From Henricia sp. BOLD:AAB3569 (Eukaryota; Echinodermata; Asteroidea; Spinulosida; Echinasteridae): DNA of 64,000 nt. Shown one piece after another: positions 1-64,000 of the stretch (positions are counted from its first letter, which is position 1; each line of letters begins with the position of its first letter). The notes beneath the pieces were generated by a model. It ran no database searches, had not been told where the DNA came from, and saw nothing but the letters and a program-made list of their open reading frames with translations. Location: assembly GCA_037783545.1 (NCBI GenBank), contig JBBELK010000009.1, positions 3,720,001-3,784,000 of the forward strand, in the 5' to 3' direction. The position numbers and the translations under genes are program-made.

Positions 1-828
1 CGTGGGATGAGCTGACCTCCAGAGCAGCGTGTCTCAAAAACAGCCCGCAGGAGCTCAGGGACCACTTAAATGGTAATAATTGTAATGGTGGATTCTTGTA
101 TAGCGCACATGTCTACCCTACAGGGTACTCCTGGCACGCTGTTGCCATTTTTACTGCTGCCATCAGGAAATCACCAGAACTATTTCGTCTCAACTAGGTG
201 GCTGCCTGGCCAAGGCACACAACCCTGTCAGCACTTGGATTGTGGCATTTCTCCGAAACAGCTCCCAAGATATCGCTTGGGTTGACGAGGCAATTGAGAA
301 TAGGTGTCTTGTGTCACTTGGCACAAGTGGGGCCTGAATCCATACCCCTCGATCACTAGACCACACCTGATCTTCAGGCAGAGTGGTGCACCCTGCCTCA
401 GTAGCTCTTACAAAGACTGGTGCAATACATGTTCATACCATCGATATATATACCCTGGATGAAGTATGCAATAGCAGTTGGCTATACGAGAATTGAAGCT
501 ATGCGCCGGCCGCCATTGTGCCTAGACTGCTCCCCGGTCCATGCGATCGCTTGCATTCCACTTAACACACGTAGACCATGATGTAGACATGTGAAGACAG
601 TATGACCAGTCTAGGCAAGGCATTGTATTTGGTGGGGTCGGTGGCGGCTGGTGGCTTCAATTTTAGACCTCGTTGCTTCATCCAGTGATTAAATATCGAT
701 GGTTCATACATGTAACTGACCGATAGTCTCTCAGCCTCGTCGATCTTTCCGTCACAATATATATTTTGTTTTGAACTGCATACTTTACCGCCTCCCCCAG
801 CCCATCCCCAAGCATTAACCCTCTACAG
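1..828. other. TTF2 upstream intron with repeat fragments
   Basis: No coding exon is recognised here. Bases 1-60 and 370-430 resemble 63751-63800 and 63833-63881 at the far right end, so the same interspersed repeat seems to sit at both edges; here the two parts are about 310 bases apart. The rest is unassigned intron of TTF2, because exon 829-900 already starts inside a codon. Confidence 0.4.
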
Positions 829-3800
829 TGGACGTATGACAGCCGTTAAGCAACGTGAAGTTGGAGCAATTACTGAGGACGCAATTGACAAGCTTCACAG
901 GTTGGTTACTTGGAAGTCTTAATGTTTATAAAAATTATCAGTTTATGACCCGAAGGATATATTCACACCAAACCATGGAGGTTTAAATTCTTCACTTTGA
1001 AATGGAGGTTCAGTTTAAAGCTCCAGTCAATACATCATTAGCAGTGACCCGAAAATTTACTTTGTACGTTGACAAGAAAAACCTGATCAAGTGTGTTAAT
1101 AGCAAAGGTAACAAACTTCACATGATTTGTTTCCCGTGTAAAATTGTACCATTGTGGGAGAAATTGCCAACTAAAAGTGTTTTTAAAACAAAATAATCTG
1201 TAGATGATTTTTTTGTTCACCATTTATTCAACACAAACCCTTGCACAGAACTTCAGATTTTTAAAAGTATTACTGCATCTATGTGGCTGAAATTTCTACA
1301 AGATAGTTTATCAACATTATTCTTTAGTTATGTCATGCTGTTCCTGTCTTTGAAAGTTTTCCAATCATGTAATCTGTCTTTAAATAACTGTGAATTTGAC
1401 ATCTACAGTTCCCTGCAAACATGCCCTGTGGCAGATGCCGAGACAGATGACCCCAAGGGGTTAAAAGTCAACCTGATGACCCACCAGCGACAAGCTCTGA
1501 CCTGGCTTGTCTGGAGAGAGCAACAGCATCCTTGTGGGGGAATTCTGGGTAGGTTCCCAAGACTGTCTAAAGTCCTTCTGTTTTAAATTTCAACTGACCA
1601 ATGATTTTTAAGCCAAATTCAAATTTATAAAATTAGATTCATACCGTGCTTTAATAACAGACGGGTAACAAAGATTAAGCAATTTCTATTATATTTCCCG
1701 TCATCAATTTTTTTTATTTTACAAAATCAAGGCCTCTTTATTTGATAACGTCGAGACCTGACATGTACCCTTTTAATTGCAATTGGTACATTTGGGAACT
1801 AGCAAAATTGTCAAAATTAATGCAATAATTCCCAAAATTTCACCATTTTGTTTTTTTTAAACTGGAAAACACTCAATCTGAGCTGCACTATTTTCAACTT
1901 ATACCAAGACATGTCAAACACTAAATGATCATATTATGTGTATTTTGTCCTCATTATTTTTGATAGCGGATGACATGGGCCTTGGCAAGACCTTAACCAT
2001 GATCTCCCTAACACTGCTACAAAAGCAACAGGCTGCTGCTCAGGACAAGCCAGAAGAGGATTCCAAGACTGGAGGTAATGGCCAACAATCCATGTAATCA
2101 TCGTGCATAATGCTTAAAATCAGTTGTTTGTTCATGCACTGCACACTGTTATTCATATTGCGTTGTCCGTCTAAGTTTTATACGCTCTAGGGAGCGAATA
2201 AAACAGATGACGCACAGAACACTACGCACAGAAATTTTGTGCGTGAAATTCACTGCAAAATTCCCTGAAATACGTTCTTTCAAATAGTTTCTAAGGTTTC
2301 CAACGTTTGAATAGAGTGAGACAAGATCCTACTTTGTACGACGTAACAAAAGTGACAGTCTAAACAATGTTATAGACCTTTATCACGGTGCGGCCATCTT
2401 CCCTTTTCCCCTATTAAAATGAACGTAACCAAAGCGAGGCTTGCCGAAATAAAATAGTTTGGCCCCGTGTTGAAAATGTTCATTGTGTGCATCACAATGA
2501 CGTGCGATCAAGAAAACGCAACGCGGACAGTGATTCTCTCAAAACAACAACGGAAGACTGCACGTGCTATCGCGCTGACACGCATACGCATACGCACTGA
2601 TCATGCCTGACATGTACACGTACTATGTAGTGGGGAACGAGACAAAGATGGACGCACCGTGATAAAGGTCTATTGCCCCACCACCATACCAAAGCGGGCC
2701 TCGAATTATGCATTCAGGGGGGCACTGCAATAATTTATCGCTTTTTCAAAAATTTGAAAGGTATCACGGCATGTGTATTTGACTTGTGCGTATTTGACTT
2801 GATAAAGGTCCATAAGAATTATAGTATTAATGAATTGCTGGCCAACAACTCAACACAACCCAAATTTTCTTGTCTGTTTACGTGCAGATCAAAGCTTCAT
2901 CACCTCTCAGGCCACCCTGGTCGTGTGCCCTGCCTCGCTTTTAATGCAATGGCAGCAGGAAGTGGAGCGGCGCTGTGCACCAGGCCGCCTGCGGACCTAC
3001 CTGTACCACGGCGTAAATCGTGAACGGAGTGCCAAGAAACTATCGCAGTACGACATGGTCTTCACAACGTATAACCTCGTCAGTCGAGAGATGGCAGCAC
3101 TGTCGGCACAAGACAAAGGGGACGAGCCAGTGCAGGTAGGTTTTATCAAGGGAATGAAAGTGTAGTTGGTCGGTCTTATAGCCTTTATATAGGATTTGCT
3201 AATTGTATTCAATCATTTGACCAGAAAAAACTTATAAAAACTCAAATGGAAGATAGAATTGGTTCCAACTGTCAATGTAATGATTTTGTCCGAGATAATT
3301 TTTTACAAACAATAATTAAAGATGAATTTATATAAATGAGTGTCCGCACACATTTTTTTACAACAGTGCCCTCATGATGTGAACGAGACTAGTCCCCTGA
3401 CTGCCATGGTATCATGGCTTCATTGTCTGTGAAGTGTAACCATGGAACCAGTCTAAATAAGACGGCAGCTTCAAGCAGCTTCTCGAAAGCATTGACACAG
3501 GTTTTCATTTTCTTGGAATGTACTGAGCTGCTATATTTTGTCTCCTCAGGACCCAAAGGACCTCCCAGCCAGCAGCGAACAGCCTCTACTCCTACGCATT
3601 TGCTGGGAGCGTATCATCCTCGACGAAGCCCACAACATCAAGAACCATAAATGCCAAACTGCCATGGCTGCATGTCGGCTGCGTGCCCGGTCTCGCTGGG
3701 CGGTGACTGGTACGCCAATCCAGAACAACCTAGTGGATATGTACGCACTATTGAGGTAATTTGTTGCAGAAAAACGAAAGTTTGTTGTAGAAAATTGTTA

Positions 3801-6800
3801 CATATCAGTGAGTCCCCTGCTCAGAAACACTTGCAGAAGTTTGTTTAATTCTCCAAAATATCACCAGCATAGCAAATTTTGTTAATAAAATGGCACAAGC
3901 GATAGTTTATTTACAAACCGAATCCATTAAAAATCACTTTTAAATCACGTCTAAATCACATTTTCACGTCTAAATCACTCTTTGGAAATGATTGTAGAGA
4001 ATGACCAAAGTTTTTCCCGAAATGTTTGCATATACCGGAACCATGCAACGAGGTATAACTGACGATAAACGGAGCCAAATCCAGCCAAAAATGCATCCCC
4101 TACATGTACACTGGCTGATATCTAAACTCTCATGACAACTCTCAAGTCACTAAACTCTCAAGTCACTAAACTCTCAAGTCACTAAACTCTCATGACAACT
4201 CTCAAGTCACTAAACTCTCCTGACAACTCTTGTGCTTGCATTCAAGAAGGTGGAAAAACAAGAGAATTTCGAGTGGCCTGTAACGTGAAACCACTCCAAA
4301 ACACACGGCGTTCATCGGATACTTTATGTGATTTGTTTAGTGACTTGTAATTGACTAGATTGCAACTTTAAAATAACCTTATTTTCTTCTTGTTAAAAAA
4401 TGACTTTTAGGTTATCTTCCAGATTCCTATCAAAATTTAAGCTTTTGCTTATGAACTAATTGATATTGAATACAGTTTCTTATTGTCTCTGTTTTACTTT
4501 CCAACACCTTGTTATAGATTCTTAAGATGTTCCCCCTTTGACGAGTATAAAGTCTGGAAGAGACAAGTCGACAACAATAGCAGTAAGTTCTTTGATTTTC
4601 ACCTTGTCTTATTTTCTATTAAACCCCTCTTTGAGTCTTCCTCAAAAGTTTAATGCTGTGAAATATCTTCAGCTGACTTTTATACATTTTTATTTGCTCT
4701 CCCATCTTCCCAAAGTTGGCTTGAATCCTAATTCCTTAAAGGCCCATTGTATCATTTGCAATGACCCAATTTTGTTTTTCATGAGTTGACAAAAAAAACC
4801 TTACTCAAAGTGTTGATAGCAATGGTAACACGGGCCTTGGAATAACCCACGGCACCATGGCAAATTGCTGTCAGTGCCCTATGCTTTTAGGGTCTTGCAG
4901 GGACTTGTGATGGACTTATGAGGACTTGCAGGGACTTATGAGGACTTGCAGGGACTTATGAGGACTTGCAGGGACTTGCACCGACTTGTGAGGACTTGTA
5001 AAAACTTACAGGGATGGACTATACTAAGACACTGAATCCCACAGAAACGTTTGATGCCCTTTTATATTTCTTGTTCGTAGAATCTGGCACCAACAGACTC
5101 AATGCACTAGTGAAGAGTCTTCTGCTGCGAAGGACCAAGGATCAGAAGAACTCTGCTACAGGAAAACCACTGGTGAGAATTGGTCAATAACGGTTGTCCA
5201 CATTTATGTAGAACTCGGGTCATTCTCACAGATTTTCATTATAAGCTAGATAAGCATAGAGTGTTATTGAATGGCATACTGCTGTAAGGAAAGACACAAA
5301 TCTAACGGCCGGTACCGACAGCGGTACCAGCGTTTTTTTTTAAAGCAGTACCGCCTGCACGAAGGGAGATGCCACAATCTTTCTCCCTTCATGCAGGCGT
5401 ACCGCTGTCGGTACCGGCGGTTAGATTAGTGTGTCTTCCCTAACCCTTTTTTGTCGGTTTGGTTTGCGTGCAGGCGTAGCGTGGTTTGTGTTGGAACATA
5501 ACACGCGCGATTGTCACAAACATTTAGAATATGCTCATGCGCGAGGTCTCTACCTGTAAAAGGGAAAGTGCCGAAAAACCATGCAAGGTGCCCAAAAATA
5601 TGCCAATAAGTGCCCAAAACCATGAGTGGCTAAAACTTGAGGTGCCCAAAACTATACTAATGAGAAGGCGCGGTTATGCGTGTTGCACTTGCAGCTAGTG
5701 TTCCGTTCTAGCTCTTAATGGAGTTCTGTGGTCAGTCTTCAGTCGCAATTAAGATATTTGGCAATCTCGATACTTTCCCACAAATACTTTCATCATCTTT
5801 AATCATAGTCTCAGTAATTTTTAATTTTTTCATTTTAACTGTTAATTTTCTGTTTGTTGATTTTCCCAGGTTCCATTGCCAGAGAAGCGTAGTTACAGTC
5901 ACAAGCTGCAATTGTCCAATGGCGAGAGACGGGTTTATGACAAGCTCTTTAGTGAATCAAGGTGAATAGACATCTTGCTGTAGTCTGCAAAGTTTGCAAA
6001 CATTTGAAAATGGGATTATTTGTTTTTTTTTTTTTTCATCTTTCTAACAATTCCTAAAAATTTGCTTCATGTAGTCCATTTTGAAAGACCGATTCCATCC
6101 ATTTTTCTGCAGTTGTGGAAAATGATTGCCTCCAATTAGTTCTTGAGATTTGTATTGCTAATGTTGGGGAGGGGGTGGGTGGGGGGGAGGTGATTATATG
6201 GGGATATGATCTAGTTGGTCTATTAGCTTTTGACTGGAATATCACTTTGTATGAAAAAACAAGAAACATGGAAAGTTAAAGGCAAAGGCTCGTCGACAAT
6301 GCGCTCAATTGCGCCAAATTCTTGCCACGAAATACGCAGCTCCATGTCTTTGCTATGGAGCTGCGTATTTCGTGGCACGAATTTGGCGCGCGCGCATTGC
6401 CGACGAGGCTGTGCCTTTAAGGACAAAAAGTGCATTTTATGAAACTTCGATTGGATGGTACCATTTTGCCTCGTAACTAACCATTTTGTTTACAAATATC
6501 ACATTAAAAAAGTAATACATGTACACCTTGAGTGAACCGATAAATGTATTTTTCACAATAAGAGCGCCACCAAGCGTTTCTGTCGGAGAGGGCATGAGCG
6601 GTCGATATCGGTGTATTCGTTTACTGCACAAACATATTGGATTTGATTTGAAAACGAATACCTGATTTAGAGGTTGAAGTATATTTAGGAAGCCTGGATT
6701 ATTTGAACACCGTTATTAACAATGTTTGCGAAGAAAAAGTTTGAATGTAGCCTTTCAGCGTCAAACGCTTGGTGGCGCCTGTATTGTGCAACGCCCGAAT

Positions 6801-9800
6801 TACAAACCAAATCTTTAACCGCCAGATCCAAAGTGCAAGATTACATTCGGTTCCACGAGGATAAGGAGAAGGGTCAAGGGTCAGACGCCAGCGGAAGAAT
6901 GCCAGCCTTGCTCACCAGTACAGGCAGAGCCATGCCTGTGGGTGGAGCAGTGGGAGGACCCAGTGGCAAGGACCAGCAACAACCAATGCATGCCAGTCAC
7001 ATCTTGGTTCTGCTGCTTCGACTTAGGCAATGCTGTGGGCATCCTAGTCTTCTGAAAGGGGTAAGACGTCCGTCTCTATTCAGTAATGTTTCATTTTAGT
7101 CTGTGAGCAAAAACTTCGCCCAAATGCCACTTCGCCCGAATGCCACTTCGTACACAGGCTGTGGTTCAGGGCAAAGTAGTTTTGGGGGCGAAGTGACTGG
7201 AAAGCTTTTTTTTAGTTTTCTCAAAAGTTAGATGAAGTACGGAGCTGACTTTTACTCAGGTTGGTTTTAATCATGCATATCTTTAATCACACAGGGATAA
7301 AACTATCTTTAATGAAGATCAATAAAAGATGGGTACTTTTCACTTTAGGCAATTACTAACAAAGATCAAATCTAGCTGTAACATACCATGATTGCCTGGT
7401 CACACATGGGCATGAAGTGTCTGATGCTCTGAGTGGTTTTTGAGTGGCGCATCTATAAATGCTTTGTCGAACGAAGGGAGCGTACACTTTGCAAATTAGC
7501 TTTGTCACATTAAGTCAAATGAACAAATTTTGCTTTATTTGACGGATTCTGACCTTCGTTGTATGAAGAGGCATTCACATCAGGAAATCTCTTCTTTGAA
7601 TCATGCAATTGTTGAATCTTCGTCAAATGGAGCAATATCACAGTTGTTAATTTTGGACCATACTCGGGATTCGTTTTAAAATAAATTCTCTGGTCATACA
7701 GAAACCTTAAAATTATCTGTTTTTTTTATATTTGTTTTGCACTTTTTGCAGGCAGTTGACATGGAGAGCTGTGAATCCGAGGGCATTGACCTTGATCTGA
7801 TTGGCCAGATGAAGGAAATGACCATTGGAGAGGAGGAGGAAGAGGACCAGGAAGGGGCGGGGCTTAGCAGAGGGGATAATCCATCCATATTCAGCAAGTC
7901 CAGTCCAAGTACCAAGGTGGGTCTTTCCACAGTAAAGGAGGCATTTTGGCAACAGAGACCATATTTTCCAGAAAATACCTTTGTCTGGTCTCAAAATAAA
8001 AGAAATTACTTTCAGTTGTTCTGAAGAGATAACTTAGGCGCAAAAAGGGTTACAAATAGTGTGACAACATGCCTTTCTAAAAACCCGTGTGTACAAATTT
8101 CTAAACAATTTTTTTTCTCATTCAAAAATGGCTGCAGCTTTAAAATGTGTAAAGAAATTGTCATATTTACACTATTAAAGTATACAGGGAAAAGTTTTTG
8201 CAAAATTCAAAGTGAACTTTTTTTATGCCTATCCTGACAGTAACGTACTGAACCTCTTTACTTTATTTTGTGTCATGTTTTAGGTTTCTTAATTTGGTGT
8301 TCAACCCTTTATTGCACAAGGCGGTCGCCCGCCCAAACCAAGGGTTAAAGGAGCGAGTCCAGATCACATTTTTGAGCCACCAATTTTTCCCATGGGTGTT
8401 GAGATTTTGATACCATATCATTTGTCATATTTTTCTCATTACCATTCTGAAATTTCACACTCTCAATCTGTATATTTTCAATGATATTGTCAATCCACCA
8501 ATGTTTTGTAGACTAATTTATCCGTTTTATAAAGCAGTGCAGTGATTACACCAACCCTTTTGCTTCCACATCCAAATTGCAGACTGCAAATCTCCTGTTT
8601 TCTTCCCATGGATAGTATTTATATGATTGTTAGGTTTTTTTTTTTAAATTAAAAAAATAAAAAATAAATCAATTTTCTGGAAAAATCTGGTCACGCTACT
8701 TTAACAACTTTCTTTAGATTTGAGTATGTTGACAAATCAACACAATATTTTTCTTCCCTTTTTTGTATCTTGGTCAGATTAAATCTGTAATGTCAGCACT
8801 CCGCGACATCCGCAAAAACAGCAGTACTTCCGACCGTCCCATGAAAAGCGTGATCGTGTCGCAGTGGACCCAGATGCTTGACGTAATGGCAGATCACCTG
8901 ACTGCAGCCGGCTACCGCTATTGGAGCATCCGTGGTGACATCCCGCCCAAGAAACGCGGTGAAGCGTTGGACGACTTCAACAACAACCCACGAGGTTGCA
9001 GAGTCATGTTGGTGTCGCTGCGGGCTGGAGGGGTGGGGTTAAACCTCATAGGAGGAAATCATCTTTTTCTCCTCGATATGCATTGGTAAGGCCTCTCGCA
9101 TAATTTCCCCAAAATTAATCTGCTTAAAAGTACATATTACATGTTCGTAGATCTTTTAAAAACAGGAACAACAGCATTACATAACTAAAGAATAATGTTG
9201 ATAAACTGCCTTGTAGAAATTTCAGCGACATAGATGCAGTAAGATAAATAAATTGTGCATAAATAAATGGTAAAAACATTTCCTGCAGACAATTTAAAAA
9301 AACAAAAAAAGGCCTTCAGTTGGCAATTTCTTCCACAAAGTTTTACAAGAAAAAAATGATATTGTGTTTGTTACCATTGCTATGAACACTTGTCGCAATG
9401 CGAGTGTCACCATTTTGGATCTAGCGCTGTAACACCTCACAAGAAGGATCTCAGATCTTGATCAGGATCTGTGCGAAATGAACAAGTTAACCTCAGATCT
9501 GCGTAGATCTGAATCCGGATCCCTCCAAAACAAACACGACCTATAAAATGGTACATGTATTGTGAATTGCCCGAGACATGTTTGTTTATATTTTTCCACT
9601 CTAGGAATCCAGCATTAGAAGACCAAGCCTGCGACCGTGTCTATCGTGTAGGACAGACCAACGACGTGTCCATACACAAGTTTGTCTGCCAAGACACCAT
9701 TGAGGAGAGAATCTTGGATCTGCAGCAGAACAAGTCCAAACTGGCTGCTGATGTTCTCTCAGGGTAAGTTTGTCAGTACCTTCATACAGTGGCTAGGTCT

Positions 9801-10425
9801 CAAAAGAGCTTGTTCAAATTTTTCCAGAAAATGAATATATTGTTCTAACCCGACAATCATAAAAAATACCTCCCCAAAACAATATCCATGAGAAGAAAAC
9901 ATGGAATTTTGCAATCCCCAATTTGTGGGGGCAAAAAAGTGTAATAACTGCACTGCTTTATGGAACCAGGTAAATCAGATTTGTTGACGATGTCCTTCAA
10001 ATATATGGATTGAGAAAGTGAAATTTCAGAATGGTAAAGAGAAAAATATGATAAATGATACAGAAGCAATCTCAACACCCATGGGAAAAATTGAGGCGTC
10101 AAAAAATGTGACTGGAAACACACCGCCCCAAAAGGTAAAAGTCTGACATTTCTAAAACCTCTCCGTACAAATTTATACCATGTAATTTGTGTAAAAAGAC
10201 GAACCAAGATGTCCCACAAGTGTCGGCTCTGTACACCTATTTGAAAATCTGAGATTTTGTTAGCTTTATGAACTCTAATATTTACATTAATAGGATACAC
10301 AGTTCCAATTATTAAACCTGAATGCCGATACATACGCTTTAACATTTTTTATTTGTTACAGGGCACGTTCACAGAGCCAGAAGTTGAGCCTAGCTGACTT
10401 GCGTTTTCTATTTGGAGTCAAGTGA
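829..10425 (+). CDS. TTF2: Transcription termination factor 2 (lodestar-type SNF2 ATPase), 5' partial
   Basis: This gene encodes a SNF2-family double-stranded-DNA-dependent ATPase. The family is known to strip RNA polymerase II from DNA, notably at mitosis. Exons (all AG/GT): 829-900, 1409-1548, 1967-2074, 2888-3135, 3550-3755, 4518-4582, 5081-5172, 5870-5961, 6826-7060, 7752-7916, 8778-9085, 9605-9763, 10362-10425, stop TGA at 10423. They join in frame to about 650 residues. Helicase motifs appear in order: HQRQALTWL before motif [10 protein letters not shown] (I, across exons 2-3), [11 protein letters not shown] (Ia), [10 protein letters not shown] (II), [11 protein letters not shown] (III), [11 protein letters not shown] (IV), [11 protein letters not shown] (V), [12 protein letters not shown] (VI). 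The C-terminus, [11 protein letters not shown], matches the TTF2 ending. Exon 10 is acidic and poorly conserved. The N-terminal part, with the usual zinc finger, lies left of the window. Another SNF2 paralogue is unlikely given [14 protein letters not shown] and the C-terminal match. Confidence 0.95.
903..1400 (+). repeat. Interspersed repeat filling TTF2 intron, also at 38.3, 9.2, 13.7 and 37.4 kb
   Basis: Bases 1110-1390 match 38330-38600 on the same strand, including the shared words GTAAAATTGTACC and GGCTGAAATTTCTACAAG. The reverse strand matches 9150-9420, 13590-13895 and 37290-37700. No transposase or reverse transcriptase frame is present. The repeat ends about 20 bases before the splice acceptor of TTF2 exon 2. 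Confidence 0.7.
2371..2673. mobile_element. 303-bp TIR element, family C, copy 1
   Basis: It begins ATAGACCTTTATCACGGT and ends with the inverse ACCGTGATAAAGGTCTAT. The TIR extends into the interior (GCGGCCATCTT / AAGATGGACGC). It is non-coding and lies in TTF2 intron 3. A second copy at 52463-52766 is very similar along its whole length, so the family moved recently. The second copy shows a TA target duplication, which points to Tc1/mariner-type mobilisation. Confidence 0.85.
3214..3540. repeat. Repeat family W reaching the acceptor of TTF2 exon 5
   Basis: Similar to 31990-32340 over most of its length, with shared words such as GTTCCAACTGTC, GCCCTCATG and CCCCTGACT. Shorter end fragments occur at 16222-16290, 50585-50650 and 55880-55955. 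The copy runs to within about ten bases of the exon 5 acceptor (3549). Confidence 0.6.
4122..4228. repeat. 14-bp minisatellite in TTF2 intron
   Basis: Tandem units of CTCAAGTCACTAAA alternate with CTCATGACAACT variants, about seven units in all. Confidence 0.85.
4890..5010. repeat. 18-20 bp minisatellite in TTF2 intron
   Basis: Tandem GGGACTTATGAGGACTTGCA-type units, about six copies, degenerating at both edges. Confidence 0.85.
5284..5444. mobile_element. Foldback hairpin element with GC-rich arms
   Basis: The left arm GGTACCGACAGCGGTAC pairs with the right arm GTACCGCTGTCGGTACC. Outer arms extend to AAGGAAAGACACA / TGTGTCTTCCCTAA. A second internal stem pairs GCCTGCACGAAGGGAGA with TCTCCCTTCATGCAGGC. 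Non-coding. Confidence 0.75.
6276..6420. mobile_element. Palindromic TTAA element, family B, copy 1
   Basis: Nearly perfect palindrome bounded by TTAA (TTAAAGGCAAAGGCTCGTC ... GCCTTTAA). The arms carry GCCACGAAATACGCAGC and its inverse around a short loop. Related copies lie at 19856-19998 and 35405-35545. It lies in TTF2 intron 8. Confidence 0.85.
7917..8220 (+). mobile_element. Left arm of large foldback element, family H, starting at a TTF2 splice donor
   Basis: Begins GTGGGTCTTTCCACAG, the family terminus also seen at 34286 and 56545 (variant GTGAGTCTTTCCACGG at 22970). It continues through TAACTTAGGC and GTGTGACAACATGCCTTTC shared with 22966-23339. The first base of the element is the first base of TTF2 intron 10. 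Confidence 0.75.
8345..8704 (+). mobile_element. 360-bp TTAA element, family A, copy 1
   Basis: TIRs TTAAAGGAGCGAGTCCAGAT and ATCTGGTCACGCTACTTTAA. The interior has CCCATGGGTGTTGAGATTTT and CCCATGGATAGTATTT. Other copies: 9801-10125 (-), 39780-40042, 40451-40842, 51478-51602 (fragment), 54225-55198 (-), 59720-59979. No ORF. Confidence 0.85.
9801..10125 (-). mobile_element. Family A element, truncated, in the last TTF2 intron
   Basis: Reverse orientation relative to 8345-8704, with the internal words ATACCTCCCCAAAACAATATCC and CTCAACACCCATGGG. The termini are eroded. A long non-coding frame crossing it is a chance reading, not a gene. Confidence 0.7.
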
Positions 10426-11452
10426 TCCGGTAAAACTTGCCATAAACCGAAAGGTCTTTTAATCCCAGGGTAAAATAATAATTGGGGACTCGCGTAATCT
10501 TAGTTTATACCTTGGATGCCATTCTTAGTCTCGAAGAACGTAAGTAGGAAAAACAAGCTATGTATGCCAATCGATGCAGGCATCTGTTCCATAGTATTTA
10601 ATAGTCTGAGATAATGGCATAAAAACTTCGGTCTGCAGAACTGCAAGAAAACCATTATTGAGCCAAAATTGTACTTTTTTTCCCCACCAAAAGATAAATT
10701 TTATGATGGTCCGTGGTAGGTCATTCCATGATTCAAAAAGAACTGTAGGCATGTTACAGAAATTGTTTTAGTAACATTTGTAACTTGTTTTTTAGGTACA
10801 AAACATGCATTTTGGACATACACTCTATATATTTTATGTCCAATACTGCACAGGCTGTTTCAGGTTTTTCTCAACTTTGAAATAACTAGTAAATAAATAA
10901 AATCACTTTTAGAATTTCGGATGATAGGGGTTGGGGCAGAATACACAATGTGATCGAGTTTTAGAAGCACATATCTCTATGGTAAACAGGAAAATTTTAA
11001 AAAGCTTGATGCGGGGAGAATTTTTAACTGTTTACAAACTATAACAATCAAAAGACAAGTTTAATACTTTAAATTTCACTTGGAAATTTATTGATGCTAT
11101 AGATATATAATTTACAAGACGGGAATGAAGAACGAGTACCTAGAGGTAAAACTTGATTTCATATCATGCCGTAATACAACTTTTCACTAATCAGCAAGTT
11201 TGTACAGCCACATTTAATGTAGATTTTGTCCTAGTTGAAATAGATGTAACTACAGTATAATAAGTAGTTTTCAAAGAAAAACAATTGACAGGGGTTTTAA
11301 AGATTCACCATATCCATTCTTTTTAAAGAAAAAAAGTTCCGTAAACCTTATTTTCAAAAATATACTCACAATCATTTATGCAAGAAAATTGCTACTTTAC
11401 AAATTTAATATCTTTGCTTGTCGGAAACAAAATAACTAAAAATAAATTCCCC

Positions 11453-11878
11453 TAAAGATATACAGTCCGTGGTTCTCGGCAAATTTGATTTGTTTTTTTC
11501 TCTGAATGTATTTTTAATGAAAAAACATACTTTGTATTTTAGACCTCGAAAACCCTGTGAAAAACACCGGGTTTTTTTTACAGCCGTTTTGAGCGCCTTG
11601 CCTAGACTTCCCAGATCTGGACTCCGTCTTGGAAGACAGATTGGACAGGTCACCAGTCCAGAGAGCATACTGCACGAGCGGTCAGACTTGGGCAAGTCTA
11701 CGCCTTGAATTATTGGCGGATTGCCAATTATTTGAGATATTGACATTAATTGTTCGATAACTAAACGTCCGTTGATGTCTCATTTTAAAGCAAATAACTT
11801 TTGTTTCCAGAAAAATATCAATTAAAAATATTTTGTTAAGGTGCTACGCCCAAAAAAGCAAGGACTGTATGTCTTTAA
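11453..11878. mobile_element. TIR repeat, family U, copy 1
   Basis: Ends TAAAGATATACAGTCC and GGACTGTATGTCTTTAA. The right 290 bases match 19490-19785, including CAGACTTGGGCAAGTCTA and TTGATGTCTCATTT. Non-coding. Confidence 0.7.
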
Positions 11879-13242
11879 GTCAGTATTTAGTTTGTGATTT
11901 GAACCAAAAACCTAAAAACCAAGTTAGAATGCAGTGCATGACTTTAGCTACTAGATGTATCATGACATAAAAATAAATCCTGTTATTTGTTTTTAGATAA
12001 ATAAACTAAGCAAACAAAATAATTATCTTCACCTGAGCAGAATATGTCACAGACCAAATGTGTACCGGTTTATGTACCCTGGTCGTATTTCTTGACCTTT
12101 GTAGAAAAAATAATGTACTAGTTTTAGTTTAGTATAATGTCTCGTTTCTTGTGTTTAAAACAATAGTGGTAGTCCAATGCATATAAACACCCGTTTTCTG
12201 CTTGTGTTAGGGGCCGTCCAAAGTTTTCACGATTCCACAAAGCGTAGAAAATGTACTGTAAAATGTTGACATTTCATGGTACATGTAGTGACAAAAAATG
12301 TTACGTAGTATTTTGGAAGGAGGGTCTTGAAAAAGACTAACGTTTTGTAGAACTGAAAATTGACAATTTTGGACCGACCCTTAACCCTAACTCCCTAGGG
12401 TGTATGTAAAATCATATTGATTTTGGAGGATTGAGGAGTGTTAAATGAAAATACATGTATCATCAAAGTGTAATCCTCAGATCTCAAAATGTCTAGTTTT
12501 TATCTAACCATGATTTTTAATCGGAGCAAATCATGTTTAACATGTTGATTTTCAAAATTCACTCTACTAGCTATCTATCAAAATCCACAACAAAAACAAG
12601 GACTAAACCTTTTATACCAATCATGGTTCATGTATCTAACAGACACAGTCCTCCAGCGTTGTGCATTTATGATGCAAACCATCATCTGAAGCAATAAATA
12701 TTCCAGTTGTGAATATATTTACAGACAGCAGTTCAAGTCAACGTCTTTTTTTTATATATTTTGTTTTACATAAATACGTTTTTATGTTGTATACAATAAG
12801 TGAATGCTTGCTGCTTGGGATTGCAGGCACAATGAATTTTTCTGGGCAGCTGATTTCCTTTGTTCGTCAGTTGCATCGAAAATTGAAAACACTTTACAAG
12901 TTCTTGGCATTTTCTGGGTGTTTTTTTTCCCCGATTGCAACAGTTGAATGTCTGCTTTTGATCATCCCTTTTGAACAAGAAAACACTGCAAGAGCAGTTC
13001 GGTCAAAATTTACAAGCGGACATCAATTTTTTTTTCTCCTTAAAATGACTAATTAGCCATCAGTAAGTGCAGATTTAGGCACGGAAAAATAAAATGTGAT
13101 GATTTAACTTGGCATTTTTCAGCCAGTCTCATGTTTTGTACACGAGGTTTTAGGTGATATCCACATTTGAGCATTTGTTTCATAATATCATCACAAGGTA
13201 ATTACCGTTACCAGATTTCCCTAAAACTGCTTACAAAAGGCT

Positions 13243-13384
13243 TACAGACCACATGTATCGAATAGCTGCCATCTTGTAGGGCAACTTTTGTTGTTTAAAT
13301 TGGTCGACAATGTAAGCACAAAATGTGCAACCATGAACAAAGAAACTGCCCTACAAGATGGCTGCTATTCGATACGGTCTATAG
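13243..13384. mobile_element. About 142-bp TIR element, family D, copy 1
   Basis: Arms ATCGAATAGCTGCCATCTTG and CAAGATGGCTGCTATTCGAT, with the shared terminus ATACGGTCTAT. Other copies: 21063-21209, 22268-22418, 31635-31752 (truncated), and a fragment at 22175-22250. Lies between the last exon of LST2 and its FYVE exon. Confidence 0.8.
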
Positions 13385-13434
13385 ACACAAATACAAACCA
13401 CATGAGAATCTCTGCGGTACTGCAAATGGAATTT

Positions 13435-14067
13435 TCAGGTTTGGAATGGCGTGACTTGGAACATGTAGCATCCGTTACACACGCGGACGGGACTCAGCTG
13501 ACCATATCGGGGCAGAGGTACAGAGTTGGCTGAACAACGTCCGCAGAAAATCTGAGAGGGGAAAAAATTGCCGTTTTGTAAAATATCTAAGAAAGAATGT
13601 TGGTAAACTAGCCTGAAGAAATTTTAGCTACATAGATGCATCAATGCTTCAGAAAAACCTTGAAAATCTATATATGGATTTTGTATACGAGTGAATGGTA
13701 AAAAAGTGCCATGCACGGGACTTTTTTAGAAACCCACCTTCGGTTGTCAATTTCCAACATGAAATACCATTTTTGACGGAAATAAAATCATGTGGTGTTT
13801 GTTACCATTGCTATCAACACTTTGAGTAAGGTTTTTCTTGTCAACTCATGAAAAACAGAATTGGGTCATTGCAAATGATACAATGGGCCTTTAAAGCATG
13901 CAGTGTGTGCAGTTTAAAACCTTTTACCCACACCTTTATCTACTTATCAAAGCCTACATGTACCTTTCCACAATTCCTGCAGTGGTGTTTTCTTCTCAGC
14001 ATGGTGAATGTAGCTTTACATGAGGTACACTCTGTGGCACTCTCATCAGGAACCCACGGTGGTGGCT
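13435..14067 (-). CDS. ZFYVE28: LST2 exons 11-12: FYVE zinc finger
   Basis: Exon 11 (14067-13964) gives [20 protein letters not shown] and the basic [10 protein letters not shown] patch. Exon 12 (13551-13435) gives [26 protein letters not shown] and ends PFQT-stop. All zinc-ligand cysteines and the basic phosphoinositide-binding patch are present. Intron between them is phase 0 after GGA AAG and holds one family D element. Confidence 0.95.
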
Positions 14068-17000
14068 CTGTTACAAACAAAAAATAAAACATTCTATGTT
14101 TATTTGCCTTCTTCATCATTTTGGTGCCAACATGACTGGTAGAAGAATAAAGGTGCGGGTAGATGTGTAGTTCAGAAGGTTTCAGGCCGCTCTGCCATGG
14201 CATCCTAAATAATGGCTCAGGACATGTCATTAGTAGATCTATGCTAAAAGGGTGGTGTTTTTTTTCTTAATTTCAATTTAATGAACTTCAATTCGCAGCT
14301 TGTAGGCTTAATTGCATGAAGCTTACACGTGTGTTCCATCTAAATATAAAGATACATAGATGGGTGGCGCCATTGGCAGCCGACAGCCAGAGACACCGGG
14401 GAATCCCGTTCCTCTTCACAAAAGAGTGCTCTAGGATCTTTTAAGTGCGTTACACAACACACTGGACCAACGGCTTTACATCCCTTCCGAAGGATGGCAC
14501 AAGTGTGTTTAAGTGCCTTGCTCAAGGGCACAGAAACCACGGCTGGGTATCAAATCTGCAACATCAAGTTTTCACCCATTGCGAGTCAATGACCCAAACC
14601 ACTCGGCCACGGTACCCCACAGGTTAAACCTAAGAACAGTATACCAGGGAATGGATCATGTACACCCACCTTGGTTAGAACCGGATCTTCTATTCCTGGA
14701 ACCACTACGATGCCGTTTTCTTTCCTTCGGTTCCACTCCCGGACTTTCCCCCTCCGCTACACCTTCAAAAACCGATGAATCGCTCGGCGATATTCTACTA
14801 TTAACATCACTTGAATTGATTCTAGTCCTGGTATTACGCGCAGACACGTAACTGTATGCAGCGTTCCTAGTCTGTTTTGGTGAATCAATTAAGCTCTCCG
14901 TTTCTGGATGACTGTTGAGGTCGTTTAAGGGTCCTATTTCGCCACCAACGGCACCTTCTGAATGTGCGTCGGCGTCGAATCGAACTCTCCCATTTGTCGG
15001 CGACGCATTTGATTCCGGTGAACCACCGACGCCATTGTTTCTAGAAGCTACCGTGTTGGGAGTTGCAGCGCTAGTACTTGGGCCACCGTTGAAGGGTTCG
15101 TCTGGAGAACTGCCATTTTGTTTGCTTGGATCGTCGGGCGTGGAGATGAATGGTTCCGCAGCGCACATGATGAATACGGTCTTGAGGATGTTTCTTAAAT
15201 CACTGGCGTAGTTTGTTTGGAGCTGATCTGCAACACCTTTACAATGGGACACAAAGGATACATGCGTGTTAGATTTCAAGGCATGATATACCACATTAAG
15301 ATCCGAATGGTACATGTAGGAAACTTGAAAACAAGTTTAAAATCAAACAACTTGAATTTGTGAAACATTACAAGCCCACAAATCTCTAAAATATACTTCT
15401 CAATTTCTGGAATTTAGTGACCTACAATATCCATACTGGATTTTCAATCTGGGACCAATTTCATAGAGATGCTTAAGCATGAAACCCCTTGCTTAATAAA
15501 ATGAGGTTACCAGCAACAATTTCATGTGATTGACATGGTAATGAAACAGTCCTCTAACACTGGTCATACACTAGTAACGTTCCCTACAAAGCAAGACTTT
15601 TTTGTGCTTATAAGCAAATATGAAATTGGACCTCAAGGTCTGCTTTTAAGGTTGTCTCTATAAAGCATACCAGCAATGCAGACAAATAGACGATGCACCA
15701 GATCACTAGAACTTCTAAAGTGAGATCTCATCTCCTGCCGAGCAGCCATCTCGGCTGCTTCAATAGCCATAGCAATCTCCAACTCATCGTTGTTTTCAGA
15801 CAGGTACGATGTGCTGTCGCTATCACTGTGGAGAAACAACATAATGGACACTCAAAACAATAGATGAGTTGTGACGCTTCTCAGTGGATTTTTAAACTGC
15901 ACTGCAATGTCTTAAAAAATGTTGGAAAAGCCATTTTTACGAATGCTTCAAAATGGCACACTTTGGCTTCTGTTTTTAAGACACAACCTACATACCTTCT
16001 GCATCAGTCTTGGATACTGGTATGTCCACGAGGCAAAACAAGAGATTGTTGTGGTGCTCTGGCAAGATGCCCAGATAGCGTGGTTGGTAGAGAAATTGGC
16101 CATGTAAGCCAAGGACCTGGGTTCGAATCCCAGTCGGGGCACTGCAATTTTCTTGTGTTTCTAAATTCATCTTTCAACACACATTTATATAAATTTATCA
16201 TTTTCTTTAAAATGTAATGCAGAATCATTGCATTGGACAGTCAGAACCACTTTTTTACTGAGTAAAGTTCTTCCGGTCAAATGGTTCATAACAAAAATTG
16301 GGACATCGCAAATCGTGTAGTTGGGTTTTATGCTGTATTAAAGAAACCAACCTTCCATCCGACTCCCACCGATAACTGCAGATGTCATCGTCCCCTTCAC
16401 AACAAGACGACGAACACGAACTCGATAAACTCCCATCGTCGTCATTGCACTTGGTATAATCGCGCGCCCCAGGGATGGGCATGCGTCTCACCCCGCGACT
16501 GCCTTCAACCCTATTGATTGCACTGGCTGGGATGGCACCATTTGGACTGGACGCGCGAGACGATTCCTGGTCCGAACCACGGTGGCCGGAGCCGTGACGA
16601 ATCCGTTGAAAGAACGACGTTGGTTCGGTCGGTTCACTAGGCGACGGCTCGTCTATTGAACTCTGATTTGATGTTCTGTGCGAAGGGGACGCAGGCCCTT
16701 CGTTAGTAAAATCCAAGTGGTTTCTGTTATTCACAGTGGGGCTTGTTCTCGCACCGACGAGGCTTAGTTCCGTACTGGGTTTCCCTTTGCCGAAACGAGA
16801 AAACTTGGGGGCGAATTCGCTACCGGTGGGTGACGTAACTGGTGGGCGATCGTGGCCGTTTGTATTAATGGAACAATTTCTTTTTTCCTGTAGTTGTCCG
16901 TCTATTCTCAACGGGCTGGGGTTAGTTTTACTAGAGTGTGGAGCCGAAACGTTGCGTTGGACTCGCACCAAACCAGTACCATCGTGGAGTTCGATTTCCA

Positions 17001-20000
17001 CGCTGCTGGGCAGCATTGGTTGGACATTGATGAACAGATCCATAGATTCAAGCTCCGGGGCCGAACCCAAACCACTGTCTTCTCGCGTCAAGCGAGGGGC
17101 ACGGCTCCTTCGCTGAAGTGGCTCCAAACTGTCAGTTTCAATTTCCCTTGCCGCCAAATTACCGTCATTGTTTGAAGTTCGAAGCCCAAAAAAGTTATTA
17201 TTTGCCACATCACAATTCTGTTGTCCATCAGGATTTTCGGGCAGGTGATCTTCCAAAGATGCCTCATTTTTGTCAGTCTCAGCCCCACTATTTTTGTCAT
17301 CTTTGGACTCTGACGAAGTACAGGCTGCGGAAATCCCTGGTACAACAATGTCTATCCCAGACGCTTCTCCGTCTCCCGACTCCAAATCCCGCGCCATAAG
17401 CTCATGGTTCGACTCAGAGAAGCTCAACCGCTGCATGAGCAGATCGGCGCCCTCTGGAGTCGACATGAAGCTGGAGCTGATCATAGAACATTCCGTCAAC
17501 ATGCTGTCGCACGGCGACAGGCAGATGGAGTCGGGGTTGCGACTCGTGCGCCTAGAGCGCCCTCGCGGCGGTATTTCGTTGTTCAGGCTCATTTCATTCA
17601 GTTGGCGCTCGATGACATCCCAGGAGTCTTTGGTGCTGCAAAGAGCCTTCTCTAAAAGGTGAAGTTCCTCTTCATGTAGAGTTTCTAGCAATTCCCTTTA
17701 AAAAAATTAAGAAAATGTTTAAAGATGATAATAATTATGATAATATGGACTTATACCCCTATCTAGGCACCTACACCAGCATTACAGGGCTCCATTAAAA
17801 CACTCCGTATACCCTCTCAGCTCCCTCGAGAGTATACAGCCTCGGCTGCCTCTCAGGCACTCAATGGCTAATTAAACACATTCGCCACCCTCTCAGGTAC
17901 CCATTTTACTCCTGGGTGGAGAGAAGCAATGCGTGGCAAAGTACCTTGCTCAAGGGTACTGAGGGAGTATACCAACTGTGCCTTATAGCTTAGCTGGTAG
18001 AGCATCTGCCCGGTGAGTCAGATGTCTCGGGTTGGAATCCCGATAAGGCCATTTTTCTCTTATCCCAAGTTTGGTTGTTTCATTTCAATGGTGACCAGGT
18101 ACCATACCAAATGTTGCGTTCTAAAACAAATGGACAATCACGCTCACCTGATTTTACGCAGTAAACCGTGAAACGGTCGAAAGAGCTCAGAAATGTCCCG
18201 TGGGTCTCTGTCCATATTCAATGGACCTTCAGGGAAAACTAACAAGCCACTGAAATTCAGATGAAAAAAAAGACAATAACCGGTCGACACCAGGATTATT
18301 TGGCCAAAAACCCAAAATTTTTAAAAAGGCAAATGTGATTGGGCAAAAATTAAGACCAGGTCAAGCACCTCAAAAAGTATTTTCTACATTAAGTTGCATG
18401 AATCTTCCACCAAAAGATCCACGGGTTGAAAATAACACTGGTCTGCAGTCCGAGACCAGTAAAAATTCAGAAGGACCACTAGATCTGTCAAAGATGCTGG
18501 TCCAATGGACAGCGAAAACATTTACTGACTCATGGAAACATCTCTGATGCCTAATCCACGGTATACATTTCTTACTCAATGCGAAGAATTCCTGGTTACC
18601 ACAAACAATTCCTGATCGCTTTAGACATTTCAGATAACTACATGTCTTTCTCTGATCTCTCCAGACATGCCCCAGTGTTGGATCAAAAAGCAATCCCATC
18701 CGTAGCAGTATCACGGTGCCATTTTGAAAAGCAAGTGGACCACCAAATTTTAAGCAGGACCAGTAGAGTTCTCTAATCTACTGGTCCTTCTGACCAGCAA
18801 GGTTAATTTCGACCCCTGAGATCATACTTTGCAACTCTGAGTCAACCGCCCTTGTGACTATACATTGCAAGAACGTGTTTACACGTCCTCCAGCATGAAG
18901 CGGTCAAGGAGCAAGTTCAATGACAAGGCAAGTGCTGTAGCTGAGCACCCTCAATAGTCACGATATTCTTAACATCAAGTCGTACATACCTGACAATTGC
19001 TAGCCTTGGGATAGTGAACATGAGCGCAGGATCATAGTCGTCAACTCTTTCCTGCGTAATGTAACACTGTTTTAGTGCTCTGTAACAAAACCAAATTGGA
19101 ATACATATTGAGAATGCACCAAGGTAACCTAGACAAGTGGACAAGGTTAATACAGAATAGATTCTTTGCATCAGCAGCCATGTTAGGCTCTATTGTTCTA
19201 TTACTCACCTGTCCACAGTCTCACAGAAGAGAACAATAACATCCTGCTGAGTGTCAAACTCGCGAGCAGTCTTGACTGGCACCATGGCACTCACGTAGCT
19301 TAGCTCAAACTCGGCAAACATCTCGTCAAATTTTATCAGACCTTCCTTCACCTGTGACAAATAAGTTTTCAAAAAAGTTGTAGCTAGTTGTTAAAGACGG
19401 ATTACATGAATTTAAAAAAAAAAATTTCTAGGGACAAATTTTTAAAGCATTTACTTTATTTTCTGTCTCTGGAAGACTTTCCGAGACAGAGGAAACAGAA
19501 GAAAACAAATTGGACAGGCCACCGGTCCGGGGGATGCACTGTGCATTGCAGACCGAGCACAGGAGGTCAGACTTGGGCAAGTCTATGCTTGAATTATTGG
19601 CAGACAGCCAATAATTTGAAATTGACAGTAATTGTTTGATGACTAAACGTTGGTCGATTTTTTTTTCGTTGATGTCTCATTTGAAAGCGAATAACTTTTA
19701 TGTTTCCAGAAAATTCTAAATTAAAAAATATATATATTTTTCGAGGTGCCACACCCAAAACTCAGACTGTATATCTTTAAAGCTTCCAGATAATTGTTTA
19801 CAGCTAGAAACATATGAGTAAAATATACAGTCAAACCTTGATAATAAGAGCACTTTTAAAGGCACAGGCTCGTCAGCAATGCGCGCGCGCCAAATTCGTG
19901 CCACGAAATACGCAGCTCCATAGCAAAGGCATGGAACTGCGTATTTCATGGCACGAATTTGGCGCGCGCGCGCATTGCTGACGAGCCTGTGCCTTTAATA

Positions 20001-23000
20001 CAACATTCTGCTTATACTGTAACATGGAAATGTTTCTGTACAAATTTATTGTTCGTTCCTGATAATACACATTCCTGATAACTAATAATAAAGGTAATCT
20101 GCAAAGTCCCGAAGACCTTGTATTAACAATGTTTAAACAAATGAATTAACATTTTATGAGCATTTTATATGGACGGACAGAAATTGGTACTGGCTCGCAT
20201 TTGCTTCACAGCTCGCCAAAAAACAAAAATAAAACCCACCAGTGCCAAGTTTTGGACCTACTGAAAGTTGTCAAAGGAAATGAATCAGTCGCATGAATGA
20301 CGCTGGATGTTATTCATGTCTGGAAAAGTGTTGGCTACATGAAGGTCCACCAACTAGAAATCATTAGATATTACATTGTGTAACTTGGCACACTGTCAAC
20401 TTGCGACATCCTGTGGTGCAATTATACCCAGCACAATGTGACAAGGGGACTCCCCCTAATGCCCCTATACCTCAACACACTCTTCCCTTTTGTTACAGCA
20501 CTGCTCTTGCAAGATACTGCGTAGTACGTCTAGGCTTTGCGTCAACCAGTGGACGCAGCGCGGCACTCTTTATTGCAATCCACCCTAGGACCAAATGGTC
20601 ACAAGATGGTTCTTGACAAAGCTTTCTGTTGCTAGTCATAACATACCTTGCTGCTGTAATGGTTGAGATCCTTATAGCACTGCTCTCTCAAGATACTGCG
20701 TAGTACGTCTAGGCTTTGCGTCAACCAGTGGACGCAGCGCGGTAGTCTTTATTGCAATCTACCCTAGGACCAAATGGTCACAAGATGGTTCTTGACAAAG
20801 CTTTCTGTTGCTAGTCATAACATACCTTGCTGCTGTAATGGTTGAGATCCTTATAGCACTGCTCTCTCAGGATACTGCGTAGTACGTCTAGGCTTCGTGT
20901 CAACCCTCGAGCTAGAGGACGCAGTGCGGCACTCTCAATCTCGCGATTCATGATTGTCGACCCTGCAGCTAAGCACTGTCAAAGTAAACCAGTGTGAACA
21001 TGGGATCGTCCATTAAATTGGGTCACATTTTGTGACATATCTCAAAAACTACACTCTGTCCTATAGACCGTATCAAATAGCTGCCATCTTGTAGGGCAGT
21101 TTCTTTGTTCCTTGAGGACATGCATGGTTGCACATTTTTTGCTTACATTGTTACCAATGTAAAGGACAAAAGTTTCCCTACAAGATGGCAGCTACTCGAT
21201 ACGGTCTATTCCAGCCCAGTTACTTTGGTCAATATGCATTTCAGAAAGAGAAGCATATCCAATTTGCATTATACGGTAGTACAACAAACGTCTTGAAAGT
21301 GTTAAACATGTGGTGTCTATGTAGCATACATAAATCGTAACTGGTGAGAGATTGCCCAATGAAAACATGAATGAATATATAGCAGCGCATTATACCATTT
21401 GCGTACATAACAGTAAACTCGATATAAAACTCTATGATACACATGTAAAGCTGCTCTTTCTAAGTCCCAGCTGTATGCACTGGCTATTGACCCCTTTCGA
21501 ACACGTGCGAATATGCCATTTTGGGAGTCAAATAATGCTGAGTCATTGTGGAAGCGATGTGCGTGCGCGTTGTGTGTCTCTCTGGTGGGCGCAACACGGT
21601 TTAGTTCACCAATGGGAGCCTCAGCATAGCGCGTTACTCGCGCTATGGACACACACAACGCGCACGCACATTGCTTCCACAACGACGCGGCATTGTTTTA
21701 CTCCCAAAATGACGTCATTGGCACGAGCTCAATACAGGCATCAATAAAAAAAATGTGAGTTTAAGAGAAAAACAAGTTTACCTCTGCACCAAACCACAGC
21801 TGGCCCGCAAGGCTTTCCTGCAGGACATCATCAGGAAACTTTGCCCTGAAATCCCTGTTTGCTCTCTCATTGTCTATAGCATGTTCCATGACTTGCTCCA
21901 CAATAGCTGCAAAGGAAAAACACACAGACTCAATGACAAACAGATAACTTGCTTATAAACATACAAGTTTTTATAAACATTGTGTATTTAGATGGATTGA
22001 TTCCAGATTCATGTTCCAATTCAAAATCTCAAGCGTCTAGGAGCAAGGCCTAAATCAGGTCTCTAGTCAAACTAAAAAATATCCTGAAAAACATACCGGT
22101 ATACATGTACTGTACCCGGTATGGTAAAAATACAATGTTTACATTTAACATTCTGCTTTAATTTATCATATTGAATACCTGTCATCTTGTAGGACAGTTT
22201 ATTCCTTGAGAACATGCATGGTTGCATATTTTGTGCTTACAAGATGGTCTGGACTTTACAAGAGGCCTATAGACCGTACCGAATAGCTGCCATTTCAAGG
22301 GGCACCTTTTGTTACTTAAACCGTTCAACAATGGAAGCACAATATGTGCAACCATGCATGTTCTCAAGGAACAAAGAAACTGCCCCACGAAATGGCGGCT
22401 ATTTGATACGGTCTATATAGTAGATTGCGATCTCAAATAACAATCAATAGGTACAATGTAATCTTGAAATCAATACAAAAATTTCAGCATTCCGTTACCT
22501 TGTCAGATGCTTTTAAAGGTTCAGTTATATAGGCATTGTCTCATTAACATATTTTCTGAATATATTCTTCTGACAACCCTCTACCTGTACATGTAGGAGG
22601 GGTCCTCAGAGGGGTTCTCGGGAGTGTTCTAGACTACATGTACTTAGATCCAGGCATATTTCTGCTACTAACCCAGCACTTTGTCCTGACATGCTCGTAG
22701 TTGGTTGACCAGCAGTGTGCATCTCTCTGGGTCTTGTCTGCCATCAAAGCTGTCCAGTTCCTGGGAGACTGCATTCAGCTCCTCGTCGCTAAAGTAGAAC
22801 TGTGCTAGGAGTTGACTGTCTGTTTTCTGGAAAAACAAATATTTTCAATGTTTTCATACATGTATTATCAAATGGCAATTAGTTTTTTGCGTGTAACTTT
22901 TGCCTAATGGCTGGTGCCCCGAAATCTTTACTTTCAAATGGAGGTGTAGTTTAGAAAGCCACATACATGTGAGTCTTTCCACGGTAAAGGGGGCATTTTA

Positions 23001-26000
23001 GCAACACAGACCCTTTGTCTGGTCTCAAAATAAAAGAAGTAAGTTTCTGAAGAGATAACTTAGGCCCAAAAAGGGTTACAAATAGTGTGACAACATGCCT
23101 TTCTAAAAGTCCTGTGTAAAAATTTTCAATATACGCTCGTAACCGTGACAGCCTAAAATGTAACACAAGTGTCCGTCCCGGTTACGAGCGTATATTGGAA
23201 ATATTTACACAGGGTTTTTAGAAAGGCATATTGTCACACTATTTGAAACTTATTTCTTTTATTTTGAGACCAGGCAAAGTATTTCCTCGAAAATATGGTG
23301 TTGCCAAAATGCCCCCTTTACTGTGGAAAGACCCATGTACGATTACTGCTACAGGCCATTGCCTACATGTAGCAATTTATAGTCTGGTTGCTTTATCCCA
23401 TTCTGTTTTATGGTGAGCACGGTATTGATTCTGTACTTCACACATGCCGCATGTAAAACATAGCAACAACTAAGTGTGCATGTAAAAGGAAGTGCGTCAG
23501 TACACCAGACGTTATTCACGTGAAACATGCAAAATGCTAATTCACAACCATAGTAATTTGGCTTTTCAGCTCAAACATCTGGAGACCTACATGCACATGT
23601 ACCGGTAGAAGGCAACTCAATCTCATAATTAATTTGAGGTAATGAACAGCAAAGGGGCAATCTAAAATGCAATGTGAGCAATGAGAACCGGAGTGTTGAA
23701 AGAAATGGGGACGGAGGGGCATGTATAAGGATCAGTAACAGTGACTTTCTAAAAGAACAGGGGCCAATTTCATAAAGCTGTTTAGCAAAACAATTTGCTT
23801 AATCAAAAATTTGTTTGCTTTATAAAAATGGTTTTCAGTCAAAATCTTATGAGATGTGTATTGCTATTAACTGGTGTTTTGCTATTCTTCCTAAAAACAC
23901 AAGTTGACATACAATTTTGACTATTAACCCATTTTTATAAAGCAAACAAATTTTGGATTCAGCAAAATTTTCTGCTAAACAGCTTTATGAAATTGGCCCC
24001 TGGTCATTCTCTCATTGGAGACATGAAAGTTTATAATTGAATAAAATATTTTAAAATGATTATTGGTTATTTTTCTCTTTATAAACCTATTCATAATATG
24101 GTGCAAATCTGTATCTGCCAAGGGGCCAATTTCATAAAGCTGTTTAGCAGAAAAATTTGCTTAATCCAAAATCTGTTTGCATTATAAAAATGGGTTAATA
24201 GTCAAAATTGTATGTCAACTTGTGTTTTTAGCAAGAATAGCAGAACACTAGTCAATTGTAATACATACATGTATAATATAAGATTTTGACTGAAATTTAT
24301 TTTTATAAAGCAAACATATTTTGGATTAAGCAAATTTTTCTGCTAAACAGCTTTATGAAATTAGCCCCAGGTCACTTTGACCAATCATTGCTCAGTCATC
24401 CATGAAGGTACTCTGGATTTAATGGATAGTGGTCGCCATTTTCTAAAATCCTCTGTAATTACCGAATTAGCATTATATATCAGTTTCCTTTTTAGGACTT
24501 ACAATATATGCTATGCTAAGTATCATGGCTCGATGAGAAAGTCCTTGTTTTCTTGACGACGGACAGAGCACGCTGTTTGAAACGTCGAAAATCAACCGGT
24601 TCTTTTCAGAAATGCACATCTCACAAAAGAGAGATTCTGAATGCATGGTGTACCGTCAACAATTTGTTACGTAATCGCCCAGTACACCTTTCAACAGCGA
24701 GGCATTTTTAAACAAGAGACAAAACTTTTCTTTTTCAGTCCTTTTCCCAATGCTTTCATCTTTTCAGCTACCCCTGATTTTCCAGAAATCAATAGTTAAA
24801 CAATTCCTCATTTCAATAACCCTCCTACAATAATAGGAACCCACACAACAGTGATTCCATGCATTTTAACTTTGCACAAAAACGGTCAACTTGTTCCTGT
24901 CCAACCAATTGCTCACTTCTTTTTGTGTGATTTTAGGTAGCCCTGGATCAATGTATTCATTATGGGGGCTCGCTGAACCATCCATTGTACGCATCATAGA
25001 TTTTCGAACTTTTCTTTGTTGTGAAAATTTACAATCAGCACTTTAACAGAATACGTATGCCTTTACCCTACATCCTGGCTGAGTGTCCTTCACGGGACAC
25101 AAATCTCCAAAATGAAAAATTTTGCACCAACTTTTTTCCTTATCTAGCCCATTGGGCCAGCTGCATGTAACGTTTTGCAAATTTAAATAATATACTATTC
25201 AATTTTTTAGTTCCTCTTTTTAGCCCATTATGTTGCTTGGGTGCAAAAATTTGAACTGCATCACATAACACTACCGTGCCACACTATCTGTGTACACCCC
25301 ACAATATCCCTAACTTATTGTGAATATAGTGTACACTGTACAATGTACTAATTACAGGTAACCTTGTACTTTTACTAGCCCATTTTTTTGCTAGAAATTT
25401 CCCAAAATTTGGTATGATCTGCTGGGTAAACTCAACAAATCTTAATCTCACCAAATCAAGGGATATTCCTAGCAAATAAAATCACAAAATGCGAGGCCTG
25501 CATTAAGCACTTTTACAGTCACAGCCAAAAGATGGAGAATAGTGTGGACATGTAAATGTCAGAATGTATGCTTCGTTGTGAGCTCTGTACTGTGCAATGT
25601 ACATGTACTTTGCAATACCAGACTATAGTATTCGTGCAATTGCAAGTTAATAAAACAGTAATGCCACTCAATCATTCAATTTATTGCGAATTGTGATCTT
25701 GCAATTTATAAGAAAGGATTAATTTTAATTTTAATCTAAATTTTAACTGGTACATGTACATTGGTTACTGAATTATTCCCCAGACACAAGCCCATCAGGC
25801 AATTATTAAGTCTGAGTGGGGTTTTCACTTTATTTTAACATCACTGGCTGCATGTAATTATGCCGATTTCCGTGCACAAAAATCCAGGGTTCAGAAAATG
25901 TTCAGCCACCGAGGCTGTGCAACCATACTGCATAATTTTGTAGACAGGTTAGGGAGGATAGCCAGAAACAGCTATTTTCTTTTCTTATCTTGAGCCGTGT

Positions 26001-29000
26001 CGAGCGTGATCCAATTCCGGAAATCAAGAGACAATTATGCCTTTCCTTAAGCCTGTATCCCACTGGGCTGCGATAGTTCGAGACTGTTTGCAGACTTGAA
26101 ATTGGCGACCGTTTCAAGACAAAGTACGCGAACAGAGTTGCTGTCCCAATGAATCAAATACAACAGATTTGTCTTGGCATGTACATGTACTCTCTCGTGT
26201 CTGATGTTGTCAAGATGGCAGTACTGACTGCGCATGCACAGAATGGGCGGGAATTATGCAAAAAGTCTTATAAATGTCTGATGACATTCTGAAGACATTC
26301 TGCTGACTATTTTGCAATTGTTTCATGAATTTTTTCCCCTTATTCTCAAGACAATCTGAAGACATTCTGCAGACAATTTGGTGCACATTTCAAAACCTTG
26401 GCGACCACATATATCGCTCAAAATTCCCGCGACATCATGACGACCTCCACAAACAGACAAAGATTCTGCAGACATTCTGCAGAATGACAGTCGCAAATGT
26501 TGCCAAACAGTCCAGATTTCCACAGTTGTACAGAAATGCTACATTGTTTTCAATACTGGAGAGACCTTTTCCTTCAGGATTACTGGTGTATCCCTGTACA
26601 ATGTCATTCATCTTCTCTTAAAACAAAAGTAATATCTTAAGATAGATGTAGATCCAAGTAGATAACTTCAGCTAAAGAACTGCAACGAATAGTGCCACAA
26701 CATACCTTCCTGAAAGCCCTGTGTGCAAATTTCCAATATACCGTATGTCCAATATACCGTAAGGACACCAACAAATGTCACAAAGTATGTGTCCTACATG
26801 TATGTTACATACGTTAAATAGGAAGGTATGTTTTTGCTCTATTTGTTGATTAAGTTATCTCCTTAGATCTGTCTTGAGATATTTGTTTTGTTTTGAGAGA
26901 AGATAACTGGCATTGCACAGAGTTATGATCTGGTTAAAAGGCCTCTCCAGTATTCAAAACAGACTACATGTACATGTATGGTTCAGTCATAAACACCAAT
27001 AACACCACTACTTGTGCATCTGAATAGGTGTAATATCAGCCTACATATTGTGTATTATAGGTTTTCTAGGTGCGAGTTCAAGGTTGAGTTTAATGAAAAA
27101 TACGATTCTACAATATATAGATTCCTACATGTAAAATGTAGATTATGTACCGTATGCACATATTCACTAGTGCATACCGGTACATGTACGTGCCATATTT
27201 TCACATGTATGTGAGTTAGTGTACATTTATTATAAATTGAGGAGCAAACTGTTGCTTGCAGTTGATGTCGATGTGCGCACACGTGAGCAGATGCACGCGA
27301 GCAACTGACGGCAACTAGTTACAAGTACGCGTACATCAACACAACTTCCACAACTGGGTACAACTACGATAGTTGCCAGAAAGTAGAACATGAGCAACTC
27401 GTGGCAACTGGGATTTTTCCTGTTGCCAGTAGTTGCAAGTGCGCGTACATCGACCTTTTTAAGCAACTCCCAGTTGAAGCGAGTTGCTTCCAGTTGCCGG
27501 AAACACCAGTTGCCATTAGTTGCTTCCAGTTGCAATGTACGCTAGATGTAGTACATGAATTGTACTCTTTCAACGAGCTAATACTGTATGTACATGTAGG
27601 CGAGCCCCCAAGCATTGGGGAGTCAGATCTCATTTCAGTCTGTCTGGTCATGCATCAGAAATTTCCTGTCTTGGCACTAGGCCAGGAAACCAAAAAATAT
27701 AATAAATGTGCCAGGTATGAGTGCTATTTAAAGTGTAGTATGCATTTCCTAAATTTATTGACACACGGCACATGGGCATCTCGAGTACAAATGAAAAAAA
27801 AAAATACATGTAGCTGAAATAGACTCTCGGAAAAAAAATATTAACATATCGCCACCAAGAATATCTTTTTTCTATATTTGTATAGTGTATACATGCAAAT
27901 TTCCCTGCAAGCTCACACCACCCAGGTTGATGAATAGCCAATTTTGCCATTAAAAATTGCATCCTATTGTTGACCTTTGCCCGACACAACAGACTTCAGC
28001 AAAACGCATACTACACATTGTACATACCGGTACATGTAGTTTCACTTTCATTTTCAGAAAATGGCACTATCATACATACTATCATCTATGTACATGTACA
28101 TGTACTGGACCAATGTTTTTTTTGTTTTTTTTCAGCTTTCGTTACACACTTCCTCTCCTTCCCTTCCCCTTCCCCCAAAATAGCTAAATCAAAAATAGCC
28201 AGGAATGTACATTTCCATCCACATGTACATGCTATACTGCACTTTTTCATGAATGCATTTTGTCATGTGTAACGAAAACAGTGGCCATCTGTGTAACACT
28301 ACTGTATCAATCATGCATGCTTCAAAATTCTGTTTAGGCCAAATTTAAAAAAATACATGTTTCTCGTCCCCGCCCGCTTCCTTTTTTGAGGCCGCCTGGA
28401 TTTATTTTTTATTTTTTATTTCAAAAAAATGAGACAAAAATATTAAAAACTACAACAAATCCGTCGGAAAATAAATACTTGCGAGTTCGAAGTCTTCTAT
28501 GTATAGACTCTCTCGGTGACTTTCTACATCGTGTAGCTACTGTACCATCGCACGAGTCTATTTACCTGCAGCGGCCTAGAAATCTCTAATGGCAGTCATC
28601 TTGGAAAATAAAAATTAAAAAATAAAAAGCCCCTCTTCCTCCTTTTTTTGAAAACCCGGACGAGAAACATGTTTTATTTTTTACTCGGCCTTATCTATAA
28701 GTACATGTAATTAAAGGTACACACCTGCCTACTGTTTACATGATTTAGTGATGTAGGAGCATTGACAATACTTTGTTGATGGTCGTTGTAAAAAAAGATC
28801 ATCAAAATATCCCGTAATTTACTAAAGATGTGAAAAATTAACAAAAACGGTCAAAAGACGGGTTATACGCTTTACCAGCCGTTGCAACTACGCGCGAGCC
28901 TCACGACTTCGTCACAGACGATTTGTTCTTCTCCTGCTCAGGATATCTCAAATTTTCTGCTCACGATTTCACTGGACAGCCCGGACGACCAAATATGAAT

Positions 29001-29868
29001 TTCCGTTTTCTTTTGAGGAGTTGGCATCATGTTTTTTTATTCACGAACGTACACGAAGCAACACACCCGGTCGTGTGTTCACTCAGGCTATTTGCGGCGT
29101 GCTGCACGGGGGGAAATATCATACACTCCTTGCCGTAGCACGCGCTCGCTCCCGTTTTCCGGACTCTCGAAACAAACAGTTATGTTCGAATTTTCATACT
29201 TATGTTTAACTCTGTTTCGTACCTGTAGAAATAGTCTCTCTTTTGTCAATTACTTATAAATATTGGGGGGAAATCAGAGTTGAATTTGGTGCAGTTGTGC
29301 AGTAACAAACTTTTATACGGCTGGAAATACAACTAACTCACAAGACCACGTGACTTTTCGGAACCAGAATTTGGTTCCGAAAAGTCACGTGACCTTGAAT
29401 TTTTCAAAAGTGCTCAAAAACGGCCAAATTTGACGGCGTCTTTTCAGAATATATCTGATTTACTCTCGAAAGCGCTTCAGAATATTTGTATGGGTCTATT
29501 TCGAGCCCAAAATAGCCCAACAAAGAAGGTGTGTTCCTTTAACATATATGCGTCCCGACATTCATTTTCCATGTGGATGCAATAAAACCATTTTTACACA
29601 TTGTGCTTCTCATCATGATGCACCCTCCACCCTTCCCTGTACCTGTACCTGCCTGCAACACATCAACAAAACACCCGTGACCGAGTCACAAGGCACACGT
29701 CACGGGGCGCATTTCACAATCCGACGGGTTGACCCAGCCAGCGACCGCGGGGAGCGGCCGTACGTTCCGATGCAAAAATTATCCTCTAACAATGACTAAA
29801 AACGTCCTTGTCAACAAGCAAACAATACTCACTTTTGGCTTGTATAACCACTTGCGTATTGACATCAT
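13435..29868 (-). CDS. ZFYVE28: Lateral signaling target protein 2 (FYVE protein ZFYVE28), complete
   Basis: LST2 is an endosomal FYVE protein known in vertebrates to damp EGFR signalling and in C. elegans as a lateral-signalling target. Minus-strand exons: 29868-29833, 22826-22673, 21906-21782, 20975-20826, 19351-19209, 19079-18990, 18249-18148, 17695-16352, 15825-15671, 15236-14670, 14067-13964, 13551-13435. They total 3087 nt, or 1028 aa plus stop. The start [12 protein letters not shown] matches the family N-terminus. Residues 1-300 form the conserved N-terminal region ([57 protein letters not shown]). Residues about 267-714 (exon 8, 1344 nt) are Ser/acidic and low complexity. [20 protein letters not shown] is conserved. 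The FYVE finger occupies about 956-1028: [23 protein letters not shown]. Lys86 in RAKFPDD aligns with the regulatory ubiquitination site Lys87 of human LST2. Exon 8 uses a weak GTTGGT donor. Confidence 0.95.
14333..14625 (-). repeat. tRNA-headed SINE, type beta, copy 1
   Basis: The minus-strand head begins GGTACCGTGGCCGAGTGG, then GCAATGGGTG, then a body with the core TTGAGCAAGGCACTTAA. The same order occurs at 53497-53705 (+) and, decayed, at 49311-49516 (-). The head resembles a class II (long variable arm) tRNA. No retrotransposase is encoded. Confidence 0.75.
16066..16142 (+). repeat. tRNA-like sequence, probably SINE-derived
   Basis: Folds partly like a tRNA: acceptor 6 of 7 pairs (GCCCAGA/TCGGGGC), perfect 5-bp anticodon stem (TTGGC/GCCAA) with loop CATGTAA, and perfect T-arm CTGGGTTCGAATCCCAG. 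The D-arm is poor (GCGT/GAGA). The anticodon would be TGT (Thr). The weak D-arm favours a repeat or pseudogene over a working tRNA. Confidence 0.5.
17750..18115 (+). repeat. tRNA-headed SINE, type alpha, copy 1
   Basis: The head at 17980-18051 has a perfect 7-bp acceptor (GCCTTAT/ATAAGGC), an A box (TAGCTTAGCTGGTAGAGC) and a B-box-like GGGTTGGAATCCC. The anticodon loop is 10 nt instead of 7, so it is not a functional tRNA. A tail to about 18115 is shared with the minus-strand copy at 52320-52462 (TCCCAAGTTT, ACCATACCAAAT). The preceding segment shares CCTTGCTCAAGGG with type beta SINEs. Confidence 0.65.
19450..19785. mobile_element. Family U repeat, copy 2, in LST2 intron 4
   Basis: The right end CAGACTGTATATCTTTAA matches the terminus at 11878. 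The interior is collinear with 11590-11878. The left end is diverged. Confidence 0.65.
19856..19998. mobile_element. Palindromic TTAA element, family B, copy 2
   Basis: TTAAAGGCACAGGCTCGTC and its inverse, with GCGCGCGC runs in both arms and a loop near 19925. This copy can form a hairpin of about 70 bp. Confidence 0.9.
20493..20825 (-). pseudogene. Two decayed tandem copies of LST2 exon 4
   Basis: Two repeats with a 179-180 bp period lie just downstream of the real exon 4 (20975-20826). Each pairs the 3' part of the exon with flanking intron. The copy at 20742-20648 keeps the splice donor; the copy at 20563-20493 is cut off before the donor. Both carry an 8-bp deletion relative to the real exon (CCACTGGTTGAC for the interval around CTAGCTCGAGG), which shifts the frame. 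Both have lost the exon's 5' part with TIMNREIES. They are therefore non-coding relics. Confidence 0.9.
21002..21062. mobile_element. Truncated end of family E element
   Basis: CGTCCATTAAATTGGGTCAC and TTGTGACATATCTCAAAAAC match the end of the full copy at 46071-46468. It is cut by the adjacent family D element starting at 21063. Confidence 0.7.
21063..21209. mobile_element. Family D element, copy 2
   Basis: TIRs ATAGACCGTATCAAATAGC and GCTACTCGATACGGTCTAT, with GCTGCCATCTTGTAGGG and its inverse. 147 bp, non-coding. Confidence 0.85.
21485..21734. mobile_element. About 250-bp TIR element, family F, copy 1, carrying a CRE
   Basis: Collinear with 41461-41707. Arms: TTTTGGGAGTCAAATAATGC / its inverse, and GATGTGCGTGCGCGTTGTG / CACAACGCGCACGCACAT. 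It holds a perfect TGACGTCA at 21710. LST2 exon 3 begins 47 bases to its right. Confidence 0.85.
22268..22418. mobile_element. Family D element, copy 3
   Basis: TIRs ATAGACCGTACCGAATAGC and GGCTATTTGATACGGTCTAT. A broken relative lies directly left at 22175-22250. Lies in LST2 intron 2. Confidence 0.85.
22966..23339. mobile_element. Large foldback element, family H, full copy
   Basis: The two arms of about 180 bp pair: GTGAGTCTTTCCACGG / CTGTGGAAAGACCCATG, CATGCCTTTCTAAAAG / its inverse, and ATATACGCTCGTAACCG / CGGTTACGAGCGTATAT. Relatives: 7917-8220, 34286-34379 with 34917-35152, and the diverged 56545-56996. Non-coding. Confidence 0.85.
23760..24000. mobile_element. 241-bp TIR element, family G, copy 1
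   Basis: TIRs GGGGCCAATTTCATAAAGC and GCTTTATGAAATTGGCCCC. The interior has ACACAAGTTGACATACAATT. Other copies: 24122-24368, 39055-39301, 57211-57393. Confidence 0.85.
24122..24368. mobile_element. Family G element, copy 2
   Basis: TIRs GGGGCCAATTTCATAAAGC and GCTTTATGAAATTAGCCCC. Begins 121 bases after copy 1; the central orientation is reversed relative to copy 1. Confidence 0.85.
26547..26960. mobile_element. 414-bp foldback element M
   Basis: TIRs TTCAATACTGGAGAGACC / GGCCTCTCCAGTATTCAA. The interior includes AACATACCTTCCTGAAAG and GGAAGGTATGTTTTTGC as pairing arms. Confidence 0.75.
27230..27550. mobile_element. CAACTG/CAGTTG-rich foldback element, family J, copy 1
   Basis: Dense GCAACTG and CAGTTGC words on both strands. 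Closely matches 44060-44390 (for example ACAACTGGGTACAACTA-like, GAAAGTAGAACATGAGCAAC, GTTGCTTCCAGTTGCAA). Non-coding. Confidence 0.75.
28333..28692. mobile_element. 360-bp foldback element K
   Basis: Arms ACATGTTTCTCGTCC / GGACGAGAAACATGT at 28355 and 28655, continuing outward to AGGCC / GGCCT and inward through A/T-rich pairing tracts. Confidence 0.75.
28711..29542. mobile_element. 832-bp TTAA-bounded element L
   Basis: Ends TTAAAGGTACACACCT and AGGTGTGTTCCTTTAA (15 of 16 TIR positions match). It contains a perfect internal hairpin at 29341-29396 with arms CACGTGACTTTTCGGAACC. The interior is GC-richer than the surrounding intron. No transposase frame. Confidence 0.7.
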
Positions 29869-30412
29869 CTTGAAGCCGAATATCGCTAAGACGGTATCAT
29901 AATCTTTCATTACAAATCACAAATCCTGTGCTGATCATGATTTCCTGGATTCCCGTCAATGGGCAAAATTTTCATTATGATAATGAAACGAAAACATTGA
30001 TCCGTGTTGACCCCTGACATTTTGTGCGTGCGCGTGCGTGCAGCCTACGCGTTTTCGAAACCAGTGGATAGGGTTTTGGGCTTTGTCTTCACCTTGTTGG
30101 CTTTTAGCCTTCTTGTTTTCAGTCAGTTTGCACCGGCGGCCATGACGGGAGCAGGTCTTTGTATCAAAATAATGTGACAACAGATCCACAAAGCCTACAG
30201 TACTCGTCGCGACACGCTTTAACAATGTGACTGCCCCTGTCATGGCCGCCCATGCAAAGGCCCGGTCAATTGTCTCATACTCGGAATTCTTCACTTTGAA
30301 ATGGGAAACGGAAAATGGAGATGGAGATGCACGTCATTGCCTAGCAACCAACAGTTGGGTTGCTTTATGCCATTCTCTCCGACAGTGAACATGGTATTGA
30401 TTCTGTACTTCA

Positions 30413-30633
30413 CAGGGGCGGATCCAGGATTTTGAAAAGGGGAAGCGTGAAATTTTTAGATGACAATGAAATAGCGAGCGCGTAGCGCGAAGCCCTGACG
30501 GCTTCTAGATGGATTCTAGATTCTGTGGTGCGATCTGAGGCAATATTTAACCACTTTAAGCAGGAGAAGTGTGCACAAAAAAGGGGTTTTTGTTTTTGTT
30601 TTTGTTTTTTTTTTAAAGGGGGATCCGCCCCTG
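30413..30633. mobile_element. 221-bp element with 5-bp target duplication
   Basis: TIRs CAGGGGCGGATCCAGG / GGATCCGCCCCTG. It is flanked by CTTCA at 30408-30412 and 30634-30638. The uninterrupted target is present at 23420-23450 in a related repeat. A second copy of the element type lies at 48885-49072. Confidence 0.85.
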
Positions 30634-31017
30634 CTTCACACATGTTGCGAGCACCACATAGCATCAAAGGAATTTATGTGGTCAAGTGGATACCAAAGTG
30701 TGCATGTGGAAGGGAATATGTCAGTACACTAGACGATACTATGCAAAACATGCAACAGGCCAATTGATATAGAATGACTCTTCTACCCAATACACATTTT
30801 CCATGCTAAAAAAAGACAGATTCAAATTTCCAGGACACTAGATTTTTATTAGATTTCAAAAGAACAATACATGTATATACTTTATCAAAAGCTTTACAAA
30901 ATAAGGGATTGCGCTGCAGATTTCTCTTGACGCATACATTTTGTATTTTTCAAGCATATTTTTCGTACAAAACATTCAATATACATGTATAGGCTACTTT
31001 TTAAAAAAAATACTGTA

Positions 31018-31243
31018 TAATGGTCTTTCTATAAATTAGAGGTCCAATGTTGGTGTCCCCCGTTACATTTTACATCTTATTTTTGTAAATTCAGGACACA
31101 TTTTTAAAATACTTTCCATCTCAAAGAGTGAGTACATAAAGTACAATTCATAATTTTTGTACGAAAAATAACACATATCAGGTGTAACATGGGAAAATAA
31201 ATGTCACACTTTTGGACCCCAAATTTATAGAAAGACCCATAAT
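31018..31243. mobile_element. 226-bp TIR element N
   Basis: Arms GGTCTTTCTATAAATTAG / TTTATAGAAAGACC, with GGTCCAATGTTGGTGTCC against ACTTTTGGACCCC. A related larger element is at 46981-47413. Confidence 0.7.
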
Positions 31244-31634
31244 GTATTACTGTTTTTATTTATTCTGAATAGCTGGTACCTTTTTAGGTAATTTCTGTCA
31301 AGTATAGGGCTGTTCCAATTGTTCATATTTATTCAAATATTAAATATATATTAAAAGAAATTGGTATATTTTCAGTAATATACGCCTATAAGCATTATGT
31401 AAGTTTTTACAGAAGTGGAATTCTGCCGAAACCTGTATGCAGAAGAACCAATTCTTTTCTAGAATGATAATTTTTGTATACTGCCTTATAGTTTGTTGTA
31501 TTCTATTATTTGATTTTGAAATAAATACACAATTTGGATCAAGGCCGTTTAAAAGAATATTTGATATTAAAATGAATACTGTATTTCATTTAGTCAAATA
31601 ATACAAAATTTGAATTTGCACAGCGGCTAGCCCC

Positions 31635-31752
31635 AATAGACCGTATCAAATAGCCGCCATTTCATGGGGCACCTTTTGTTACTTAAACCGTTCAACAATG
31701 GAAGCACAATATGTGCAACCATGCATGTCCTCAAAGAACAAAGAAACTGCCA
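31635..31752. mobile_element. Family D element, 3' truncated
   Basis: ATAGACCGTATCAAATAGCC through AAAGAAACTGCC is nearly identical to copy 3 at 22268, then stops before the second arm. Confidence 0.75.
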
Positions 31753-33394
31753 TCCAGTGCCATGAACTGTGCGTTTTGTGTTGATAAGCTGTTAGATTAT
31801 GTTGTCACTTCGAACAATTTTGTACGTTTATTGTAAGCTTGCGAAGCCTGTAAACGTGAGGGTGCGCGTTGTGCACTGTTCTATTAAACAACACAGAACA
31901 CCCAGTTCATGGCCCCCAGTAATGGCGGACGTGCAGGGAAAGAGTCCTTAGCAACCGGATTCGTCTGTATACAGTGTCCCAAAATCTTAAACCATTTGAC
32001 TGGAAAGACCTCATTCAAATGAAAGATAGACAGTGGTTCCAACTGTCTAATGCAATAACCTCACCCTTTATAAGAAAACAATGAAGATTTTCAAAGGGCG
32101 CCCTCATGTGAACGAAACTAGGCCCCTGACTACCACAGTAATATGGCGGTTTTGCTTGTAGTACAGCCAGGAAACCAATCTAAATACAACGGTAGGTTCG
32201 CACAATTTCTTGAAAATGAAAGCATGGACACAGCTTTTCATTGTTTTCTCGCAGTGTATATGAGGTACTGAGCTGACTTATACACAGGTTGGTTTTTATC
32301 ATACACATCCTCAATCACACATGGAGATTTATAGTTTGTAACAGTTTTCTAATCCTGTAATCTATTTTTAATGTGAGCTCGTCAATTGTCACATCCACTC
32401 TGTCACTGTACAGTTCAAAGGCTCGATGTGATGATATAACTCCAAGAATCAGTTGGCCTCTGCACTCAGTCCAAATGGCCGTTTCTTGCCATGACTGCAC
32501 AAAAGAACGCCGTTGCACTGTTAAAAATAAACTGAAGATAATACAGATGTACAACCGTGAGAACCTTTGCAGAATCATTGATGACGTCTAGAACAAACCT
32601 TAGTGAGTTGTTTTTTTTCTTCAGTTATCGAGTTGACACGTTGAGCAAATTCACACAAATTCCTGCCATGTTTCTCTATCTTCGTTCAAACCACATGGTA
32701 CAGAGCATACTCCCTGTCTGACGGGGAGCAGTGAGAGCAAACTTTCACTGACCCGAGTGTCATTATTCTCGTTGTTTGCACGCGCAGGAGTCTGCCCAAA
32801 TGCACACAACCATTGAGTCCAACCAGTACTTGATCAGCTATCACGAAATGTCCGACATGTCCATGTCAATATGGTGCTCTGTAGCATTTGAGTTCTGTTT
32901 GCTCTGTTCCCACTTTCGAGCTGCCAAACAAGCATAGGAGAAAAATAGTTAAAATGTAAGGTTTTCTTCAAATTTTCATCAAAAGTTTGTTTTGGAACAC
33001 AAATATATGGCAGAACAATAGAGTACTAAAGTGAAAACGTCACCCTTTGTGTTGCCATGGCTACTGGGTCTACACAAAAACCAGTTAACTGTTTCACTGT
33101 GCTTAAGTTATAAATGTTTCAGATTTAAATACCAATGTTTAGACCCAGTCTAATGTTTAGAATGTTCTAAAATGTTTAGACCCTGGTAACCGACATCACA
33201 CTTAATACTTTAGTAATCTATTATAAATGTTAATTAGGGTTTGCCCTTACCCTGACGTATATTAGCACTGTATACTCAGTGCTTTCCTGAGACACTACGA
33301 AAAACTTCATAGCATGCTCGGGTGGGATTTGAACCCACGATCTCCTAATATCTCCTAAAATCTCCTGGCTGAGTAATCTAGCGCATCAAACATC

Positions 33395-33645
33395 ACAGGT
33401 TTACCCCCAGAAGTTAGCTGGGTTCCAAACAAGTTGTTAGTTTCCATCCATGGCATGGAGTGACTAGGAGCATTTCTACTCCCCCTGGATGGGATGCCAG
33501 TCCATCACAGGCTTACCCCCAGCAGTTAGTTGGTTTACCCAACAGGTTGTTAGTTTCCATGGCATGGAGTGACCAGGAGCATTGCTACTCCCCCTGGATG
33601 GGATGCCAGTCCATCACAGGTTTACCCCCAGCAGTTAGTTAGGTT
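33395..33645. repeat. About 112-bp tandem repeat, 2.3 units
   Basis: Units run from CACAGGTTTACCCCCAG to CTGGATGGGATGCCAGTCC. Two full units and the start of a third. A tRNA-like B box (GGGTTCAAATCCCACC on the minus strand, about 33324-33342) lies just to the left, so this may be a SINE with an amplified tail. Confidence 0.8.
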
Positions 33646-33958
33646 TCCCGTGTGACGTCTATTGGGAAGTGTGACGTGTGAAGTGTGACGTGGGTTGCCA
33701 TGCAAACTATCATGGCCGTCGGAAAAAGTACCATTGCAAAAGCACAGGGACACGGTTCAGTGATTTTTAGTTTAGAGCCAATTGCCTAGGCAACCAACAA
33801 AAGATGACGTATTCACTTCGACAGTCTATAAGTAGACCCTTTGCACCCGGAGCCATGGCAGGGGTCAAGTTTTCATATTTAAATGATGTGACAACAGATG
33901 TACAAAGAGCCTAATGATTCCCATTTTAATAGACGTCTGTTATTTTTCGACAACTGAG

Positions 33959-35692
33959 CTAATTATACGTACAGATATAATACAAGTCGAGTTGTTGTCG
34001 CAAGCGCACTTGTTTCAGCTCTTCTTTGTACCGTTGTGTTCTTGCCTCCATTTCTGCCGAGGGGCGTGAAAATAATCTCACAAAAATGCCTTTGTGTCTG
34101 AAGAAAGGACATAAGAAAGAATTTAGAGGCAGCTAAAAATAAACAAATGCAGTACAGTATTATATTCATTGTCCTCCACTGGTTGTCCTACAGGCTGAGC
34201 AGTGCCCTCTTGCGGCGAACACTCATTAACCCAGTGAATCCGTGTTCGTCGCGTGAGAGCGCTGTTATAAAAAAGATGAACGCAGTTGGGTCTTTCCACA
34301 GTAAAGGGGGCATTTTGGCAACACAGACCATATTTTCAAGAAATACCTTTGTCTGGTCTTAAAATAAAAGAAATAAGTTTAAAGGCCCAGTGGATCATTT
34401 GCAATGACCCCAAAAAGTAATCGACGAGTTTACAGGGCAAAAGTTCTGAAAGTTAAGATTGAATTAATAGCAACTATCCATTGAAAGGTTTCCGCTCAAA
34501 ATGATATAATTTTACCAGAAAATAATCCGTAAAGATGAAATTATTTAGATCGTTTGCAAACGATTTACTTATTTTTGGTTCGCATCTACGCGGTCCAAAA
34601 TGCATGGGCGCTGTGTACTCCGCGTGCGTGTTCCAACGCGATGCATTTTTATGGATCGCGCGCGCACGCAGTATGTGCGCCACAGAGTGCATGACGCAAG
34701 CCACATAGTACCCGATCAACTGAGAACGAATATTTGAAACACCCCGCCAAGACCAGGAAAATGCATATGGATTTTCATGGTTTTTTTAAACGCGGTACAT
34801 TTGACAAAGCTGAAATTTCTTCGGATGAGTTTGTTGATGTCTTTCTTTTGATTTATAATGGTTTTATTCGCAGAATCGCTCAAAAACAGATCATCTACAG
34901 GGCCTTTAAGTTGTGCTGACACGGACACTTGTGTTACATTTTGGGCTGTCCCGGTTACGAGCGTATATTGGAAATTTGTACACAGGGTTTTTAGAAAGGC
35001 ATGTTGTCACACTATTTGTAACCCTTTTTGGGCCTAAGTTATCTCTTAAGAACCACTGAAACTTATTTCTTTTATTTTGAGGCCAGACAAAAGTATTTTC
35101 TAGAAAAAAATGGTCTGTGTTGCCAAAATGGCCCCTTAACCGTGTAAAGACTCAGTTGTATCTGTCGTGGCAGTGATCGACTGCAGATTGGATCGCCGAT
35201 GAGAAATAAATGCGCGATAAGCGAGCAATAATGATGCGAATCAGTTTTGCGACTTTACACCTAATTTTTGAATGACTCTTTTGTACACCAGTTCTGAAGT
35301 GTTTTTAGAGGGGAAATGGATTACTAATGGTACCTCTAATGATTTTGTCTGGGCTGAGCACCCGGATAAAACAGTTAGTGGAGAACCCTGCATGTATACT
35401 GCCTTTAAAGGCACAGGCTCGTCAGCAATGCGCCTGCGCCAAATTCGTGCCACGAAATACACAGCTCCGTGCCTTTGCTACATGGAGCTGCGTATTTCGT
35501 GGCATGAATTTAGCACGCGCATTGCTGACGAGCCCCTGCCTTTAAAGAGTCAATAGATAATAATTTTATTTACCTCTTTAAGTACACAAAGAGCCATATG
35601 GACACAATGAAGACGACCATGTAGATGTTAGTAGCCTCATTCCAGTGGTCAATGTGCACTTCAGGTGGTAGGCCGTGGTTCTCACTTGCCAT
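33959..35692 (-). CDS. SMIM19: Small integral membrane protein 19, complete
   Basis: Two coding exons, 35692-35574 and 34097-33959, join in phase 2 to give 85 aa. The start MASENHGLPPEVHIDHWNEA precedes one membrane segment, YMVVFIVSIWLFVYL (about residues 24-38), followed by basic KRHKG and a coiled region ending VRLRQQLDLYYICTYN. The WNEATN motif before the membrane span and the RLRQQL motif near the end are hallmarks of SMIM19 (human C8orf40, 107 aa). The family's function is not established. A 5'UTR exon boundary is plausible at 35729 (TTTTCAG acceptor), with a possible non-coding first exon ending at 36672 before GTGAGT. The second exon is short relative to the human protein's tail. Confidence 0.9.
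34286..35152. mobile_element. Family H foldback split by another insertion
   Basis: Left arm 34286-34379 (GGGTCTTTCCACAGTAAAG...) and centre/right arm 34917-35152 (CGGTTACGAGCGTATATTGG...). They are separated by 34380-34916, a segment bounded by TTTAAAGGCCC and GGGCCTTTAA that belongs to the AAAGGCCCATTGTATC family. About 150 bp of the host element is missing at the left junction, so a deletion accompanied or followed the insertion. Lies in the SMIM19 intron. Confidence 0.7.
35405..35545. mobile_element. Palindromic TTAA element, family B, copy 3
   Basis: TTAAAGGCACAGGCTCGTC / GACGAGCCCCTGCCTTTAA. It sits 28 bases into the SMIM19 intron, immediately after the exon 1 donor. Confidence 0.88.
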
Positions 35693-36436
35693 GTCGATAC
35701 TCAGGGATAGCACATACCATCAATTTAACCTGAAAACCATTGAAACAGTATAGAATTAACAAACAAATATTCATCTGCTGTCTGACGATGTGGTCAGCAT
35801 GGGGACCGCACCGTTTCGACTGTGAAACTGCAGGTCTTCATCAGGCGATGGTATAGACAGTTTGGTATGGAGGTCAACGTCCACTGGGCCCTGCCTGTAC
35901 TCTATTTTTGCTCCAATTCTATGTCTGTGGATCACACTAGTCTGTTGTCAAGCCCATAGCCATTATATATCCATGTTATCCTAACCCTGTGAATTGTGCC
36001 TTGGAAATTAAAGACTACCGATTGAATCCAGTGATCGCCGATGTGTTGTGCTAATTAGCGGAGGATAATCGGACTTGCGATGAAAATAAAGGATGCGCTA
36101 AAGTAGGGGAATGTGAAAATCTATTCTTTGGAACATTATTCAATGATCTACCGCGCGCGCAGCATTTTACATTCTATCTTGGAGTTGAAAGTTGGAAGTT
36201 ACAATTTCAGGCGAGTTTTGAGGTTGAAAGTGTCGCTGGATTGAGCAGCGTCGCTCAGTTAAGCGATGCATTAACATATTTATGAGGACAAGTGACACAT
36301 ATCGGCAGCCAATGGCAATGCGTCGCTAGATTGAGCGACATCGCTCGATTGTGGTCACACACGTATTTTCACTCCATTCCTACTTGACATGCTGCGCTTG
36401 ATCAAGTTGATGTGACGTGAATTATACAATAAACAC

Positions 36437-36532
36437 TAGCTAAGATAATCTCAGCTCTTTTTTTATCATTTTTCATTGAAAAATGATAAAAAATGAAAAA
36501 TGATAAAAAAAGAGCTGAGATTATCTTAGCTA
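36437..36532. mobile_element. 96-bp perfect palindrome with 9-bp target duplication
   Basis: Forty-base arms are exact inverses (TAGCTAAGATAATCTCAGC ... GCTGAGATTATCTTAGCTA), separated by a 16-base A/T loop. It is flanked by AATAAACAC on both sides (36428-36436 and 36533-36541). Confidence 0.9.
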
Positions 36533-39054
36533 AATAAACACGATAAAAAAAGAAAATGATAGGGCTGAGCATTGCATGTTTGTAATCTTTAGTCTTCTTT
36601 TGTTTATGATAACGCCACCGGTCGACTTGACTCAAGTCGAATTAGTGAAACACAAGTTTACCTATACTCACCAATGTGACGGCTGACACTCGACGGCTAC
36701 ACTCGACGGCTGACCAACTCGACCGTCTACGGTCTGAACAAGATGCAAGAAAAAGGGTAATTTGGGATTAAACCTCTATTTCTCTCTCCTAATTTTGTGT
36801 TTCTGACTTTAAATACACGGTACACCCTACCTACCATCACCTAAGAATCAAACCGTAGATCGTCAAAATGGCCTTTAGTTTTCCAGAAACATCTTGAAAA
36901 AAAGTTTCTGCAAAACACTGCGACAACATAGACAATAGAGGGCGTTTCGCTTCATCTCCGCCAGAGGCTGCGTTGTGATTTGCGTTCAACTCAAGCCACA
37001 CGAACGTTTCCAAACGTTGGCAGCGTTCGCGAACAATTTGGAATAAAAACGGTTGTGCGCCACCAACGTTGGTCAACAATCTTTTGCGTTGGTTGCCGCT
37101 TGAAGTGAACAAGTTAATGAAAGACGCTTAGTACACATCTTAATCAGCTCTACATTTAGTTCGTTTTTTTCCCTGAATGTCTGCAATCGTGGGGCACTTC
37201 CCTAATTTATAAAATAAAGAAAACATTTATATTGGTCGCCATTTTTGAAAGACGACCAAAAGTTCCGCCCAAAAGTTGAAGACAGAAAATAACAGGAAAA
37301 TTGTTAAACACAAGAACAACAACATTAGCCTACATAAATAAAGATAAGGTAGATAAACTGCCTTTGAGTTGTAGGAATTTCAGCCACATGCTCCAAAACC
37401 TTAAACATCTATGTTTTGTTTTGTTTGTTTGTTGGTTTTTTTTTTTAATGAACGGTAAAAAAAAAGAAGAGTGTCTGCAGACAATTTTTTTAAAGCACCT
37501 TCAGTTGTCAATTTCAAGTCAGGTTTTTCTTGTCAACTCGTGAAGTAACATTTTTGAAATGTCTTGGGCTTTAAAAGTCTATGCATGGACTTCGAAAACG
37601 ATTTTGTTAAAGCACTTTCAATTGACAATTTCTCTCACAAAGGTAGGCCTATCATTTTACACGCGAACAAAATCATGTGGTGTTTCTTACCTTGCTATAT
37701 GGACAGTTGTTTTTTTCTTTTCTGGTCACTGCGAATAATGTAATAGGACTTCAAAATTCAAGTTTCCATTTCCTCTTCATGTTCTAAAGAAATGTTATAT
37801 CTCCCGGCAAATAATATCGACGCCCACTCCCCCTCTCTTAACTCGAAACAGCCTTTTTAAAATTCCAGAGCAAAGACTCGCCACTTGAGAAGTTCCATTT
37901 GGCGGGATAGTTCTTTATCATCTTGGGAATTCTCTTAAGACCCATCAAAATGCTATGGAAAACAAATCCTGATTGAAGATAAGGCAGAAATCCTCTCAGG
38001 TATCCTTGAGAGTTTGAAGTTTAGGATGGAACAAAATATCACGGAGTTCACGAACACCCTCAAAGGGGCCGTGTGAAAAAGGAATTGTATTCCATATAGA
38101 CATAAAGTCCTATAGGCAAGCCAAAAGACTATCTTGACATTTTCCTAACAATATTTATGGCAGTTCGAAGCCGCATTTGAAATATTGTTTTTGTGCGCAT
38201 AAGCCAAATAAATAAATAATAGTTGCGGTAGTGCATAAATCATTTATTTAATTTAAACCCCAATATACATGTATTATTTGCAGTGACCCAACATTTTTGG
38301 AGTTAAAAAAAGGGGGGGAAAATGTTGATAGGAATGGTAACAAACATCATATGATTTTTCCTCCGTGTAAAATTGTACCTTTGTGGGGGAAATTGCCAAT
38401 TGAAGGTGCAGTTGCTTTTAAAAAAAATCATCTGCAGATGATTTAATTTGTTTACCATTCATTCAACACAAAAACCATGCATTTAAGGTTTTCTGTATGC
38501 GGCTGAAATTTCTACAAGGCAGTTTATCAACATTTATGCTGTTATTCCCGGAATTAAACAAAGTTTTCCAATCATGCAATATGTCTTTAAATTAAAGGGG
38601 AATTCGAGTTAGAAACAAACCGGTATTACATAATTATTTAGATTGAATGTGATTGGTTGTTCAACATCACAATCAGAATTTTGTTAATTTGGCACAGGAA
38701 AACTTTAAGGCTGGTATAAGTTTCTATCATTTTACATAAATAAAACATAAATAACTCATCACTTTCTGCATAAAAATCTAAACATTGACACTGTCAAAAA
38801 TGAAGACCATTCTCTTGCACAAATGTCATATTTTTGGTACACTAAATGTACATTTAATACTTAGTTGTTATACAAGTACAGAATTACAAGAAAACTTAAT
38901 ATTCTCTTTGCATGGTATAATGATATAGACATTTCGAGTAAACTTGTGAAAATTAGTATAACAAATTACTACATAAATATGGCAGACAAATTATTGCACG
39001 TTTTTCTTTAATTTCAATTTGTTTTCCAGTAAACAAATGGGAGGGGGTCAGTGT

Positions 39055-39301
39055 CGTGGCAAATTTTATAAAGCTGTTTAGCAGAAAAAAATTGCTTAAT
39101 TCAAAATTTATCCGCTTTGTAAAAACGGGTTAGCAGTCAAAATTGTATGTCAACTTGTGTTCTTAGCAAGAATAGCAGAACACCAGTCAAGTGTAATACA
39201 CATAACATATGATTTTGACTGCTTACCCATTTTTATAAAGCAAATAATTAATTTTGGATTTAGCAAACTTTTCTGCTAAACAGTTTTATGGAATTGGTCC
39301 C
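39055..39301. mobile_element. Family G element, copy 3
   Basis: TAAAGCTGTTTAGCAGAAAA and its inverse, interior TTGTATGTCAACTTGTG. The left end is eroded (GGCAAATTTTATAAAGC). Confidence 0.8.
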
Positions 39302-39779
39302 AGGAAAGCATGACGAAATTGTAACTAATATCCACTGACCTATACACAATGGACTGCTAATTGACTCACATGGCGGACTTGAAGCACATGTCCGCCATCT
39401 TGCTCCAGAAAGACAATGTCTGTGTGGACTGGTTATTATACTATTTTCACTATCGAGTACATGTATCAAGTGTAGTGAAAATTATCACATGAACTGGTGA
39501 GCAGTCTGAGCAAAGCATGTCTTGTCTGGATCAAGATGGCCGACTGTTGCTTTAATTCTTGCATAGGATCTGATGTTGTATTACCCATCCATTGTTTAGA
39601 GATCGGTGCTTGGGTCACCCGCAGAGCCAGTGTAAATCGCTTTTTGCAACTATAGACTGATCCAGTGAACCCCGCCCACAAAGAAAGCGTGTGTGGCAAC
39701 ATTAAAGTAAGCACAATTGTTTAGGTTACCAAATAAAGACATGGAATATACCACTGTCCTTCCAATTGATTGGTTGGTG

Positions 39780-40042
39780 GATTTTATATATTTTTTGAAT
39801 TTCGTGTTCTCAATCTGTTTATTTTCAAGGATATATCATTAAACAAGCACTGATGTTTTGTAAACTAATTTATCTGGTTCCATAGAGCAGTGCAGTAATT
39901 ACACCAACCTTTTGGCTTCCAATTGGAGATTGCAAATTTCCCGTTTTCTTCTTATGGATAGTATTTTGGGGAGGTATTTTAAATAGGTTAAAACGAAATT
40001 CATTTATAGAAAAAACTAAAAGTATAACACGCTCCTTTTAAG
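39780..40042 (+). mobile_element. Family A element, 5' truncated
   Basis: Matches the right two thirds of 8345-8704 (GTGCAGTAATTACACCAACC, GATAGTATTTTGGGGAGG) and ends CACGCTCCTTTTAA. Confidence 0.75.
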
Positions 40043-40450
40043 ACACCAATCAATATATTTTTGTGAACCTTGTCAATCATAACTAAAAATACTGCAAAAT
40101 TGGGTACATTTTCCTCACTTTTCGTTAAAAACAACCGTTTGCCCGATTTAAACAATTCTTTGGCATAAAACCCAGACTAAAACAGTTGCCGTTTCAGCAA
40201 GGGAGAATAAGCATGCTTAAATAGTAATGATAAGTATACATACTGTAGTTTTAAGTATATAGGTAAATCAATTTTACACAGTAAAGGTAAAAACTTGGAC
40301 TAATATTGCACACTCCCACAATCTAATTTGTACTAAAAAATAGTAAGTATATGGCCGCGTGACTTAATCCTGGAAATATCTTTTCAAGGCTATGTAATAT
40401 ATAGTTTTATTTACCATGACAAAAATGCTGATACATTCACGCAATAATCT

Positions 40451-40842
40451 TTAAAGGAGCGTGTCCAGATCACATTTTGAAACCCGCCCCCCTCCCCCAC
40501 CCCCACCCCACAATTTTTTTCCCATGGCTGTTGAGACTTTAATACCATATCATTTGTTGCATTTTTTCATTACCATTCTGAAATTTCATGTTCTCATCAA
40601 TCTGTATCTTTTCAAGGATATCGTCCCAAAACCAAATTTTTTTGTTAACCAATTTATCTGGTTTCATAAAGTAGTGCAGTAATACATCAACCTTTTTGCT
40701 TCTAGCCCTCCACATCCAAATTGGAGATTGCAAATTTCCTGTTTTCTTCCCATGGATAGTATTTTTGGGGAGTTATTTTACATAATTCTTAGGTTAAAAA
40801 CAAAATTCCATTTTCTGCAAAAATCTGAACACGTTCCTTTAA
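40451..40842 (+). mobile_element. Family A element, full copy
   Basis: TTAAAGGAGCGTGTCCAGAT to ATCTGAACACGTTCCTTTAA, 392 bp with an expanded C-rich tract near 40487-40511. Confidence 0.88.
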
Positions 40843-41460
40843 ACAGATTCAACTTCAACCATTCATTTAGGTTAAACACAATATACATTCAAGATTGCAC
40901 TACAAACAATAATCGTGCCACTATTAACTGACACTAACATCCATTGCACTTTACTTGTTTTTGTAGAATACTAGTTTTTACACTTGTTATAATATATTAT
41001 TTAGGATATAAATATTTTTATAAAGATATGTATCAACACTAAAGTTAACAAAGTGGAATTTGTAATAACACTATACAGAATGTAACAAATAAATATATGA
41101 TAAAACCTATAACATAAGTAAGTTCATATTTGATGGGTACATGCAGTTATGAAGCTTTTACTTTGTTTGAACCATGCACTTTAAGGTTGCTTATACAGGG
41201 CTAGAAATTTACCATATAACGGTAATGTACATGTGCCAAAAGCATAAGTACTGTATGTTCGAGTGAGGTGCACAGGGAATAATTTCCCAAGTCATATTTA
41301 CTATCGGGTACTTTTAAGAAGAAGAAAAATGGAGAAAGACCAAGAGTATTGGCATATTTTGTTACACCACAGTGAACATGCAAATATTTGTTTGGGCAAA
41401 AATCAAAAGGGTCAAACATAATTTGAGCAATTATTTTGCATAATGTTCTTCTCAGTTTTA

Positions 41461-41707
41461 TTGACCACTTTCGAACATGTGCGAATACGCCATTTTGGGA
41501 GTCAAATAATGCCGAGTCATTGTGGAAGCGATGTGCGTGCGCGTTGTCTCTCTCTCTGGTGGGCGTAACGCGGTTTAATTTACCAATGGGAACCTTAGTA
41601 TAGCGCGTTACGCGTACTATGGACACACACAACGCGCACGCACATTGCTTCCACAATGACGCAGCATTATTTGAATCCAAAAATGACGTCATTGGAAAGG
41701 GGTCAAT
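41461..41707. mobile_element. Family F element, copy 2, carrying a CRE
   Basis: Outer TIR TTGACCACTTTCG / GAAAGGGGTCAA. A perfect TGACGTCA is at 41684. The interior is collinear with copy 1 at 21485-21734. Confidence 0.85.
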
Positions 41708-43868
41708 AGCTGATTTAGATTGGAAAAAAAAATAATAATTTGTCAGAGGAGAAAATGATACGTGTATTTACATACAAGGTTATTCAACTCAATTTCAAGG
41801 GATTTCAGGTCAGAACCCATCAATTATACCTGACTTTAATAACAAGAAGATGATGTTTGAACTAGAGCTTATAAGTGGAACCCGTAGACAACATGTCGGG
41901 AGTCAGGTTAATATAAGCAAAAGAGGTGCTGCTTTGCAATGAGGACAGTAATATTGGATCTGCCATACAGTGTGTGTGCATGTCTCAATTATTGACGAAG
42001 TGGTTTTGCATATAGATTGAAATGGTTTGACGTCAGTTTTGGGCTTCATGACTCATGTGTCTGTAATAAGTAATATGCAGTTTGTGCTATGGCTGCCGTC
42101 TTAAACCTCTAGCGACCGGATCCGAAATTATGATGAGGTACATCACTTGACCTAGCTAATTTATAGCCGTCAACTTAAAGAGGGACTAGGGTTAATGAGC
42201 ATTAAAGGCCCATTGTATCATTTGCAGTGACCCCAAAAGTAAATTAATGAGTTGACGGAGAAAACCTTACTCAAAGTAAAGATTGAACTGGTAGCAGCTA
42301 TCCAATGAAATGTATCCAAAAGTAGAGTTGACTGTTCAAGAAGAAATTGTACAAATTTTAAAAGATTTTCTAATGGCACATAGACACCCTGTCCCTCAAA
42401 GGGTTGAACGTGCAACGGTTATATAAGGATTTTGCAGAGTTGCTGTGATTGGACGGTAGCACACAAATTTCTTTCAAAGAGAAATAATAATTTTATACGT
42501 GTATGGTACATGTGCATTTTTTAAAACTAAAATTATATTTTAAAGCTTAATAAACATATGATTTCTAGAATTTTATAAAAAAAAAATTCAAGAGCTCTAT
42601 ATTTCAGACTCCAGTTATTTTTCCCCTTTTCAATATTCGCCCATAGAGACACCACAGTTGATTCACTCCTTACCCGGTACTTTGTAAAAACAATTACGTA
42701 CATGCACATGCAATAATATCAACAGAACAGTTTGTATATGGACAGCATTTTTTTTTCAGTACCATGCATAAAATGTGATTTTCAATGCCTCATCAAGGTC
42801 TTGGCTACATCGCTGGGATTTACATTTTAAAAAACTTTGATATCAATTAGGGACTTTTGGAATGCGTGTACGTAGCAGCAAACAAACCGGTCCTTTGTTT
42901 ACGTCATGTTTGAGCTAAAGTGCGCATGCTCAATCTGACGTAGACAATGGAAAAGGACCGATTTGTTTGCTGCCACAAAGAGTCTCAAAAATCTTCCATT
43001 TAACTAATGTTAAACCAAATGTTAAAGTACAAATGAGTTGACTACACCACGTGGGGAAACAAATGAGGTATACAATGCATATTGTCTGACATCAGCCAAA
43101 ACAGCAAAGCAAACTAAAAGTATTTTTCATGACACAAAAGCTGACAGTCTCAATGTATAACGACCAGCTACATGTATGCTACAATCTCCGATGAAATGGT
43201 TTTATGCAAGGGGCTTTAGGGAAATACTGGGCGGTCAGTTACTCTCACACAGTATACACCCCCGCCCTGGGCAAATGCGAAACCCGACACAATCGTGAGC
43301 AAAGCTGTTGGGACACTTTTAATGAATCGTTTTCTAAGCAAAATCATTAAAATTTGAGTACTGTGGATGAATGTATTCCCAAGAGCTGTCAAACTACATG
43401 TACAATATTCCAGAAACATGCATGGTTGATAGCTGAAACCCCAATTCTTAACTAAAGCTACATGTATCCTGTAGCCGATTTCAGGAAATCTTGCATAAGT
43501 CTGCTTGCACAACATTTTATATTGCATAAGCCATAAGCCAGTTGTGCAACAATCTTGTAATATTTACACGAAAGTAATGCCATTTTCAAATGTTGCGCAA
43601 GCTACGCACTTTTTGTGAAATTGGCTGCTGGACTGTCAGCTAGACAAAAACTAAGTCCTGGGTTTACATCTTGCAGACCATTTGGCATGCATACTGTGGT
43701 ACAGGTATTACAGTACTCTCTCATTATAACACCCTCTGATATTTAAAGATCTTTTTCTAAGTCCCACCCGTTAATCTATAGGCCTACATTGTGAATGCAC
43801 TGGTTATAGTGCTCTCTAGATATTGTACATGTAAGCCTTTGGTCAGGACTCGGTCATGAATAAATGTA

Positions 43869-44396
43869 AAGCCTAGCGTACATTGACCTTACAACTGGAA
43901 GCAACTCAACTGATCAGTTGTTGTCGATGTGTGCGTAGCACGCACATCGACAACTGATTTATTAGTTGCGCAACTAGCGGCAACTGGGAGCATCCAGCCA
44001 TGTCTACATTTCCAGAGCGCGCACATCGACACGGCAACTCGGTAAAGCCTATAGTACATGTACATTGACCTTGAAACTGGAAGCAACTGTTGCTTGCAGT
44101 TGCTGTCGATGTGCGCGCACGTGATCAGATGCACGCGTGCAACTGACAGCAACTAGTTGCAAGTACGTGTACATTGATGCAAAGGACCGCAACTGGGTAC
44201 AACTAGTTGCCAGAAAGTAGAACATGAGCAACTCGCGGCAACTGGGATTTTTCCAGTTGCCAGTAGTTGCAAGTACGTGTACCTTTTTAAGCAACTGATC
44301 AGTTGCTCCCAGTTGCCGCGAGTTGCTTCTAGTTGCCGGAAACATCAGTTGCCACTATAGTTGCTTCCAGTTGCAAGGTCGATGTACGCTAGGCTT
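43869..44396. mobile_element. CAACTG/CAGTTG-rich foldback element, family J, copy 2 with doubled left end
   Basis: Left end AAGCCTAGCGTACATTGACC and right end GGTCGATGTACGCTAGGCTT are inverse. A second left end begins at 44043 (AAAGCCTATAGTACATG). About eleven CAACTG/CAGTTG hexamers lie between 44070 and 44375. Non-coding. Confidence 0.8.
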
Positions 44397-44673
44397 AAGT
44401 GTGAACACATTTCATAACTAAAGTCAAATTCAGAAGATGGCCGAGTCACTCCAAATGTGGCCGTCTCTTTAAAGAGCATTATAATGAGAGTTTACTGTAA
44501 TAAATAAAACAGCAACATGTGCAAGGAATGACAACAATGAGAGAGCACAATGGAAACTACAGTACATGTACCATAGATAGGGAGCATTCCGAGCATCTTG
44601 GCAGCTAGGGTGCAAATTTGCAGGAAGCTTGATTGAACAGCAGGTAGGCTTTGGAAAGCAACATGCACCCGAT

Positions 44674-44744
44674 TTACTTGTTGAAAAAGCCGCTTATTTT
44701 CTCTGTGAGAGGCGTGAAAAAGTTCATGACAGTGTCGACCAAAC
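44674..44744 (-). CDS. CPLX: Complexin exon 4: C-terminal amphipathic helix
   Basis: TCATCCAG acceptor, then LVDTVMNFFTPLTEKISGF and FNK-stop. Resembles the complexin-1 ending (ILDTVIKYLPGPLQDMLKK), which binds curved membrane. It was found by scanning the minus strand about 9 kb downstream of exon 3. The frame and split codon agree with exon 3. The exon is too short to stand out as an ORF. Confidence 0.82.
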
Positions 44745-47700
44745 CTGGATGAGAGAGAATCCCAACAAGCAAAGAAAGAAAGAAAAAAGAAAGAAAGAAA
44801 TAATGAGTGTTGAAATGACATGCTTTGTTGTTTTTCTGCTATGAATGAAGCCATGTCCGCATAGGATTTTATTTTATTTTTGTCCTGTCAGGAAATGGTG
44901 CTCTTCGTGATTAGTTTAATGGCTACTTATGGCCACTCTCTCAACCCAGGAAAACTAATCTTGCATTTGACCAAATCAGAAGTGCAGATAGTTTGTCTCA
45001 GTAAAATTTCCTTACTGCAATGTGGCTGTGATCACTGAAGAGTATTATCTCACTGAGTCAGGGTATTGGTGCATGCAAAATCTGTCAGGAATAATAACAA
45101 AATAAAATCCCTTGTGGACATGACTTAAATTAAAGCAAGTGCAAAACAGTGAAATAGCAATAGCAGACACCAACTAAACACTCCCTCATTTCTCTTTGGA
45201 TTTCTAATTTTATCCGATGTTCGGAAAATGAACCACCTGCTACAGTAGGACTCGAGTGCAGACTCGGACTCGAAGCCCGACTCGAATCCTGATTTTCAAA
45301 GACTCAGACTGGGACTCGTCCAGTCAGGACTTGGACTTGGACTCGGGCGTTAAGGACTTGGAGATTTGGGCCAAATCCATCCGAGTCCAGTGGGAAAAAA
45401 TACATCTACAATAAGATACATTTTACAAAAGTATATTATTTTGAGCGACGTAAATTATTTCGAGCGCCTATTATAAAAATGTTTTGAACATGTGAAATGA
45501 AATTTTGAGAATGTGAAAAATAATTTCAACCACTTGACATGATTTTGAGCACTCAAAATGTATTTCACATCCCCAAGAAATTTTTTTTCTTATTACTAAA
45601 TTCCTAAAATTTCTGGATTTCATATACAGTACATGTATACAAGTACACAGTACTCATTAGTGCATCTTTGTCTGAGAGATGCAATTAAAGATTTGTTTGC
45701 AGAAAGCTGAGCTTCCAAAATATTTTGGCGCTTGGCGTCATGGTTACAGGAAGCCTGAACGAGTCATTATGCATACAGATCTGCCATTAAAAACCATGAA
45801 TGGCATTATTACAGCACTGATTGGCAATTTATAATTCACCACACACACAACACAGCCACAGCTATGGTAGTACAAGCCTTCCATCGTTATGCATGCTAAT
45901 CAACTACAACATTCCAGTGACATCCTAATTTAAAGGCCCACTGTATCATATGCAGAATGAAGATTTTTGTTAGGACTTCCTTGCATGCAAGAAGATTGTT
46001 GGTAAACTAGCCTGCCAACATTTTAGTTTCATGTACATGTATGCACTGATGTTTATGAAATACATGTATATGGGTTTGTCCATTAAGTTGGGGCACGGTG
46101 TCCACGTAGCATCGGTATAGTCTGTGTTAATTATATACTGAATATGTATTTACAACTTCAAATTGTTGTTGCGACGGATATGGTATAGTGCCCGGCTATA
46201 TTCATTCATGTTTTCTTTGGGAAATCTCTCACTGAATATGAGATTCTTGTTTTACCGACGCTACGTGGACACCACATATGTTTAACACTATCAAGACATT
46301 TGACTGAGTCTGTGGTTTGGTACACCATAATGCAAGTACTTTTACTGTAGTGGGATATGCTTTTCTTTCTGAAATGAAATATTGACTGAAGTAGCTGGGC
46401 TAGAATGAGACACAGTTTTTGAGATATGATATGTCACAAAACGTGACCCAACTTCATGGACAAACCCATATTCAAATCCATCGATAATTTCTGTGTTGGG
46501 TGAATGCTAAAAAAAATTCAATAAGTGTGCACACTTATTTTTTTATCTACATTAATTTGGTTGTTTATTTTCTACAGACTGGTGCCATTTTGTTAATTCA
46601 ATTTACTTTAAGCATAGCTTTAAATAAGGTTTTTCTCTTCAACTCAATAGATGACGTACTCTCTAACCCATTATGTTTCACAAAAATTTGGTTTAGGAAT
46701 AAGGACGCATGCCAAATCGTCTTTGAATTTTGTGACCTTTGGCATCATTACCAAACCAAATTTATGCAAAACAGGATGCATGCGCATAACGACGACCAAT
46801 TTTCAACAGAGAGCGCCTTTAGATATTAACAAAGAGCACATCGTAAAAAATTGGTATTGTAAATGATACAATGAACATTTAAAACAGAATTACAAGCCGC
46901 TGGTATGCACACAGCTACCCGTAAATACTGAAAACTACATGACTAGTGCATGTGTACTTTCCCACAAGCACATTTTCCGAGTAATTAGGGGTCCAAAAGT
47001 GTGACATGCTTTTTAAGATTTCTAAGTGTTTTTAATGATTGAAAGTGGTTTCCCAGTAGAAAATTATTATTTTTATTTGAACAAATGCCACTCAAATTTA
47101 ATGTTTGTGTGTAGATATGACACCAAGGTTAATGCAAACTCATTCTACAGCCAATTTTCATTCGCGTAGGTAACCCGGGACACCAAACTCCTATTCAATA
47201 CCATGGAACAAATGATAAGCCTTTACGGTCTTTTGTTTTGAATATTTTTCAGGAATCAGAAAACAAAATATTGAATAAAATGATGCTGCCCCCTATAATC
47301 ACAGGCCACAGTCCATTACTGAGAATTTGTGGTCATAAGTGGTGATTTTTGAAGCAGAGAGTGTACGTATAACTGGGACACCAAACATTTTGGACCCCTA
47401 TTTTTGGGAATTACCCATTGTACTGAAAATCTAACTAATATAGCCAACAATCTTCCATTTCAACCAAAAAAATTTCTATTTCTAAATTCACAGAGCAGTA
47501 CATGTATGCTACAGATAGATAATTTATCCAAATTGTTATTAAATATGCACTTGATGACGCTGTGGGGAAAGAACTGAAGAGATCTTAAAATTTATACAGC
47601 AGATATGCTGATTATAATCTGCTTTGCATTTTATGTGCATGGTACATGTAGTCAACGTTGAGAACATTAATCTAGCTCGCTCCTTTGAATAATCAGGTGT

Positions 47701-50700
47701 TGCTGTATGGTTAAAGGTAGATTACAGGATTGGTAATCTGAACATTACAAATGGTGTTATTTACATGTGTGATTAAGGATGTGTATACATTACAAAAAAC
47801 CAGCCTGTGTATAAGCATGGCTCCATGTTCTGAGAAAATAATGAAAAACTGTGTCCATGCTTTCAAGAAAGTGTGGGAAGCCACTATCCTATTTATACTG
47901 GTTATCTGGCTACAGTGTATGGAGAATGGAACTATTTGAGGGTCTACTTGCATTCACATGAGGGTGCCCTTGTGAAAAAAATGAGTTTTTCTAGTTGATT
48001 TTTTTGTTTTTTTCCCATGTTTTCTATAAAGAAAGGTAAATGACATAATAAGGCATATCTGATGAGTTTTGTGGCGTATTTCTATTGAGATCCATTTACC
48101 GGATAATGCCAGAAAAGACGGAAAATGCATTACAAACAGGTCTTATCCGCTATTTTCCGGTAAATGGCGGGGAGAATTTTCCTCGGTAATTTTCCTTCTC
48201 GAGGAATGAAAATGCCGGGGAAAAGTACCAATAGAAACACGCACCGTTCCGCCTGAGTGCGCTTACAGGGAAGAAAATGTAAACATGTAACCCCACAATG
48301 ACTGATCCAATGCCTGTGCATGACCCCTGCATATAACCTTTACCCGGCAAATTCACGAATTAGCTTGATGGAAGGCCAGCTGCGGCTATTTTCTGAAAAC
48401 ATTGCGTTGCCCGCTATTTACCGGAAAATGGGTTTACCGGTAAAATTCCGGATCTTCAATAGATATGCCTAATTATTTACTGTTGAAAATACACAAAAAA
48501 ATCAATGCAAATATTTTAATAAATGAAAAATTTCCTACGAGTCTTGCATATTTTTGGGGTGAGCAGTACATACCCTTAGGTAAAAATCCCCCATGTGAGA
48601 TCTAGGGCCCCTGGATGACAAGAGAACAGCCCCCGCAGCACGGACAACGTGCATTTTGCAGTCAATACAACACCGTTCGCCATCTGAAGCTTGGGATTTG
48701 TGGTTTGTGGAAAGGGATTTGCCTGGCCATGGACTCCGTGGTTATGGAGAAATCATTTTACAACGGAGCTAAATGGAAAGGGACTGACGCACATTAAAAG
48801 CAATCTTTCGTTGCAGCCTTGTGAAAAAAGGGTTCCTGGAGTTCTGAGAATAAGAGCTCGACTGAGGGCAGTTTCTCTGTACTTCAGGGGCGGATCTAGG
48901 AATTTTTCCAGGAGGGGGTTTTGCCACCAGGGAGGGGTTTTGCCCAGATTTTTATGTCTGCTTGTTTCGGACAGGCGGACACGCAAAAAATGCATTACAT
49001 TATATTTTTTGGTGTCGGAGCAGGGGGGGTTTTGACCCCCAAAACCCCCCCCTCTGGATCCGCGCCTGCTACTGGGCATCAGATGAAAACTACCCTGGAA
49101 AAAGACGGCCCAGTGACAGAGTTTGCTTTATAGGTTCTGCTCAGAAAATGTACTAACACTCGGAATTTGGACAGGATCCCCTATAATTGTATAAATGACA
49201 TGCATAATTACAATTATTCTATTTATATAGATCACATTCTATTATACATACTGTATAGCCGATACTTTATGTGCACTGCACAATATAATATATTTTATGA
49301 AGCTAAGTGTCTTCCACCTAATCATCGAGATACATAGGTGGGTGGCGCCATTGGCAACCAACAGCCAGAGACACCAGGGAATGGGGCATTCCAAAGGATG
49401 GGGCATTTGTGGTTAAGTGCCTTGTTCAAGGGCACAGGTACCACGGTCAGGTGTCGAGTCTGCAACACCAAGTTTTGGTTCTAGTTTTGCAAGTCAAGTC
49501 GGCCTTGGTACTCCACTATTTTATTTTCGGAACGCTGGAAATTCTGAAAGATGTTAATGTTTTGTTATTTGTTTTCGTATAAAAGAGATCAATAGACACC
49601 TGCCTTGAAGATTCCTAATTAATTATTACTTTGAATAAAATTATGAAATTATCTGTGATCCTTAGAAAATTCTGAGTAACTAGTGCAGTTTGAATCTATT
49701 TATACATATCATAACTGAAAATTATATAGTTTTAAAGCAAAACTCTGTATTAGTTGTTGCATGCATACTGGTACATGTACCGCATGGACTTTGCGCATGA
49801 CACTCTTTTGATTAAAATATTGTTTGTTAAAATGTTGCCATACTTGTTTATTTTCTGTGGCATAATTAAAACAGGTCTAGCTTGTTTTTAATGCCAATGC
49901 GCATGCACTATACTCATGGTAATGTACACATGTCAGTGTATTTTGTCAGTATATTTTGCAGTTGGCTCGTTCATTGACAATACATGTATTGAAACCAACA
50001 ATTAATTAACTTCTTATAAATGCCTAGTTCTGGCCAATTATTATTAAACTCACTCCTACCCTTCCATATATCTGCCACTGTACATGTACAGTATAAACCT
50101 AACGAGTTAAACAAAAAATGACCAGGGATCAATTACACAACATTAAACAATGCATCCTAAGTCCTATAGCAACGTCCCAAGATAAGAAGAGTGACCTTTC
50201 CTAAGACACATCTTAACGCTTTGTGAAATCAGCCCCAGATGTTTTTGTGAGGTTCATTAATTAACCCATGGGAATAATAGGGTTATGTAATGGGATGAGT
50301 AAAGCTAATTAAAATTATTCCCGTATTCCCAACCTACATCTCTTAATGATTAGAAACCATGCATTTTGTTGCAAGAAACAAAAACATGGGGCCTACGCCA
50401 ACTCATTAGAGTTTATGTAATTCAACCCCTGCCCCAATTATATTTTACAGCCATCGGAAACTTTAGATAGAAATCAGAAAATTGATTTAGCTTGCGTTGG
50501 GGAGACTGAATGTTAATTATGGTTTGTTTTTTCCTTACCCGGCGTAATTATTAACACTGTATACTCAGTGCTAGATAGAAATAATTGCATAGGATAGTTA
50601 GAACCACTTCTATTTTCCAATTTGAGTAAGGTTTTATTTTGCAGTAAAATGGCTAATTAAAGGTTTGGGGCTTTGCAATTTAATTCTGGCTTTAGTTGCC

Positions 50701-53700
50701 TGAGTGAAGTTTCATAATTTTGGCAAAGAAATACTGCACATATTGGAGATCTGGAACTAATATTAGCCTTGTATGACAAAACACAGGGGGGGAAATATCA
50801 TTAGTATTTCATAGAAATTTCAAGAAAAAAATAATGATTTTCTGAACAGACCGGCGCAACATCTGCATGTAAACGCCAAAGAAAACATTTACTTCATACA
50901 TGTTCATATCTTGCCCAGCAAACAAGTTTGTCCGACAAATCCAATACTGGTTTGACGTAAAATACGCACGCACATGTACGATCACGTTTCGCGGGCACAG
51001 GTTGGACTTTGCTGTACAATCAATCAAATTGTTCCAAGTGGCAACTCAATATTTGGTAAAATTGAGAGATAAGAATGCATGCGCTTCCACTGTGAGGCGT
51101 CGTTGATTATATCCTAGTCAAATATTCTGTAGCCAATACTTGTGCAGTAGTTTTAATTAAAGTGATTTGTATTACATGTACATGTTTGTGTTGCCACTTT
51201 AGTGTAAAGACGTACACTTATTTGGTTAAGTACACAGTATGTGTATACCGGTCCATTCAAATAGTAGAATCGGTGTGAAGAGTTAATGACTTGGACTCCA
51301 GACACACTTGAGTCACAAATTCTAGGACTTGAGACTTTACTTGAACTTAACTGAAAATGACTTGAAACTTGACTTTGAAAAACCTGAAGAGGGTCTTCAC
51401 ATGCAAAAATATGAGGGTCTTTGTATCCAATTTTGATGTTGAAGTAAACCAGGGCTACGGGTCTAGTTTAGGCATTAAATTATAAAATGTTCACACTTTT
51501 CTTATATCCTTGGCATGGATAGTACATTGGGGAGATATTTGATACTATTGTTAAGTTAAATCAAAATCCATATTCCTGAAACAATCTGAACATCTCCTTT
51601 AATACTGGGCACCGCAGTCAGGAAATTATAATTGCACCATGTAATACCGCTGCCATACGGTATGGGTCCTTTTTAATTTGCTGATTGTAGACAGAGCTCG
51701 GCATTCGAATTTGCCAACATTGCACGTACATGAACTTATATGCGGGATGGAACTAAAATGTGGTTGGTGAAAATTAGGGTCTTCTCAGAAAATGAGAGCA
51801 GTCCATCCTGAACAAATATATCTCCACAAATTCAATGAAATTAATATTTTCTTGCAAGACAAAAATCCAGATTGCCCACATTGCTAGTTAGATGTCCACA
51901 CATTAAAATATATCTTTGTGTATATTGTGTGTTTACTTTAATTTTATACACATCTGGTACATCATCATAGTGCATACGGTATGGTACATGTAGTACATGT
52001 ACGCGCAACATGTACACAACTACACATTATAGATATTGTACATGTACTGGTGCATCCCATCTGCATTTTATCTGAAACATACATATGTAATCAAGATTTG
52101 CAGATAAGTTTTTATGAGATACAGATAATTAATCGGGTTTATGTGCATAAGTCCAATGCATGTGGAAATGTCACATGCACCTGGTGAATAATGAGATTCG
52201 GCTTCAGTACACCCGCCCCCCATGGCAAATCAATACAGGAATATTAATTCCCATCTCCCTGTGGCTACAAGTTGGAGGATTCAATCACTACATGTGTCTG
52301 CACAGTAATGAACACAATAGACCAATTTGGTATGGTGCCTAATTACTATGGAAATGAAGAGGAAAAAAAACTTGGGATGAGAGAAAAATCGTAAGGGTTC
52401 AAACCCGAGACATCTGACTCACCGGGCAGATGCTCTACCAGCTGAGCTATAAGGCACAGTGGTATAGACCTTTATCACAGTGCGGCCATCTTCCCTTTTC
52501 CCCTATTAAAATGAACGTAACCAAAGCGAGGCTTGCCGAAATAAAATAGTTTGGCCCCTTGTTAAAAATGTTCATTGTGTGCATCACAATGATGACATGT
52601 GCGCGGTGCGATCAAGAAAACGCGCAGCGCGGACAGTGATTCTCTCAAAACAACAACGGAAGACAGCTATCGCGCAAACGTACACGCACTGGTCATGCCC
52701 GACACGTACATGTAATATGCAGTGTGGAACAAGACAAAGATGGACGCACCGTGATAAAGGTCTATACTCCTTCAGGTTTTCCCTATGAACCCATGGGAGT
52801 GCAACTAAGCAAAATAAAGAGTGCAGTATGGAGCCTAATCACCATAAAGTAGCAATAGACCCTTTGCACTGGCGGCCATGACAGGGGCAGTATACATTGT
52901 CATCATGCATTGTGCATGAGCAGACACTTTGTGGATCTACCGGTATTGTCACATCATTTAAATATGAAAACATGCCCCCTGAAATGACCGTCGGTGAGTT
53001 AGCATTGAACTGCTGAAAGATTCGCAGAAATGGTTCAAGGGAAGTATTGCATGTTCTCAAAATCGTTGTAGATATTTTGGCATGTGAAACTTGCCGGTGG
53101 GTAGAAATTCTCAACACGCGTCGAGAATGTACATGTGTAGGCTTGGGCTATAGCCTGTCTGAAGCTGATTGGAATTGATTCCAAGTCAGGAATCAGAATC
53201 ATAATTCCATCTTTTGGAGGAATCAGTACCTGGCGTTTCTGAATGTTAATGGCTGCATAAATTACAACAGTCTCGGAATATGAAGTTAGGAATTATTGTG
53301 TCGGTCCAAGCGATGTTAAATGGATGTAATTTGCCCATACAAGAGGCAGATGGTGTATGGGCAAATTAAATCCATTTAACATTCTCGAAATAATTTTGCA
53401 GTTTTATCAGGTTTGCGAAATATTTTTCCAATTTTAGCACCAACTTTTGTTTTGAAAATGGAATTAAATCTGAATGGAATTGCAATTCCCAAGTTGGGTA
53501 CCGTGGCCGAGTAGTTTGAGTAACTGGCTCGCAACACTCGGGTGAAAATTTGGGATTGCGGGTTCGATACCCAGCCGTGGTATCTGTGCCCTTGAGCAAG
53601 GCACTTAAACACACTTGTCCATCCCTCGGAAGGGATGTAAAGCCATTGGTCCAGTGTGTTGTGTAACACACTTAAAAGATGTGTGCTATATAAATGGAAT

Positions 53701-56700
53701 TAATATGGGCTTTGCACAAGCCTAGCGTTCTAGTGCATTATGATAGCAAAATCCCTGAGGATGGCCAAACTTGCACTGACGACAACATCACAGATACAAA
53801 ACATCAGCTTCTTAAAGAACCACCTAATACTAGAGGAAATCAAAGCAACAACACAAGCCTTCTAGCAGACCTTGTTCCTCCTCCTCCTCATTGGCCGCTG
53901 CCCCGCCCATCGCCGCTTGCATCTCGGCTGGTGTCTTCTTCTTTCTTGAGATTCGACCGGCATCACCTGTGTCCTCCTCCTTTTCGGCGGTTATTTTCTT
54001 CTTTAACCCGTACTTTAAGAGAGAAATTAAAAACCCATATAAATTTCAATATATTATCGGTCATTCCACAAAGTCGAGAAACAAAGTTTCCCCCAATTTC
54101 AACAAACAATTTTTTTGGGGCTGTGGTCTACCAAAAATATCATCGGTCTGGTAAAATGTTTGAGTCACTAGCCTTGTGGTCTGGTAGATTTGTACTCAAG
54201 ATTCAGAGCATGATAAAGCTACATTTAAAGGAGTTTAGATTTTTCATATAAAATACCTCCCAAAAATACTATCCATGGGGAAAAACCAGAAAATTTGCAA
54301 TTTGGATGCGGAAGCAAAAAGGTTGGTGTAATCACTGCACTGCTTTATGAAACCGATAAATTAGTTTACAAAATATCGGTGGTTTACACATCCTTAAAAA
54401 TATGCAGATTGAGAGTGCAAAATTTTAGAATAGTAATGAGAAAAATATTTAAACAACGCTGGATGCCGCAATAGGGCGACATTTCGGGAAGACTCTCACC
54501 GGAGACCACCGAAATTTCGGCAAGAGTCACTCAAAATGACACCTTATTTTTTTACCCAAAGCTTCCAGAGATGCTTCCAGACCGAAGAGAAACAGCTCCA
54601 CTACCAATAAAAATGGTTCTCGACCTAAAAAAAAAGGTTTTTGACCTAAAAAAATGATTTTTAAACTCAAAAATATTAGGGCGACACCAAAATGTCGCCC
54701 TATTGAGCAGGTCGCCCTAATATAGCTTTTTTACACACGATTTGTCGCCCTATCCTACAATTCATAGTTTTTTGACAAATGATACGGTATTAACCCTTTG
54801 CATACCGCATTGTTTATTGGCACATGTTTATTGTGTACCACATTTTGATATTTTATTTTATTTTAACATGCAGATTCATTTATTGATCGCCGTACTTATA
54901 GTCTGTCGCTGTAATTGATAGCATTATGGGAGAGCCACCAGATTTCAAAATTACTTGTTGTTTTGTTTGCTTGTAGTGTACTTTGTCACGTTTGTTGTTC
55001 TCCTGAGAAATAATAAATGAAATGAAATGAAATGTATGGGCAAATGTGTGGAAACATGAGGTCAGTGGTCGAGTAAACTCAACATTGGTAAGGAAGCATA
55101 ATGTGTTGTGTGGTCGAGTATTAGTAAGCAAAGGGTTAAAATCTCAACACCCATGGGAAAAAGGGGGCTCAAAAATGTGATCTGAAAACACTCCTTTATT
55201 GTCACTTTTCTCATATCCTTTGTCTTTCTACTTCCCGTTCAACCTCCAATTTCTCACGTCTCAGTTTGCATTCATTCTCCTGTTCTTGTCGCAACTCCTT
55301 CATATCAAAACTAACTTATCACACCACTGCACCATAAAGCTACATTTAACGTACCTTTTCTCGTATCCTTTGCCTCTCAACCTCCCGTTCAGCCTCCATT
55401 TTATCGTGTCTCTGTTTGCGTTCATTCTCTTGCTCCTGCCGTTGCTCCTCCATGAGCTGCGCTTGTTCTGCTTCTTCTTCCGTCATCTCTTTACCACCGA
55501 TGCTGCTGAGCTCGCCTGACAAGGAACAAATGCAATATTAGTGACTGTTCACAAACAAGCCGTAAACTGCAAACTTAATTTTGTGCTACAGAGCCAAATA
55601 ACGTGAGGTTATACATGTAATAAGGTATAAACATCGTTTATGTGAAATATGGTGATTGTAGCTTTTTGGGAAAAAATATTTTAAATATTTTTAAGGCTTA
55701 ATTTTGGTACCTCATCTATGCTTTGAGAAAACAATTACAAAGCTTTTGCAAAGCTGCCATTCTATATACATGTAGGCTGGCTCCCTGGCTATATAAGGGC
55801 GTTGTAAAAAAAATGCATGTGCATACGCATTTATATGAATTCATCTTTAGTTATCATTTTTCTGAAAAAATATTATCTTGGGCGGCATCATTGCATTAGA
55901 CAATTGGAACCACTTTTATCTTCCATTTTAGTAAGGTTTTTCCAGTCAAATTTAAGACACTGCGAATCTTGCATATTGGCTTTAAATATTACTGGCATCC
56001 TGTACTGTATTTGGCAAAGAGAAGGCATTTTATATCATAAAAATGTAATTTGCCTGACTTTTTTTACAGTAACAAAGGCAAGATGCTTTGGGGATACCAA
56101 GCCAAAACTTAAATCAATGCTTAAATACTGCAATATTGACAGGAAAAACATTGCTTCTGCCAACAGATGGCATGCAGCGATCGAAGTACTGTGAGCTACA
56201 TTGTTTCAATGGCATGCATGTGTAGTGATTAATTCAAATGAGATGCGAGATGTCTCCTAACGTGCCATGTAGGCTACCCAAGTAATTAATGAAGGACGAT
56301 GTGCATACATAAGGTGAAGACATATGGCATACTGTACACAGCAGTTTTGACATGTTTCAAGGGGTTGTAATTTACAATGTACATGATACACACAGGTAGT
56401 AGTGAGCATAAAAAATATGCGGGTGTGTACGCGGGTTCCTAAGGGTATAGCCACGACTGCCTAGAATGTAAATTTATGCCCAAATTGTATGCATGCAATT
56501 ATTTTAACCGTATGTGCATTTAACAGTCTGCAGTACGTGTGTATGTGGGTCTGTCCACAGTAATGGAGTACATTTCTGTAACATTCAAGATCTTAGGTCC
56601 CAGTTCACTTCAAATGTCTTAATTTTATCTTTAAATTATCAAGCTAAACTGAGAAAATAACTTTTTCACCTATGAGTAAGAAAAATAGTCCTACAACATA

Positions 56701-59700
56701 CATTTGTGAAAACCTCGTGCACAAATTTTCCTATTACGCATGTTTAAACAAAGACGGAAAAAAATGTCACAAAATTGTCTGTCCACGTTACATGCGTAAT
56801 AGGAAAATTTGTACACTTGCTTTTCAAAAATGTATGTTGTGGCAAAAATTTCTTACTTTTTTGGGCAAAAGTTATCTCCTGAGAACAAAACAAGGAAATT
56901 TCTTTAATTCTGAGATAAACTAAGACATCTGAAAGGAATTATTGACTTATTTTTCAAATGTACCCCATTACTGTGGACAGACCCACGTGCACATAGGTTT
57001 GGATCAAAAAGTTTGCAGATTTCTGCAGTCTACACACATTGCCTTCTCATGTTATTCCAAATAAATTACATGTAACTCAAGAAACAAAACAAATATAGCC
57101 CCTGCTGTACTACAATGTAATTGTTGGTATGCACAGTACATACCAGTACACATACTACTCATCAATGTGTATCACACTTGCAGAAAAGTATTAATTTAAT
57201 GAAACTGCCTGGGGACAATTTCATAAAGCTGTTTAGCAGAAAAATAATACAAATTTTATTTGCTTTTTTAAAAAATGGGTTAGCAGTCAAAATCGTATGT
57301 GATAAAAATGGTGTTCTGCTACTCTTCGTAAGAACACAAATTGACATACAATTTTAACTGTTAACCCATTTTGTAAAAGTAGATTTTGTAGCAAATTGGC
57401 AAAAATTTGTTTATATCAATTTGAGCCCAAAATTGCACTGCAAATTTTTTAAATAATTTGAGCTTTAATACATGTAGCTTGGAAACAAATTAATTTTAAT
57501 TTTAAATTTGATTATTTAATGATATAAAACATAAAAGGTCTCAAAAGATCAAACATTTGTATTAAATCTATAAAGTCTATTAAATGCAATTTTTGTTGAG
57601 TGTGATGGAACTTTGGAAGGGCAGTGTACAGTTGATAATTAAATACTGTACATTCTTGAAATAATTGCAGGTAGGTCAAAACAAATTGACAGAGACAATA
57701 AAGGTTCGGAAAATATTACTGCAAATGCTTTTTAATTGAATACCCACATGAAAAGTCAACAATGCATTATGTATACAGACTTCTATACCATATGTGTCAC
57801 AAAATGCCACACTAGCGAAGAGTGCCCTTGCAAGCAACGGAATCCCGAGATAATTACATTAGCGATTACGAGAATGCGAAGGGAGGAGTGCAGCTTGCGA
57901 GCCATCTGCAATAGCGAGCAAAACGAGGATCAGTATAGCGCAACTGCATCCGTAATGGATACGCCGCGCAATGGCATGCCCGGGTCTATGGGATTGACTC
58001 GTCACAAAGCGCTGTCGACTGCATAATGACGGTGCACAATGGAGGCAGGCATAGGAGTATTAGGAACAAGAGGCTTCTTGGCATAGAATTACAGGATTGA
58101 ATTCGCAGGTCTTGGAAACACTCCTGGCTGTTTGACAGACCTACTCTTATGCATTTTTTCCCCTCTGCCAACAGATTCATGATTTCCCAAAGAGTTTTTG
58201 TGGTCATCGGAAAAATAAAATGCTGAAAATGTCATCTGTAATAAAATACTGTGATCAATAATAAGGATTGGAATTTACGGTTAATTCAGAAACCGGTTTG
58301 CAATTCTTTCAAGTGTCGGTTAACCGGTTAACCGTTCGGCCGACCCTCAAGAGTGTTGCTGGTGTTTAAAGTAAAAACTAAGATGCGTGTGTTATGTACA
58401 GAATACCACCCCTAGGCCCCCAAAATTTTGTTATCTGGTCAAAATTGTACTACGACTTCATATAAATTTATTTCATTAACATTTATTTCATGAAGTCATT
58501 ACAAATAACCCTCTGAAAAATATTGTAAATTCTTTGTAATTGGGTTTTATTAAAACCGGTTTTTGATTTTTCATTTTGCAAATGATCCTTATGGCCTTTA
58601 GTTAGATGCAAAATAACACTCAGAAAATAATTATTTTCGTCTCGAGTTCAGTCAAATTCTGACAGAAAATGTCAATCGTTTCAAATCTCAAAAGAAAGGA
58701 CTGCAGATCAAATGGGAATCCCTATTCAATTTCTCTAACCATGGAAATGTACCGCTTCAGGGCTAGAAATCCTGATAATGTATGTAAAACATCTAGGGAT
58801 CTGAGCTAGCTGCCTTTAATTGCATGGATCGCGAGGGAACAGTACATTTGGCCAAATACAGAAAATCCTAAAGAAAAGTTTAGAATTTTTTGCAAAACGT
58901 GAATACAGAGGCCTATATGAAGCTACCATGGACAAAGTGATGCCGGCGTACATCACCAGGTCATTTGGGATGAAAATATGCTTGTTTACTTCATGTCTTT
59001 ATGGACACCAGCATGCATGGTAAAGCCAATCATTTTGTTCACGTCTGTTGACAGTATATTTTGAGGGTATTGTGACACAAATGAAAATTCTGTATGCATT
59101 AAACATTAATGATTGCAACGATACATGTATTTCCTGAAGGAAGAAATATAGTGAAATAAAGAAAAGAATGAAAGGGCGAAATAAAGAAAAGAACAGAGAA
59201 AACATAGTACAGCAGAACCATGAACACTGTAATGTACCAATACTAATAATTTTAGCCCCAAGATTGATGAAATGGCCAAATATACATCTTTCTTTGTCAA
59301 AATAAACATATTTCTTAACACCATTATAAATACATATGGAACTTTACAATTTTCAAAAACTGTGGTGTGACTCTGTGAGCAGACAAGATTTTTTTTTTCA
59401 TTTGGCCCTTTGAAAAAAGGTGAAGCACATCTTGAAACAAACAACCAGAGATCTCAACCAAACAAAATCAAAAGACGATGCCGAGCAACTCAAGACAGCG
59501 ATCGATTGCAAATCAATGCTGCCATGTCTTGCCTGCAACATCACGTTTAGCCAGGCTGGGAACAGTTTTATTTGCGACAAACAAAAATACTGCAACATAA
59601 AATCAGAATTCATGCCTGTATTCTGAAATATAAAGGCAGCTGTTGTTATAGCTGGTAAATGCAATGATTCCGCCTGGGATCTTTTTATAGGAAACGGTAT

Positions 59701-60271
59701 AAATTGAAGATTTTTTTATTTTTCTCATCTTTCTGAATTTTCATGCTCTCATATCCGTATATTTCCAAGGATATCGTCAAAAATCTACCGAAGTTTAATT
59801 TATCCGGTTACATAAAGCAGTACAGTGATTATACCAACCTTTTTGCTTCCACATCAAAATTGGGTGATTACAGAATTCCTGTTTTCTTCACATGGATAGT
59901 ATTTTGGGGAGGTATTTTTTATGATTGTTAGGTTAGAACGAAATCCATTTTCTGGAAAAATCTGGCCACGCTCCTTTAAGAAGCAACATTTCCTGATTGC
60001 GATTCAAACCCTAAATTTCTATATGGCACAAATGTCCCATGTGACATGTGTGTGACTTGCTTATGGAGTAGTGAAGCCGTTTTGACAGTTTTATCGTCAA
60101 AGAAAAAACTTAAATACAAAAAACGACCCAGTGGAGAATTATACCAATTTCAAGCGAATAAAGTAGCATGAATGGAACAAATGCAGCAAAATACACATTC
60201 ATATTTTAAAGTTTACCTTTGACACTATCCAGCTTGTCGCCCATCGCCATCTTTAACACCATGCCCGCCAT
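44674..60271 (-). CDS. CPLX: Complexin, complete, four coding exons
   Basis: Complexins clamp and activate synaptic SNARE complexes in regulated exocytosis. Minus-strand exons: 60271-60217, 55515-55355, 54012-53871, 44744-44674 join in frame to 142 aa. Residues 1-19: MAGMVLKMAMGDKLDSVKG, an N-terminal segment. Residues 20-50 form the acidic accessory helix (MTEEEAEQAQLMEEQRQEQE). Residues 51-76 form the central SNARE-binding helix, with KMEAEREVERQRIREKYG almost as in vertebrates. Arg51, Arg62, Lys72 and Tyr73 match rat complexin-1 Arg48, Arg59, Lys69 and Tyr70; the Tyr52 equivalent is His55. A Lys-rich/acidic tail (SRKKKTPAEMQAAMGG, then poly-Glu) follows. The last exon adds the amphipathic end GLVDTVMNFFTPLTEKISGF with no CAAX box. 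The donor of exon 3 (GTCTGC) is weak, but the codon split G|GT fits exactly. Which paralogue is unclear; invertebrates usually have one. Confidence 0.92.
45931..46880. mobile_element. Composite element with nested family E insertion
   Basis: The outer element begins AAAGGCCCACTGTATCAT and ends with the inverse-like AATGATACAATGAACATTT; relatives start at 4738, 34380 and 42203. It is interrupted by E at 46071-46468. Confidence 0.65.
46071..46468. mobile_element. 398-bp TIR element, family E, flanked by TA
   Basis: TIRs TGGGTTTGTCCATTAAGTTG / CAACTTCATGGACAAACCCA. TA lies on both sides. Internal arms CACGTAGCATCGGTA / TACCGACGCTACGTG. Confidence 0.85.
46981..47413. mobile_element. TIR element related to N
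   Basis: GTAATTAGGGGTCCAAAA / TTTTGGACCCCTATTTTTGG, then AATTAC. Non-coding. Confidence 0.65.
48045..48476. mobile_element. 432-bp foldback element O
   Basis: AATAAGGCATATCTGATGAG against TTCAATAGATATGCCTAATT. The interior has repeated TTTACCGG and inverted arms around 48090-48440. Confidence 0.65.
49311..49516 (-). repeat. tRNA-headed SINE, type beta, copy 2 (decayed)
   Basis: Shares GGTGGGTGGCGCCATTGGCA, CCAGAGACACC and TTGTTCAAGGGCACAG with copy 1. The tRNA-like head is badly eroded. Confidence 0.7.
52320..52462 (-). repeat. tRNA-headed SINE, type alpha, copy 2
   Basis: Minus-strand head GCCTTATAGCTCAGCTGG ... CGGGTTTGAACCC, then the tail shared with 18052-18115. A family C element follows at the TATA next to the head (52463-52766). 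Confidence 0.75.
52463..52766. mobile_element. 303-bp TIR element, family C, copy 2, with TA duplication
   Basis: TATAGACCTTTATCACAGT to ACCGTGATAAAGGTCTATA. It splits the SINE-alpha flank: GGCACAGTGGTA on one side and TACTCC on the other. The intact counterpart at 17960-17985 reads through without the insert. Confidence 0.9.
53497..53705 (+). repeat. tRNA-headed SINE, type beta, copy 3
   Basis: GGTACCGTGGCCGAGTAG, then GCGGGTTCGATACCC (B box), GCCGTGGT closing the head, core CCTTGAGCAAGGCACTTAA, and an A/T tail near 53690. Confidence 0.8.
54225..55198 (-). mobile_element. Family A element with two further insertions inside
   Basis: Outer parts 54225-54449, a fragment at 54773-54789, and 55140-55198 are collinear with the reverse of 8345-8704. 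Insert 1 is 54450-54772 (GTCGCCCTA-rich). Insert 2 is 54794-55135, flanked by TTAA. It is in complexin intron 2. Confidence 0.85.
54794..55135. mobile_element. 342-bp piggyBac-like non-autonomous element
   Basis: CCCTTTGCATAC at the left and GTAAGCAAAGGG at the right form an 11-of-12 TIR starting with CCC. TTAA lies at 54790-54793 and 55136-55139. TTAA target duplication is the piggyBac hallmark. Non-coding. Confidence 0.85.
55202..55306 (-). pseudogene. Decayed duplicate of complexin exon 2
   Basis: Reads KELRQEQENECKLRREKLEV, then EREVERQRI and a stop (CGA changed to TGA), in the same frame as the SNARE-binding helix of the real exon (55515-55355). It lacks the exon's acidic 5' part, and its donor has lost a G. 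It therefore cannot serve as a working alternative exon. Confidence 0.85.
56545..56996. mobile_element. 452-bp foldback, diverged relative of family H
   Basis: TIRs GTGGGTCTGTCCACAGTAAT / ATTACTGTGGACAGACCCAC. Central arms CAAATTTTCCTATTACGCAT / ATGCGTAATAGGAAAATTTG. Confidence 0.85.
57211..57393. mobile_element. Family G element, truncated
   Basis: GGGGACAATTTCATAAAGC, then GTTAGCAGTCAAAATCGTATG and its partial inverse. The right terminus is lost. Confidence 0.7.
59720..59979 (+). mobile_element. Family A element, 5' truncated
   Basis: CAAGGATATCGTCAAAAATC, CATGGATAGTATTTTGGGG, ending CACGCTCCTTTAA. Confidence 0.75.
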
Positions 60272-62246
60272 CTTGGATAATTGTCAATGCACGGAGGTCC
60301 GTCTACTCTGGGATATAAATTCTCGTTTCCAATCAAGCTGGCCTCAACATTTATACAGGCAAAATATAATTACCGAAACGGACCTGGCTGGGACTTGGGG
60401 AGACGCAGAGGCAATTATCACAGAAACCTGGACATTTGATATGGGATAGAAGAGAGACTCAAACTCTGATAATTTAAAACTTTCCTTGATCTCCTTAATT
60501 GAAAATGGGATATCATTTCAGTTCGTCGAATTTAGTATCCTAAAATTGCAGTATTCGAGGCGTATGAAAGATGTAAACAATCCAGGAAAATGTAATATTA
60601 TCTTTTTTTTTATATCGAACGTTATTCCAAGGAAAAGAGATATTTCCTGTAGCAAAAAAAAAAGAAAGAAAAACACACAAGAGCATAGAGAGTGAGCACT
60701 TTTTTTGCTAAATTTGAGGGAGATCAGCTATAATCATTGCTGGCTGCCAGCAATTTTGTTCCCCTCTACTACTGGATCTTTTTTCAAGATGGCCGCGGAA
60801 TGCGAAAATCCCTTAGTGTGTTAGGCGCAATCTTTATTTGCGCAAGCAGATTTTGAACTTCACCCAGTTCAAAGATTGCACAGCGCAAATTTTGATTCCG
60901 AATGCAATTTCAGAATCTGCGCAAGATAGGTTCCCAAGCGCAGTTTTAATTTCGGTGTGCAATCTGATTCAGTACCTCCAGCTCAAAATTTGCACGCGCA
61001 GGTTTTAAATCTGCTTGTGCAAATTCAGAATTTGCGCCGAGCATGAAGATAATTGCACCCAACAGGTGCATTAGTGTACATGTATTTTGCCTCAAAGATT
61101 CCCAAATAATTTCTTACAGAATACTTTTCAGTAACAATTGAGAAGTTGATCATTACATTTCTTTCTTCATCTTCTTTGAATGACTTAATTTAAAAACCTA
61201 ATTTATTTTTAAAAGTGAGAACAAAATTTAGAAAAAAGTTTTAGAAAACACTTTTTCACCCAGTCTCAGATATTTTGTACACAAGGTCTAAAATCGTGGG
61301 AAAAAAGCACATCAATACTTTCCGCTCGAGTCGAGCCAACAAAACCCCGGCGCGGTGCCCCGGCGAGCTACCGTCGCCGTGGACCGGACCGTATACGGTA
61401 CAGCGCCGTGAACTCACCGGCAGAAAACGGCCTCCTCTCTCGTCAACCAAAATCTCCCTGGATCTCAAGAAACACCTGCCAAATCCTTCCGCCAAATGAT
61501 CTTCAAACCCACGTCCACTGTGACGAATACATCCCGGTCATCCGACCCGTGAGCAGAGGCAAAAACAGGCAAAGAAAGCTCAAGATGCAGCAAGACTTGC
61601 GCTTGGATATCCGGATGCAACAGCACGCTAATCCTGTGTGTGCATATATAGTGAGATGGGAAGTGCGCACAAAAATACACACGGCGCGCGGTCTACGTCT
61701 GTTGGCTTGGCGCGAGTAACGTTCTCGAACGCTTGTGTCCGAACGGTAGGAACATGACCCACTTGCACGAACCGGAGAAAACGCAAGAGATAGGAAATGC
61801 AACTCGCACTAAATTTGCTCAAGATGGCCAGTGTAAAGTGAAATCTTTATCATCGGCATTTTTCTCCGAAATCTACAGTCTGCACTGATTTTTAGTCATG
61901 CAACTCGTCATGGTTTCGGGTTTTCAAACTTTTTTGACCACCCGAACGGTTGATGCGACTGTGGTACCGCGGCAAACCAAACTGATATTTATTTTCTGAG
62001 GGGAAAAAAGCCAGTCCGGAAACCCGAAACTGATGAGTTGCTTGTGTAAAAATCAGTTTAGAGTTAGGAAAAATATTTCACTTTGAACTGATATTAAAAA
62101 GTTCGTGCAGCCTGTCACATCTCCCGGTGGATGCTGCTGTTCGGGTATCGGGTGGAGAACGTTACCCAGTGTCAAGACCACGTGGAAAGACTGCGACGAA
62201 AGAGGGCGCTGTGCAATTTTAATGGTCACGTTTTATCTTGTTGAAC
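60272..62246. promoter_or_regulatory. Head-to-head complexin/FNTA upstream region
   Basis: For complexin (-), a TATATA at 61645-61650 precedes GC-rich sequence and a strong GTGAGT donor after 61418, consistent with a non-coding first exon of about 200 nt. An alternative start close to 60290 is possible (TTTATA near 60315). For FNTA (+), the start codon is at 62247, with foldback S at 61832-62087 upstream. Bases 60800-61060 contain repeated GCGCAAATTTTGA-like words. Confidence 0.4.
61832..62087. mobile_element. 256-bp foldback S upstream of FNTA
   Basis: Arms TGATTTTTAGTCATGCAACT / AGTTGCTTGTGTAAAAATCA and GGTTTCGGGTTTTC / GGAAACCCGAAAC. The outer arms extend to TAAAGTGAAATCTTT / AATATTTCACTTT. 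Its right end lies 160 bp before the FNTA start codon. Confidence 0.75.
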
Positions 62247-63653
62247 ATGGCTGCAGCCGAAGTGGATTCGTACAGTTCGGACGCAGACAGCGATATTCCT
62301 TTCACTCTTTATCGCGACAGACCCGAATGGTCAGATGTCAAACCGCTGCCACAGGACGATGGACCAACACCTGTCGTTAGAATAGCCTATTCGGAAAAGT
62401 GTCAGTGGAACTGGTTTTCCCTTTATTAAATCGTGCCCAATATCCGGACACGCGCTTCTAGACTTGCCGGGGTGGTTTAAGTTTGGGGTGGGGCGCAAGG
62501 GGTGGGGGAGTTAGGGCGCAAGGGGTGGGGGAGTTAGGGCGCAAGGGGTGGGGGGAGGGGGGGAGGGAGTGGGGGAGGGGTTAAACTGAATGGGCGGTAT
62601 CATTATGCAAATTAAAATGTGAGGTCCATGCCGGTATGATCATGGTTTGGGGCGGTACACCTCCTGGCTTTTCTCATCATAGACTAATCCGACGAAAGAA
62701 AACTGCGGTGTATCTCAAGGTATTTACATGACGTCACAATAGAAATACACCGCAGTAACAATGGAATAACCACAAGAGGGAGGGCTTACTAAATGTTGCA
62801 TCTGCCCTGTACAAACCATAAGTCCCATATGTTGTAACTTGTACACTGGACTGTGGACATTAAAGAAAGCGACCGTTTCGGCAACGAAAAGGGCTGCTTA
62901 TTCAATAAAAACATTCTGTAATTCACCGGCGCCCACAGAAAACACTTCCGAACTAGATGATATGTTTGGTTTGGTCTGGGCCGGTTTGTACATGAAAAAC
63001 AAAAAGTCATACCGAATATTTGATTCGGTAAAATGCTATTTGAACATTCGATGGAAGATCAAATATTTGAATATTTGATTCGTTTGGCACACCGCTACTG
63101 ATTTCTTTCCAAATCTAAATTTAAGAGTGGGAGAATTTGAAGATTTTCTTAGAAAACACTTAGGAACTACTTATTTTCTCCCAAAGTCTAAAGTTTCCAA
63201 GAAAAAGAATCCCTAAGTACATATAAATAGGCCTATGCAAAATTGGCAATACTGAGGTGACATACAAAGGTTACCTTATGCGTAGCGGCCATGATAGAGG
63301 ACAGGTTTTTATATTTAAATGATGTGACAATAGATCCACAATGTGCCTACTCGTGCATGACGCACTGTAACAATGTGACTGCCCTCTATCATGGCTGCTA
63401 CGCATAAGGTCTATTGTAAGCATCTGAATTTAGAAAGCCATCAAAATAAACCTTTCCCATCATCTCCCCTTTTTGGCAGCAGAGTATGCTTAATCTATAT
63501 TTACATGTATTCAGGTCTATTGTTTTTTCTTGATGCAGTTCAGGATGTTTATGATTATTTCCGAGCCGTCATTAAGAGTGATGAACGTAGTGAAAGGGCC
63601 TTGTCAATTACAAAGGATGCCGCTGACCTCAACCCGGCAAACTACTCTGTATG
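62247..63653 (+). CDS. FNTA: Farnesyl/geranylgeranyl transferase type I alpha subunit, 3' partial
   Basis: This is the shared alpha subunit of protein farnesyltransferase and geranylgeranyltransferase I, which prenylate CAAX proteins. Exon 1 is 62247-62400 ([16 protein letters not shown], then [20 protein letters not shown] and [10 protein letters not shown]). Exon 2 is 63539-63653 ([20 protein letters not shown], then [18 protein letters not shown]), ending at GTGAGT. The exon 1 donor is GTCAGT; the split codon T|TT gives Phe as in vertebrate FNTA. The acidic leader, YRDR.EW motif, VYDYFRA and DERSERA are diagnostic. Remaining exons, with the alpha-subunit helical repeats, lie right of the window. 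The start is the first in-frame ATG; an upstream in-frame TTG is not needed. Confidence 0.95.
62461..62583 (+). repeat. G-rich tandem repeat with G-quadruplex potential
   Basis: About three units of GGCGCAAGGGGTGGGGGAGTTA-like sequence (22 bp), followed by uninterrupted G runs of 3-7. It is on the coding strand of FNTA, about 60 bases after exon 1. Confidence 0.85.
63270..63415. mobile_element. 146-bp TIR element in FNTA intron 1
   Basis: ACCTTATGCGTAGCGGCCAT / ATGGCTGCTACGCATAAGGT. The interior TTTAAATGATGTGACAA is shared with 33880, 30160 and 52960. Confidence 0.8.
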
Positions 63654-64000
63654 GTGAGTCTACTGTGCCTCTGCATGTCAATTTTCTTCGGTCAAATCTG
63701 ACCTGTTTTTGATGCACAAAATGAGGGAAATTGATATGACCTGACTCAACCTGCGTGGGATTAGCTGACCTTTGCATCCGCACATCTCCCAAACAGTCCT
63801 AGAAGTACAGAACCTAAAGGAGGCACTTTAGGCAGGGTGGCACACCCTGCCTCAGCGGCTCTTATGGAGGCTGGTGCAGTCGCGCTTCCCACAGGGCTGT
63901 GGCAAGGCTGGTCATACACCTTACTTACTGATAAAATATTTACATATAAGTCAGCCTCCTTGATCTTTGGTTTAGAGTATCTGTGGTATAAATATTATAC
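63654..64000. other. FNTA intron 2 (start) with the repeat shared with window start
   Basis: Bases 63751-63881 resemble 1-60 and 370-430 (GCGTGGGATTAGCTGACC, CACCCTGCCTCAGCGGCTCT). No exon is visible before the window ends. Confidence 0.5.

Follow-up and report, generated by a model that had tools for sequence, protein, structure and literature searches.

The window (the whole 64-kb stretch of DNA analysed here) holds a complexin gene on its minus strand, with three coding exons that have GT/AG borders and join into an open frame of 132 amino acids. Exon 1 (60217-60271, minus strand), located by local tblastn and by the joined translation, reads MAGMVLKMAMGDKLDSVK plus one nucleotide and ends at the donor G|GTAAAC. 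Exon 2 (55355-55515, minus strand; 161 nt) encodes the accessory and the central (SNARE-binding) helix, and is entered in phase 1 at the acceptor CAG|GCGA and left in phase 0 at the donor AAAAG|GTACGT. Exon 3 (53830-54012, minus strand) encodes the C-terminal part up to a TAG stop; it was found by tblastn, and its splice sites were placed by reading of the sequence. The gene model, splice sites included, is a prediction. Exons 2 and 3 together match the Pfam family Synaphin (PF05835) at 67.2 bits, with a cut-off of 27 (E=2.4e-18), and five PDB chains, all of complexin or synaphin, the best of which is squid synaphin (3.2e-11). A pattern search for complexin in prokaryotic genome contigs yielded 130 pattern stretches, none of them confirmed.

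The C-terminus of the protein, as read from 53830-54012 (minus strand), ends ...EQGLLEGLCCCFDFL; close to its end stand three adjacent cysteines, and a CAAX box is absent. The cysteine stretch might be a lipidation site; alternatively, an AAG|GTCTGC donor situated there might be joined to a different last exon (no second last exon was found beyond this donor). The alternative splicing of complexin that is described in the available parts of two reports concerns the C-terminus (PMC5445133, PMC10312600).

Other features of the window are mentioned for orientation. Its gene content leaves no doubt that the DNA comes from an animal. Exons with an SNF2-related domain and Helicase_C (2806-3162 and 8733-9086, both plus strand) likely belong to one SNF2-type gene. 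A FYVE zinc finger exon lies at 13943-14266 (minus strand; Pfam 1.4e-13), and a 480-residue open stretch at 16258-17697 (minus strand), which has no Pfam match, may be part of the same gene. Rfam tRNA matches are seen at 16069-16141 and 17979-18051 (both plus strand), the first of which is the only one also reported by ARAGORN, as tRNA-Thr (tgt). An 82-bp match at 95% between 53600-53680 (plus strand) and 14436-14517 (minus strand) marks a SINE-like repeat, the 5' part of which looks tRNA-like by eye.

Intron 2 of the complexin gene is 1342 bp long and contains a partial and decayed copy of exon 2 (55205-55303, minus strand). The copy corresponds to the last 99 nt of the exon (55355-55453), is displaced from them by 150 bp downstream, and is identical to them at 79 of 99 sites in a gapless alignment. 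The local alignment score is 98, whereas 3000 mononucleotide shuffles reached at most 33, so that chance, which the initial annotation of this DNA had named as the reading that would undo its proposal, does not explain the likeness. That annotation had placed a broken exon copy at 55202-55306, which is off by no more than a few bases, and had taken the exon to be duplicated. The copy is real and on the same strand, but only 99 of the 161 nt are present, and the first 62 nt and the splice acceptor are absent. The likeness begins sharply at an ATG within exon 2, 62 nt past the acceptor, and continues through the end of the exon; the direct repeat that spans exon and copy measures 109 nt (78%, offset 150). 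The copy is separated from the real donor by 51 nt of intron sequence, in which frames 0 and 2 each contain a stop. Beyond-chance likeness to a neighbouring exon on the same strand, together with the inclusion of intron sequence, characterizes the copy as the relic of a tandem exon duplication.

Reading of the copy is interrupted by a single in-frame TGA near its end (the stop had been correctly noted at the outset), and the 30-residue peptide that precedes it matches no family in a Pfam search. The donor is lost as well: AAAAG|GTACGT at the real exon is replaced by AAAAGTGACAA, and the donor position reads AAAAGTGACA. Moreover, the copy has C aligned opposite the SNARE-binding residue R48 of complexin-1, in the numbering of the complexin-1 sequence used in the alignment. 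According to the portion of PMC4927292 available, R48A is among the four changes of the 4M mutant, in which the central helix fails to bind the ternary SNARE complex. Read-through from the real donor to that of the copy would preserve the frame, since the 150 nt gained are divisible by three, but a TAA lies two codons beyond the real donor (GTA CGT TAA), within the TTAA that is common to both copies. In comparison with a mutually exclusive exon, the copy lacks an acceptor of its own and completeness, as well as an open frame and a donor. The proposal that the duplication might at one time have supplied mutually exclusive SNARE-binding helices is not supported: without the 62 nt and the acceptor, and with 51 nt of stop-containing intron directly upstream, the copy cannot have replaced the exon as it stands. 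We conclude that in its present extent it would have been unable to act as an alternative exon, although a 5' part may conceivably have been lost.

The likeness extends into the intron. The 16-mer ATAAAGCTACATTTAA that adjoins the real exon in intron 2 (55334-55349, plus strand) recurs at 54213-54228 (plus strand), where it ends in the left TTAA of a transposable element, here called A, and is now 967 bp from the exon copy. In the whole window the 16-mer occurs at these two places on the plus strand and nowhere on the other strand. (The recurrence at 54213 of sequence near 55333, split from the copy at TTAA by A, had been pointed out in the initial annotation, and is borne out by alignment and window search.) A chance match is made much less likely by the position of the second 16-mer, which adjoins the exon copy across a TTAA element. 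The extended likeness covers 21 nt at 90% (E=0.009 in a window-wide search), and because it stops there the far breakpoint of the duplicated unit is not seen. The 30 nt beyond the 16-mer repeat show no likeness above that of shuffled letters (P=0.40), and their assignment to the duplication is unsupported. That the 16-mer is a piece of A is ruled out, since it occurs only beside this copy of A and beside the real exon. The presence of intron sequence at both sites implies that the copy was made from DNA and not from spliced message, and the repetition of part of exon 2 with its donor and adjoining intron implies tandem duplication of one DNA piece.

Element A (54229-55195, plus strand) starts with AGGAG at 54229, directly after TTAA (54225-54228), and ends with CTCCT at 55195, directly before TTAT (55196-55199), which is the right-hand TTAA with one mutation. 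The combination of TTAA and the motif AGGRR defines T2-MITEs, which are held to be non-autonomous Kolobok elements, in the part of PMC6004289 available. A has both (a TTAA target site with one side mutated, and AGGAG at both ends), and is classed here by motif and family comparison as a Kolobok/T2-MITE-like MITE; it differs from that superfamily, as represented in the same part of the paper, in that no transposase or relative in a known family was identified here. The family recognized in the initial annotation is real: blastn finds it at six other places in the 64-kb window, five of them substantial and one short. The AGGAG or AGGAA end directly abuts TTAA at four of the six; one has an extra A, and one has no recognisable end. 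A search of viral contigs with the family A pattern gave no match.

Two inserts lie inside A, and both are missing from its sibling copies. One is rich in GGGCGAC/GTCGCCC and has inverted repeats (54450-54771, ends approximate); it has no clear target-site duplication, and blastn finds no second such insert within the 64-kb window. The other is 342 bp long (54794-55135), has the terminal inverted repeat CCCTTTGC, is flanked on both sides by TTAA (54790-54793 and 55136-55139), and is likewise without a second copy in the 64-kb window. Its TTAA site is empty in the sibling copy of A near 40540. TTAA duplication and CC[C/T]T inverted ends are given as hallmarks of piggyBac-like MITEs in the portion of PMC2872659 at hand, and the 342-bp element, having a TTAA duplication and inverted ends of this type, is classed as one. 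With the coral CMITEs of that source it shares TTAA flanks and CCCTTT... inverted ends; it differs in length (342 bp as against about 100 bp), in being represented by one copy in the window, and in that no transposase is seen. The interruption of A by a GTCGCCC-rich insert and a 342-bp TTAA element had thus been described correctly. Its "three layers" of insertion, on the other hand, come down to two levels: the inner inserts lie side by side in A and are not nested in each other. Since they are neighbours, their order relative to one another is not readable.

The history that we consider very probable is that of a short tandem duplication which began inside the exon and never comprised a complete one, and which decayed, MITEs arriving in the intron later. 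The apparent unit of duplication would have been about 150 bp, made up of the donor of exon 2, the 99 nt of exon before it and some tens of bases of the intron after it. With a break inside the exon, the copy would never have had the first 62 nt or the acceptor, and point mutation would then have introduced the stop and destroyed the donor. The Kolobok/T2-like MITE would have inserted later, at the TTAA just past the donor of the copy, with the piggyBac-like MITE and the other insert landing within it later still. All of this lies in the 1342-bp intron, and copy and elements are expected to be spliced out. The copy with its extent, stop and lost donor, the target sites and the nesting are seen directly in the sequence; the break within the exon, neutral decay, the precedence of the duplication over the first MITE, and splicing are inferred. 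What the initial annotation had observed is confirmed in its essentials; what it made of the observation is partly supported.

The pattern of divergence bears on whether the copy was ever constrained. The 20 differences from the exon fall on codon positions 1, 2 and 3 as 5, 4 and 11, and affect 17 codons, 8 of them silently and 9 with replacement. Six of the nine replacement codons can be judged by eye against squid and mammal complexin, and all six look changed on the side of the copy. There are no indels in the 99 nt. In the direction from real exon to copy, G to A accounts for 7 of the 20 changes and C to T for 5, and G+C content falls from 49% to 41%. Divergence was simulated with the real exon under constraint and the copy neutral, only runs with 19 to 21 differences being retained. 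The 11 third-position differences of 20 have P=0.07-0.13 in one set of simulations and P=0.13-0.26 in the other; the Nei-Gojobori (NG86) count of 10.5 silent differences, which is generous where a codon has several changes, has P=0.004-0.044; the 8 silent-only codons of 17 have P=0.03-0.10. Simulation of a moderately constrained copy (omega 0.3; a model that permits no stop) fits the silent measures better (P 0.31-0.89). A neutral copy would be expected to hold a mean of 0.95-1.00 stops, and one is observed (P=0.74-0.76 for at most one). The silent excess thus speaks weakly against a copy that was dead from birth (P 0.004 to 0.26, depending on statistic and model). AT-biased decay narrows the gap and explains most of the excess (with bias 3 and kappa 4, P rises as far as 0.10-0.26).

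This excess and the absence of frameshifts count in favour of a copy that was once a complete, mutually exclusive exon, from which the 5' part and the acceptor were deleted before frame and donor were lost. The structure of exon 2 accords with such a past: it is 161 nt long with phases 1 and 0, so that a transcript with both copies would go out of frame, which is often the case for mutually exclusive exons. An enrichment of nervous-system genes among such exons is stated in the part of PMC9741552 available. No trace of the 62 nt or the acceptor is seen, however, and only 51 nt, closed by stops in two frames (0 and 2), separate the real donor from the copy, which itself has the stop, the lost donor and the altered residue opposite R48; most of the silent excess, as just noted, can be put down to AT-biased neutral decay. 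A once-complete exon is for these reasons very unlikely. It is correspondingly improbable that an ancestor spliced a second complete SNARE-binding helix exon that was constrained for part of its life and lost in this lineage, and a small chance is kept for it because the silent excess is a weak signal against death from birth. Were it true, the excess would be the trace of the constrained period.

The short tandem duplication of a partial exon also has to be set against a copy that is at work today, for example as a poison exon or as a decoy donor that lowers complexin. A GT is retained one base off the old donor (AAAAGTGACA), and use of this distal donor would keep the frame while bringing in the TAA two codons past the real donor. 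The copy has no acceptor of its own, and the donor is without G at +5, which makes a live regulatory role exceedingly improbable. The order of events can be weighed in the same way. Duplication, then A, then the inner inserts is the simplest reading of the sequence, because the TTAA by the real exon is undisturbed and the TTAA by the copy is split. The divergence figures agree: 17 of 246 scored sites in A depart from the majority of its family (a figure biased low, since columns lacking a clear majority were dropped), as against 20 of 99 sites between copy and exon (Fisher P=0.0008), while at first and second codon positions only, the comparison of 9/66 with 17/246 is not significant (P=0.085). 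The initial annotation had held that the order is readable, which is upheld for this sequence as the simplest one, but not for the inner inserts between themselves. Nor is the precedence of the duplication over A strictly proven, since precise excision is possible for piggyBac-type elements at TTAA sites, which usually leave no footprint (PMC2872659, in the portion at hand). A might on that account have been in the intron before the duplication and have been excised precisely beside the real exon. This needs an extra event and is less parsimonious, and by divergence A looks younger than the copy; we regard A as the earlier event as very improbable.

Comparison with known duplicated exons places the relic. 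Like the tandem exon duplications with unannotated or decayed copies treated by Ivanov and Pervouchine (2022; PMC9013439, available in part), it is a homologous same-strand copy in a neighbouring intron; it differs in being limited to the 3' part of the exon and in carrying a stop. Like the mutually exclusive tandem duplicated exons of PMC9741552 (again, in the part available), it is neighbouring homologous sequence in a nervous-system gene; here the second exon is incomplete, without acceptor and frame. Among the matches listed, no published description of a duplicated complexin helix exon was found, which is not proof that there is none in print. Knowledge of complexin is unchanged by the relic, which offers a clean small example of how a local duplication can begin within an exon and die, and of how nested TTAA elements then date it. 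Should relatives carry a second helix exon in complete form, alternative splicing would at one time have involved the part of complexin that is most conserved.

About 10% of animal genes hold tandemly duplicated exons, according to a 2002 study as cited in the part of PMC9013439 available, and the window has further local tandem duplications, with offsets of 109 to 362 bp (362 bp near 23759, 182 bp near 43878). A decayed partial copy is therefore to be expected now and then. Tandem repeats are present at 20493-20905 (unit of about 179 bp, 2.3 copies, 96% matches) and at 33391-33648 (unit of about 109 bp, 2.3 copies, 89% matches).
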